Shown here: positions 1 through 37,100 of the stretch, one piece after another
How positions within the stretch are numbered: the stretch's first letter is position 1
Layout: the number at the start of each line of letters is the position of its first letter
DNA from: a virus
Length of the DNA stretch: 37,100 nucleotides
IMG/VR virus record: IMGVR_UViG_3300029449_000009
Span: 1-37,100 of that record
Direction: 5' to 3' (one strand)
Position numbers and translations under genes: made by a program
Notes under the pieces: model-generated
What the model was told of the DNA's origin: nothing
Database searches by the model: none
The model's input: the letters and a program-made list of their open reading frames with translations, nothing else

Positions 1-214
1 GAGGAGGACTGAAATAGGGGGGCAATATTGTTTATATTTGTTTTAAAAAATTGTATTGATGTTCCTACCTTATTTTGGACACTTCCAAGAGCTTTCAGTT
101 CTTGGGCCGTTGCGTCAGATTCGTTAATACCCTTTTTAAAGGCATCTTCCAAAACTAACCCCATTTCCTTATTGATTTTTTTGGCCTCTGATATAATTTG
201 CTTTTGATTATTGG
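1..214. repeat. Terminal overlap, left copy
   Basis: These 214 bases match 36887-37100 except at position 128 (T here, A at 37014). The window is thus a circular or circularly permuted molecule whose ends overlap. The repeat lies inside the minor capsid gene, so it is an assembly or packaging overlap and not a regulatory repeat. The substitution changes Ile (this copy) to Phe (right copy) in the protein. Confidence 0.95.
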
Positions 215-380
215 TAAATAATTCTAAATCGAGTAACTTTTGTATCTTCCAGTCTTGAACCGATAAATCTTTACCTTGATTAAGTTGTCTACTAATCTTC
301 TTTAATAATTTTAATTCTAGCTCTTCAAAAAGTTCACTGACTTTGTATGCCTCGTTTTTAAATGTGTTTGGGCTTATCAT
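1..380 (-). CDS. Minor capsid protein, N-terminal part (gene crosses the circular junction)
   Basis: This is the 5' part of a gene that continues in the right-hand copy (36178-37100). Joined across the overlap, the frame is 362 codons: 72 residues before the MGLVLEDAF stretch plus 290 more. The ATG at 380 lies just after the portal stop at 385, as expected for portal-minor capsid order. The N-terminal half is helical and charged. The C-terminal half carries a Cys/His motif typical of the phage minor capsid 2 family, associated with the portal. This copy reads Lys-Gly-Ile-Asn where the right copy reads Lys-Gly-Phe-Asn. The family name rests on gene order and the HPNCRH motif in the other half. 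Confidence 0.85.
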   Translation of the reverse strand, partial: MISPNTFKNEAYKVSELFEELELKLLKKISRQLNQGKDLSVQDWKIQKLLDLELFTNNQKQIISEAKKINKEMGLVLEDAFKKGINESDATAQELKALGSVQNKVGTSIQFFKTNINNIAPLFQSS

Positions 381-384
381 TTAC

Positions 385-1827
385 TTACTCCTGTTGGAAT
401 AAATTATCCATTGTTATAGGATTATCCATTTTGCTTAACTGATTTACTATTTCTTCTTTTTCTTCTGTTGATTTAGTATCTCCGTATAGTTCTTCAACAA
501 TTAAATCATTTGTAAGTATTTTAAATTGTTTTGCTTTTGATAATGCTTCTATTTTGTTTTCAAAACTTAAACTTGCATATTCTCCAAATTCAACATTGAT
601 TTCATATTCTTTTGCCTTTCTACCAGCCATTTCGTCTATCATTTGCAGACCTTTTTCAAATAGCAATTTCCAAGCCTCTTCTAATGTTCTTATAATATCA
701 GTTCTGGTGAATATTGATGTTTTTTCGGCTTCTCTTCGATCTTCGGCATTTCGTTCGTTAGAATTATCAATTCCTAATGTAGAAGGGCTTAATACTCCGA
801 GCAATGCTTGATTTATGTAATCTTTTAATACTCCACTTTGCCCGTCAAACTCGATATTAGGCTGAACTGTTTGTATTTTTTCGTCTACATCTTTTCCAGA
901 TGGTTCTGTAAGTATATATCTGCTATCCATTCCATCAGGCATTAAATATTCGCCAGTTCTTGTGTCTTTAGGAAGCTTATCAGCGGGAATATATCTTTCT
1001 GTTCTACTGTCTCTTATAGAATCACCCATAATTGATATTGTTTCATCGATAGCGTCAAATATATCTTTCTTTTGTGCAAATATACTATCTGCGTAAATTT
1101 TTAACGGTATAGCAAACAAAATTTCGTTTTTTAATTTTTGTTCTGGTTCTAGCTCCGCTGTTTCTGGTATACTATTTAAGTCTACTAATTGAAGCTCGTT
1201 ATTTTTAACAACATATAAAGTATGATAATGGATTCCTTTTTCTCTTCGTTCGTGAAGACAATATGTTTTGTTGCCTCTTTCGTAATAACTCTTAAATGTA
1301 ATTGCTATAAGTCGATTATATTTATATTCTACTTCTACATTTTTTGAAGGAACATAAGTGAATATAGGAAGCTTACTAACCTCAGTATCAACATCTATTT
1401 TAAATGCTCCGTCAGGATTTACTAAAGCAAGTGCGGTTGACGCTTTTGCTAGTTCTTTAAAATTGTTTTCTTTAATTAGCTCATCAACAAGTTCTTGCTC
1501 TTTTGCTTTGTCAGTAGTTATCTTATAACCATCTCTTACTGTTATTTGAACTAATTTATCAATCATCATTGCCGGAAGTCCAGAGTGCATTTTTCTTATA
1601 TGCGTATAAGGATATGATCTGCTCCAAAAATAATTGAACTTTATATCACTATTAACAAATTGTCCGTAGAAGTTTTCTAGTAGTTGAGATTTTCCCATAT
1701 ACCATATTCTATTTTCTATTTGTTCATTGTATTCTGCTACATCTTTATCATATAACTGATTTTCCATAGGCTTACCTCCCATTATAAATTTATAAAGACC
1801 TTTTTGTAAATTATCTATCAATTTCAA
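385..1827 (-). CDS. Portal protein (SPP1 gp6-like)
   Basis: This is the dodecameric portal through which DNA is packaged and to which the tail is joined. The call rests on its place between the terminase large subunit and the minor capsid protein, its length of 480 residues, and the portal-like body: a charged N-terminus, a GLPAMMIDKLVQ segment, and a C-terminal stretch with SPSTLGIDNSNERNAEDRRE, the helical region typical of the SPP1-type family. I choose the TTG at 1827, giving MKLIDNLQKG, because GAGGTGAT lies five bases upstream. A longer frame from a GTG at 1836 would place the start inside that ribosome site. The 5' end overlaps the terminase gene by 17 bases, implying coupled translation. 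Confidence 0.9.
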   Translation of the reverse strand: MKLIDNLQKGLYKFIMGGKPMENQLYDKDVAEYNEQIENRIWYMGKSQLLENFYGQFVNSDIKFNYFWSRSYPYTHIRKMHSGLPAMMIDKLVQITVRDGYKITTDKAKEQELVDELIKENNFKELAKASTALALVNPDGAFKIDVDTEVSKLPIFTYVPSKNVEVEYKYNRLIAITFKSYYERGNKTYCLHERREKGIHYHTLYVVKNNELQLVDLNSIPETAELEPEQKLKNEILFAIPLKIYADSIFAQKKDIFDAIDETISIMGDSIRDSRTERYIPADKLPKDTRTGEYLMPDGMDSRYILTEPSGKDVDEKIQTVQPNIEFDGQSGVLKDYINQALLGVLSPSTLGIDNSNERNAEDRREAEKTSIFTRTDIIRTLEEAWKLLFEKGLQMIDEMAGRKAKEYEINVEFGEYASLSFENKIEALSKAKQFKILTNDLIVEELYGDTKSTEEKEEIVNQLSKMDNPITMDNLFQQE

Positions 1828-3241
1828 CCCTATCACCTCTTTTTAATAGTTTATCGAAATATGGAGTAGCTCCGTATTCTGTTCCGTCAATAGCGTGAGC
1901 TGGGTCTTTAATTCGCTCTTCTTTATCAGGTTGATATTCTATGTTTTCTAATTCACTTATATAATTAATGCACTTATCAGTTGCCAGCCAACGCTTCTGT
2001 GCCATCAATCCTTTTGTTATGTCCTGTCTTTCTTTTATCTTTCGTTTCCAACAAGGCATAAACTTCAACATAAATGCCTTTTGCTTTGTTGCCTCTTGAT
2101 TTAATAAACCTATAAACCCAGGAGCTGCGTTATCTACATAAATAAGCAGTCTTTGATTCCATTTGAATTCTATTCGCTTGGCTTCAAAGAAGTTTACCAA
2201 ATCGGCAGCATATTCATTTATTTCCTTTTTTCTATTTAACTCGTAATTACTATGGTAATATTCATCTATCACAACTAACTTGTCGTATACTCCAGACAAG
2301 CCCATAAACATTCCGGTAGTAGCACTTTCAACTTGTCCGTAGTCAACTCCTCCAGTAAATGTTATGAACTTATGTTCGCTTAATGATTTGTAGGATATTA
2401 TGTTATCATTATTAAACACATCTTCATAAACAAGACCTTCGGCTGTCCCAGGCATTCCCAATCCGACTGTATCATACTTCTTTGGGTTTTCCCTCTTTAG
2501 CCTTTCAAACCTAGCCAAGTCTTCAGGAGTTAAAAACTCATTTAATTGATAATTTGTAATAGCGAACAATTGTTTGGTATCAACTGTAATCGGTTCTCCG
2601 TGATACATTACTTGTTCTTGCCCTTCAATCTCTAACACTTGTTTTCCGCTTTGTTCTAGCAATGATTTTTCTGGTATTAACTTTTTTATCAACCTTTGCA
2701 CTATCCAATGTTTTAATAGCCAAGGATTTAACGAAGCTACCGTTTGCATAAAGTAACCGCTTGGTAACTCTCCGCGCAAACTAAATCTTATATTGTCATA
2801 TGTTTCTTCTTTATCTATTTCAAACGCTTCTTCAAACCAACCCCAACATAATACAAGCTCGGGATCATCAATAGTTATTGAAGCTATTTTTTGGTAGTCA
2901 TCAAGACCCCTAAAAAATATTTTTTGACCTGTAATTTTATTTGTAGCTTGAACTGGACTAGTTATAAAGTCCCATTCGTTTATCATATGAAGTTTTCGCA
3001 TAGCCCATTTCATATCTGCATAACAGCTATCCCTTAATGTATTAGCATTGTTTCTCATACATAATAAACAAGCTCTAGGATATTCTTTTAAAAGTTTAGC
3101 CCAACGAAGCGAAATGGTTTTTGATTTTTTGGAAGCTTTACTTCCCATTATAATCATTTCATCGCCCTTAAACTTCCATATTTCACTGTAACCTTTGCCA
3201 ACTATCTTTTGAAGTGAAAAAACATTATTCGTCAACATCAT
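1811..3241 (-). CDS. terL: Terminase large subunit
   Basis: This is the packaging motor ATPase and nuclease. Near residues 32-42 there is a degenerate Walker A loop (GSKASKKSKT) and further on a Walker B-like acidic stretch (CWGWFEEAFE). The C-terminal half has RNase H-like nuclease features: an acidic strand in GGVDYGQVESATTG, then VVIDEYYHS and LIYVDNAAPG. At 476 residues it is a normal length for the PBSX/Terminase_3 group. The gene overlaps the end of the small subunit by 17 bases. ATG codons at 3241 and 3238 are both possible starts, and no strong ribosome site separates them, so translation is probably coupled to terS. Confidence 0.93.
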   Translation of the reverse strand: MMLTNNVFSLQKIVGKGYSEIWKFKGDEMIIMGSKASKKSKTISLRWAKLLKEYPRACLLCMRNNANTLRDSCYADMKWAMRKLHMINEWDFITSPVQATNKITGQKIFFRGLDDYQKIASITIDDPELVLCWGWFEEAFEIDKEETYDNIRFSLRGELPSGYFMQTVASLNPWLLKHWIVQRLIKKLIPEKSLLEQSGKQVLEIEGQEQVMYHGEPITVDTKQLFAITNYQLNEFLTPEDLARFERLKRENPKKYDTVGLGMPGTAEGLVYEDVFNNDNIISYKSLSEHKFITFTGGVDYGQVESATTGMFMGLSGVYDKLVVIDEYYHSNYELNRKKEINEYAADLVNFFEAKRIEFKWNQRLLIYVDNAAPGFIGLLNQEATKQKAFMLKFMPCWKRKIKERQDITKGLMAQKRWLATDKCINYISELENIEYQPDKEERIKDPAHAIDGTEYGATPYFDKLLKRGDRVEIDR

Positions 3242-3575
3242 CTTTAAGCAACACAGTGCTTACTCCGCTAACCTCCGTTTTGTCGGTAGGTTTTTCTCCT
3301 ATAGTATCTCTTACAACTTCAAAAGCTTTTTCGCTTCCGCCAATACTCTTTTTAATCATAGCTAGGCACATAGCGTCTTCATTACTTAAATCTTCAAGTC
3401 CTTCAATGCCAGTTTTTGAAGAAAGCATTGCCTTCAAAATTCTTGCCAATCTCTTTTCTTCTCTAATCTGTTCTCCACGCACTTGCCCGCCTTTACTTCG
3501 TATTGCAAACTTCTCTTCTTCCGTCATTTTATCAAACGAAACTAAGTTGGGATACTCTGGGTTGCGATTATCCAT
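3225..3575 (-). CDS. terS: Terminase small subunit
   Basis: This is a 116-residue protein expected to recognise the packaging site and recruit the large subunit. It has the basic KGGQVRGEQIREEKR region seen in many Firmicutes phage small terminases, followed by helices and an acidic tail. It lies immediately before and overlaps terL. GAGGTGATA lies just before the ATG at 3575. It is the first gene after the polysaccharide cassette and a 148-base non-coding stretch, so it probably begins the late transcription unit. Confidence 0.8.
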   Translation of the reverse strand: MDNRNPEYPNLVSFDKMTEEEKFAIRSKGGQVRGEQIREEKRLARILKAMLSSKTGIEGLEDLSNEDAMCLAMIKKSIGGSEKAFEVVRDTIGEKPTDKTEVSGVSTVLLKDDVDE

Positions 3576-3673
3576 ATTATCACCTCATCATTATATATAT
3601 TTGACACTACCCCACTCCGCCGGAAACACATATAAAAATGATTTTTCCTTATTTTATAGGCGTTCTATCACTT

Positions 3674-3703
3674 CCCTACTGAAAAATATAGAAGAGAGTA
3701 GGG
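3674..3703 (-). other. Inverted repeat in the terS leader (possible pac or control site)
   Basis: A perfect 7-bp inverted repeat, CCCTACT and AGTAGGG, with a 16-base loop, lies in the only gene-free stretch (3576-3723) between the polysaccharide cassette and terS. No U-run follows it on the minus strand, so it is not an ordinary terminator. Small terminases often bind DNA in or near their own gene, which makes a packaging site conceivable. No good sigma-A promoter for the late genes is visible here; TATAAT near 3587-3592 lacks a -35 element. Confidence 0.35.
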
Positions 3704-3723
3704 CGGTCTGTTTACATATCAAA

Positions 3724-5445
3724 TTATGTCAACACAATTAACTTGTATCCCTTAGAAACAAAGTCGTTATATTGGTCTAGCGTTAGTCCCATTTCTTTGC
3801 CCCTATGATACATTTTGTGAGCGTCTTTAAATGTTCTTATTACTCTCACTCTTATAATGTCGCTAGCTAGCTTTTTGATTAGTTCAGGCTCCTCTATGTA
3901 TTCATACACATCATATTTCCCGCCCAAATCACCAATCATTTCTTGCCATTGTTTTACACTATATTGCGGCTTATATTTGAATCCTTTTAAATTACTTGAA
4001 TACATTTTTTCAACAACTTCATCAAGATTAGACAAATCTCTTTTTAATATAAATCCATTTTTGCCATCTTTAATTTGTTCTCCGGCACTAGCAAAATCTG
4101 TTACTATTGTTGGAACATTTCTTTCTTGAAATTCTGTTATTGTGTTACCGTGTGATTCGCTATCACTTAATTGTAGTCCGTAGTCTGCTCCCCACATATG
4201 GTCGCAAACATCAAGCCTTGGTTTTCTAAAGATCATTCCGTCTATCAATTCATCTGGCTTTTCGTTTGTAAATATTTCCCAAATAAAGGGAATACTTTTT
4301 TCGTGTAGCTTTTTAGCCATAGCCTTCATTCTGTTCCAGCCTTTTTCTGGCGAAAGCCTGCTAGCCGTTACCAAATGTAAAACTCGTCTTTCTTCTGGTT
4401 TGATAAATAGGTTATATAATACTCCGCATTTTTCTCTTGGAAAAACCTTTTCAAAAGCTTTAGCCGAAGCTTCGCTATCTGCAACTATTTTTGTTGTTTT
4501 ACTTGGACGTTCCCAATGGAATTTTAAGTCTTCCATATTATTGCATATAATTTGCACCACATCATTTTGAGCTGTTATATATTTATCAATCCTTGTTGGG
4601 TTTAATCCGTAATAGTAAAATGTTCCGCAGTTTATAGGTTGATTATCAAACTTAACACATTTAACCAACTTTTTTAATCTCTTTAATTGTTCCGCATCTG
4701 CAGTATCATACATAAATACAACATCATATACTTTGCTTAATTCATAACAAGCATTATATAAAGCGGTTTCTATTCCGCCTATAAGCGATAAATAAGATCT
4801 GTATAACACGACTTGTGTATTCACTTCATTTGGTCGTTCTTCTGTTATCTTTTTTGCTAAATATTGTGTAGATAGACTATCTTCTCTTCCGCTATTATAA
4901 ATATATAAAACATCTTCTATATTTACTTGTTTTCCCTTTCTCGTTAGTTGATTGAACTTTATCTCTTCACCAATTTGTAAGTTTTCAGGAAACCTATTTT
5001 CTCCAATTACTTTTCTATTATATACGCAGTTCCAAACACTATTATTTCCTTTAGGTGGTTGGTCTGTTATTATCATATCTCTTCCGTTGCTATATTTCCA
5101 ACTATGATAACCATAGTCAAATTCACCTTTATCTATCTGTTTAAGCCACTTTTCTATAAAGTTTGGCATAACATTATCATCACTATCAATAAATGCCACA
5201 TATTGGCCTTTATACTTGCTTAAACCTATATTGCGAGCCTTGCTTACGCCACCGTTTTTTACGTGAATAACATTTATATCATATTTATCTAATCTAACTT
5301 CGTTACACCCATCATCTATTAAGATAATTTCAACTTCATCCGTTTTTTGTTTCATTAAGTTATCTAAAAGCTCGACTGTATATTCGTATGTATTGTAGTA
5401 AGGTATTATAATCGATAACTTAATCAAATTTTCCTCTTTTGTCAT
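3724..5445 (-). CDS. Two-domain glycosyltransferase (GT2-GT4 fusion)
   Basis: Residues 10-115 form a GT-A family 2 domain: LSIIIPYYN, the acidic IILIDDG, GGVSKARNIGLS, and the metal-binding DSDD at 87-90. From about residue 210 a GT-B domain follows, with a glycine-rich IGGIET loop, VTASRLSPEKGW near residue 355, and the family 4 pattern DSESHGNTITEFQERNVPTIV. One 573-residue chain can therefore make two sugar transfers, probably in the cytoplasm on a lipid-linked or protein acceptor. The start at 5445 follows AAGGTGG and overlaps the upstream gene by 26 bases. It is last in the cassette. Donor and acceptor cannot be told from sequence. Confidence 0.85.
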   Translation of the reverse strand: MTKEENLIKLSIIIPYYNTYEYTVELLDNLMKQKTDEVEIILIDDGCNEVRLDKYDINVIHVKNGGVSKARNIGLSKYKGQYVAFIDSDDNVMPNFIEKWLKQIDKGEFDYGYHSWKYSNGRDMIITDQPPKGNNSVWNCVYNRKVIGENRFPENLQIGEEIKFNQLTRKGKQVNIEDVLYIYNSGREDSLSTQYLAKKITEERPNEVNTQVVLYRSYLSLIGGIETALYNACYELSKVYDVVFMYDTADAEQLKRLKKLVKCVKFDNQPINCGTFYYYGLNPTRIDKYITAQNDVVQIICNNMEDLKFHWERPSKTTKIVADSEASAKAFEKVFPREKCGVLYNLFIKPEERRVLHLVTASRLSPEKGWNRMKAMAKKLHEKSIPFIWEIFTNEKPDELIDGMIFRKPRLDVCDHMWGADYGLQLSDSESHGNTITEFQERNVPTIVTDFASAGEQIKDGKNGFILKRDLSNLDEVVEKMYSSNLKGFKYKPQYSVKQWQEMIGDLGGKYDVYEYIEEPELIKKLASDIIRVRVIRTFKDAHKMYHRGKEMGLTLDQYNDFVSKGYKLIVLT

Positions 5446-6187
5446 AATCCACCTTTATTTTCTCTTTATTTAAAAATTCGGTTGCTTCTTTTGACCATTT
5501 CCCTTGAACTATTCCCCAAGGTTCTCGTTCTTTGTAATAACCTATATTTATTATATGATCTCCTGCATTACACCAAAACTTGTAGTCGACATTAGGTATT
5601 GTTGTTTCCCATTGCCAAGCGGTTAGTCCTTCTGGAAGCAAACTAATCAACTTTTTTCTATCCCAAATTGCTGGTTGACAATTACAAAGATAATGTGTCT
5701 CTGGTTTTCTTAAAGCATACATATGTTCGATTATATGAGGCTTTCTAATATATTGTTTTAATTGAAAGAGAACATTTTGAAAACTTACCATTGCTGTCTT
5801 TTCATCAAACATCAATAACGCTTCTTCTATTCTCTTGATGTCGACTTTTTCTCTTATGAAGAAGTCATCCAAAAGTAATATCACATAATCTGTTGTTATC
5901 TGTTCTAACGCTTTTCTTGTTCTATCAGTCCAGTTTCCTGTTGTCCTTATAGATGTTATTAAATCACTTTGTTTGTATTCTGTTCCTAAAAATAAATTAT
6001 ATTCACAATTAGGCCAATACTTATTGAATAGTTTATAAAATATTTCCCAAAGATCATCATAAGCATCACACGACATTACAAGTATGCTTACATTCTCTCC
6101 GCTGACTTTATCAGACTTGGATTGTATTTTATCACTTTGTTTATTTCCACTGGAATATATTCCACTTTGTCCTTTATCATATTCCAT
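5420..6187 (-). CDS. Putative glycosyltransferase of the surface-glycan cassette
   Basis: This 255-residue protein looks like a GT-A-type transferase. A first strand NVSILVMSCDAYDDLW leads to YVILLLDDFFI, whose DD could bind the metal-nucleotide, and a later WQWETTIPNVDYKFWC region could be an acceptor-side lid. I cannot place it in a named family. The ATG at 6187 has AAAGGA eight bases upstream, yet it lies 100 bases inside the preceding gene. The first 30 or so residues are polar and low in complexity, so the folded domain starts around residue 33. No closer in-frame ATG, GTG or TTG keeps the first strand. Its place between two glycan genes supports the role. Confidence 0.6.
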   Translation of the reverse strand: MEYDKGQSGIYSSGNKQSDKIQSKSDKVSGENVSILVMSCDAYDDLWEIFYKLFNKYWPNCEYNLFLGTEYKQSDLITSIRTTGNWTDRTRKALEQITTDYVILLLDDFFIREKVDIKRIEEALLMFDEKTAMVSFQNVLFQLKQYIRKPHIIEHMYALRKPETHYLCNCQPAIWDRKKLISLLPEGLTAWQWETTIPNVDYKFWCNAGDHIINIGYYKEREPWGIVQGKWSKEATEFLNKEKIKVDYDKRGKFD

Positions 6188-6852
6188 AATTGTTGTCCTT
6201 TTGCCGTCTTTATTATTACTACTGATACACCAATATTATCTGCAAATTTTGGATATTCGTTTTGTATTCCCCAAAAGTCACCTATTTGTATATCGCTATT
6301 TGAATTCATATTTTTAAATTGACACTGATAACACTTCTTATTTAAATTTCTGTTTTTTAGAAACGTATTCATAAACTCGTTATGTTGAAATGGTGACGTT
6401 TTGTCACCGTTTATTGTTATATTAAAGTTAGTCCATCCGTGTATCTTATCGCGGAAGTTTATTTTAGTTATATTATTTTTTTCACAATATTCATTAAACG
6501 ATTTTACCGTTGGAGTTCCGTGACATATTACATCTACTTGATATAGGTTATCTCTTTTAGGTAGCATTTGACAAGGCGTTCCGCTCCATAGCATTGGAGC
6601 TGTCCGATTATTTCGGACAGTTGAAACTACTTCTTTTGGTATTGTTGACACAACATACTTACTACCTCGTAGCTTATATAAATCGGCTTTATTATCTACG
6701 CACATATGTTCGCACTTTATACCATTCCACCCAGCCCCTATTACTATACCTTCTTGGTCTAATATAGCTTCTGCTAGGGCCGTAAATATACCACCGCTAG
6801 AACTATGTAATCTTACATCTATATCTTTATGTTTAGCTGCATATACTTTCAT
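6088..6852 (-). CDS. FrhB-like (coenzyme F420 hydrogenase beta subunit family) protein lacking the ferredoxin module
   Basis: This 254-residue flavoprotein-type protein has family signatures in order: SSSGG at 17-21, GTPCQ at 91-95, CHGTP at 110-114, FRDK at 133-136, CYQCQF at 174-179 and IGDFWG at 190-195. Full-length relatives usually carry two [4Fe-4S] clusters in an N-terminal ferredoxin-like part, absent here. Truncated relatives are common beside pyruvyl transferases in capsule and exopolysaccharide clusters, with an unclear redox or sugar-modifying role. I choose the ATG at 6852, preceded by AAGGGGTG, over a GTG at 6858. It overlaps the pyruvyl transferase gene by 20 bases. Confidence 0.82.
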   Translation of the reverse strand: MKVYAAKHKDIDVRLHSSSGGIFTALAEAILDQEGIVIGAGWNGIKCEHMCVDNKADLYKLRGSKYVVSTIPKEVVSTVRNNRTAPMLWSGTPCQMLPKRDNLYQVDVICHGTPTVKSFNEYCEKNNITKINFRDKIHGWTNFNITINGDKTSPFQHNEFMNTFLKNRNLNKKCYQCQFKNMNSNSDIQIGDFWGIQNEYPKFADNIGVSVVIIKTAKGQQLWNMIKDKVEYIPVEINKVIKYNPSLIKSAERM

Positions 6853-7861
6853 AAACACCCCTTAATTTATAACACCTTTGTTTATAATCGGGCATAATGT
6901 CTTCTAGATGTTGTTTTATATCGTTATAATTATCTTCAAGCCATTTAAAGCCGTTTTTAAGTTCGTCTGGGCTCGTTAAATCTTCTTTAGGTATAACATA
7001 GCCATTGTCTGTTCCAAATAGGTCTAAAGCTATTCCTTTGCTCTTTATTGAGTAACCTAGCACCAATGTTGGAATACATAAGCTATAACTTGCTATGCTT
7101 ACGTGTGTTCTTGCTGTTGCCACCATTTTACACTTGCTTATATAGCCCTTTATTCGCTCTGCGCTTCCCTCTGCATATCTTATTCTGCCATTATTGACAT
7201 ACAGTTCATCAAGCATGGGGTAGTCTGTGTTTTTATATTGGTCTACGTGCGGTATAAGCAATACATTATATTGAGTATGGTTCATAAGATAATCCATAAG
7301 TGCTTTATAGTTTTGTTTTGACATATCATCGCTTACAAAGTTACTTGCGTTTATACCTATCCATTCTTTCCCCATATCATCAAAATATACATCTTCGGTT
7401 GGTAGAACGAATGCACTATCTGGTATAACCTTTGCCTCTATACCTATCTTCTTTAATGCTTCTTGTGTTAGTGTTTCTCTTGCTGTTATAAGGTCATATC
7501 TTTTCAAATCGTCTTGGGCTTTAATAACTGTGTCTTCGTCTATGCTACAACCCAATAAACAAGTCTTGCCCTTTTGCTTATGTATATATTTATTATAATT
7601 ATCTAACAATGGCAGACTTCCTGGATAACAATAGTTGTCTCCACCAATAGATATTGCCACATCATCTTTAGCTACATCTATAAAATCCGTTTGTCTTATT
7701 ATGTTTATGTTATCTAAATCTAATCCCCATTTATAATCTTCCCAATGATTAAATGAATATAGGTCTATTTCTTCTAGTTGTAAAATTTCTTTTAATGTTT
7801 TTACTAATGCCTCGCAGCCTTTGTTGCCACTTCCGCTATGAAAATACATTATTGTTTTCAT
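6833..7861 (-). CDS. Polysaccharide pyruvyl transferase family protein
   Basis: Members transfer a pyruvyl group from phosphoenolpyruvate to a sugar, giving a negatively charged ketal on cell-surface polysaccharides. The 342-residue protein has the family N-terminus (HSGSGNKGCEALV, residues 8-20), an ISIGGDNYCYPG loop near 90, the TARETLTQEAL region, and a GT-B-like C-terminal half with ATARTHVSIASYSL and PTLVLGYSIKSKGIA. Its length is normal. AGGAGATAAA lies just before the ATG and eight bases separate it from the epimerase-like gene, so the two share an operon. Relatives in other pathways transfer other groups, so pyruvylation is inferred from family. Confidence 0.88.
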   Translation of the reverse strand: MKTIMYFHSGSGNKGCEALVKTLKEILQLEEIDLYSFNHWEDYKWGLDLDNINIIRQTDFIDVAKDDVAISIGGDNYCYPGSLPLLDNYNKYIHKQKGKTCLLGCSIDEDTVIKAQDDLKRYDLITARETLTQEALKKIGIEAKVIPDSAFVLPTEDVYFDDMGKEWIGINASNFVSDDMSKQNYKALMDYLMNHTQYNVLLIPHVDQYKNTDYPMLDELYVNNGRIRYAEGSAERIKGYISKCKMVATARTHVSIASYSLCIPTLVLGYSIKSKGIALDLFGTDNGYVIPKEDLTSPDELKNGFKWLEDNYNDIKQHLEDIMPDYKQRCYKLRGVYESICS

Positions 7862-7869
7862 TTTATCTC

Positions 7870-8787
7870 CTAACAGTTATCTATTAAGTCTTTTAGTTCT
7901 TCCATAGTATATCTAGGTGCGTTATCACTGGTTAATGAAGTGTCATACTTTTTATTGTATTCGTAATCTTCATTTATAATATAAAAGTCTCCATCCTCTT
8001 TACTATGGTTTAATTCTCTTTCGGTTAATAAGGCTTCATCCGTCTTTTCGCTTTTTACCGCTCCAGTTACAATTTGGTTTTCGCTTATGCAGTCTGCTAT
8101 CATTTTAACTGTTGCTGATTTACTTTTATATATTACCAAGTCTTTATGTTGTCCATTCTTAAGAGCATATACTACACTATCAACCGCTTTTTCTATTGGT
8201 ATGTAAAATCTTGTCATACTTGGGTCTGTTAGTGTTAGCGGCTTTCCTTGTTCTCTTAAGTTTTTGAAATAAGGAATTACGCTTCCACTTGATCCTGCTA
8301 CATTTCCATATCTTGTCATTGTTATGGTTGTGTTTTTATTATCTATTCCAAGTATAATTCTTTCCATCATATACTTTGTAGCTCCGTAAGTAGTTGTTGC
8401 ATTTGCCGCTTTGTCCGTTGACAAGCAAACTAACTTTTCTACATTGTTTTCTATACAAGCTTTTATAACGTTTTTACTTCCGTCTACATTTATAGCTATT
8501 GCTTCTTCTGGTTGTTCTTCACAAGTAAACACATGTTTTAAAGCTGCCGTGTGAATACAATAGTCGCAACCCTTTAACGACTCTAAAAGTAATTTGTAAC
8601 TTCTTATATCGCCTAATATGAACTTTAAGCGACCATCATTATACTTTCTTTCGCTTGCTACTCGTTTTTCTTCGTTCCTACTAAAAACTCTTATTTCCTT
8701 TACATTTGTTCCTAGCAAATACTTTACCATTGCATTTGCAAAGCTTCCGTTACCTGTTATAAAAATTGTTTTGTCTTTTAAGTCCAT
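7870..8787 (-). CDS. PseB/FlaA1-type nucleotide-sugar dehydratase/epimerase
   Basis: This 305-residue short-chain dehydrogenase-like protein belongs to the Polysacc_synt_2 group. Members convert UDP-GlcNAc by 4,6-dehydration, with or without 5-epimerisation, using bound NAD(P). STDK at 123-126 and Tyr134-xxx-Lys138 keep the spacing of the PseB catalytic set. GDIRS, HTAALKHV, TRYGNVAGSSGSVIP and TDPSMTRF are family hallmarks. The Rossmann loop is unusual: TGNGSFA at 11-17 instead of TGGTGSFG, one residue shorter and ending in Ala. AAAGGA lies eight bases before the ATG. It is the first gene of the cassette behind the promoter at 8824-8852, so it probably makes the donor sugar. Confidence 0.87.
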   Translation of the reverse strand: MDLKDKTIFITGNGSFANAMVKYLLGTNVKEIRVFSRNEEKRVASERKYNDGRLKFILGDIRSYKLLLESLKGCDYCIHTAALKHVFTCEEQPEEAIAINVDGSKNVIKACIENNVEKLVCLSTDKAANATTTYGATKYMMERIILGIDNKNTTITMTRYGNVAGSSGSVIPYFKNLREQGKPLTLTDPSMTRFYIPIEKAVDSVVYALKNGQHKDLVIYKSKSATVKMIADCISENQIVTGAVKSEKTDEALLTERELNHSKEDGDFYIINEDYEYNKKYDTSLTSDNAPRYTMEELKDLIDNC

Positions 8788-8823
8788 ATACGGCTTCCTT
8801 TAAATTGTTTTTTATTCCCCTTT

Positions 8824-8852
8824 ATTATACCACGAAAAGTCTTTATTTGCAA
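8824..8852 (-). promoter_or_regulatory. Strong sigma-A-type promoter of the glycan cassette
   Basis: On the minus strand TTGCAA (8852-8847) and TATAAT (8829-8824) are separated by 17 bases, with TG one base before the -10 element. It lies 37 bases ahead of the first cassette gene and downstream of the last early gene. A near-consensus housekeeping promoter here suggests expression independent of the phage early and late programme, as in morons. No obvious operator is seen around it. Confidence 0.85.
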
Positions 8853-8859
8853 GCGTTTT

Positions 8860-9012
8860 CTAAACATTTGTTCGTGTTTTTAGCATATTTTTAAGGTTTT
8901 CTATCTCGCTCTTGTAATATTCTTTCAGTTTTTCGTTGCTTGTTGTTTCTGCTTTATGTTTTAGTTGTTTTATTGTTAGTTCTATTTTAATTTCACTTGC
9001 TGGCTTTTTAAT
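8860..9012 (-). CDS. Small coiled-coil protein with probable AUU start
   Basis: An open frame of 50 codons overlaps the RusA stop. CGGAGG lies six bases before an ATT at 9012, and no ATG, GTG or TTG occurs in frame before a Met near the C-terminus. The product, starting (I/M)KKPASEIKIEL, is highly charged and helical (IKQLKHKAETTSNEKLKEY), a likely short coiled coil. The strong ribosome site and the coding-like content favour a real gene with a rare start. The alternative is a remnant that lost its ATG. Confidence 0.5.
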   Translation of the reverse strand: MKKPASEIKIELTIKQLKHKAETTSNEKLKEYYKSEIENLKNMLKTRTNV

Positions 9013-9391
9013 CTTTTGCCTCCGTTATTGTTACTACTGTTCTTGGTTTTTTATTGTCGAATTCTATTCTAGATCCGTCTGTTCCCCTTACAACCTTGTA
9101 ACTATCGTCTACTATGCAATTGTATTTTTGTAATACGTCGTGCAATGCTCCATTTAGATTTGTTAGGTCTACTCTGTGCTTTGTTGCCCTGTAATATATT
9201 GCTTTTATATTTACTGGATAATCTATGTTGTATGGCTCTATATATGGAGCACAATCTATTTCATATTGTCTATATAATTGACTTGGCACTATAAACGGCT
9301 TGCCACTTTGTCGGTTTTTGAATATCTGCGAGCTATTCTTCTTCGTGCGAGGGTTTATAGGTATTATAAAGCTTATTGTTTTTTGGTTCAC
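9008..9391 (-). CDS. rusA: RusA-like Holliday junction resolvase
   Basis: This homodimeric endonuclease resolves four-way junctions formed during phage recombination and before packaging. The 127-residue product has FIIPINPRTKKNSSQIF at the start, and the RusA acidic set in RVDLTNLNGALHDVL followed by CIVDDSYKV. I prefer the GTG at 9391, which overlaps the stop of the preceding micro-gene and lies 10 bases after AGGAG. A GTG at 9400 would lie one base from that site. As in many Firmicutes phages it closes the recombination part of the early region. Confidence 0.85.
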   Translation of the reverse strand: MNQKTISFIIPINPRTKKNSSQIFKNRQSGKPFIVPSQLYRQYEIDCAPYIEPYNIDYPVNIKAIYYRATKHRVDLTNLNGALHDVLQKYNCIVDDSYKVVRGTDGSRIEFDNKKPRTVVTITEAKD

Positions 9392-9477
9392 TTGAACCAC
9401 GCTCCTAACAAAATCAATGACAATATCATAAGTATCATTCTAATTGTCAATTTTATCGCTTCTTCTATTCCATACAT
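9388..9477 (-). CDS. MYGIEEA micro-protein A (29 aa, membrane)
   Basis: This 29-residue frame starts at an ATG after AAAAGGAAAATAAATA and ends at a TGA that overlaps the RusA GTG. The product begins MYGIEEAIKLT and continues as one hydrophobic segment rich in Ile, Leu and Met, so it is a likely single-span membrane peptide. It is closely related to the 28-residue product at 12076-12162, which begins MYGIEEALRLT. Conservation of two tiny frames in one genome supports translation. Function is unknown; holin-like, exclusion or membrane-signalling roles are all possible. Confidence 0.55.
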   Translation of the reverse strand: MYGIEEAIKLTIRMILMILSLILLGAWFK

Positions 9478-9494
9478 TATTTATTTTCCTTTTT

Positions 9495-9526
9495 TGCACA
9501 ATAACTTGTGATTATGTGCATTTTTT
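9495..9526 (+). terminator. Terminator-like hairpin on the plus strand
   Basis: TGCACA and TGTGCA (9495-9500 and 9515-9520) form a stem that can extend by three pairs with one bulge. Six T residues follow on the plus strand and T residues also precede it. On the minus strand, where all genes lie, only A residues follow, so it would not stop the early transcript. It could block antisense transcription or act as an RNA processing hairpin in the 110-base gap between the HNH gene and micro-protein A. Confidence 0.35.
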
Positions 9527-9587
9527 GTGAACTTTTAACATTATTTATCTCAATTAAATGTTACTTTATACCATTTATTGATATACT

Positions 9588-9935
9588 TTATCTCTTCCTT
9601 TTTGAATAGCCTTTTTCCAGACACATTCTTTCTAAATCTTGTTTTGCTAGCTTTCTAAACATTTCCTTTACCTCTTCATCGGTTTCTTGTTTATAGGCTA
9701 AAAGATAATTTTTAATTTGTTCCCAATATACTGGACTTGCGTGTTCTATAAAGTGTATTTTACAATGCGGATTTTCTGTTATCATTGCTCCGTTTCGTGC
9801 TGTCTTTCTACCGCCGTCACACTTTTTGTTTATGTGATGAAAAGTAAGCTTGTTTCTATCTGTTATATCATAACCAAAGAAACAATAATATCCGTGTTGT
9901 TGTATCAATACATTTTTCGCTGCCACTTTTTTCAT
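9588..9935 (-). CDS. HNH endonuclease-like protein
   Basis: This 115-residue protein has the HNH pattern: LTFHHINKKCDGG (the His pair and Asp-Gly-Gly), then ARNGAMI supplying the Asn, and HCKIHFIE with the final His. Such proteins nick or cut DNA as homing enzymes or packaging aids. The start at 9935 follows GGAGATGATATAG. It sits beside the tRNA and structured-RNA cluster. A free-standing HNH gene beside tRNA genes is common for homing elements. I see no intron boundary that would enclose it. Confidence 0.78.
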   Translation of the reverse strand: MKKVAAKNVLIQQHGYYCFFGYDITDRNKLTFHHINKKCDGGRKTARNGAMITENPHCKIHFIEHASPVYWEQIKNYLLAYKQETDEEVKEMFRKLAKQDLERMCLEKGYSKRKR

Positions 9936-9936
9936 C

Positions 9937-9988
9937 TATATCATCTCCAACTTATTTCGGTGTATCGAAATAACTTTATATCATCTCC
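9937..9988 (-). repeat. Duplicated ribosome site around a perfect hairpin, upstream of the HNH gene
   Basis: The 12-base unit GGAGATGATATA occurs twice (9937-9948 and 9977-9988, minus strand). Between the copies lies a perfect 8-bp inverted repeat, TTATTTCG and CGAAATAA (9952-9959 and 9966-9973), with a six-base loop. The second copy in transcription order is the HNH ribosome site. The first copy has no start codon at the right distance. The arrangement could tune HNH translation or be a scar of insertion. Confidence 0.45.
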
Positions 9989-10008
9989 TGTTGGAGTTTT
10001 TTTTAAAT

Positions 10009-10091
10009 TGGTGCTCGTAAAAGGATTTGAACCTTTACGCCTTCGCAACGGATTTTAAGTCCGCTATGTCTACCAGTTCCATCATACGAGC
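10009..10091 (-). tRNA. tRNA-Leu (anticodon UAA)
   Basis: An 83-nt class II tRNA with encoded CCA. The acceptor GCTCGTA pairs with TACGAGC. The D arm is ATG...CAT with GG in the loop. The anticodon stem CGGA/TCCG holds the loop CTTAAAA, giving anticodon TAA. A short variable stem (GCGAAGGC) and a T arm with GGTTCAAATCC complete it. It reads UUA, a frequent Leu codon in this AT-rich genome, so it may supplement host supply. Its 5' end is one base from the CCA of the tRNA-like element upstream, implying tandem processing. Confidence 0.93.
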
Positions 10092-10092
10092 T

Positions 10093-10179
10093 TGGTGTAT
10101 GTAGTAGGAATTGAACCTATCCGCCGTTAATGTGTTTTTAGTACAGCTTTTACACCTGCTGATTCATTATTATACCTAC
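10093..10179 (-). tRNA. Degenerate or unusual tRNA-like element
   Basis: An 87-nt stretch ends in a canonical T loop (GGTTCAATTCC), a seven-base acceptor 3' strand (TACATAC), discriminator A and encoded CCA. GTAGGTA at its 5' end pairs with six of the seven acceptor bases. The D arm does not form well. The anticodon region ACTAAAA has only a three-pair stem (TGT/ACA) and lacks a clear U33 and anticodon. It is a decayed class II tRNA, or a tRNA-like 3' domain of the structured RNA upstream, whose closing helix uses part of the same 5' strand (10174-10179). Confidence 0.4.
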
Positions 10180-10402
10180 TTGGAAAGATATATATTCATA
10201 CCGAGCGAGCAGTCTAGGTCTTCAGTTATTCCCCTAGTCGGAAGACTCCACGGTACACAACTTAGATTTTTCAAACTCTCCTAAACTCTAAGTGCGTTTC
10301 GGAAGTAGTCAGCTTCCTCTTCAGCCGTGTACTAGGGCTAGATGTTCTCTGTCAACTGCTCTTGAGAACCCACGGTATCAACATACATCTCTCCAAGTAA
10401 GC
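10174..10402 (-). ncRNA. Structured RNA of unknown class, about 230 nt, with pseudoknot
   Basis: On the minus strand GCTTACTTGGAGAGAT (10402-10387) can pair with ATCTTTCCAAGTAGGT (10189-10174), 16 pairs with three wobbles. ATACCG/CGGTAT (10373-10378 with 10198-10203) stacks inside. Further perfect stems are GTTCTC/GAGAAC (10364-10369 with 10344-10349), GGAAG/CTTCC (10313-10317 with 10301-10305), ACTTAGA/TCTAAGT (10287-10293 with 10260-10266) and GTCTTC/GAAGAC (10241-10246 with 10218-10223). The loop of the last pairs by seven bases with CCCTAGT at 10331-10337, a pseudoknot; CACGG/CCGTG (10325-10329 with 10249-10253) nests inside. No open frame explains the region. I cannot assign it to tmRNA, RNase P, group I intron, ROOL or GOLLD. 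Confidence 0.6.
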
Positions 10403-10485
10403 ATATAGCTTACTAATTGACAAATCTACTTATCATCATTATATTATCAGTCGGTTTGTCAAATCCTATGATAGAAGTTGTTTTG

Positions 10486-10716
10486 TCATTGATTTTGTCT
10501 TTTTTCTATCATCTTGTTTATTATTAGCAGTATGTCTTCAATTTGTTGTTTCTGTTCTGCTGCTGTTTCTGCTAGTTCTCTTAATATTGCTTGCAATACT
10601 TTCTCGTTTTTAACCTGTTCTTCTCTATGCTTTGTCAACTCATCGTTTACCATTTTTATTGTTTCGGTGTTAAACTTAATATTTTCTATTAGTTGTATCA
10701 TTTCGTTTTCTTGCAT
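10486..10716 (-). CDS. Small coiled-coil protein, unknown function
   Basis: This 76-residue, Lys/Glu-rich helical protein begins MQENEMIQLIENIKFN and has heptad-like hydrophobics through most of its length, with no membrane segment. The start lies 19 bases inside the end of the phosphoesterase gene, so translation is likely coupled. It is the last gene before the RNA cluster. From 10403 to 10485 I see only an AGTAAGC/GCTTACT hairpin, which competes with the long RNA helix, and a TTGACA box without a properly spaced -10. Confidence 0.6.
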   Translation of the reverse strand: MQENEMIQLIENIKFNTETIKMVNDELTKHREEQVKNEKVLQAILRELAETAAEQKQQIEDILLIINKMIEKRQNQ

Positions 10717-12062
10717 TTTGTCTTCACCGCACCTTTTTCAATAATTTCGTTGTTTTTTAGTTCGTAGGTGTCTGCATTATGGAATAAAATGTTATATGGT
10801 CCTGCTATATTTGACTTATAAACGGGAGCTTGAACTATTCGCGGAGCCGTTGTGTAACCATTTTCATAGTGCCAACTATCTATTCCGTCCATATTCCCTA
10901 TTGTTCTATTTCCTATTCCGCTTTTTCTTTCAAACTTTTCATCGTGGGTATGTCCTGTAATCCATTCGGCATATTCTGTTTTCCCCCAAAGTTCTCTTGC
11001 TTCCACTTGCATAAGTTCATACAAACGATTTTTTTCTTTATCTCCGTGCGTAAAGCCTATCAAGTTTTTGCCGATCTGCACATAATATCTTGATGTAGCA
11101 TTATCAATAATGGTTACTCTTTTGTCATTGTGATAATAACCAGCAATTGCCTTTATTATTGTATAAGATAAAATTGTATCGTGATTACCTGGGCTATAAA
11201 ACGCTTCCACTTCAAGTCCGTTGTCCGCAACATACGCTATTAGTTTGTTTAAAGTATCTAAAGTTTTAGAATATACCTCTCTTGTTGTTCCGTTTATATC
11301 TTGAGGCGTTCCCTTGGTTGTTGTTTTTTGCATATTATCAATATGTAATAAGTCTTGTCCTATTGGAAATAATACTTTCCCAACATTCTCTTGTTTAGCT
11401 CTTTCCACCAATTTAGCAACTGCTATTTTGTATCTTTCTTGTGCTATTTCCATATTGTATGGAGAGTTTGTTTCTTCTTCCCAAGCATACTTTCCAAAAT
11501 GAGCGTCAAACATAGGTAATATCATTACTGCGTCTTGACCCTTTAACTGCTTAAACTTTATTTTAGTTGATTGTTTTGATAATATTTCTTTTATCCATTC
11601 AATATCTTTTTCTGTAACAAGCCAATTGTTTATAGGCTTAAATCTTGCGTGAACTCCATAGTTTTTAGAAATCATAGGCTCTTTGGCTTTATTTTTCATT
11701 GTGGTATTCCACATTTTAACTTCGTAGCCAACGCATTCCCATTTTTCTTCGTCAAGACCAAAGGCTTCTCTAATCTCGTCTAGTTTCATATTGGCTGGGT
11801 TTGTATTGATAACAGAATGAGCCTTTAAAACTTTTCCGTCAAACAACAATGTGTCGTTTGTATCGGTTTCTAAAATGTTATCGTCATATTCTTCAATAAG
11901 TTCCTTTATTTTTTCAATACGATCAGGATGTTTAGTTGGGTCATTAAGTATTTGATAAACATAGGGAACGCTAATGTTTAAGTGTTCGGCTATTTCCTTT
12001 TTATCAATTTTGAGCTTCTTTAACATTTCTTTTAGTTCTTTGCTAGTATCTATCGTTGCCAT
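10698..12062 (-). CDS. Helix-turn-helix plus metallophosphoesterase protein
   Basis: The N-terminal 60 residues form an XRE-like helix-turn-helix (DKKEIAEHLNISVPYVYQIL). After a linker, a calcineurin-type phosphoesterase follows: MFDAHFGK (metal Asp and His), IGQDLLHIDN, SPGNHDT (the GNHD signature), GFTHGDK and ITGHTHDEKF. Such proteins hydrolyse phosphodiesters in nucleic acids or nucleotides. The fusion suggests a DNA-targeted nuclease or repair enzyme, but the substrate is unknown. I choose the ATG at 12062, six bases after GGAGG, giving 454 residues; a TTG at 12074 would overlap that site. It belongs to the operon from the consensus promoter at 12370. Confidence 0.83.
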   Translation of the reverse strand: MATIDTSKELKEMLKKLKIDKKEIAEHLNISVPYVYQILNDPTKHPDRIEKIKELIEEYDDNILETDTNDTLLFDGKVLKAHSVINTNPANMKLDEIREAFGLDEEKWECVGYEVKMWNTTMKNKAKEPMISKNYGVHARFKPINNWLVTEKDIEWIKEILSKQSTKIKFKQLKGQDAVMILPMFDAHFGKYAWEEETNSPYNMEIAQERYKIAVAKLVERAKQENVGKVLFPIGQDLLHIDNMQKTTTKGTPQDINGTTREVYSKTLDTLNKLIAYVADNGLEVEAFYSPGNHDTILSYTIIKAIAGYYHNDKRVTIIDNATSRYYVQIGKNLIGFTHGDKEKNRLYELMQVEARELWGKTEYAEWITGHTHDEKFERKSGIGNRTIGNMDGIDSWHYENGYTTAPRIVQAPVYKSNIAGPYNILFHNADTYELKNNEIIEKGAVKTKCKKTK

Positions 12063-12075
12063 ATTTCCCTCCAAA

Positions 12076-12162
12076 TTATAAAGATTTAAAAATTAAAAAT
12101 ATTATCAATCCATAAATTATAGCTTTTGCTGTAAGTCGCAACGCCTCTTCAATACCATACAT
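12076..12162 (-). CDS. MYGIEEA micro-protein B (28 aa, membrane)
   Basis: This 28-residue frame begins inside the end of the preceding gene (overlap of 14 bases). The product starts MYGIEEALRLTAKAI and ends in a hydrophobic run (GLIIFLIF), a likely single-span membrane peptide. The N-terminal eleven residues match micro-protein A at 9388-9477 at nine positions, while the surrounding DNA differs. Function unknown. Confidence 0.55.
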   Translation of the reverse strand: MYGIEEALRLTAKAIIYGLIIFLIFKSL

Positions 12163-12349
12163 CGTCTTCGTCCTTGTAATAATAATCGTCTTTATCTCTT
12201 TTTCTCTTCTTTTCTAGTTTTTCCTTTAATTCAAGCTCTGCTTCGTTATGGGCTATTTTAGACATCAAACGTTCTTCATAAGTCCTTTTTCTAGGCAATT
12301 CTTGTTCGCATATATCTTTGAAATATTGTTTGATTTCTTCTTCGCTCAT
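12149..12349 (-). CDS. Small charged protein, unknown function
   Basis: This 66-residue protein is rich in Lys, Glu and Asp (KRKRDKDDYYYKDEDDVWY at the C-terminus), helical in the first half and with no membrane segment. It is the first gene behind the consensus promoter at 12370-12398 and has GAGGAACGATT before its ATG. The acidic tail could be a DNA mimic or an interaction tail, but nothing specific supports that. Confidence 0.65.
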   Translation of the reverse strand: MSEEEIKQYFKDICEQELPRKRTYEERLMSKIAHNEAELELKEKLEKKRKRDKDDYYYKDEDDVWY

Positions 12350-12369
12350 AATCGTTCCTCTATATTAAC

Positions 12370-12398
12370 ATTATAAAACAAAAGTTCGCATTTGTCAA
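12370..12398 (-). promoter_or_regulatory. Perfect-consensus sigma-A promoter
   Basis: TTGACA (12398-12393) and TATAAT (12375-12370) are separated by exactly 17 bases on the minus strand. The -35 box overlaps the stop of the preceding gene. It should start transcription about 15 bases before the 66-residue gene and drive the phosphoesterase, the RNA cluster, the HNH gene and RusA. Both hexamers are perfect, so it is probably one of the strongest promoters in the genome. Confidence 0.9.
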
Positions 12399-12619
12399 TA
12401 TAAATCTTTTTTATTTATATAATTCCACATAGTTTCTAGGTCTTTTGGCGTAAATTTCATTTTGAAGAATTCTTTTTTGTAGCTTTGCCTATCTTCTAGC
12501 GGTTGTTCCCTATACCAATCCCTTATTCTCTTTTTGCGTTTATCAAAGTCATATTTACTAACAAATATTGGATTGTTGTTTAAATACTTTTTCCCTTTGA
12601 TGTTAAATAAGTCTATCAA
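12395..12619 (-). CDS. Small basic protein, unknown function
   Basis: This 74-residue protein is Lys/Arg-rich and aromatic (KRKKRIRDWYREQPLEDRQSY). The end of the gene forms the -35 box of the next promoter. It has no recognisable domain. It may bind nucleic acid, judging only from charge. It belongs to the operon read from about 19 kb. Confidence 0.65.
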   Translation of the reverse strand: MIDLFNIKGKKYLNNNPIFVSKYDFDKRKKRIRDWYREQPLEDRQSYKKEFFKMKFTPKDLETMWNYINKKDLY

Positions 12620-12657
12620 GTTTATTCCTTTCTATAAGTAATTTTTTCCGTTTTTTT

Positions 12658-12918
12658 CTACTTTATCACTATTTCCATGCCGTAAATATTTATAATGTCA
12701 TCTGTTGTTTCTAAATTTTTGGAAGAATTCTGTAATAAAAAATGGTCTAAATCTTTAGTGATTTGAATATATTCTGGAACAAATCCGTTTCTTTTTATAT
12801 ACTTTTCTTTTAATTCCAAAATTCTTTTTAAAATATCTCCATAAGTAAAAATAGCCTGTTCGTCTTCTTCATCAAAAAAGAATATCAATACTTTTTTTTC
12901 TTTAATTTCGTCTTTCAT
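12658..12918 (-). CDS. Small protein, unknown function
   Basis: An 86-residue protein with a charged start, a hydrophobic VLIFFFDEEDEQAIF stretch, and helices after it. I recognise no family. AGAAAGG lies about 10 bases before the ATG, and 14 bases separate it from the gene upstream. It belongs to the recombination operon by position. Confidence 0.65.
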   Translation of the reverse strand: MKDEIKEKKVLIFFFDEEDEQAIFTYGDILKRILELKEKYIKRNGFVPEYIQITKDLDHFLLQNSSKNLETTDDIINIYGMEIVIK

Positions 12919-12932
12919 TTTGTTTTTCCTTT

Positions 12933-13223
12933 CTATAAGTAACTTCTTCCGTATCTTTTTCTAAACTCATCTTCCGTTTTGTTGTAGTACTGCATCCAAA
13001 TTTCTTGAGCTATCTTTTGGACTTTCAAGCGAAACTCTTTATCTGCGTGTATACCAACTTTATTGTCCCTATGGTCTTTAGGTGTTAAGAATATCACCAA
13101 ACCATCTTCTATTGACTTATTTCTATTAGAAGCCCCAAAGACCTCGTGTCTTTCACTACCTGGAAATCTTTGTATGTAATATAATTCGCTAGGTAGCATA
13201 ATACAAAACTCTTCTTTTTTCAT
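12933..13223 (-). CDS. Phage HNH-like protein (conserved family, no zinc cysteines)
   Basis: A 96-residue protein of a type frequent in Firmicutes phages beside recombination genes. Its pattern is GSERHEVFGASNRNKSIEDGLVIFLTPKDHRD, then GIHADKEFRLKVQKIAQE, then YYNKTEDEFRKRYGRSYL. The spaced His, Asn and His residues resemble a compact HNH nuclease. Catalytic activity is not established for this group, so nuclease is an inference. It overlaps its upstream neighbour by four bases (ATGA). Confidence 0.6.
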   Translation of the reverse strand: MKKEEFCIMLPSELYYIQRFPGSERHEVFGASNRNKSIEDGLVIFLTPKDHRDNKVGIHADKEFRLKVQKIAQEIWMQYYNKTEDEFRKRYGRSYL

Positions 13224-13423
13224 TTAGTTTCTCTTTCTAAAAAATCATTCCACATATCGCATAAATCGCTTTTAAACCAGGAAATGCTAATAAAACCGCA
13301 TTTTTTACAAAAAAGTACTTGGATATCTTCGTTTGAATACATTTCTAAAAAGTCATGACCAGATATTACTTTTCCGTAAAATATGCTTATAAATATAGTT
13401 TTAATCAAACATACGATTTTCAT
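13220..13423 (-). CDS. Small protein with Cys pair, unknown function
   Basis: A 67-residue protein with a hydrophobic N-terminus (VCLIKTIFISIFYGKVI) and then VLFCKKCGFISISWF, where CxxC could be half of a zinc site or redox pair. A lone CxxC gives no firm function. It overlaps both neighbours by four bases, so it lies in a coupled string. Confidence 0.6.
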   Translation of the reverse strand: MKIVCLIKTIFISIFYGKVISGHDFLEMYSNEDIQVLFCKKCGFISISWFKSDLCDMWNDFLERETK

Positions 13424-13884
13424 CTTACTCCTTTCAACATAGCTATTTCTTGTGGCGTTAATGTCTCTATCTCAAGTTCTTTTGCTTCATATACAACGCC
13501 TTTTATAAATGAACTCATTTCTTTTGTATCGTATGTGCTGCTTCCACGCAGTAGTAGGTAGTGATTAAATTGTTTTCCATTAACCACACCACTACCAACT
13601 TTTTTGCAATATACATTTTCTACTTCTTCTAGGTCTATATTGCTTGGAGCTGATGTTATAACTGCCTCTCCCTCTGCTTTTAGCGGTTGTCCGTAATCAC
13701 GAAGCATTTGCTTATAGACTAGTTCTTTTGTTGTTTCTAGCTTATCTGCTATTTGTGTTATTAACTGCCAAGCATAGTTATTGGCGTTAAGCGAACGTTT
13801 GTTCTTGTGTTCCTTTACCTCAAATTTTGTGTCCTTATCTTGCTCGTATAGGAACTTTATTATGTCTATTGGTTTTCCTATCAT
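13420..13884 (-). CDS. NinB/Orf-like recombination mediator
   Basis: Lambda NinB (Orf) binds single-stranded DNA and helps load recombinase in place of RecFOR. This 154-residue protein follows its layout: a basic segment with KRSLNANNYAWQLITQIAD matching the RSLDQN-type motif, a middle part with a long insert, and a C-terminal STYDTKEMSSFIKGVV helix, then ELEIETLTPQEIAML. Length is close to the family. Neighbours are ERF, SSB and RusA functions. Recognised by pattern only. Confidence 0.6.
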   Translation of the reverse strand: MIGKPIDIIKFLYEQDKDTKFEVKEHKNKRSLNANNYAWQLITQIADKLETTKELVYKQMLRDYGQPLKAEGEAVITSAPSNIDLEEVENVYCKKVGSGVVNGKQFNHYLLLRGSSTYDTKEMSSFIKGVVYEAKELEIETLTPQEIAMLKGVR

Positions 13885-14939
13885 AATAATTCCTTAAATA
13901 TAGCCTCTAATACATTTACCACAATACTGTTACCCGCTTGTTTATATAATTGGCTATTGCTATTTACTTGTTCTGCTTTGTAAAAGTCTTCATCATCAAA
14001 CCCCATAAGTCGCCAGCATTCTAAAGGTGTTAGTTTTCTAATTCTATAACCATCAAATAATCGATGATTATTATGATGAGGCTCAGTTAATGTTTGACTT
14101 ATATCCTCGTTTGTTGTTTGATTATATGTATCTAGATTCAATATTTTCCCTTTTTCAAAAGATGTATTAGATATTAACTTTTTAAGTCTTTTACACTTAG
14201 ATTTAATTTCTATATAATTATCTATACCGGCTCTGTGCATTTTATGACAACTAGAATTAATTGCTCTAGCTATCTCATTGTTAAAGCTTGGCTTGGCTTT
14301 ATAAGTTTCGGTTCCTATTTTAGACACATAATCAACCATCTTGTCACTTAAATAATATTTTTCATCAACTTCTTCCTCTAACATATTTTTAAGTCGTAGT
14401 TTTAATTCTTGCTTTGGCGGAAAAGTAAAGTTATCATTACCAAAAATGCTAACAGTAAATACTCTTTCTCGGTTTTGTGGTATTTCATAATTTTTGGCAT
14501 TCAAAACTTGGTAATAATTAGTATATCCCAATGCTTTCATTTTTTCTAAATATTTGTCAAAAGTTGGGCGGTGGTTTTTATTTAAGACCGCTTTAACATT
14601 TTCCCATATTACATATTTAGGTTTTAGTTTTTCTACAATTCTAACCGTATGCCACATAAGGCTACTACGAGTACCACTATCTTCTTCTCCTCCAGCCCCT
14701 TTTCCTGCTGTTGAAAAGTCTTGGCAAGGACTTCCATGAAATATTAAATCAACATCTATGTTCTTGTTCCATTGTGTCACATCTTGCGGTTCGTAGTTTT
14801 TTCCATAAATAGCATTATAAGATTTTACTGCATACTTATCTATTTCTACATAGTCTACGATTTTGTGTTCTATGCCTAATCGTTCTAAAGCTTTTCTGGG
14901 GGCGCCTATGCCCCCAAACAACTCTAATACCTTTAACAT
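13881..14939 (-). CDS. C5 cytosine DNA methyltransferase 1
   Basis: All main motifs are present in 352 residues: I (ELFGGIGAPRKALERLG, 6-22), IV with catalytic Cys72 (GSPCQDF), VI (ENV, 113-115), VIII (QNRERV, 155-160), IX (RKLTPLECWRLMGF) and X (YKQAGNSIVVNVLE). The region between VIII and IX, where the target base sequence is read, is unlike that of the second enzyme at 17554-18639, while both ends are nearly the same. No restriction partner is present, so it probably protects phage DNA from host restriction. Overlaps the NinB-like gene by four bases. Confidence 0.93.
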   Translation of the reverse strand: MLKVLELFGGIGAPRKALERLGIEHKIVDYVEIDKYAVKSYNAIYGKNYEPQDVTQWNKNIDVDLIFHGSPCQDFSTAGKGAGGEEDSGTRSSLMWHTVRIVEKLKPKYVIWENVKAVLNKNHRPTFDKYLEKMKALGYTNYYQVLNAKNYEIPQNRERVFTVSIFGNDNFTFPPKQELKLRLKNMLEEEVDEKYYLSDKMVDYVSKIGTETYKAKPSFNNEIARAINSSCHKMHRAGIDNYIEIKSKCKRLKKLISNTSFEKGKILNLDTYNQTTNEDISQTLTEPHHNNHRLFDGYRIRKLTPLECWRLMGFDDEDFYKAEQVNSNSQLYKQAGNSIVVNVLEAIFKELL

Positions 14940-14951
14940 ATATTCTCCTTT

Positions 14952-15314
14952 TTAAAACGGGAGCGAATCCTCGTCTATTTCTACTTCATTACCAAAAGCC
15001 TCAAATGGGTCTTCTTGCTCTTCTTCTTTTGGTTCTTCTTGTTTTATTTTGTTATCAATTGTTTTCTCAAAATCATTACACCTGATATAAACTTGGCTGT
15101 ATTTTTTGCCTTCATATTCCCAGTTGTCTACCGATAACCAAGCGTTCTTTATTGCTATAAGAGTCTTGTTTTCTAACTCTACACCTTTATTAAACTTAAT
15201 TGGCATATAACCTTTGTCAAATGTTCCGTCTTGATTTTTTTTGCTTATTCCCGCCGTGTAGCGCCCTTTTTCGTTTTTAAATATCATTACTGGGTATTTG
15301 CATTCTATATTCAT
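14952..15314 (-). CDS. ssb: Single-stranded DNA-binding protein-like
   Basis: A 120-residue protein with beta-rich content (YPVMIFKNEKGRYTAGISKK, KTLIAIKNAWLSV, YSQVYIRCNDFE) and a strongly acidic tail ending DEDSLPF, like the C-terminal tip by which SSB recruits partners. It would coat ssDNA during replication and ERF annealing. It is not a close match to bacterial SSB, so it may be a divergent phage OB-fold protein. Neighbouring recombination genes support the call. Confidence 0.65.
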   Translation of the reverse strand: MNIECKYPVMIFKNEKGRYTAGISKKNQDGTFDKGYMPIKFNKGVELENKTLIAIKNAWLSVDNWEYEGKKYSQVYIRCNDFEKTIDNKIKQEEPKEEEQEDPFEAFGNEVEIDEDSLPF

Positions 15315-15881
15315 TTACTTTTCTCCTTTTATATTTGGTCTTTCATCTTTATACCAATGCTTCATATCGCATATTTCTTCATTTTCTTTGTAGTATGTTA
15401 GGACGAACTTCATATTTATTACATTCCATAACATACCTCTTTCGTGCGGATCTTCATCTTTCCAACCCTGCATATACTTTGTTAGGTGTCTCAAAAAGCT
15501 TCCCGTTATGTGACTTAACTTTTGCCCTAGCATAAAGTTATTAGCTCCGTATTTTGTTGCCCCCTCACCATAATGTATTCCCAAGTCGTATAAAGTATCA
15601 AGGTAATTTTTACCAACAAGGTCGAAACAATTAACTATCAAATTATCTAACATCCACATTTCACTAAAACTTGTTATTCTTAATCTCATTACTAAATCTA
15701 ATATCTCTGTTAGCAATGCTTCCTTGTCCGTTTCTGTTATACTTGACTTCTTTGTTATGTTAGTAAATATCTTATCGGGCAATATTTCCCAAGGTATTAG
15801 TTCCATAGCAGATTTACCTTCATTTGTATCTCTTACTGCTCCAGTTGGAAACTTTTCTTGTTTTCCACTTTCTTTTAACAT
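15315..15881 (-). CDS. dATP/dGTP diphosphohydrolase-domain (DUF5664-like) protein
   Basis: This 188-residue protein has the conserved run of this phage family: KYGANNF, then SHITGSFLRHLTKYMQGW, then DEDPHERGMLWNVINMKFVL. The spaced His, Asp and Glu residues could hold a metal. The family name in databases comes from association with dNTP hydrolases in phages, and enzymatic activity here is an inference. A role in nucleotide-pool control would fit replication neighbours. No PurZ-type gene is present. Confidence 0.6.
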   Translation of the reverse strand: MLKESGKQEKFPTGAVRDTNEGKSAMELIPWEILPDKIFTNITKKSSITETDKEALLTEILDLVMRLRITSFSEMWMLDNLIVNCFDLVGKNYLDTLYDLGIHYGEGATKYGANNFMLGQKLSHITGSFLRHLTKYMQGWKDEDPHERGMLWNVINMKFVLTYYKENEEICDMKHWYKDERPNIKGEK

Positions 15882-16442
15882 TTACTCTCCTTTCAACTTC
15901 ACTAATTTGCCAGGCTTTCCACTTGGCAAATGTATAGCATATAAATTATTTATTTCTTTTCCTGTTAAATACTTTATTGCTTCGGCATAATATTCTAGCT
16001 GTTCTAAAGTTTTTTTCTTGTTTAAAACCGTTCCCGTTTTAACATCAAACAAAGCCTCCTTTAAGAACTTTTCTAGTTCATTAGTATAAATGTATTCGAA
16101 TTGTATAAACTCGTCCGTGAAGCCCCTTAAATTACTTCTCAGGTAGTCTTCTATCTCTTTGTGAACTAAAGTTCCTTTATCGGCGGCATATTTTATTTTT
16201 TCTGCCATAAACGGATCTTGTTTAAGTTTTTCAAATGTTCCGTCATCTAAAAGTTGCGTAACACTTGGTATTATTTTTCCGTTTAGTCGATAAGTATGCC
16301 ATTCATCGTTATATTCGGCCGTTGCTTCAAAATCATCAATTCCAGTTATTATATCAACGCGACCAGCATATTCATCTGTATTAACTATTTTTTCCAGAAG
16401 TATCTTTGGTTTTATTTTTAATTGTTTTTTCTGCGTCTTCAT
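15882..16442 (-). CDS. PD-(D/E)XK-type phage nuclease with rearranged order
   Basis: This 186-residue protein has RecB/Cas4-like exonuclease parts: GKIIPSVTQLLDDG, KGTLVHKEIEDYL (motif with Glu), FDVKTGTVLNKKKTLEQLEYY (the D-x-K active site and QxxxY), and LYAIHLPSGKPGKLVKL. The YAGRVDII strand, which usually lies between the IEDYL helix and the DVKT strand, is at residues 25-32, ahead of the SVTQLL segment. The start at 16442 is supported by GAGGAG seven bases upstream and lies 62 bases inside the ERF gene. It would supply 3' tails for ERF annealing. Activity is uncertain because of the order. Confidence 0.65.
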   Translation of the reverse strand: MKTQKKQLKIKPKILLEKIVNTDEYAGRVDIITGIDDFEATAEYNDEWHTYRLNGKIIPSVTQLLDDGTFEKLKQDPFMAEKIKYAADKGTLVHKEIEDYLRSNLRGFTDEFIQFEYIYTNELEKFLKEALFDVKTGTVLNKKKTLEQLEYYAEAIKYLTGKEINNLYAIHLPSGKPGKLVKLKGE

Positions 16443-16962
16443 AAGTTAACTCCTCAATAGATTTTATTTTATAGTAATTTAACATTCCCTCAATATCTTC
16501 TACTAATTCCGTAACTTGTGCGATTTGTTCTTTTGTTGCCTTTTTTTCTTTTTCTGTTGTGTTTTTTACAAACTCATCTGTGTCAGCGTCTTTTGTGTCG
16601 TCAATATTAAATAATCCATTTAAAGCATACTTTCTTGCGTAACTGCTTGCTGTTCCCGTAATTTGACTTCCGTCCATACCTTTTTTTGTTTCTTCTTCCC
16701 TCGCATAAGCCGTGTTGGTAATAAAATGTTCTTTATCATCATAGCTAAACAAAGTAGCAGTTGCTTTTATGTAGTATCTTTCTCCGATATTTACCAGTTC
16801 GTCACTTAAAGTTAAAGTTAAACTATTGGCTTGTAAGATCGGCTTTAAAGCTTCTAAAATATCTTCGCAACTTCTATATTTATACTTTCCAAAATTGTTT
16901 ATTTGCTCTTTTGGTGCTTTTAATTCATTTTGAACCTTACTTAATTGTTCTATAATATTCAT
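16381..16962 (-). CDS. erf: ERF-family single-strand annealing protein
   Basis: ERF proteins anneal complementary ssDNA and can circularise or recombine phage genomes, which suits a circularly permuted DNA. The 193-residue product has NFGKYKYRSCEDILEALKPIL near the start, LFSYDDKEHFITNTAYA, and MDGSQITGTASSYARKYALNGLFNIDD, the diagnostic family block. A charged linker and C-terminal helices follow. AAAGGAGGAAAT precedes the ATG. It forms a likely two-component recombination system with the overlapping nuclease gene. Confidence 0.9.
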   Translation of the reverse strand: MNIIEQLSKVQNELKAPKEQINNFGKYKYRSCEDILEALKPILQANSLTLTLSDELVNIGERYYIKATATLFSYDDKEHFITNTAYAREEETKKGMDGSQITGTASSYARKYALNGLFNIDDTKDADTDEFVKNTTEKEKKATKEQIAQVTELVEDIEGMLNYYKIKSIEELTYEDAEKTIKNKTKDTSGKNS

Positions 16963-16974
16963 TTATTTCCTCCT

Positions 16975-17460
16975 TTATTTTAAAATCTCTTTAATAGTCT
17001 CTAGGCATTTGTCAATATCACTTCTAAACCCCGATATTTCTTCTAGCTTGTCTGATATTTTATCACTTATAAAATCTTTTTCTTTCATAACAACTATACT
17101 GTCTATTGCTTTTAGTATTGATTCTTTCAACTCAGCAGTGGTCCATTTTTTTCCGTCTCCATCAAAGTTATCAAAATAATAATCTCCGTAATGAGAATAG
17201 TCGCAACCTATCCAGTAACCTTCTTTTCCATCAAACTCGCTATGGCGCGCGTATGTAACACCAAAATGAAAATCTATATTTGTAGTTTCATAGTCAACTT
17301 TATCATACAAAAAATGTGTCGTTGGTATCCTAACATAAGCAGTAGGGTGTGTTCCCAAACTCATTATACAATAATCAAATCCTTTGTATGTTCCGCTATC
17401 TAAAACTACATCTTTTTCCCCATATCTACCATACCTATTTGTATAAACCATTTCCTTCAT
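16975..17460 (-). CDS. Conserved phage protein, unknown function
   Basis: A 161-residue protein with MSLGTHPTAYVRIP, an HFGVTYARH segment, and GYWIGCDYSHYGDYY, followed by a helical C-terminus (LKESILKAIDSIVV, LEEISGFRSDIDKCLE). I recognise the pattern from hypothetical proteins of Firmicutes phages but know no function. It is the first gene after the second methyltransferase and has AAAGGAGGAAATT before its ATG. Confidence 0.65.
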   Translation of the reverse strand: MKEMVYTNRYGRYGEKDVVLDSGTYKGFDYCIMSLGTHPTAYVRIPTTHFLYDKVDYETTNIDFHFGVTYARHSEFDGKEGYWIGCDYSHYGDYYFDNFDGDGKKWTTAELKESILKAIDSIVVMKEKDFISDKISDKLEEISGFRSDIDKCLETIKEILK

Positions 17461-17512
17461 AATTTCCTCCTTTATTTTATTATATCATTTTGTTTATGTT
17501 TTTGTTTATTGT

Positions 17513-17532
17513 TTACTAGATAGTAACTAGTT
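17513..17532. promoter_or_regulatory. Pair of short palindromes after methyltransferase 2
   Basis: TTACTA-GA-TAGTAA (17513-17526) is a perfect six-base inverted repeat, overlapped by AACTAGTT (17525-17532). They lie between the methyltransferase 2 stop and the next gene, upstream (minus strand) of a TATAAT at about 17481-17486 that lacks a good -35. An operator for a regulated internal promoter is possible. Nothing binds it for certain. Confidence 0.3.
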
Positions 17533-17553
17533 ATATCTAATTACTTACCTTTC

Positions 17554-18639
17554 TTAAAAAAGCTCTTTGAATATTGTTTCCAACACATTTACCACAATGC
17601 TATTTCCTGCTTGTTTATATAATTGGCTGTTGCTATTTACCTGTTCCGCTTTATAAAAGTCTTCATCATCAAATCCCATAAGTCGCCAACATTCCAATGG
17701 CGTTAATTTCCTAATTCTACATCCGCTATTTACCATTTGACAATTGTCATGATTAAAACTTTGCATAGCGTTTGCTGTAATCGTTCCGCTTTCTTTGCCA
17801 TTAATGCGACTGATATTTTCTTGTATCTTTTTCTTCGAATAATCGCTATATAATACGGCGCAACTGCTTGTTGTACTTCCGCATTGAGTACTTTGAGTTG
17901 GCGCGATATTCTTAATTTCTTTTTTATTATATGGGTTGAATAATTCAGGAATATACCCTTTTTCTATATATCTTTTTTTTACAAATTCGTTTATATTTTT
18001 CAAATAATATTTTTCGTCAACTTCATCTTCTAGCATATCTTTTAGTCTTAGTTTTAGTTCTTGCTTTGGTGGGAAAGTGAAGTTTATTTTTTTATATTCT
18101 ATCTTTGGAGGGAATGATAACAATAAGTTTCCTGTTGGTTCTTTTAATACGCTAACAGTAAACACTCTTTCTCTATTTTGTGGTATACCATAGTCTTTAG
18201 CGTTTAATACTTGATAATAATTAGTATAACCTAAATTTTCCATCTTTTCTAAATACTTATCGAATGTTTCTATGTGTTTTTTACTTATAACCGCTTTAAC
18301 ATTTTCCCATATTACATATTTAGGTTTTAGTTTTTCTACAATTCTAACTGTATGCCACATAAGACTACTGCGAGTTCCGCTACCTTCTTCGCCACCTTGC
18401 CCTTTTCCTGCTATGCTAAAGTCTTGGCAAGGACTTCCGTGGAATATTAAGTCAACATCTATATTCCTATCCCATTTTGTTACATCTTGGGGTTCGTAGT
18501 TTTCACCATAAATAGCATTATAGGATTTAACCGCATATTTATCTATTTCCACATAGTCTACAACTTCGCATTCTATACCTAATCTTTCTAATGCTTTTCT
18601 TGGTGCACCTATGCCACCAAATAATTCTAATACTTTCAT
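17554..18639 (-). CDS. C5 cytosine DNA methyltransferase 2
   Basis: Paralogue of the enzyme at 13881-14939, 361 residues, with motif I (ELFGGIGAPRKALERLG), GSPCQDF with the catalytic Cys, ENVKAV, QNRERVFTVS, RKLTPLECWRLMGF and YKQAGNSIVVNVLE. The N-terminal 160 and the C-terminal 55 residues are almost the same as in enzyme 1. The intervening target-recognition part differs and has an extra NLLLSFPPKIEYKK stretch. Its ATG overlaps the upstream gene's stop (ATGA). It probably methylates a second motif for protection against host restriction. Confidence 0.93.
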   Translation of the reverse strand: MKVLELFGGIGAPRKALERLGIECEVVDYVEIDKYAVKSYNAIYGENYEPQDVTKWDRNIDVDLIFHGSPCQDFSIAGKGQGGEEGSGTRSSLMWHTVRIVEKLKPKYVIWENVKAVISKKHIETFDKYLEKMENLGYTNYYQVLNAKDYGIPQNRERVFTVSVLKEPTGNLLLSFPPKIEYKKINFTFPPKQELKLRLKDMLEDEVDEKYYLKNINEFVKKRYIEKGYIPELFNPYNKKEIKNIAPTQSTQCGSTTSSCAVLYSDYSKKKIQENISRINGKESGTITANAMQSFNHDNCQMVNSGCRIRKLTPLECWRLMGFDDEDFYKAEQVNSNSQLYKQAGNSIVVNVLETIFKELF

Positions 18640-18896
18640 CTATCCTCCTTATCCCAGCCTAGTTCCTTTATTTGTTGTTGTATGGCTTTAAAAGTTTTGA
18701 TGTCTAAGTTATCTTCAGACCAAAATACTTTTTTTTCTAAATCAAATTGAACTCTATAATACCATACTGTATTTTTGAAATCTGGCATTCCATCTTCTTT
18801 TTCCCCCAAAGTTTCAAATAATACCTCAATTCTATTATGTTTTTTTATATATTTGTAACCCAACTCTTCAAACATCTCTTTTGCACTATTATTCAT
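18636..18896 (-). CDS. MNNSAKE-family small protein, copy 1
   Basis: An 86-residue protein with conserved ends, MNNSAKEMFEELGY and QIKELGWDKEDR, and a variable middle. It is paralogous to the 92-residue product at 20800-21078. It overlaps the upstream MLKI-type gene by eight bases and methyltransferase 2 by four. Many Firmicutes phage proteins share this look, and no function is known. The fixed pairing with the MLKI gene suggests the two work or move together. Confidence 0.7.
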   Translation of the reverse strand: MNNSAKEMFEELGYKYIKKHNRIEVLFETLGEKEDGMPDFKNTVWYYRVQFDLEKKVFWSEDNLDIKTFKAIQQQIKELGWDKEDR

Positions 18897-18927
18897 CTTT
18901 AACCACCATATCTGCTTTGATTAGGTC
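18859..18927. repeat. 69-bp duplicated segment, copy 1
   Basis: These 69 bases are identical to 21041-21109. They span the junction of the MLKI-type and MNNSAKE-type genes and so encode the C-terminus of one and the N-terminus of the other. The identical core beside diverged middles points to recent recombination or gene conversion between the two modules. Confidence 0.9.
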
Positions 18928-19191
18928 TTGTATTGGTTCTAACTTTTCTATACTCCCATTGAATGTTCCGCCATCATCAAAATCAACAAATATCTCTCTA
19001 TGCACGTTATCTACAAACGCCGTTGTGTAATTTCCGCAAAATTTGCAATATCGTTGCTCTTTAATAACCCAACAATTTTTATTATCAGCTACGTTTTCAT
19101 AATCGCAATAGTTTAGACAATCTCGGCAAGCAAATTCCCACCCAAACTTTTCTAATTCTTTCAAATCTATATTATCTTTAATTTTTAACAT
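18889..19191 (-). CDS. MLKI-family small protein with Cys motifs, copy 1
   Basis: A 100-residue protein with ends MLKIKDNIDLKELEKFG and LIKADMVVKDE, also found in the copy at 21071-21295. Its middle has CRDCLNYCDYEN and RYCKFCGNY, which could form a zinc site (CxxC pairs). The other copy has only scattered Cys. Function unknown. It starts one base before the end of the replisome-organiser gene. Confidence 0.68.
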   Translation of the reverse strand: MLKIKDNIDLKELEKFGWEFACRDCLNYCDYENVADNKNCWVIKEQRYCKFCGNYTTAFVDNVHREIFVDFDDGGTFNGSIEKLEPIQDLIKADMVVKDE

Positions 19192-19898
19192 TATTCCTCC
19201 TTAAATTCTTTCATTATTTTATCCCACTTTTCTTTATCTTCTTTTGAAAGTGGTTTCGCCTCTATTTTTTGATTGAGCCAACTAGGAACTGGGGCCACCG
19301 TTTTATCACTTTTAGGTTTTTCATCTTTTCTATTTTCCCAAGTTCGCACGCTTGCTTTCCAGTCTTTCATTTTGTTTTTTCCTACAAACCAATCTTTGCT
19401 TTCATAAAAATCAATAAAGTTAGTAGGGTTTATTCCGTTCTTTCTTTCTTCGCAATAAGAAGTTACTTCCTCAAGAGAGGGTTTTTTAAATCCTTTCTTT
19501 TTATTTACTATACTATTCTCTTCTATACTCTTCTTTACTGTGTCAACCACTGGTATACCAAGAGTATAAATTCCGTTTTCATCTTCGTCCAAAAGTCTTT
19601 TTTCTTGTTTGTAAATTGTTTCTGTGTATCTATCTTTTCGCAAGTAGTTATTTATCTTCCAATGCTTTATAACACATATTCCACTTTCAAAAGGTATTAT
19701 AAATTGTTTTGCCATTAAAACTTTTAAATCGTCTTCACTGGCGTTCGTCATTTTCATTATCTTTTTGGGGTTAGAAACAAAACCATCGTCATCAGCTCTC
19801 ATTCCTAAATCATAATATAACAACCTAGCCCCATTAGACATTTCTAAAAATAAATCGGTATCAACTATCTCAATATCAAACATTCTTTTTCTTGCCAT
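19191..19898 (-). CDS. Replisome organiser-like replication protein
   Basis: This 235-residue protein is probably the phage replication initiator that recruits the host helicase. The N-terminus (MARKRMFDIEIVDTDLFLEM, then ARLLYYDLGMRADDDGFV) is typical of Firmicutes phage winged-helix replisome organisers. The C-terminal module (SLEEVTSYCEERKNGINPTN, WKASVRTWENR) is like the DnaD/DnaT-type ends of these proteins. A middle linker is polar. The gene follows its own promoter at 19925-19953. No helicase or polymerase gene is present, so it relies on host machinery. The origin is not identified. Confidence 0.8.
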   Translation of the reverse strand: MARKRMFDIEIVDTDLFLEMSNGARLLYYDLGMRADDDGFVSNPKKIMKMTNASEDDLKVLMAKQFIIPFESGICVIKHWKINNYLRKDRYTETIYKQEKRLLDEDENGIYTLGIPVVDTVKKSIEENSIVNKKKGFKKPSLEEVTSYCEERKNGINPTNFIDFYESKDWFVGKNKMKDWKASVRTWENRKDEKPKSDKTVAPVPSWLNQKIEAKPLSKEDKEKWDKIMKEFKEE

Positions 19899-19924
19899 AT
19901 AAACCTCTTTCCGTTACTATGGTT

Positions 19925-19953
19925 AGTGTATCAAAAAATTTCTAATTTGTCAA
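19925..19953 (-). promoter_or_regulatory. Promoter of the replication and recombination operon
   Basis: TTGACA (19953-19948) and TACACT (19930-19925) are 17 bases apart on the minus strand, within the stop region of the preceding gene and 27 bases before the replisome-organiser ATG. The -35 box is perfect and the -10 acceptable. It would drive the genes from 19898 leftward. Confidence 0.75.
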
Positions 19954-20130
19954 TGTATATATTGCTATACTTGAGCCTTTTTTTGTCGTTGTTTTTATAT
20001 CTTTTCCGCTATCTCTCAAATCTTTAATTCTAGCACTTAACCTGTATATACCAAGTTCGTTGAATGCTTGAATTGGGTTTATGCTTCCGTTTCTTTCGAG
20101 ATAACCTAACAACAAATCTATTTGTCTCAT
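19942..20130 (-). CDS. Small helix-turn-helix protein
   Basis: This 62-residue protein looks like a winged helix-turn-helix: MRQIDLLLGYLERNGSINPIQAFNELGIYRLSARIKDLR, then a wing with KGSSIAIYTLTN. It resembles small phage HTH proteins that help control early genes. It overlaps the upstream gene by four bases. Its end forms the -35 of the next promoter, so autoregulation at 19925-19953 is possible, but no operator is seen. Confidence 0.7.
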   Translation of the reverse strand: MRQIDLLLGYLERNGSINPIQAFNELGIYRLSARIKDLRDSGKDIKTTTKKGSSIAIYTLTN

Positions 20131-20366
20131 TTATGCCTCCTATATTTAGTCATATAAGACCATCTGCCGAGTTTTTCTTTGTTTTTGTGTATTTCATTGT
20201 CTAATATGTTAATCAGTCTAATTTTGGCGTTTTTTGAACCTATATGATACCATTTATCTGTAAGTAGCCATTCTTCTATTTGGCTTCTTATTTCTTCTAG
20301 TCCTTCCGTTTCTTTTGTTATGGTTTCGATTTTTCGCTTATAATCGGCTCTAACTTCTCTTTTCAT
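20127..20366 (-). CDS. Small helical protein, unknown function
   Basis: A 79-residue, charged helical protein with KREVRADYKRKIETITKE and an aromatic KWYHIGSKNAK segment. No family recognised. The start lies 17 bases inside the previous gene, where AAGGGC serves as ribosome site. Confidence 0.6.
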   Translation of the reverse strand: MKREVRADYKRKIETITKETEGLEEIRSQIEEWLLTDKWYHIGSKNAKIRLINILDNEIHKNKEKLGRWSYMTKYRRHK

Positions 20367-20466
20367 TTTTGCCCTTCATTCCATAATAAACAAAACAACC
20401 ACCCACAAATATTATTGACAAGAATAGCAATATGCCTATTATGTTCGTTATTATGTTAAACATCAT
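20350..20466 (-). CDS. Small single-span membrane protein
   Basis: A 38-residue product from the ATG at 20466 (or 20463) begins MMFNIITNIIGILLFLSI and has one membrane span followed by a short basic tail (GMKGKNEKRS). GGAGGAAAAGGA precedes it and it overlaps the stop of the upstream gene. An upstream extension in the same frame lies inside the neighbour and lacks its own ribosome site. Function unknown. Confidence 0.6.
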   Translation of the reverse strand: MMFNIITNIIGILLFLSIIFVGGCFVYYGMKGKNEKRS

Positions 20467-20714
20467 TCCTTTTCCTCCTCTATTATTTTTAATATTTTTT
20501 CTATATCGATGTAGTCTAATCCCATGGGATGTTTTTCGCAATACTCTTTAATGCTATCTAGCTTTGCTTGGAGTTTGGTGTTTCGGTATTCAAATTCTTC
20601 TACAATTAAATGGTCTTTATCTTGTCTTAATTTTAAATTTTCTATATCACCAAAAGTATTATACCCAAAATTGTCAATGCAATATATATCTTCTTTAGTA
20701 AATGTTTCTTCCAT
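20463..20714 (-). CDS. Small coiled-coil protein, unknown function
   Basis: An 83-residue protein with a helical middle (LRQDKDHLIVEEFEYRNTKL) and acidic end (EKILKIIEEEKE). No recognised domain. It follows the 28-codon frame at 20717-20803 after two bases and is translationally linked to the membrane-protein gene after it. Confidence 0.6.
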   Translation of the reverse strand: MEETFTKEDIYCIDNFGYNTFGDIENLKLRQDKDHLIVEEFEYRNTKLQAKLDSIKEYCEKHPMGLDYIDIEKILKIIEEEKE

Positions 20715-20716
20715 AT

Positions 20717-20803
20717 CTAATCACTTACCTTTCCTGACGTATCTGATAAAATAAACTCATAACTTGGTTCTTCATATCCAAACCACCATTTTAATATTTT
20801 CAT
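20717..20803 (-). CDS. 28-codon frame in the place of a methyltransferase gene
   Basis: In the first module the MNNSAKE gene is followed by methyltransferase 2. In this second module it is followed by a 28-codon frame beginning MKILKWWFGYEEPSYEF. Both flanks match those of the methyltransferase: the ATGA junction before it, and a shared GAAAGGTAAGT-ATTAGATAT end after it. It looks like a replacement or deletion scar, or a small cassette gene occupying the same slot. Whether the peptide is made is unknown. Confidence 0.45.
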   Translation of the reverse strand: MKILKWWFGYEEPSYEFILSDTSGKVSD

Positions 20804-21078
20804 CTATCCTCCTTATCCCAGCCTAGTTCTTCTATTTGTTTTTGTATTGCTCTATTTAGTTTATCAGATATACTGCGATGCTCAATTGTGTTTGGATTTT
20901 TTCTAATCGCATAATGCTCAATTTCCCATTCGCCATTTTCCCATATATTAAATATCAAATGTTCTGCTAATTGTTTGGCTTGCGGTATTTTTTTATAGAA
21001 TTTTTTTTGTATCGGCGTTTGATTACTTGTAAGCCTATATCCCAACTCTTCAAACATCTCTTTTGCACTATTATTCAT
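20800..21078 (-). CDS. MNNSAKE-family small protein, copy 2
   Basis: A 92-residue paralogue of the product at 18636-18896. The first 14 residues (MNNSAKEMFEELGY) and the end (QKQIEELGWDKEDR) agree, while the central KFYKKIPQAKQLAEHLIF part is different. The mosaic pattern, with fixed ends and exchanged middle, also fits a family with modular specificity. It overlaps the MLKI-type copy 2 by eight bases, as in copy 1. Confidence 0.7.
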   Translation of the reverse strand: MNNSAKEMFEELGYRLTSNQTPIQKKFYKKIPQAKQLAEHLIFNIWENGEWEIEHYAIRKNPNTIEHRSISDKLNRAIQKQIEELGWDKEDR

Positions 21079-21109
21079 CTTTAACCACCATATCTGCTTT
21101 GATTAGGTC
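21041..21109. repeat. 69-bp duplicated segment, copy 2
   Basis: Identical to 18859-18927. See that copy for what it encodes. The two copies lie 2.2 kb apart in the same direction, so recombination between them would delete the replisome organiser and the intervening early genes. Confidence 0.9.
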
Positions 21110-21295
21110 GTATACTGTATCTAAAATGATGCTGTCATCATCTTCAGTATAACAATGCAACTGTTTATCACTTTTTTCAACATATATTTGACCTTCATAC
21201 CACTTCTTATATTCTTTACAATAACTAGTATTTTTTTCTTTAAACCCGAATTCTTCTAATTCTTTTAAATCTACATCTTCTCTTATCTTTAACAT
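21071..21295 (-). CDS. MLKI-family small protein, copy 2
   Basis: A 74-residue paralogue of the 100-residue product at 18889-19191, with the same ends (MLKIREDVDLKELEEFG and LIKADMVVKDE). The middle is shorter and lacks the CxxC pairs of copy 1, so zinc binding is not a shared property. Function unknown. Confidence 0.68.
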   Translation of the reverse strand: MLKIREDVDLKELEEFGFKEKNTSYCKEYKKWYEGQIYVEKSDKQLHCYTEDDDSIILDTVYDLIKADMVVKDE

Positions 21296-21320
21296 CTTCT
21301 ATTCTCCTTTCTTTCACGCA

Positions 21321-21602
21321 TTATTTATCATCTCCTATTTCGTATTTTGCTTCTAATTCTTGCATATATTCTATTCCACAAGGCATATCTATTTCGTGAT
21401 ATAGTTCATTCCAAGCCTTCTTATATTTAACAAGGTTATTTATAACCATATCGTTTTGTATTATTGTTTGCCTTAAGTTTTCTTCTTGGTCTTTATATTT
21501 GTCTAAAATATCAATTATTTCATCTAATTTTATAAGAAGACCTTTGTCCTTTTCGGTATAATTATACTTTTTTATTATTTCATCTTTTATCTCGTCTATC
21601 AT
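21321..21602 (-). CDS. Small helical protein, unknown function
   Basis: A 93-residue protein with charged helices (MIDEIKDEIIKKYNYTEKDK, LLIKLDEIIDILDKYKDQEE). It overlaps the micro-gene upstream by four bases. No domain recognised. Confidence 0.6.
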   Translation of the reverse strand: MIDEIKDEIIKKYNYTEKDKGLLIKLDEIIDILDKYKDQEENLRQTIIQNDMVINNLVKYKKAWNELYHEIDMPCGIEYMQELEAKYEIGDDK

Positions 21603-21697
21603 TTTTCTTCCTTTCTTAATTTTAGCAATTTATATATACACCAAGCTATTGTTACGCAAGACATAAACCACATTGTGAATCCTATATGTATTATCAT
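21599..21697 (-). CDS. Membrane micro-protein, 32 aa
   Basis: A 32-codon frame overlaps the macro-domain stop (ATGA) and the next start. The product, MIIHIGFTMWFMSC onward, is one hydrophobic segment followed by KLRKEEK, a basic tail that should stay in the cytoplasm. The exact ATGA overlaps on both sides support translation. Confidence 0.5.
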   Translation of the reverse strand: MIIHIGFTMWFMSCVTIAWCIYKLLKLRKEEK

Positions 21698-22137
21698 TGT
21701 TTATACCTATAAATTGTTATATCGTAGTCTGTAAATATATCAAGCAGTATTTCTTCCACTTTTTCCCATTCTCCTTTTGCTATTCCACAACCATATTTCC
21801 AAGGCATACATATTGTTAGATTGTTTTGCTTAGCATAGCTTTTGATTGACTTAAATACACTTTCTATCAGGTCATATCTAGTGTTATAGTGTTGTTGTGT
21901 AAAGCAGTTAATAATATATTTATCAATTTCAATAGGGCATAATCCCCAATTTCCGTATAAATCTATATCGTCTTCGTTATATCTTTGGCACATTGTTTTG
22001 TATGATTGTTCTACATTGGGGTATTTTCGAGCTATTTGTAAAGCTAAACCGCCGCCCATATTTCCATTTTCGTTTACTTGGTGACAAATTATGTTTTCTT
22101 CTGCTTCTAGCACATTTCCATTTTTGATTATTACCAT
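21694..22137 (-). CDS. Macro-domain protein (ADP-ribose binding or hydrolysing)
   Basis: This 147-residue single-domain protein has the macro fold signatures: an N-terminal GNVLEAE, IICHQVNENGNMGGGLALQI (the Asn and Gly-rich phosphate loop), and the second loop in CMPWKYGCGIAKGEW. Macro domains bind ADP-ribose and many remove it from proteins or DNA. In a phage this could reverse host ADP-ribosylation defences of the DarT type or handle NAD breakdown products, but that is inference. It overlaps the pentapeptide gene by seven bases. Confidence 0.83.
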   Translation of the reverse strand: MVIIKNGNVLEAEENIICHQVNENGNMGGGLALQIARKYPNVEQSYKTMCQRYNEDDIDLYGNWGLCPIEIDKYIINCFTQQHYNTRYDLIESVFKSIKSYAKQNNLTICMPWKYGCGIAKGEWEKVEEILLDIFTDYDITIYRYKQ

Positions 22138-22847
22138 TCAAATTCCTCCGCTTCTTTTTTTGTTCTAAAAAAGTGTATTCCTGTGGAACATTCAACATTA
22201 TACATTAAATCAAAGTCGTCTATTGTTATTGTCTTGCCAACTTCGTATATGAAATTGCTGTCATAACCGCTAGATACTTTTGCTCCTTTGGTTGTGTCGT
22301 TATCTATTGAAATTACTTTTGCTTTGTTTGTTCTACATTTGTAATTGTTTATAGAAAATATTATACTCCCTTTAGGTATTTGTAATGTAACAATATGTCC
22401 GCTTGCTTTTTTATATACAGTCATACTCTTTTTAGTTATTAACCCTCTTCTTATTAGCTCGCTTTCGCTTAAGTTTGCTTCTCTTAAGTCTGCTTCGATT
22501 AAGTCTGCTTTGCTTAAGTATGCTCCGCTTAAGTTTGCCCATCTTAAGTCTGCTCTGCTTAAGTTTGCTTCGCTTAAGTCTGCTTCGCTTAAGTCTGCTT
22601 CGCTTAAGTCTGCTTCGCTTAAGTCTGCTCTGCTTAAGTTTGCTTCGCTTAAGTCTGCTCCGTTTAAGTCTGCTCCGCTTAAGTCTGCTCTGCTTAGGTC
22701 TGCTCCGCTTAGGTCTGCTCTGCTTAAGTCTGCTCCGCTTTTAACGGCTTTTTCCAATGCTTTTTTAATTGTATTATCTTCTGTTTCGTATTCAAACAAT
22801 ACATTTCCAGTCCATCTATTTTTTATTTCTAATTTTATTTTTTTCAT
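22131..22847 (-). CDS. Pentapeptide-repeat protein
   Basis: A 238-residue protein. After an N-terminal segment (NRWTGNVLFEYETEDNTIKK), about twenty A(D/N)LSx repeats run from roughly residue 35 to 135, as ADLSRADLSGADLSR and ADLSEADLSE. This predicts a right-handed quadrilateral beta helix. The C-terminal 100 residues form a separate domain (VTLQIPKGSIIFSIN, YNVECSTGIHFF) often fused to such repeats in phages. Some relatives (Qnr, MfpA) mimic DNA and inhibit or protect gyrase; that is not shown here. Confidence 0.88.
   Translation of the reverse strand: MKKIKLEIKNRWTGNVLFEYETEDNTIKKALEKAVKSGADLSRADLSGADLSRADLSGADLNGADLSEANLSRADLSEADLSEADLSEADLSEANLSRADLRWANLSGAYLSKADLIEADLREANLSESELIRRGLITKKSMTVYKKASGHIVTLQIPKGSIIFSINNYKCRTNKAKVISIDNDTTKGAKVSSGYDSNFIYEVGKTITIDDFDLMYNVECSTGIHFFRTKKEAEEFEW
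22460..22740. repeat. 15-bp coding repeats of the pentapeptide gene
   Basis: About nineteen near-identical 15-base units of the type CTTAAGTCTGCTTCG (plus strand) encode the pentapeptides. Units run in clusters with variants at the same third-base positions, so the array can expand or contract by slippage or recombination. It is coding sequence and not a CRISPR or origin iteron. Confidence 0.9.
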
Positions 22848-23221
22848 TTTAATCCCCCTAAATCAAAACTTTCGCCTTGGTCTATTCTTTCTTTTAATTC
22901 TTTTCCCGTAACCTCTTCGCTTTCCACTTCTGCATCAGCCATATAATCATCAGATATATTACTGCTTTCTGCATAATGCTCTTTTAGAGCCTCATAATCG
23001 CCCCATACAGCGTCATTTGTATCTATGTAGTATAATTTGTCGTCTTTGATTAAATCTGCCTTATATAAGCGTTTGATTGCTTCTAGTGAGGCGTCCATAA
23101 TATTACCCATATTTTCTATTTGGTCTTTTTCATCTTCTGTTGGTAGGTTTTTTATCCTTTCTATTTCACTTCTATAAAACTCTATATCTCTTTGATTTTG
23201 TTTATTTATATCTTCAAACAT
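22844..23221 (-). CDS. Acidic helical protein, unknown function
   Basis: I choose the ATG at 23221 (MFEDINKQNQRDIEFYRSEI), which has GGAGGAAG before it and overlaps the preceding TAA (TAATG). The product is 125 residues. A longer frame from 23263 would lie inside the membrane-protein gene. It is helical and acidic, with a tail EKVT-like region ending IDQGESFDLGGLK. No domain recognised. Confidence 0.65.
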   Translation of the reverse strand: MFEDINKQNQRDIEFYRSEIERIKNLPTEDEKDQIENMGNIMDASLEAIKRLYKADLIKDDKLYYIDTNDAVWGDYEALKEHYAESSNISDDYMADAEVESEEVTGKELKERIDQGESFDLGGLK

Positions 23222-23388
23222 TATTCTTCCTCCCACATATCTGTATATAATGTTATATGCCATATAATTAAAGCAAACATAAACAAACTATCTAACAAAA
23301 TATAAAGCATATCTCTTTCTGCTAATGTTATTAAAAACATTGCCATTACTCCTATTGCAGTTATTACCTTAAATAGATTTCTTGTCAT
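23221..23388 (-). CDS. Small two-span membrane protein
   Basis: A 55-residue frame from an ATG preceded by AAAAAGGAGAATAAAA. It has two hydrophobic segments, VITAIGVMAMFLITLA and MLYILLDSLFMFALII, with a short charged loop (ERD) between them, and an acidic end (DMWEEE). It overlaps the neighbour upstream. An early inner-membrane protein; function unknown. Confidence 0.6.
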   Translation of the reverse strand: MTRNLFKVITAIGVMAMFLITLAERDMLYILLDSLFMFALIIWHITLYTDMWEEE

Positions 23389-23515
23389 TTTTATTCTCCT
23401 TTTTTATTTTTCGTATCACATTTTCCTTAAATGCTTGTTTTTCTGTTTTGCCATATAGCCTATAACATTTTGGCAAAAACATAAAGCTCATATCTTTTTT
23501 AACCCCTGTATTCAT
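23369..23515 (-). CDS. Small basic protein, unknown function
   Basis: A 48-residue frame beginning MNTGVKKDMSFMFLPKCYRL, Lys-rich toward the end. AAAGGAG lies before the ATG and it overlaps the AbrB-like gene's stop by one base. Likely translated because of that coupling. Function unknown. Confidence 0.55.
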   Translation of the reverse strand: MNTGVKKDMSFMFLPKCYRLYGKTEKQAFKENVIRKIKKENKNDKKSI

Positions 23516-23658
23516 TATTGCTCCTTTGTAATTATTATTTTCTTTCCTTTTACTTCTAAACTTATTGTACTTCCCTCCACAATCTTTAAATGATTTAACA
23601 TCAGCGGCGGTATTACAACTCTTCCTTTTTTATCTTTGAAAGTTCTTGTTGTTTTCAA
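23515..23658 (-). CDS. AbrB/SpoVT-like DNA-binding protein, TTG start
   Basis: A 47-residue product with the swapped-hairpin pattern: MKTTRTFKDKKGRVVIPPLM, a LNHLKIVEGS turn and ISLEVKGKKIIIT. These dimerise and bind AT-rich DNA as transition-state or antitoxin-type regulators. The TTG at 23658 follows GAGAGGAGGAATAATAA. It is the first gene behind the early promoter, so it may regulate that promoter, where CCAC-ATAA-GTGG lies between the boxes. No paired toxin is visible. Confidence 0.7.
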   Translation of the reverse strand: MKTTRTFKDKKGRVVIPPLMLNHLKIVEGSTISLEVKGKKIIITKEQ

Positions 23659-23682
23659 TTATTATTCCTCCTCTCTGATAAC

Positions 23683-23710
23683 ATCATACCACTTATGTGG
23701 GAAAAGTCAA
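23683..23710 (-). promoter_or_regulatory. Early promoter with internal palindrome
   Basis: TTGACT (23710-23705) and TATGAT (23688-23683), 16 bases apart on the minus strand, 25 bases before the AbrB-like start. The spacer contains CCACATAAGTGG, a four-base inverted repeat, which could be an operator. The promoter lies just after the terminator of the lysis genes, marking the boundary between late and early transcription. Confidence 0.8.
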
Positions 23711-23749
23711 CACTAAATTACACATTTTTTAAAAAAGTTTTGTAAAGCA

Positions 23750-23775
23750 CAAAAAAAAGAGCCTTTTAGCTCTTT
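23750..23775 (-). terminator. Rho-independent terminator of the late operon
   Basis: On the minus strand AAAGAGC and GCTCTTT (23756-23762 with 23769-23775) make a seven-pair stem with a six-base loop, followed by a run of eight or nine U. It overlaps the endolysin stop codon at 23774. Confidence 0.9.
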
Positions 23776-24493
23776 AAAATGTTACCAATGTATTACTTTC
23801 ACGAACATCAATGTGAACCCAACTCTTATTTAATTCAAGCCCTCGCACACCTAGTTCTTTCCAATTTTTTTGAATGTAGTCTGTTATTGTTTTAATCGCT
23901 ACTCCTGATATTGTGAAGTCAATAGCTCTTCCATATATATGTTGCGACTTGGTTGCCCCGCCTATACTTGCGTTATATGATTTGCTTCTATATGCAGATG
24001 TTATTGTTACGGGCTTATTAAAATGTTCTCTTATCTTTTGTATGGCATCTATAACTTCTTGGTCTAGTTTTAAAAACTCCAGTCCGTCATTTTGCATAAA
24101 CTCATATACTTGGAAATTAGTTTGGAGCTTGTCATTCTTATCAACCCATTTTAGCTCTGTTTCGCTTCCGTTAGTAAGCATTAAAGCAATATTTCCTTTG
24201 GGTTGCAAATTAGCAATTATAATATCTTGTTCTGCTATCTTTTCATCTTTACTTAATATTGCCTCTTCAAACTTATCGTTGACAACATTTTGTTCCAAAA
24301 TCTTTGCGTCAAGTTCTTCTACAGTAGAATGAAGTAGGTCAATGGTAGCATTCTTTTTTGCCAAGTCATCGTTCAGTTCTTCAATTTGCTTTTCGGCATC
24401 TCTTAATTCTACTTGAAGTTCTTTTATTCCTTCGTTCGGATCGGCAGGGGAAGCATTCCATATTTCTTTAAGAAAATCTAATATTGTTTTCAT
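23774..24493 (-). CDS. Endolysin with coiled coil and peptidase M15 domain
   Basis: This 239-residue cell-wall enzyme starts with an amphipathic segment (ILDFLKEIWNASPADPN) and a coiled coil (residues about 25-85, EKQIEELNDDLAKKNATIDLL). The C-terminal part is an M15 D-Ala-D-Ala-type peptidase: TSAYRSKSYNASIGGATKSQH, IYGRAIDF and WVHIDV supply the zinc His, Asp and His. It probably cuts the peptide stem or cross-bridge of peptidoglycan. No separate wall-binding domain is seen; the coiled coil may give oligomers. Last gene of the late operon, after the holin. Confidence 0.87.
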   Translation of the reverse strand: MKTILDFLKEIWNASPADPNEGIKELQVELRDAEKQIEELNDDLAKKNATIDLLHSTVEELDAKILEQNVVNDKFEEAILSKDEKIAEQDIIIANLQPKGNIALMLTNGSETELKWVDKNDKLQTNFQVYEFMQNDGLEFLKLDQEVIDAIQKIREHFNKPVTITSAYRSKSYNASIGGATKSQHIYGRAIDFTISGVAIKTITDYIQKNWKELGVRGLELNKSWVHIDVRESNTLVTF

Positions 24494-24502
24494 AAGTTCT
24501 CC

Positions 24503-24691
24503 TTATTTATTAAGTTCTGGAAGTCCAGCAATAGATGTTAGCAATGATAGTATACCAGCTAAAACTGAAGCAGATATTACTAAAGTCCATTCAACTTCTG
24601 CTAATACTTCTGTTACTCCAATAGTAGCTATCGCAGTTTGAGCTATTGTTTTTAATGCTCTCATCCCCGCAGCTTTTAACCATTCTTTCAT
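24503..24691 (-). CDS. Holin (r1t-like)
   Basis: A 62-residue protein, MKEWLKAAGMRALKTIAQ at the start, with two membrane segments (AIATIGVTEVL and LVISASVLAGILSLLTSIA) separated by VEW, the layout of r1t-type holins. It would form the membrane lesion that lets the endolysin reach the wall. It lies between the XhlA-like gene and the endolysin. Confidence 0.8.
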   Translation of the reverse strand: MKEWLKAAGMRALKTIAQTAIATIGVTEVLAEVEWTLVISASVLAGILSLLTSIAGLPELNK

Positions 24692-24701
24692 TTTTTCTCC
24701 T

Positions 24702-24974
24702 TTATTTTATCCAGCTTAATATAATAGGAACAATGTTAAATAGGAAAACAATCATAGCTATTGCTCCGCTTATATAAGCATATTTTTTTTCTATACTGTC
24801 TATTCGTTCATCAGAAATTTGAAACTTATTATTGCAAGTTTCCTCTAGCTTTACAGTATTTTTAAGTAATATTTTTATTTCCGCCAATGATTTTTCAATT
24901 TCAATATATCTGTCGTCTGTTTTATCTTGCTTATCTTCTAAGCTCTTTAAACGTCTATTTATATCTTCTGTCAT
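24702..24974 (-). CDS. XhlA-like membrane-associated protein
   Basis: About 90 residues: a charged helix (MTEDINRRLKSLEDKQDKTD), a coiled coil (EIEKSLAEIKILLKNTVKLEE) and one C-terminal membrane segment (YISGAIAMIVFLFNIVPIIL). This is the XhlA layout, a partner of phage holins that helps membrane lesion formation. I prefer the ATG at 24974; GTG and TTG codons right after the upstream stop also fit. Confidence 0.75.
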   Translation of the reverse strand: MTEDINRRLKSLEDKQDKTDDRYIEIEKSLAEIKILLKNTVKLEETCNNKFQISDERIDSIEKKYAYISGAIAMIVFLFNIVPIILSWIK

Positions 24975-24986
24975 AAGTTGCACCAA

Positions 24987-25892
24987 TTACACTTCGTCAG
25001 TATAACTTCCTTCCGCCATAATTTTAAAATCTATTAAGTCACTTAAATCATCTTGAATAACGCATTCTAGCTTTTGGTTTTCCAATAACCTTACTACAAC
25101 TCCGTGTTTGTCTTGTCCGTTAAAGGTAAATCTTAAAGCCAATCCGTTTACTCCTTGAGCTGGATTAGTAGCAGAGTAGGTTGTATAGTCATAAGCATAT
25201 AAGGCAAGTTCGCTATTGTTTCTTGCTTCCATTATATTTTCGTAAGTTCCGTCTCCATTGTTTTTTCTTAATACTATACCATTTGTTAAAGCCGTTAAGT
25301 CTCCAAATTTGCCAAAGCCTGGAGCGTCTGTTGTAATCATTTTTAAAAGTATTCTATTTATGTCAATAGGTATCTCGCTTCCATTTGTTATATCAAATAC
25401 TTGTGGAGTAGATGAGCCATTAACGCCCATATTATTTATTATCTCGTATAGAACCGCATTTGTTCCAAAAGATATATCGAATGGAACATTGAGCGTCAAA
25501 GTGTTCCCGTTTATTGATTTTATATAACCAAAGTAACTTCCAGGATTTGTGCTATCTTGGAATATTCCCACCTTGTCATTTGTATTAAGTCCTGTTGCGG
25601 AATCTAAAGTTATTGTGTATGTATTTGGCGTTGTTGCTTGAGCCACGGTATAAGGACCAGTAACCACCTTTGCCAATCTTGTATCAACAAGTCTAGTAAA
25701 CTGGTCTTGGGTTTTAACCTCTAAATTGCCGTATGTATCAACTGGAATTTTATCGGTCAATGTTTCTATACGAGTTATTAGTGTATCAATTTTAGTTTCT
25801 AGGTCTGTGTTTTTGGTTTCAATTTCACCTTCGCTAGTTATTTCAACATAATCATCATCTTGGTCTACTAAATAATTTCTATTTTTAGCCAT
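24987..25892 (-). CDS. Tail fibre or receptor-binding protein candidate
   Basis: A 301-residue protein with a helical N-terminus (TKNTDLETKIDTLITRIET) and a beta-rich remainder (TIDSATGLNTND-like strands, VLRKNNGDGTYENIMEARN, YSATNPAQGVNGLALRF). It resembles distal tail proteins that attach by a helical N-terminus and bind receptors at the tip. The last structural gene before lysis supports this. AAAGGAG precedes its ATG, just after the palindrome at 25907. Confidence 0.65.
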   Translation of the reverse strand: MAKNRNYLVDQDDDYVEITSEGEIETKNTDLETKIDTLITRIETLTDKIPVDTYGNLEVKTQDQFTRLVDTRLAKVVTGPYTVAQATTPNTYTITLDSATGLNTNDKVGIFQDSTNPGSYFGYIKSINGNTLTLNVPFDISFGTNAVLYEIINNMGVNGSSTPQVFDITNGSEIPIDINRILLKMITTDAPGFGKFGDLTALTNGIVLRKNNGDGTYENIMEARNNSELALYAYDYTTYSATNPAQGVNGLALRFTFNGQDKHGVVVRLLENQKLECVIQDDLSDLIDFKIMAEGSYTDEV

Positions 25893-25906
25893 AGTATCTC
25901 CTTTCT

Positions 25907-25924
25907 ATGTTCCACGTGGAACAT
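25907..25924. promoter_or_regulatory. Perfect 18-bp palindrome matching parS
   Basis: ATGTTCCACGTGGAACAT is a perfect inverted repeat in the 31-base gap between two tail genes. Its 16-base core TGTTCCACGTGGAACA differs from the ParB/Spo0J parS consensus TGTTNCACGTGAAACA at one base and matches the symmetric variant seen in other bacteria. As RNA it would be a short hairpin in the tail transcript. No ParB or ParA gene is present, so any ParB would come from the host. Confidence 0.6.
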
Positions 25925-26784
25925 TATTCTACTACTTCGACAGTAATATATGTTCTTCCGTTTGATGAACTTTGGACAACATCATTTTGTTTTGCATAAA
26001 CTGATAAATCAAATGTGTCGCCTTCTGTTACATCAACAATTAAAGGATCTAAGCTTTGGCTTGCAACATTCCCCGGAGCTATATAAGTGGTCGAATACAC
26101 TCTTGCTTGTGTTCCTTGTCTGATATAAGCATTTTTGGCAGCCGCCACTGCTATTGATGACCAGTTCATTAAACCAGAAACTTTTACAGTTTTTATTCCT
26201 GCCCCTATAACGACTTTTCCGCCACTAACGCTTAATCTTGTTCCTACACTTTTATAACTCGTAAGAGTTAATGTTTCTAAAGCATCATTAGCCAAAACAG
26301 TATAATTTGTTTGAAGGTTTGCTGTGATGACATCTTTCAATTCATCTAATAAAACCCAGCTTGTGCCATTATATTGAAATCTATATACATTACTTTCGAC
26401 AGAAACTGCATCCAAAGCTACATTTGCTCTTGTTACTACTGGTTTATAATTAGAACCTCCATCTATACTTATTTGGGCCGGGTCTGTATTATCAGTTGCA
26501 GTAGGTATGTTAAATGTTAGTATATCGCCTGTTTCCAGTTCGTAATAATTAGACATATCCACTTTATAATTTCCGTCCGTTGCAGCTGTTAATGTTACAT
26601 AGCTTGAGGCAACATCAATTCCGGATTCCATTTGATTAAAATTAGCGGCGTTTAAATCAGTTCCGGCTTCAGTTATCGTTCCAGGACTTCTTGTTACGGT
26701 TAAATATGTTCCGTCGTCGGTATAGGTGTATCTTCCCGGATATTGAACCACCCTATCCGCATAATTTACTTTTTTATATCCCAT
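25924..26784 (-). CDS. Tail fibre or baseplate protein
   Basis: A 286-residue, beta-rich protein. The segment ITEAGTDLNAANFNQMESGI is a recurrent element of phage tail fibre and baseplate proteins, here near residue 40. A repeat-rich middle with FNIPTATDNTDPAQISIDGG, then a C-terminal beta region (YVTLTAATDG, TFDLSVYAKQ), follows. Its gene starts one base before the previous gene's end. Confidence 0.75.
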   Translation of the reverse strand: MGYKKVNYADRVVQYPGRYTYTDDGTYLTVTRSPGTITEAGTDLNAANFNQMESGIDVASSYVTLTAATDGNYKVDMSNYYELETGDILTFNIPTATDNTDPAQISIDGGSNYKPVVTRANVALDAVSVESNVYRFQYNGTSWVLLDELKDVITANLQTNYTVLANDALETLTLTSYKSVGTRLSVSGGKVVIGAGIKTVKVSGLMNWSSIAVAAAKNAYIRQGTQARVYSTTYIAPGNVASQSLDPLIVDVTEGDTFDLSVYAKQNDVVQSSSNGRTYITVEVVE

Positions 26785-27249
26785 TTATAAAACAATCTCC
26801 TCTCCAGAATATGCTGTTCCGCATATTTTTAGTTCTGTTATTATTGCTTGTATCACTAAATATAAATAGTAGTTATTACTCTCAAATCTATTTATATCTG
26901 TATAATCTATTACCGCAAGTGGTATCCAATTTGTTCTTGTTGTTTGGTATGTAGCCCATTCGGGCCAATCTGCCAAATAACTTTTTAAAAATGCTATATT
27001 GTTATCAATCGCAAAGTAATCGTCATAAAAATCAATCCAATCAATATCACGGTCTGTTTTAAAACCACTTCTTCCAACCACTGTGTAAGTTCCTGTATAA
27101 GTAACTTGCGGCGTTGGTATTTGTGAATTGATATGAGCCACCATTTCATCATATATATATTCTGTGTTTTCTTCAATTTTGTTGAAGTCGTCAAAGTTTA
27201 TGTAATCTGTGCTAGCCCAGTCTAAAGTTGGCGCCGTCCATGTTGCCAT
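26785..27249 (-). CDS. Small baseplate or tail protein
   Basis: A 154-residue protein with WTAPTLDWASTDYINFDDFN near the start, a pattern typical of short tail proteins that carry DYxNxxDxNxI, and a C-terminal helical part (LVIQAIITELKICG). It overlaps the large tail protein's end by one base. Probably a baseplate wedge or fibre adaptor. Confidence 0.7.
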   Translation of the reverse strand: MATWTAPTLDWASTDYINFDDFNKIEENTEYIYDEMVAHINSQIPTPQVTYTGTYTVVGRSGFKTDRDIDWIDFYDDYFAIDNNIAFLKSYLADWPEWATYQTTRTNWIPLAVIDYTDINRFESNNYYLYLVIQAIITELKICGTAYSGEEIVL

Positions 27250-29141
27250 TAACTACCTCCTTTTGTTGATGTAGAACCGCTTAAATATCCCGCGTAATTT
27301 AGTTCGTTTTTGGTTACTATGTGACTTGTTTCTGTTCCAAACTCTGTTTCAACCGATAAAACATTATTGAGCGTAATATCGGGATCTTGTTGCCAATTAA
27401 CATCTATAATATTAAGTTTTTCATAATTTGATTTAATCCAGTTTCCAACGGCGGTGGCGTGAGTTAGGGTAGTAATCAATGGATTGTCTATCTCTATTGT
27501 TTCGCCCTTTTCTGAAACACTTATTGTTGTTTGTTTTTTTGTTATAATAACTGGCTTTCCTGTTATTGTTAGCGTTCCTGGAACAACACCGCTAATTTCT
27601 GAATAAGGCGTAATATCCAAATATACTGCATTAGTAAATATCGTTTCATCAACTTGCGACGGTTCAAGCGGGTTATCGTCTGTCCAAGAAACAATTACCG
27701 AACTATAAGGACCATTAAAAACAACCTTTTCTAATTTTTCTGGTGTTCCAAAATCTCCAGTTTCGTCAAATATCGTTTCTGTTGTTGCCCCTTCAGCAAA
27801 TTGATAGTAGTTTACTATAATATCCTTTATTTGTTTTTCTTGTGTTACTTTAGGAAAGTTAGCCATATTATCTAAATCTATTGAATTAGCGTCGTCTCCA
27901 ACATCTGCTATGTAGACCTCGTTATCTCTATTAACAAATAAAACTCCCATTCCCGCTTGTGCTATTAGCCTTAAACTTTCTCTTAAAGTTGACAAAGGCC
28001 AATAACCACCGCAAGCGGTAGATGTTGTAAAACTTCCGTCCGTTGTATAGCTGTCTATTCCATAATAACTTAAAACATCAGTTAAAACAGTAGCAATGTC
28101 TGTTGTTCCCACATCCTGCTTATCGTATTTATTAGAAGTATTCAAAGAGAACAGATCTTGAGCTGTAAATGAAGCACTCAAGTTATTGCTATCCCAACCA
28201 GTTAAGTAGAAAGTTCCTGCGTTCTTATAAACAAATTCGTCATTTAAGGTTCTAACACCTAACTGAACATCAACTTTTTGACCGACCGTTAAATATTGAG
28301 CAATACCGCTTGTATTTAGTGGATGAAATAACTTGTTTTCATCAACAACAGAAAAGTCTAGCTGATTATATGGGAGCGTCATACTATTTAAATCAATTTC
28401 TTCAATTATATTGACATCTTCTATGTTTTCGTCTTCATATTGGAAAATATAACCGACATCAATTTCGCAAATCCTTGCTCTTCTGTATCCTTTGCACCAC
28501 TTTGTAACTATTACTTCTAATTCGTTAAAGCCATCCCAGTCGCCCGGTATATTTACTTTCGCTTCGGTGTTCCCAGTAACGCTAACAGTATCAACCAAGT
28601 CTTCAACAACACTATCTATACCATCAAACCAGTATTTATATGCATTTACTGTGAATTCTTCAGCATATTCTTCTAAAGCGTCATCAAAGCAAACAGCTAT
28701 TGAATCGGAAGTAATGAATGTTAAATCTGCGTCTGGATTGACATCAACAACATGAGCGTCATAAAATTCTAACTTTATCGTTGGGTCTGAAACGAATGTT
28801 CCGTCGCTTCCGCATATCTCATCAGACCAATAACCAAGTTCTGTATCGTAGGTTGTAGCAAATCCGTTTGGTTCTTCTTGAGGAACTACGAAACTACCGT
28901 TAAGCAACAAGTAATCCGTTTCAGAAGTAGCAAATTTGTGACTAACAAATCTTTTATTGTTAAAAACTTCTGGTATGCCGGCGGTTATTCCCTTTATGCT
29001 TGTTTCTGGTGTTGTAGCCGTTAAAACATCAGTTATGTTTGCCTTTGCAACATCATCAGTTATTGCTAACAATACTTTGGCTGAAGTTTCACGAACATTT
29101 GAACGCATTGCAGTTGTAAATTGTTCTTCTAAAGTAGCCAT
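27249..29141 (-). CDS. Large tail/baseplate protein
   Basis: A 630-residue structural protein. Residues 1-220 have ATLEEQFTTAMRSNVRETSA and beta-rich repeats (VSVTGNTEAKVNIPGDW); residues 240-450 include DLNSMTLPYNQLDFSV and RESLRLIAQAGMGVLFV, typical of hub-like proteins at the tail tip; the C-terminal part has TLTITGKPVIITKKQTT. Its place after the tape measure and distal tail genes fits a tail-tip hub. No peptidase or lysozyme motif seen. Confidence 0.75.
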   Translation of the reverse strand: MATLEEQFTTAMRSNVRETSAKVLLAITDDVAKANITDVLTATTPETSIKGITAGIPEVFNNKRFVSHKFATSETDYLLLNGSFVVPQEEPNGFATTYDTELGYWSDEICGSDGTFVSDPTIKLEFYDAHVVDVNPDADLTFITSDSIAVCFDDALEEYAEEFTVNAYKYWFDGIDSVVEDLVDTVSVTGNTEAKVNIPGDWDGFNELEVIVTKWCKGYRRARICEIDVGYIFQYEDENIEDVNIIEEIDLNSMTLPYNQLDFSVVDENKLFHPLNTSGIAQYLTVGQKVDVQLGVRTLNDEFVYKNAGTFYLTGWDSNNLSASFTAQDLFSLNTSNKYDKQDVGTTDIATVLTDVLSYYGIDSYTTDGSFTTSTACGGYWPLSTLRESLRLIAQAGMGVLFVNRDNEVYIADVGDDANSIDLDNMANFPKVTQEKQIKDIIVNYYQFAEGATTETIFDETGDFGTPEKLEKVVFNGPYSSVIVSWTDDNPLEPSQVDETIFTNAVYLDITPYSEISGVVPGTLTITGKPVIITKKQTTISVSEKGETIEIDNPLITTLTHATAVGNWIKSNYEKLNIIDVNWQQDPDITLNNVLSVETEFGTETSHIVTKNELNYAGYLSGSTSTKGGS

Positions 29142-29142
29142 A

Positions 29143-29520
29143 TTACACCTCTATAAAATTCATTTGAACAGAAGTCCTATAAGTTATTGTGAAATCATTT
29201 CCGTTCATCATTGTTGCTTTTCCTTCAAGAGGTCCTGCGTAAACTGTTTTTTCTACCCTATCGTTGTTGTTATCTGTAAATCTTAACAAAAAGCTATCTT
29301 CATCATAAAGTGATTGCAAAAATTCCATATCAGCAGCGTTTAAAACGCTCCAACCACAAAAAACCTTTGCCCTGTTTCGTCTTATTATTTCTCTTATAAG
29401 TTCTCCATTTGCATTTATGTAAGAGTTTTCTAAATTTGTATAAGTTGTTGCATAGTTATCTTGGTCCGGATTTGGCAAATCTACCCAAGCACTATTTATA
29501 TAAGCTTGTAATAAAGCCAT
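29143..29520 (-). CDS. Distal tail-type protein (DUF6711-like)
   Basis: A 125-residue protein with YINSAWVDLPNPDQDNY, then CGWSVLNAADMEFLQSLYD and TITYRTSVQMNFIEV. It follows the tape measure by two bases, where small distal-tail or tail-adaptor proteins usually lie. Family pattern is DUF6711-like. No enzyme motif. Confidence 0.7.
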   Translation of the reverse strand: MALLQAYINSAWVDLPNPDQDNYATTYTNLENSYINANGELIREIIRRNRAKVFCGWSVLNAADMEFLQSLYDEDSFLLRFTDNNNDRVEKTVYAGPLEGKATMMNGNDFTITYRTSVQMNFIEV

Positions 29521-29522
29521 TT

Positions 29523-31517
29523 TTATCTACCTCCCAAAACTGAAACGCCTAATCTTTGACCCTCTTTTTGAAAGTCGTTGAAAGTAGCCCTTGCTAGTTC
29601 TCTTCCGTTTACTGTTAATACCGCGTTTTGACTTCCTAGTCCGGAACCACTTATTCCTTGAACTATGGCAGTTGCTAATTTATTGTAATCTATAGAAGCT
29701 CCGCCAATTTGATTATTTGGTATAATTGTTCCTGCTGTTTTTGGAACAAACAATTCCGGTCCTTGTTCTCCTACAAGAGAAATTTTGTTTATTGGAGGTT
29801 CTCCGCCATTAGCAAATCTTCCGCCTGCTCCTAAAAGACCAGTTCCGCCTCCAAAACTGCTCAACGATGTTATTTTGTTTATTAGACCCAGAGCTTTTGA
29901 TAATTTGCTGTATAATCCTTCAACCCAAGTATAAAACTTACTTCCGCTTATCTTTGTCCATAATGATGTTAACCATTGTCCAAACTTTGTATCTGCTAGA
30001 AGTTTGCTAAATTCTTTTGTGATCCAGTATCCAAGATTTGTCATTGTTTGCCAAAAATTACTTCCTTTTATTTGGTCCCACCATTCTGTTACTGGTATCC
30101 AAACTTTATCTCTTAAAAAAGCATAGGTTTTATAAGATAAGTCGCCCCAAAAACTATACCATTTTGTTTCTTCAAACCAATCAAAAAACTTATCCATACT
30201 TGACTCTGGCATTTCCAAATTTTCCAAAAGTTCGTTTGAAAGTCCAACCGCTGTTGTTAAATCTGTTAAGTCTATATCTCCAATTAAAGATTGACCCAAA
30301 CCAGTCCCCTCTAAATTCATTATTTCGTCAAGCGGAGTTAATGAACGAGTTGCTTTGTCTAGGTCGTCGACATTATCGGTTAGGTCGCTTACGCTATTAG
30401 CAGCACTCCCAGCTGATATTGCTGTATCATCAAGAACATTGTTTGTTTTTTGTGAATTTCCTAATGCTCTTTTAACTGCGTATCCAAACAAAGCCAAGGC
30501 TCCAACTATTAAAGTTATTTGCCAAAATGCTATTTGAATAGCTCCGCCAAGCAATACAACTTGTTTAGTTAAAATGCTAGTCATAAATGCTCCCGCAGCC
30601 TGAGCTTTTGTTAAAGCCCATAATGCAACATTTCCTATAATTAAACCTTTTATAAATGATTGTAACCTTGGATCTAACGCTTGGTAGCCAGCGACAACAT
30701 TATATATGGCATTACTTACGCCTGTAAGGATGCTTATCACGCCGTTTAAGGCCGGTATAAGAGCTTGTCCTAATAATATTAAAGTTTTACCAAAAGATGC
30801 TTGTAGCTCTTCCCAGCGCAGTTTAACGAGGCGCATTTGATTAGCCATACTATCGCTTGTTTTAGCAAAATCTCCTTGTGCGTCTTGAGTTACACTTAAA
30901 AGATAGTTATATCTTAATATTGCCTTATTTGCTTCGCTCATACTATTATATGAAGCCTCTATGCCTTGGCTTAAAGCGTAGGCCTCTAAATTTGCTACAC
31001 TTAAGTTTATACCAAGTTGTTTAAGTGGTTCCGTTTCCCCACTTATTCCAGAACGGATCTTATTGAAAGCCGTCTCTGTATCTAGGTTATAGAACGATGC
31101 TAAATCTCCTGCTAATCCAACAAGACTGGTAGACATTTGCAAAACTGCCGTGTCGCTTAATCCCATTGACTTTGTCATTGCTCCAATAGTTCCAGCAAAC
31201 TTTTTGGCTGATAATTCACTTAATCCGTAACTATCTGATGCTGTTTGTGCAAACACCTCTATTGCCTTAACATTTTCACCAAAGGTTGTATCTATAACGT
31301 TTTGCACTTCATATAGGCTAGACGCTATATCTAAACTAGCTTTAGAAAATCTTATTAAAGCTGTGATACTAAACGCCATTGCAATAGTTCTGCCAAGCAT
31401 TTTAAATGTTGAATTGAGTGTTTTTGCCTTGTTATCGGCCGTTTGTAATTGTGAATTGTATTCTGTATTATCTAATTGTAAAGATAGGAATACGCTTCCT
31501 ATATTTTCTCCTGTCAT
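29523..31517 (-). CDS. Tail tape measure protein
   Basis: This 664-residue protein sets tail length and passes with DNA into the host. The N-terminal 250 residues are helical with SLQLDNTEYNSQLQTADNKA and the family block GLAGDLASFYNLDTETAFNK; membrane-like segments (FWQITLIVGALALFGYAV and around) lie near 330-350. A C-terminal tail (KISLVGEQGPELFVPKTAGT, the common GExGPE motif, then IVQGISGSG) ends it. Length is short, so the tail should be short to medium. The ATG overlaps the chaperone extension stop. Confidence 0.93.
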   Translation of the reverse strand: MTGENIGSVFLSLQLDNTEYNSQLQTADNKAKTLNSTFKMLGRTIAMAFSITALIRFSKASLDIASSLYEVQNVIDTTFGENVKAIEVFAQTASDSYGLSELSAKKFAGTIGAMTKSMGLSDTAVLQMSTSLVGLAGDLASFYNLDTETAFNKIRSGISGETEPLKQLGINLSVANLEAYALSQGIEASYNSMSEANKAILRYNYLLSVTQDAQGDFAKTSDSMANQMRLVKLRWEELQASFGKTLILLGQALIPALNGVISILTGVSNAIYNVVAGYQALDPRLQSFIKGLIIGNVALWALTKAQAAGAFMTSILTKQVVLLGGAIQIAFWQITLIVGALALFGYAVKRALGNSQKTNNVLDDTAISAGSAANSVSDLTDNVDDLDKATRSLTPLDEIMNLEGTGLGQSLIGDIDLTDLTTAVGLSNELLENLEMPESSMDKFFDWFEETKWYSFWGDLSYKTYAFLRDKVWIPVTEWWDQIKGSNFWQTMTNLGYWITKEFSKLLADTKFGQWLTSLWTKISGSKFYTWVEGLYSKLSKALGLINKITSLSSFGGGTGLLGAGGRFANGGEPPINKISLVGEQGPELFVPKTAGTIIPNNQIGGASIDYNKLATAIVQGISGSGLGSQNAVLTVNGRELARATFNDFQKEGQRLGVSVLGGR

Positions 31518-31837
31518 TTTTTGTTTCCTTTCCCTCCGAACGCTCTACGGGCGAAACTATTAAACTCATCAGCAGACTTTAAGTCCTTGCCTTTATTTAA
31601 TTGTCTTTCTCGTTGCCTACGGAATTGTTTTTCTTGCTCGCTTAGTTGGTCTAAAGGGGCAGTCATAATCTTCGATATAATCCCTAGAGGAGTATCTTTC
31701 CCGATATGCGGTAGATATATAGTGTTGAAGTCTTTTGCTCTCATATTGGCAATATCCACATCACCAAAGGTAGCTTTTATGCTTGCAACTATAATATACC
31801 AGTCTTCCTCTATGTCATATACCTTATTTTTGACTGG
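31514..31837 (-). CDS. Tail assembly chaperone extension (Gp15-like), probably made by frameshift
   Basis: The frame is open from 31843 and encodes KNKVYDIEEDWYIIVAS, then DIANMRAKDFNTIYLPHI and DTPLGIISKIM, like Gp15/gpT extensions. A GTG at 31759 could start an 81-residue version, but the conserved YDIEEDWYIIVAS part lies upstream of it and has no start. It is in the +1 (or -2) frame of the first chaperone gene, whose stop overlaps. This is the G and G-T arrangement of tailed phages. The fusion guides tape-measure assembly. Confidence 0.75.
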   Translation of the reverse strand, partial: PVKNKVYDIEEDWYIIVASIKATFGDVDIANMRAKDFNTIYLPHIGKDTPLGIISKIMTAPLDQLSEQEKQFRRQRERQLNKGKDLKSADEFNSFARRAFGGKGNKK

Positions 31838-31840
31838 GAA
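31824..31840 (-). promoter_or_regulatory. Probable programmed frameshift site
   Basis: Frame 0 reads ATT CCC AGT CAA AAA TAA. The second frame opens just upstream (its previous stop is at 31844-31846). A tRNA-Pro slip from CCC to CCA (31838-31835) would give +1; five A residues (31827-31831) before the stop would permit a -2 slip of Lys AAA. Both reach the extension frame, and the stop in frame 0 could favour pausing. Which one is used is not known. Confidence 0.6.
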
Positions 31841-32147
31841 TTTTCATCGACTTTTTAATATCTTCTTTTGATACTCCAGACCATTCGGCCATAATTTCCA
31901 ATGCTATATCGTTATATGCTTTAGCTGGTAAATCCAACTCCATAAACTCATCATATTTATCACCGAAAGCGTATTTAAACATTGCTTTTGTTACAGCTTC
32001 TTCGCCCTTTTTTTCTTCAACTATCTTTCTGATTTCAGCTTGGCATAATTGATATGTCTTGTTGCCTCCATCAACTTTAAATTCTTTTTCTTTAAATGTG
32101 AATGTTAAACCTTCATCAAAATATGTTTGTAAATCTATTTTACCCAT
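31824..32147 (-). CDS. Tail assembly chaperone (gpG-like)
   Basis: A 107-residue, highly helical acidic protein (KIDLQTYFDEGLTFTFKEKE, then ICLAEIRKIV-like helix and LEIMAEWSGVSKEDIKKSM) between the tail-tube gene and the tape measure. It is the usual frame-0 product that, with its longer frameshifted form, keeps the tape measure unfolded until tail assembly. Confidence 0.8.
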   Translation of the reverse strand: MGKIDLQTYFDEGLTFTFKEKEFKVDGGNKTYQLCQAEIRKIVEEKKGEEAVTKAMFKYAFGDKYDEFMELDLPAKAYNDIALEIMAEWSGVSKEDIKKSMKIPSQK

Positions 32148-32175
32148 TTTAATCTCTCCTTCGATTTTTTAAAAA

Positions 32176-32219
32176 ATAAAAATAAAAGTGCCAATCTAAA
32201 TATTATTTGACTGACACTT
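32176..32219 (-). terminator. Rho-independent terminator after the tail-tube gene
   Basis: On the minus strand AAGTGTCAGTC (32219-32209) and GATTGGCACTT (32196-32186) form an eleven-pair stem with two wobbles and a 12-base loop, followed by U-rich sequence. It would end part of the head-tail transcript after the abundant tail-tube gene, and read-through must supply tape measure and lysis genes. Hence it is probably leaky. Confidence 0.8.
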
Positions 32220-32231
32220 TAAGTGTTCTAA

Positions 32232-32657
32232 TTAAGCACTAAAATCCCCAGTAAATGTTGGCACTCTATTTGATAAGCAACTAAATTCAAGTTGTCCTAC
32301 ATCAAGAGAAGCTCCGCCTCCGTAAGAAGTTACATTTACTACACAAGCCATAGAAAGTATATCTCCATTTGGCCAAGTGATTCTAATATTAGTATTTGCT
32401 CCTGTTCCAATTTCATCAACTAAGCTAGTGATATAATCATTTCCAGTATCTCCTTCAATTCTTTTACCACTAAAAGCAAGTTCGATATCTTTTCCAGTTA
32501 GTAAACGAGATTTCCATCCGTCATAACCAAATTCGTTCCAGTCCCTTACTTCTCCATTGATGTTAATTGCAACTGATTCAAGTCCACCAATAGCAACATA
32601 GGTTTCCCCAGTGTTATTGATTTCAACAGTTAATTCGTGAACTGCATAAGCAGCCAT
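32232..32657 (-). CDS. Major tail (tube) protein
   Basis: A 141-residue beta-rich protein (YAVHELTVEINNTGETYVAI, LAFSGKRIEGDTGND, VTSYGGGASLDVGQLEFSC). The size, position before the chaperones, and the strong terminator after it fit the tail tube monomer, which is needed in large numbers. Confidence 0.8.
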   Translation of the reverse strand: MAAYAVHELTVEINNTGETYVAIGGLESVAININGEVRDWNEFGYDGWKSRLLTGKDIELAFSGKRIEGDTGNDYITSLVDEIGTGANTNIRITWPNGDILSMACVVNVTSYGGGASLDVGQLEFSCLSNRVPTFTGDFSA

Positions 32658-32673
32658 ATTAACACCTCTTTCC

Positions 32674-33078
32674 TTATGTATTTATTTTGAATAGATAATT
32701 AAGCACAAATTCGTGATTATCGTCTCTAGTTCCCATATATAATGGTTGTCCGCTTATATTTCTAAAATTCCAAAAGGTATAATCACCTTCTGTAAATCTA
32801 TCTGTTAGTCTAATTAAATCTTGAATTTCTTTAGCCTTTTCATAAGCAGTATTATAACTACTAGACCATCTCACTAAAATTGTAAGTCCCAATTCTTCAT
32901 ACTCTTCCGAAATTCCAATATTTCTTACTTCAGTAACTGTTGCATCGCTATATAGTCCTATACATTGTGTTTTAGATAAGTCTATTTGACCAATGTAAAT
33001 TTGATTAAGAGTTTCATTTGTAGTATTAAATACCGCTATGTCATTATCGTTAAGAAATTGTGCTATTGCATTAAACAT
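32674..33078 (-). CDS. Tail completion/terminator protein (Minor_capsid_3-like)
   Basis: A 134-residue protein (FNAIAQFLNDNDIAVFNTTN, YIGQIDLSKTQCIGLYSD, then ILVRWSSSYNTAYEKAKEIQ), matching the Minor_capsid_3 pattern. In this position such proteins cap the tail end that joins the head. Confidence 0.75.
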   Translation of the reverse strand: MFNAIAQFLNDNDIAVFNTTNETLNQIYIGQIDLSKTQCIGLYSDATVTEVRNIGISEEYEELGLTILVRWSSSYNTAYEKAKEIQDLIRLTDRFTEGDYTFWNFRNISGQPLYMGTRDDNHEFVLNYLFKINT

Positions 33079-33079
33079 A

Positions 33080-33421
33080 TCATATTGCCCCTCTCATATT
33101 TTTAACGAATGCTTTTTGTATCCATTGTTTTTTACCGCCTGTAACCCAATCTTTGGCCCATTCCCCTTTTCTATTGTTTCTGAAGTTATATTCTGGATGC
33201 AAATATAATCTTCTAGCATAAGGCGTATTCCACGATATACCAGAAATTAACTCTTCTGGAGTTGCTAATATAACTGTTGCACTTCTTTCAAGTGTTCCAA
33301 TATGGTAAGGAACTACACGAGCTTGATTGATATTACTTATGGTGTCATTTGATGTTTTATTTAAAGCAAACGCTAATTTTCTATTTACATTGTATAAACC
33401 TTGTTGGTTCCATTTAATCAT
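33080..33421 (-). CDS. Head-tail joining protein (Minor_capsid_2-like)
   Basis: A 113-residue protein with VVPYHIGTLERSATV and the strongly conserved PYARRLYLHPEYNFR block of the Minor_capsid_2 family. It overlaps the gene before by four bases. It probably acts in head-tail joining. Confidence 0.82.
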   Translation of the reverse strand: MIKWNQQGLYNVNRKLAFALNKTSNDTISNINQARVVPYHIGTLERSATVILATPEELISGISWNTPYARRLYLHPEYNFRNNRKGEWAKDWVTGGKKQWIQKAFVKNMRGAI

Positions 33422-33723
33422 TTAAACCAAACCTTAGTATATTCTATATTTCCGTTTTCAAGTCTAAATTCTCGTTTTTTAACTACTTCGAACGATTTAC
33501 TATCGTATGAAATTTTATCTCCAACCGCTAGCGGCAGACTTCCTTGTTTATAAAATAAACCATTACAATCTATACCAACGCCGTCTTTTCCAACTATTTT
33601 TGTATATCCATATTGCATACGAACATACAAAACCTGTGATGAGTCAACAGACATTCCATCGTAAGTCTTTGTTATAGTATTTAAAGTTATTGGAGTTACA
33701 TCCCACGCTTTAGGGTAAATCAT
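33418..33723 (-). CDS. Head closure protein (Minor_capsid_1-like)
   Basis: A 101-residue beta-rich protein (YPKAWDVTPITLNTITKTYD, KISYDSKSFEVVKKREFRLE). It matches the size and position of head-closure proteins. Overlaps the connector gene by four bases. Confidence 0.75.
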   Translation of the reverse strand: MIYPKAWDVTPITLNTITKTYDGMSVDSSQVLYVRMQYGYTKIVGKDGVGIDCNGLFYKQGSLPLAVGDKISYDSKSFEVVKKREFRLENGNIEYTKVWFK

Positions 33724-34127
33724 TGGTTATACCAATATCCGCGTCTTGAAGAATAGCTTAATGATTTGTTAGTTAGGCCTGTTTTATTCAAAAAAGCTTT
33801 AGTTCTAGCACTCATTCTGTCTAATACTTCGTTAGCACTTTGTTCTACGCTAAGATCACCTAAGCTAATTTTACGATTATCATCTATTATAGATGTCGAA
33901 TCGCCATAGTCGTTAAGCGTTTGGGCGTGACTACAAACAGCATTTTTAATTTGCGTTTGTTGGAATGTAGTTAAATCACTAAAAGTAACAATTCTATCGA
34001 ATGTTGCAGTATCTACATCTAGCGAAGCAAGCTCCGCTAACTCATCAAAATCATCTTCATCTGATATATCAGTTCCACCATAGGTTGCGTAATAAGTATC
34101 AAAATCATCTGTATCAATATATGCCAT
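33720..34127 (-). CDS. Head-tail connector protein (gp6/YqbG-like)
   Basis: A 135-residue, acidic helical protein (ADIDTDDFDTYYATYGG-like start, DRIVTFSDLTTFQQTQIKNA, CSHAQTLNDYGDS). It is similar in layout to SPP1 gp15/HK97 gp6-type connectors that dock under the portal. Confidence 0.78.
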   Translation of the reverse strand: MAYIDTDDFDTYYATYGGTDISDEDDFDELAELASLDVDTATFDRIVTFSDLTTFQQTQIKNAVCSHAQTLNDYGDSTSIIDDNRKISLGDLSVEQSANEVLDRMSARTKAFLNKTGLTNKSLSYSSRRGYWYNQ

Positions 34128-34130
34128 ATA

Positions 34131-34304
34131 CTACACCTCTTTCTTTTTCTTTGTTACCTTTTTCTTTTCTGTTACTGTTTCCGTTTTTGGTTCTTCTTCG
34201 TTAAATTCTGTTAAATAGCGTTTAGGGTTGGCTTTCCATTTTTTAGCCAACCACACGCTATCAGTGTTTAGAATTTCTTTGGTTACTTTATCTTTAACCC
34301 TCAT
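34131..34304 (-). CDS. Small Lys/Glu-rich protein between capsid and connector genes
   Basis: A 57-residue frame, from ATG at 34304, begins MRVKDKVTKEILNTDSVW and ends KVTKKKKEV. Small proteins like this are frequent just after the major capsid gene in Firmicutes phages and may decorate the head or be structural accessories. No closer function can be given. Confidence 0.6.
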   Translation of the reverse strand: MRVKDKVTKEILNTDSVWLAKKWKANPKRYLTEFNEEEPKTETVTEKKKVTKKKKEV

Positions 34305-34318
34305 CTAATCACCCCTTG

Positions 34319-35170
34319 TTATGCTGAATATTCTGTTCCAGTATAAACAATCATATCTTCTGCCACTGCTTTTGTTCCATAAGAATAGAACAATTCAATA
34401 GACCAGTCGTTTGATAGAGGAATTTTTTCTAGTTGGTAAGGATCGCTCATAACAGGTTGTGCTACTGCTCCTTCTCCCATAACCATAAAGTCAACTCCGC
34501 TAGGAAGGTAATTTGATTTGAACGCTCTAACTCCGTGGAAGTTACCAACTTCTCCTGCTGCTGTATTGATGTTTGCGTTGTAAGCATCATCAATATCATT
34601 TCTTAAGTCAGAGTATTTCGCTACTGAAAGGATAACGGAAATCATATCTCTATCCATTCCATCAACATAATCGTTGTCTAGAGTTTCAAGTTCTACGATT
34701 GCTTCTTCAACTTCTAATGCAGTAGTAGTTGCTTCTTCAGATGGTGAGAAATAAGTCCCTTCTTGGTATGCTTCTGTGAAGAACGCTCTTTCAAGTTCTC
34801 TTTTCATGGATTGTTGATGGTTGTTTTGTCTACGAGTTACAAGTCCAACAACTCCATCTAATGTAAGGTCTTTCTTTGCGATTTCTTCGATAATTTCTTT
34901 GTCAGTATCAATGTTTACAGTTATTTCTGCTCTTTGGATTGCATCTCCTGCTCCAGCGGTTCTTGCAGTTCCATAATCTTGTGAAGCACTGTTAACAAAT
35001 CTCTTTACAACAACGCTTCCAGCCTCTGGTGTTCCTGAGTAGCTATTATTTTTAAGAATGCTTGAAATTGTGCTAGCTTGCACATTGTCAATAACACCTC
35101 TATATAATTCAGCTAATTTTGCAGTTGCCCCAGCTTCTGTTAACAAACTAAGTGCGTCTGTTCTTGCCAT
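34319..35170 (-). CDS. Major capsid protein
   Basis: A 283-residue protein between scaffold and connector genes. It starts MARTDALSLLTEAGATAKLA, has a beta-rich core (SVVVKRFVNSASQDYGTART, ITVNIDTDKEIIEEIAKKDL), an E-rich helix and a C-terminal SNDWSIELFYSYGTKAVA. The HK97 fold is inferred from size and neighbours. It should be the most abundant virion protein. Confidence 0.87.
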   Translation of the reverse strand: MARTDALSLLTEAGATAKLAELYRGVIDNVQASTISSILKNNSYSGTPEAGSVVVKRFVNSASQDYGTARTAGAGDAIQRAEITVNIDTDKEIIEEIAKKDLTLDGVVGLVTRRQNNHQQSMKRELERAFFTEAYQEGTYFSPSEEATTTALEVEEAIVELETLDNDYVDGMDRDMISVILSVAKYSDLRNDIDDAYNANINTAAGEVGNFHGVRAFKSNYLPSGVDFMVMGEGAVAQPVMSDPYQLEKIPLSNDWSIELFYSYGTKAVAEDMIVYTGTEYSA

Positions 35171-35195
35171 TATATCTTCATCTCCTTATTGTTTT

Positions 35196-35717
35196 TTACC
35201 ACCAAGTATTTTGTTTCTTTGGTGATTCTGTTTTGTCTTGTGGCTCTGTCCCAATTTTAACTGCGGTATCGCCCTTAAAATTTTCGTATTTTGCTATGAC
35301 TTCTGTGAGAGCCGTGTCGAAGTCTACTTCATCAGTTGTTTTGTTTTTAGCTAGTGTAATAACATCATCAACAAATTCTTCCTTGATACCCAAACCTTGA
35401 GCTTTAATTTTAGCGTTTAAGATAAAATTATCGCCTTCTTGTTTAGCCAGCTTTGCCTTTATATCCTGCAATTCATCTTCTTTTTTTTGCAGTTCTGTCT
35501 TATTAGCCTCTTCTTGGTCTTTCATTTGTTTAATGTATTCTTTAGCCTTCTTAGGGTCGTCTATACCAAATTCTTTTTTTAAGTATTCAGCCCTATCTTT
35601 TACCAATAAGTTATTCAAATCAGTATCATCATACTTTTTCTCTGGCTTATTAGTCTCTTGTTCCTTCCCTTCGGTTTTTACTTCTGGTTCTACAGCTTTT
35701 TCTTCTTTAGTTTCCAT
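35196..35717 (-). CDS. Capsid scaffolding protein
   Basis: A 173-residue, very charged helical protein (KVKTEGKEQE-type start, AEYLKKEFGIDDPKKAKEY, ELQKKEDELQDIKAKLAKQE), with an end rich in Lys, Pro and Trp (QNTWW). Typical of scaffolds that direct capsid assembly and then leave. GAAAGGAGTTTTC precedes the ATG. The gap 35718-35801 shows no feature. Confidence 0.83.
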   Translation of the reverse strand: METKEEKAVEPEVKTEGKEQETNKPEKKYDDTDLNNLLVKDRAEYLKKEFGIDDPKKAKEYIKQMKDQEEANKTELQKKEDELQDIKAKLAKQEGDNFILNAKIKAQGLGIKEEFVDDVITLAKNKTTDEVDFDTALTEVIAKYENFKGDTAVKIGTEPQDKTESPKKQNTWW

Positions 35718-35801
35718 TTAAGAAAACTCCTTTCTCCCTATTATAAGTTAGGCAACTATTTTCTCTCTATTGTTTAATGGCACAACAGACCAAGCCATAT
35801 A

Positions 35802-36047
35802 TTATTCAGCATCTACTGCTGGTATAACCTCTTCTAATTCTTCTACTGGTTTTTCTTCGCCAATTTCACATTCATCTGCTTCTACTTCAATATCAGCAGC
35901 AATAATTTCTAAATATAGTATTGGTAGCTTTCCAGCCTCCACTTGAGACACGGAAAATCCAGTAACCAATTTTATTTCTTGGTCGTCTTGATAGATATGT
36001 GTTGATCCTTTTTCACTAACTATCTTTATCTTTGGAAATTTTTTCAT
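35802..36047 (-). CDS. Small acidic protein between Com-like and scaffold genes
   Basis: An 81-residue protein (KKFPKIKIVSEKGSTHIYQD, then an acidic tail ELEEVIPAVDAE) that resembles small head-region accessory proteins. Overlaps the Com-like gene by 32 bases. Function unknown. Confidence 0.65.
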   Translation of the reverse strand: MKKFPKIKIVSEKGSTHIYQDDQEIKLVTGFSVSQVEAGKLPILYLEIIAADIEVEADECEIGEEKPVEELEEVIPAVDAE

Positions 36048-36177
36048 TTTCTCTCTCCTTTATTAGTATTCGTTCAATATATGTTACTTGTTTACATCTT
36101 CGGCACTTTGTTTCAACAGCTCCTGCAAAGTCTCCATAAAACAATAATTGTCCGCATTTACATCTATATGGTTTCAT
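36016..36177 (-). CDS. Com-like zinc finger protein
   Basis: A 53-residue frame begins directly after the minor capsid stop (TAA then ATG at 36177). MKPYRCKCGQLLFYGDFAGA followed by VETKCRRCKQVTYIE gives CxC...CxxC, the pattern of phage Mu Com, a zinc finger that controls translation of the modification gene mom. There is no mom-like gene seen here, so its target may be another mRNA, or it may be structural. Confidence 0.65.
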   Translation of the reverse strand: MKPYRCKCGQLLFYGDFAGAVETKCRRCKQVTYIERILIKERENEKISKDKDS

Positions 36178-37100
36178 TTAATCACCTAATTGCTCTCTTG
36201 TATATTCTCTAACCAAACGACTATCGCTCGCAACCAATTCTCTATTTTTTGATTGCCATTCTTTAACCTTGCTTTTAGTATACAACTTTGTTTGTTTATC
36301 ACTTGCAACGGCATCTCTCTTTTTCCATTTTCTAATCATTCGTTCATTATATCTTTGTTGTTGTTCTTTTTCATATAATTGAGTATCTCTTTCTACCCTT
36401 GGTTCATAATCTTGAACTTCTGGGTCGTAAGGGAATTTATGATGCCGACAGTTAGGGTGAAACAGTCCATTGTTTATTGCCTCTGATAAGCTCTGATACT
36501 CTGTATTATTTTGTCCGCCGAATGTATCATCAAAATATATTTGACCTTGCCAAGGTGCACAAGTTGGAGAACTTCCAGAATATTCGCTAACTTTACATAA
36601 TTCATAACCATATTCTTTATTTCTTAAGGCCGTTGATATTTGAGACGCTTTATTACAAGTTGTCCTTGTTGCCATTTCCATATAACTAGAAACGCTCATT
36701 TTAGATCCGTTAGAATACCTTATTTCTCCTATGCCTTTATCAGCCATTTCTTGTGTTATTGACTTGATACTTTCGTTTAGTGTTTCTGTGCCACTTAAGA
36801 CACCACTAGAAGCCCGTATTACGCTATCATAGTATTTATTAGTGGCGTCGCTAAAAGTGGCTATAACGCCGTTCAAAACGGCCGTAGAGGAGGACTGAAA
36901 TAGGGGGGCAATATTGTTTATATTTGTTTTAAAAAATTGTATTGATGTTCCTACCTTATTTTGGACACTTCCAAGAGCTTTCAGTTCTTGGGCCGTTGCG
37001 TCAGATTCGTTAAAACCCTTTTTAAAGGCATCTTCCAAAACTAACCCCATTTCCTTATTGATTTTTTTGGCCTCTGATATAATTTGCTTTTGATTATTGG
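36178..37100 (-). CDS. Minor capsid protein, C-terminal part, right-hand copy
   Basis: This is the rest of the 362-residue gene whose 5' end is at 1-380. After the overlap the protein has a middle helical part (DATNKYYDSVIRASSGVLSG) and a C-terminal Cys/His set (SSPTCAPWQGQIYFDD, LFHPNCRHHKFPYDP) typical of the phage minor capsid 2 group. In this copy codon 84 encodes Phe, in the left copy Ile. A basic tail (ERMIRKWKKRDAVASDKQTK) could touch DNA. It lies under the portal and is needed for infectivity in related phages. Confidence 0.85.
   Translation of the reverse strand, partial: NNQKQIISEAKKINKEMGLVLEDAFKKGFNESDATAQELKALGSVQNKVGTSIQFFKTNINNIAPLFQSSSTAVLNGVIATFSDATNKYYDSVIRASSGVLSGTETLNESIKSITQEMADKGIGEIRYSNGSKMSVSSYMEMATRTTCNKASQISTALRNKEYGYELCKVSEYSGSSPTCAPWQGQIYFDDTFGGQNNTEYQSLSEAINNGLFHPNCRHHKFPYDPEVQDYEPRVERDTQLYEKEQQQRYNERMIRKWKKRDAVASDKQTKLYTKSKVKEWQSKNRELVASDSRLVREYTREQLGD
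36887..37100. repeat. Terminal overlap, right copy
   Basis: Second copy of bases 1-214, differing at one position (A at 37014). The unit length is thus 36,886 bp. Headful packaging with circular permutation would also give such an overlap. Confidence 0.95.

Follow-up and report, generated by a model that had tools for sequence, protein, structure and literature searches.

Why would a phage in which no integrase can be recognized carry five genes of the kind that build surface polysaccharides? The first-pass annotation, made from the sequence alone, described such a cassette in IMG/VR virus record IMGVR_UViG_3300029449_000009 and proposed two purposes for it, a change of the host surface and decoration of the virions. 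The window analyzed here, 37,100 nucleotides, covers the whole record. Its first and last 214 bases match with one mismatch, an overlap that is invisible to an exact-repeat test, and these overlapping ends suggest that the genome is probably closed, at about 36.9 kb. No close relatives of this study phage were found by terminase large subunit (TerL).

Genome and cassette organization

The five open reading frames (ORFs), A through E, lie on the minus strand in one tight operon from 8787 to 3724, between the early genes and terS, where they had first been placed. Upstream are an exonuclease, a RusA-like gene, an HNH-like gene, and a tRNA; downstream, in the same direction, are terS, terL, and the portal gene. 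The features used below are as follows.

385..1836, minus strand, portal protein (flank)
1811..3241, minus strand, TerL (flank)
3225..3575, minus strand, terS-like gene (phrog_2412), ahead of terL (downstream flank)
3724..5445, minus strand, gene E, two-domain glycosyltransferase (GT), 573 amino acids (aa), GT2 N-terminal and GT4 (GT-B) C-terminal
3727..3867, minus strand, gene E, C-terminal domain (residues ~527 to 573), diverged in the study phage copy
5420..6187, minus strand, gene D, predicted GT-A-fold GT (from a structure model), without a Pfam family
6088..6852 (alternative start 6858), minus strand, gene C, FrhB/FdhB-like (PF04432 and PF04422)
6833..7861, minus strand, gene B, predicted polysaccharide pyruvyl transferase, 342 aa (PF04230)
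7870..8787, minus strand, gene A, UDP-HexNAc 4,6-dehydratase-like SDR, 305 aa (PF02719)
8824..8852, minus strand, promoter-like TTGCAA-17-TATAAT with an extended −10 TG, 36 bp ahead of gene A
34319..35170, minus strand, major capsid protein (phrog_267, 4.7e-10), a candidate glycan acceptor

Neighboring cassette genes are spaced by 8 bp or overlap, a Shine-Dalgarno-like sequence precedes each of the five starts, and for gene C the ATG at 6852 suits the orthologues better than the GTG at 6858. No terminator was found on the minus strand, as had been claimed. The promoter assigned to the cassette does exist as a pattern, but such sites are no more common than chance would give in a sequence so rich in AT (83 in positions 1 to 20000 versus 88 in shuffles), so it is a plausible candidate and is not proven; moreover, the cassettes of two related contigs described below (L002 and L005) begin 12 to 17 bp past the preceding ORF, and a private promoter is therefore not conserved.

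No membrane segments were found in the five cassette proteins, and no flippase, polymerase, or initiating phosphoglycosyltransferase was found among them. Outside the cassette, the only transmembrane-like proteins of the phage are a holin-like ORF and the tape measure. Searches of the record for tyrosine integrase domains, serine integrase/recombinase domains, GtrA (PF04138), and thymidylate synthase (PF00303) found none, which agrees with the earlier statement that lysogeny genes are missing. The genome also encodes two DNA C5-methyltransferases. The codon usage of the cassette, a comparison proposed at first pass, falls within the range of the phage's other genes.

Predicted gene functions

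The original family calls match the Pfam results, with refinements for genes A and D. Gene A contains a Polysacc_synt_2 domain (3e-68) with the D-K and Y-x3-K residues, of which D125, K126, Y134, and K138 are invariant in four phages, and its Rossmann motif is shortened to TG-NGSFA. Its nearest solved structures are 4j2o, CapE, and FlaA1. These matches assign it to the FnlA/CapE/FlaA1/PseB superfamily; its exact product cannot be named because it reaches neither NCBIfam equivalog cut-off (FnlA, 247 of 730 bits; PseB, 230 of 408 bits).

Gene B scores 108 bits against PS_pyruv_trans (8.7e-31; cut-off, 25.3 bits), and R128, E129, R251, H253, and K273 are invariant in four phages; the R, H, and K residues are probably the catalytic ones, as in CsaB and Pvg1. 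A PDB sequence search with gene B returned nothing usable. The protein is a probable PEP-dependent pyruvyl transferase. Both domains of gene C exceed their Pfam cut-offs (FrhB_FdhB_C, 2.5e-16, 60.3 versus 23.3 bits; FrhB_FdhB_N, 1.6e-8, 35 versus 22 bits), and its score against the equivalog for the F420 hydrogenase beta subunit FrhB is 26.8 of 331.5 bits, below the cut-off. With four invariant cysteines, it is probably a flavin/Fe-S redox protein that accompanies gene B in the phage subgroup carrying B. A single-sequence scan with the FrhB-like protein found no match.

Gene D was modeled with fair quality (pTM, 0.66), and the model identifies it as a GT-A-fold enzyme. Gene E has GT2 (3e-23) and GT4 (9e-7) domains, both over their Pfam cut-offs, with DXD and E-x7-E motifs; DSDD and E-x7-E are invariant in five phages. 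Its model is poor overall (pTM, 0.34) and was used for fold classes only.

A further conceivable use of the cassette is to protect hypermodified phage DNA from restriction by glycosylating it. Phage GTs can glycosylate DNA bases (work cited in PMC12619734), and the two C5-methyltransferases would fit. Neither a hydroxymethylase of the thymidylate synthase type (PF00303) nor any other base-hydroxylating enzyme was recognized in the record, however. To our knowledge, a pyruvyl transferase and a sugar dehydratase are also foreign to the known DNA hypermodification pathways, and we consider this use of the cassette very improbable.

The cassette in other phages and in bacteria

A scan with gene B identified four viral contigs (L002, L003, L004, and L005), each with all five genes in the same order directly ahead of terminase and portal genes. 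The values for L002 and L003 are the same, and the pair is counted once, so that the search of related genomes proposed at first pass recovered the gene order in three further distinct uncultivated phages. In these relatives gene D is fused to gene E (780 to 788 aa), and an additional GT2 gene follows gene C in L002, L003, and L005. The cassette proteins are 50 to 77% (A, B, and C) and 47 to 54% (D and E) identical to those of the study phage, compared with about 23% for TerL and about 27 to 28% for the portal protein. Since TerL ordinarily ranks with the better-conserved proteins of phages, a cassette that is far more conserved suggests that it has been exchanged between phage lineages or is under unusually strong constraint.

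Two broader searches returned one match each. Among 50,697 phage records gene B matched only MT838780, a 4.9-kb fecal contig that was rejected as a relative, its genes looking bacterial. A GT fusion profile (E, 1e-30) run against 391 genomes of one class matched a single genome, on a contig of 4.3 kb that also carries HNH and possible late-regulator genes.

The first-pass annotation also held that such gene sets belong to host capsule and exopolysaccharide clusters. The nearest bacterial relatives of gene B, in 61 loci mostly from Lachnospiraceae and Butyrivibrio, are pyruvyl transferases with 32 to 42% identity to it. A relative of gene C lies near B in 4 of these loci, A in 1, and D in none, and A, B, and C never occur together. 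The closest approaches, in Eubacterium callanderi (L046), Ruminococcus (L019), and Terrisporobacter (L023), resemble the cassette in having relatives of B and C close together with GT2 genes nearby; they differ in lacking gene D and the A-B-C-D-E order, and their B proteins are 37 to 40% identical. The gene set was thus not found in host clusters, and the cassette carries no export, polymerization, initiating, or membrane protein gene. For the bacterial genomes reached, we reject a copied host cluster on the absent arrangement and the distance of gene B.

That the cassette is recently captured host cargo with no phage function, or an assembly chimera with a bacterial contig, we find hardly credible. 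Bacteria are where these enzyme families are typically found, but the catalytic residues are invariant, the codon usage is phage-like, and the B proteins of the four phages form one group in the tree with 100/100 support and a long stem. A chimera is ruled out by the overlapping record ends and by the same order in the three other phages, and cargo without function is largely refuted.

A wider module and its position beside the capsid gene

A scan with gene E found relatives in 103 viral contigs, of which 80 were kept; 20 of these carry A, 32 carry D, and only 4 carry B and C. In L102, gene A is 76% identical to that of the study phage, B and C are missing, only a short ORF with two cysteine pairs lies between A and D, and the GT2 domain of gene E is duplicated. 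A separate search for PF04230 in 11 phage records with related core genes found none. We conclude from gene content that A, D, and E are the core and that B and C are an optional pair, since the pair is absent from L102 and from most contigs with gene E.

In seven contigs (L104, L105, L113, L121, L122, L186, and L193), a gap of 42 to 70 bp separates A from the major capsid gene (279 aa) that precedes it in the same orientation; the four capsid proteins that were scanned match phrog_422 (1e-49 to 1e-56). Where these contigs continue, A is succeeded by D and E, either as separate genes or as a fusion. The next gene of L104 and of L105 matches phrog_13046, and its product in L104 is weakly head-tail adaptor-like (Pfam E, 0.007). 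The seven capsid proteins are 51 to 100% identical, so the contigs are one podovirus-like family and the position may reflect one or two acquisitions and not seven independent ones. No head marker was found at 48 of the 80 gene E loci with the limited marker set used.

The GTs of several relatives, and only weakly that of the study phage, also share a domain with a protein encoded beside the capsid gene. The last ~47 residues of the L005 GT match phrog_933 (1.4e-8), and among the proteins of Butyrivibrio phage Arawn a profile of GT C-termini matches one of 78 aa (7.5e-7) as well as the end of the GT4 protein (3e-4). Arawn and Idris, both Butyrivibrio phages and the nearest isolates identified, have only the gene for a GT4 with this C-terminal domain. 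The gene for the stand-alone form of the domain comes immediately after that for the major capsid protein in phages of Gram-positive bacteria, namely Arawn, Streptococcus Javan444, Listeria B025, Staphylococcus vB_SauS_308, Lactobacillus phiJB, and a Clostridia prophage. The study phage has a post-capsid protein of 57 aa. A profile of the stand-alone proteins only recovers the GTs of L005 (1.9e-10) and L002 (1e-5); gene E of the study phage, with an E value of about 5, has diverged. In the podovirus-like family, genes A, D, and E sit where the stand-alone protein sits elsewhere, after the capsid gene. No description of a domain common to a GT and a post-capsid protein was found in open papers.

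What the cassette may do

The reading we favor, to which we give about an even chance, is that the cassette is a phage-resident, self-contained pathway that glycosylates the virion, probably the head, with B and C as an optional pyruvylating add-on. The virion head is favored because the core genes adjoin the capsid gene in the podovirus-like family and because the GTs share a domain with the post-capsid protein. The absence of membrane segments and GtrA, the invariant catalytic motifs, the order and site conserved in divergent phages, the phage-like codon usage, and the mycobacteriophage precedent (PMC12363180) lend support. Virion glycosylation is weakened by the position of the study phage cassette ahead of terS, away from the capsid gene, by the possibility that soluble GTs act equally on lipid-linked host intermediates, and by the keto-sugar, which would need finishing by host enzymes or direct use. 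The divergence of the gene E C-terminal domain in this phage, the single family behind the capsid-adjacent contigs, and the many loci with no head marker also weigh against it.

We infer the substrates, acceptor, timing, pyruvylation, and role of gene C as follows. The pathway would act late in infection, inside the cytoplasm of the host. Gene A would convert a host UDP-N-acetylhexosamine to a 4-keto-6-deoxy nucleotide sugar, and gene D with the GT2 and GT4 domains of gene E could add up to three sugars, so that a virion protein, most likely one of the head, receives a short oligosaccharide. Gene E may be helped to reach the assembling particle by its small C-terminal domain. Gene B would then add a pyruvyl group to the glycan, giving it an anionic cap, and gene C may perform a redox step linked to pyruvylation. 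More tentatively, and rather doubtfully as a whole, an integrase-less phage would modify its own head with a pyruvylated oligosaccharide through a complete soluble pathway, with the docking domain of the GT borrowed from a head-associated protein and B and C a swappable cap in a widespread module.

A tail tube or tip protein could be the acceptor of the same chemistry, which would tune adsorption. Capsid and tail tube are both glycosylated in mycobacteriophages (PMC12363180), but the neighboring genes and the shared domain point to the head region, and a tail acceptor appears improbable.

The second purpose originally proposed, modification of the host surface, is less favored than virion decoration given the lack of export genes, the lack of an integrase, and the head context, and we judge it unlikely while still taking it seriously. 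Here the enzymes would work at the cytoplasmic face of the membrane, altering or extending a lipid-linked precursor of the host wall or capsule and leading to receptor masking, phage exclusion, or better release of progeny. All of the cassette families also occur in host polysaccharide clusters, the relatives of B and C in the 4 bacterial loci lie among GT genes, and pyruvylated wall polymers matter to phages, csaB mutants of Bacillus anthracis being resistant to some of them (PMC9703825). In Eggerthella lenta, a pyruvyl transferase domain is annotated in a polysaccharide operon, up to six genes long, of a clade 5 prophage; the authors read this operon as exopolysaccharide or capsule biosynthesis (PMC8778435). 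Yet the study phage has no flippase, polymerase, initiating transferase, or GtrA with which to reach the surface; with no integrase, there would be little time for a change of serotype to matter; and the core genes stand in head operons of other phages.

Comparison with known systems

The E. lenta operon resembles the cassette in being phage-borne with a polysaccharide pyruvyl transferase domain, and differs in belonging to a prophage and including a WecB-like gene; the likeness is one of gene content (PMC8778435). Because of these prophages, a phage-borne pyruvyl transferase gene is not a first, and the earlier remark that phage pyruvylation is undescribed does not stand at the level of annotation, by which the E. 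lenta domain was assigned (PMC8778435). The Gtr seroconversion cassettes of temperate phages likewise use phage GT genes to alter glycans, but the study phage cassette has neither a GtrA flippase nor a membrane-anchored GT. Chlorella virus, a eukaryotic virus, glycosylates its capsid with sugar-nucleotide enzymes and GTs that it encodes itself. In mycobacteriophages Che8, Corndog, and Myrna, phage GTs are reported to modify proteins of the capsid and the tail tube (Freeman et al. 2023, as cited in PMC12363180, PMC12691614, and PMC12619734). That virion glycosylation relies on phage-encoded GTs, as the cassette would; the cassette differs in its hosts and in being a multi-enzyme set, in which a nucleotide-sugar dehydratase, a pyruvyl transferase, and an FrhB-like protein accompany the three GT domains.

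In open papers, we found none on FrhB with a pyruvyl transferase and none that describes a capsid-linked module in which a dehydratase and three GT domains are combined with a pyruvyl/FrhB pair. A self-contained, capsid-linked, pyruvylating form of phage glycosylation thus appears to be new. The recurrence of a dehydratase and multi-GT module by capsid or terminase genes of uncultivated phages would suggest that virion glycosylation is commoner than the mycobacteriophages indicate and that phages supply their own sugar chemistry. If so, the glycan would be diversified by gene swapping, through extra or duplicated GT2 genes and the pyruvyl/FrhB pair. The GT domain common to the capsid-adjacent protein would be a concrete, testable targeting mechanism, and an anionic pyruvyl cap could alter phage adsorption, mucus binding, and antibody recognition.

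The dehydratase gene of the cassette (gene A) varies among the contigs compared. The SDR nucleotide-binding motif TGGTGSFG is shortened to TGNGSFA-like forms in gene A of the window (7870-8787), of L004 and L005, two phage contigs with the same five-gene order, and of comparison contigs L105 and L186; the usual motif is kept in L002, a third contig with that order, and in L009 and L121. In comparison contig L102, a gene A 76% identical to that of the window adjoins the following ORF:

1794-2045 (approximate, L102), short ORF whose product contains the Cys pairs CKYC and CPIC, at the site otherwise taken by the pyruvyl transferase and FrhB-like genes (B and C)

Two features lie upstream of the cassette:

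10698-12074, fused HTH domain and DNA-repair-exonuclease-like phosphoesterase
12398-12370, minus strand, perfect TTGACA-17-TATAAT consensus, 5′ of the exonuclease gene

L002 and L004 likewise encode relatives of the exonuclease part upstream of their cassettes. The promoter-like site, the only 12/12 consensus match within positions 1-20000, may drive the cassette-containing operon.

Elsewhere in the window, the following genes were noted:

13881-14939 and 17554-18639, DNA C5-methyltransferases
21694-22137, macro-domain protein
22131-22847, pentapeptide-repeat and DUF5758 protein
34134-34307 (approximate), unlisted ORF on the minus strand, 57 aa and Lys-rich at one end, lying between the major capsid gene and the gene that follows

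The methyltransferase genes share 65% identity and, with the paralogous small ORFs 18636-18896 and 20800-21078, which both start with MNNSAKEMFEELGY, constitute a local duplication. The macro-domain and pentapeptide-repeat genes overlap, and their products are a possible counter-defense pair. The 57-aa ORF occupies the slot of the phrog_933-like protein of other phages, to which it has no detectable similarity. Positions 1-214 and 36887-37100 are identical except for one mismatch (position 128), an overlap that exact-repeat tests overlook; the record is probably a closed circular assembly.

Two fecal "Bacteriophage sp." records, both UNVERIFIED (MT835622 and MT838780), carry genes resembling bacterial polysaccharide loci and are misleading in searches for phage sugar genes. 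L091, a 4.3-kb contig from a Clostridia genome, is probably a prophage fragment: its GT2-GT4 gene, which ends in the same C-terminal domain as gene E, lies beside genes for an HNH protein, a nucleotidyltransferase-like protein, and possibly a late regulator of a phage. In three contigs of >100 kb, the frame of the gene E-like glycosyltransferase is interrupted mainly by in-frame TGA (L115, 7926-9687; L119, 8714-10216; L140, 7905-8580), which suggests that these phages read TGA as an amino acid.
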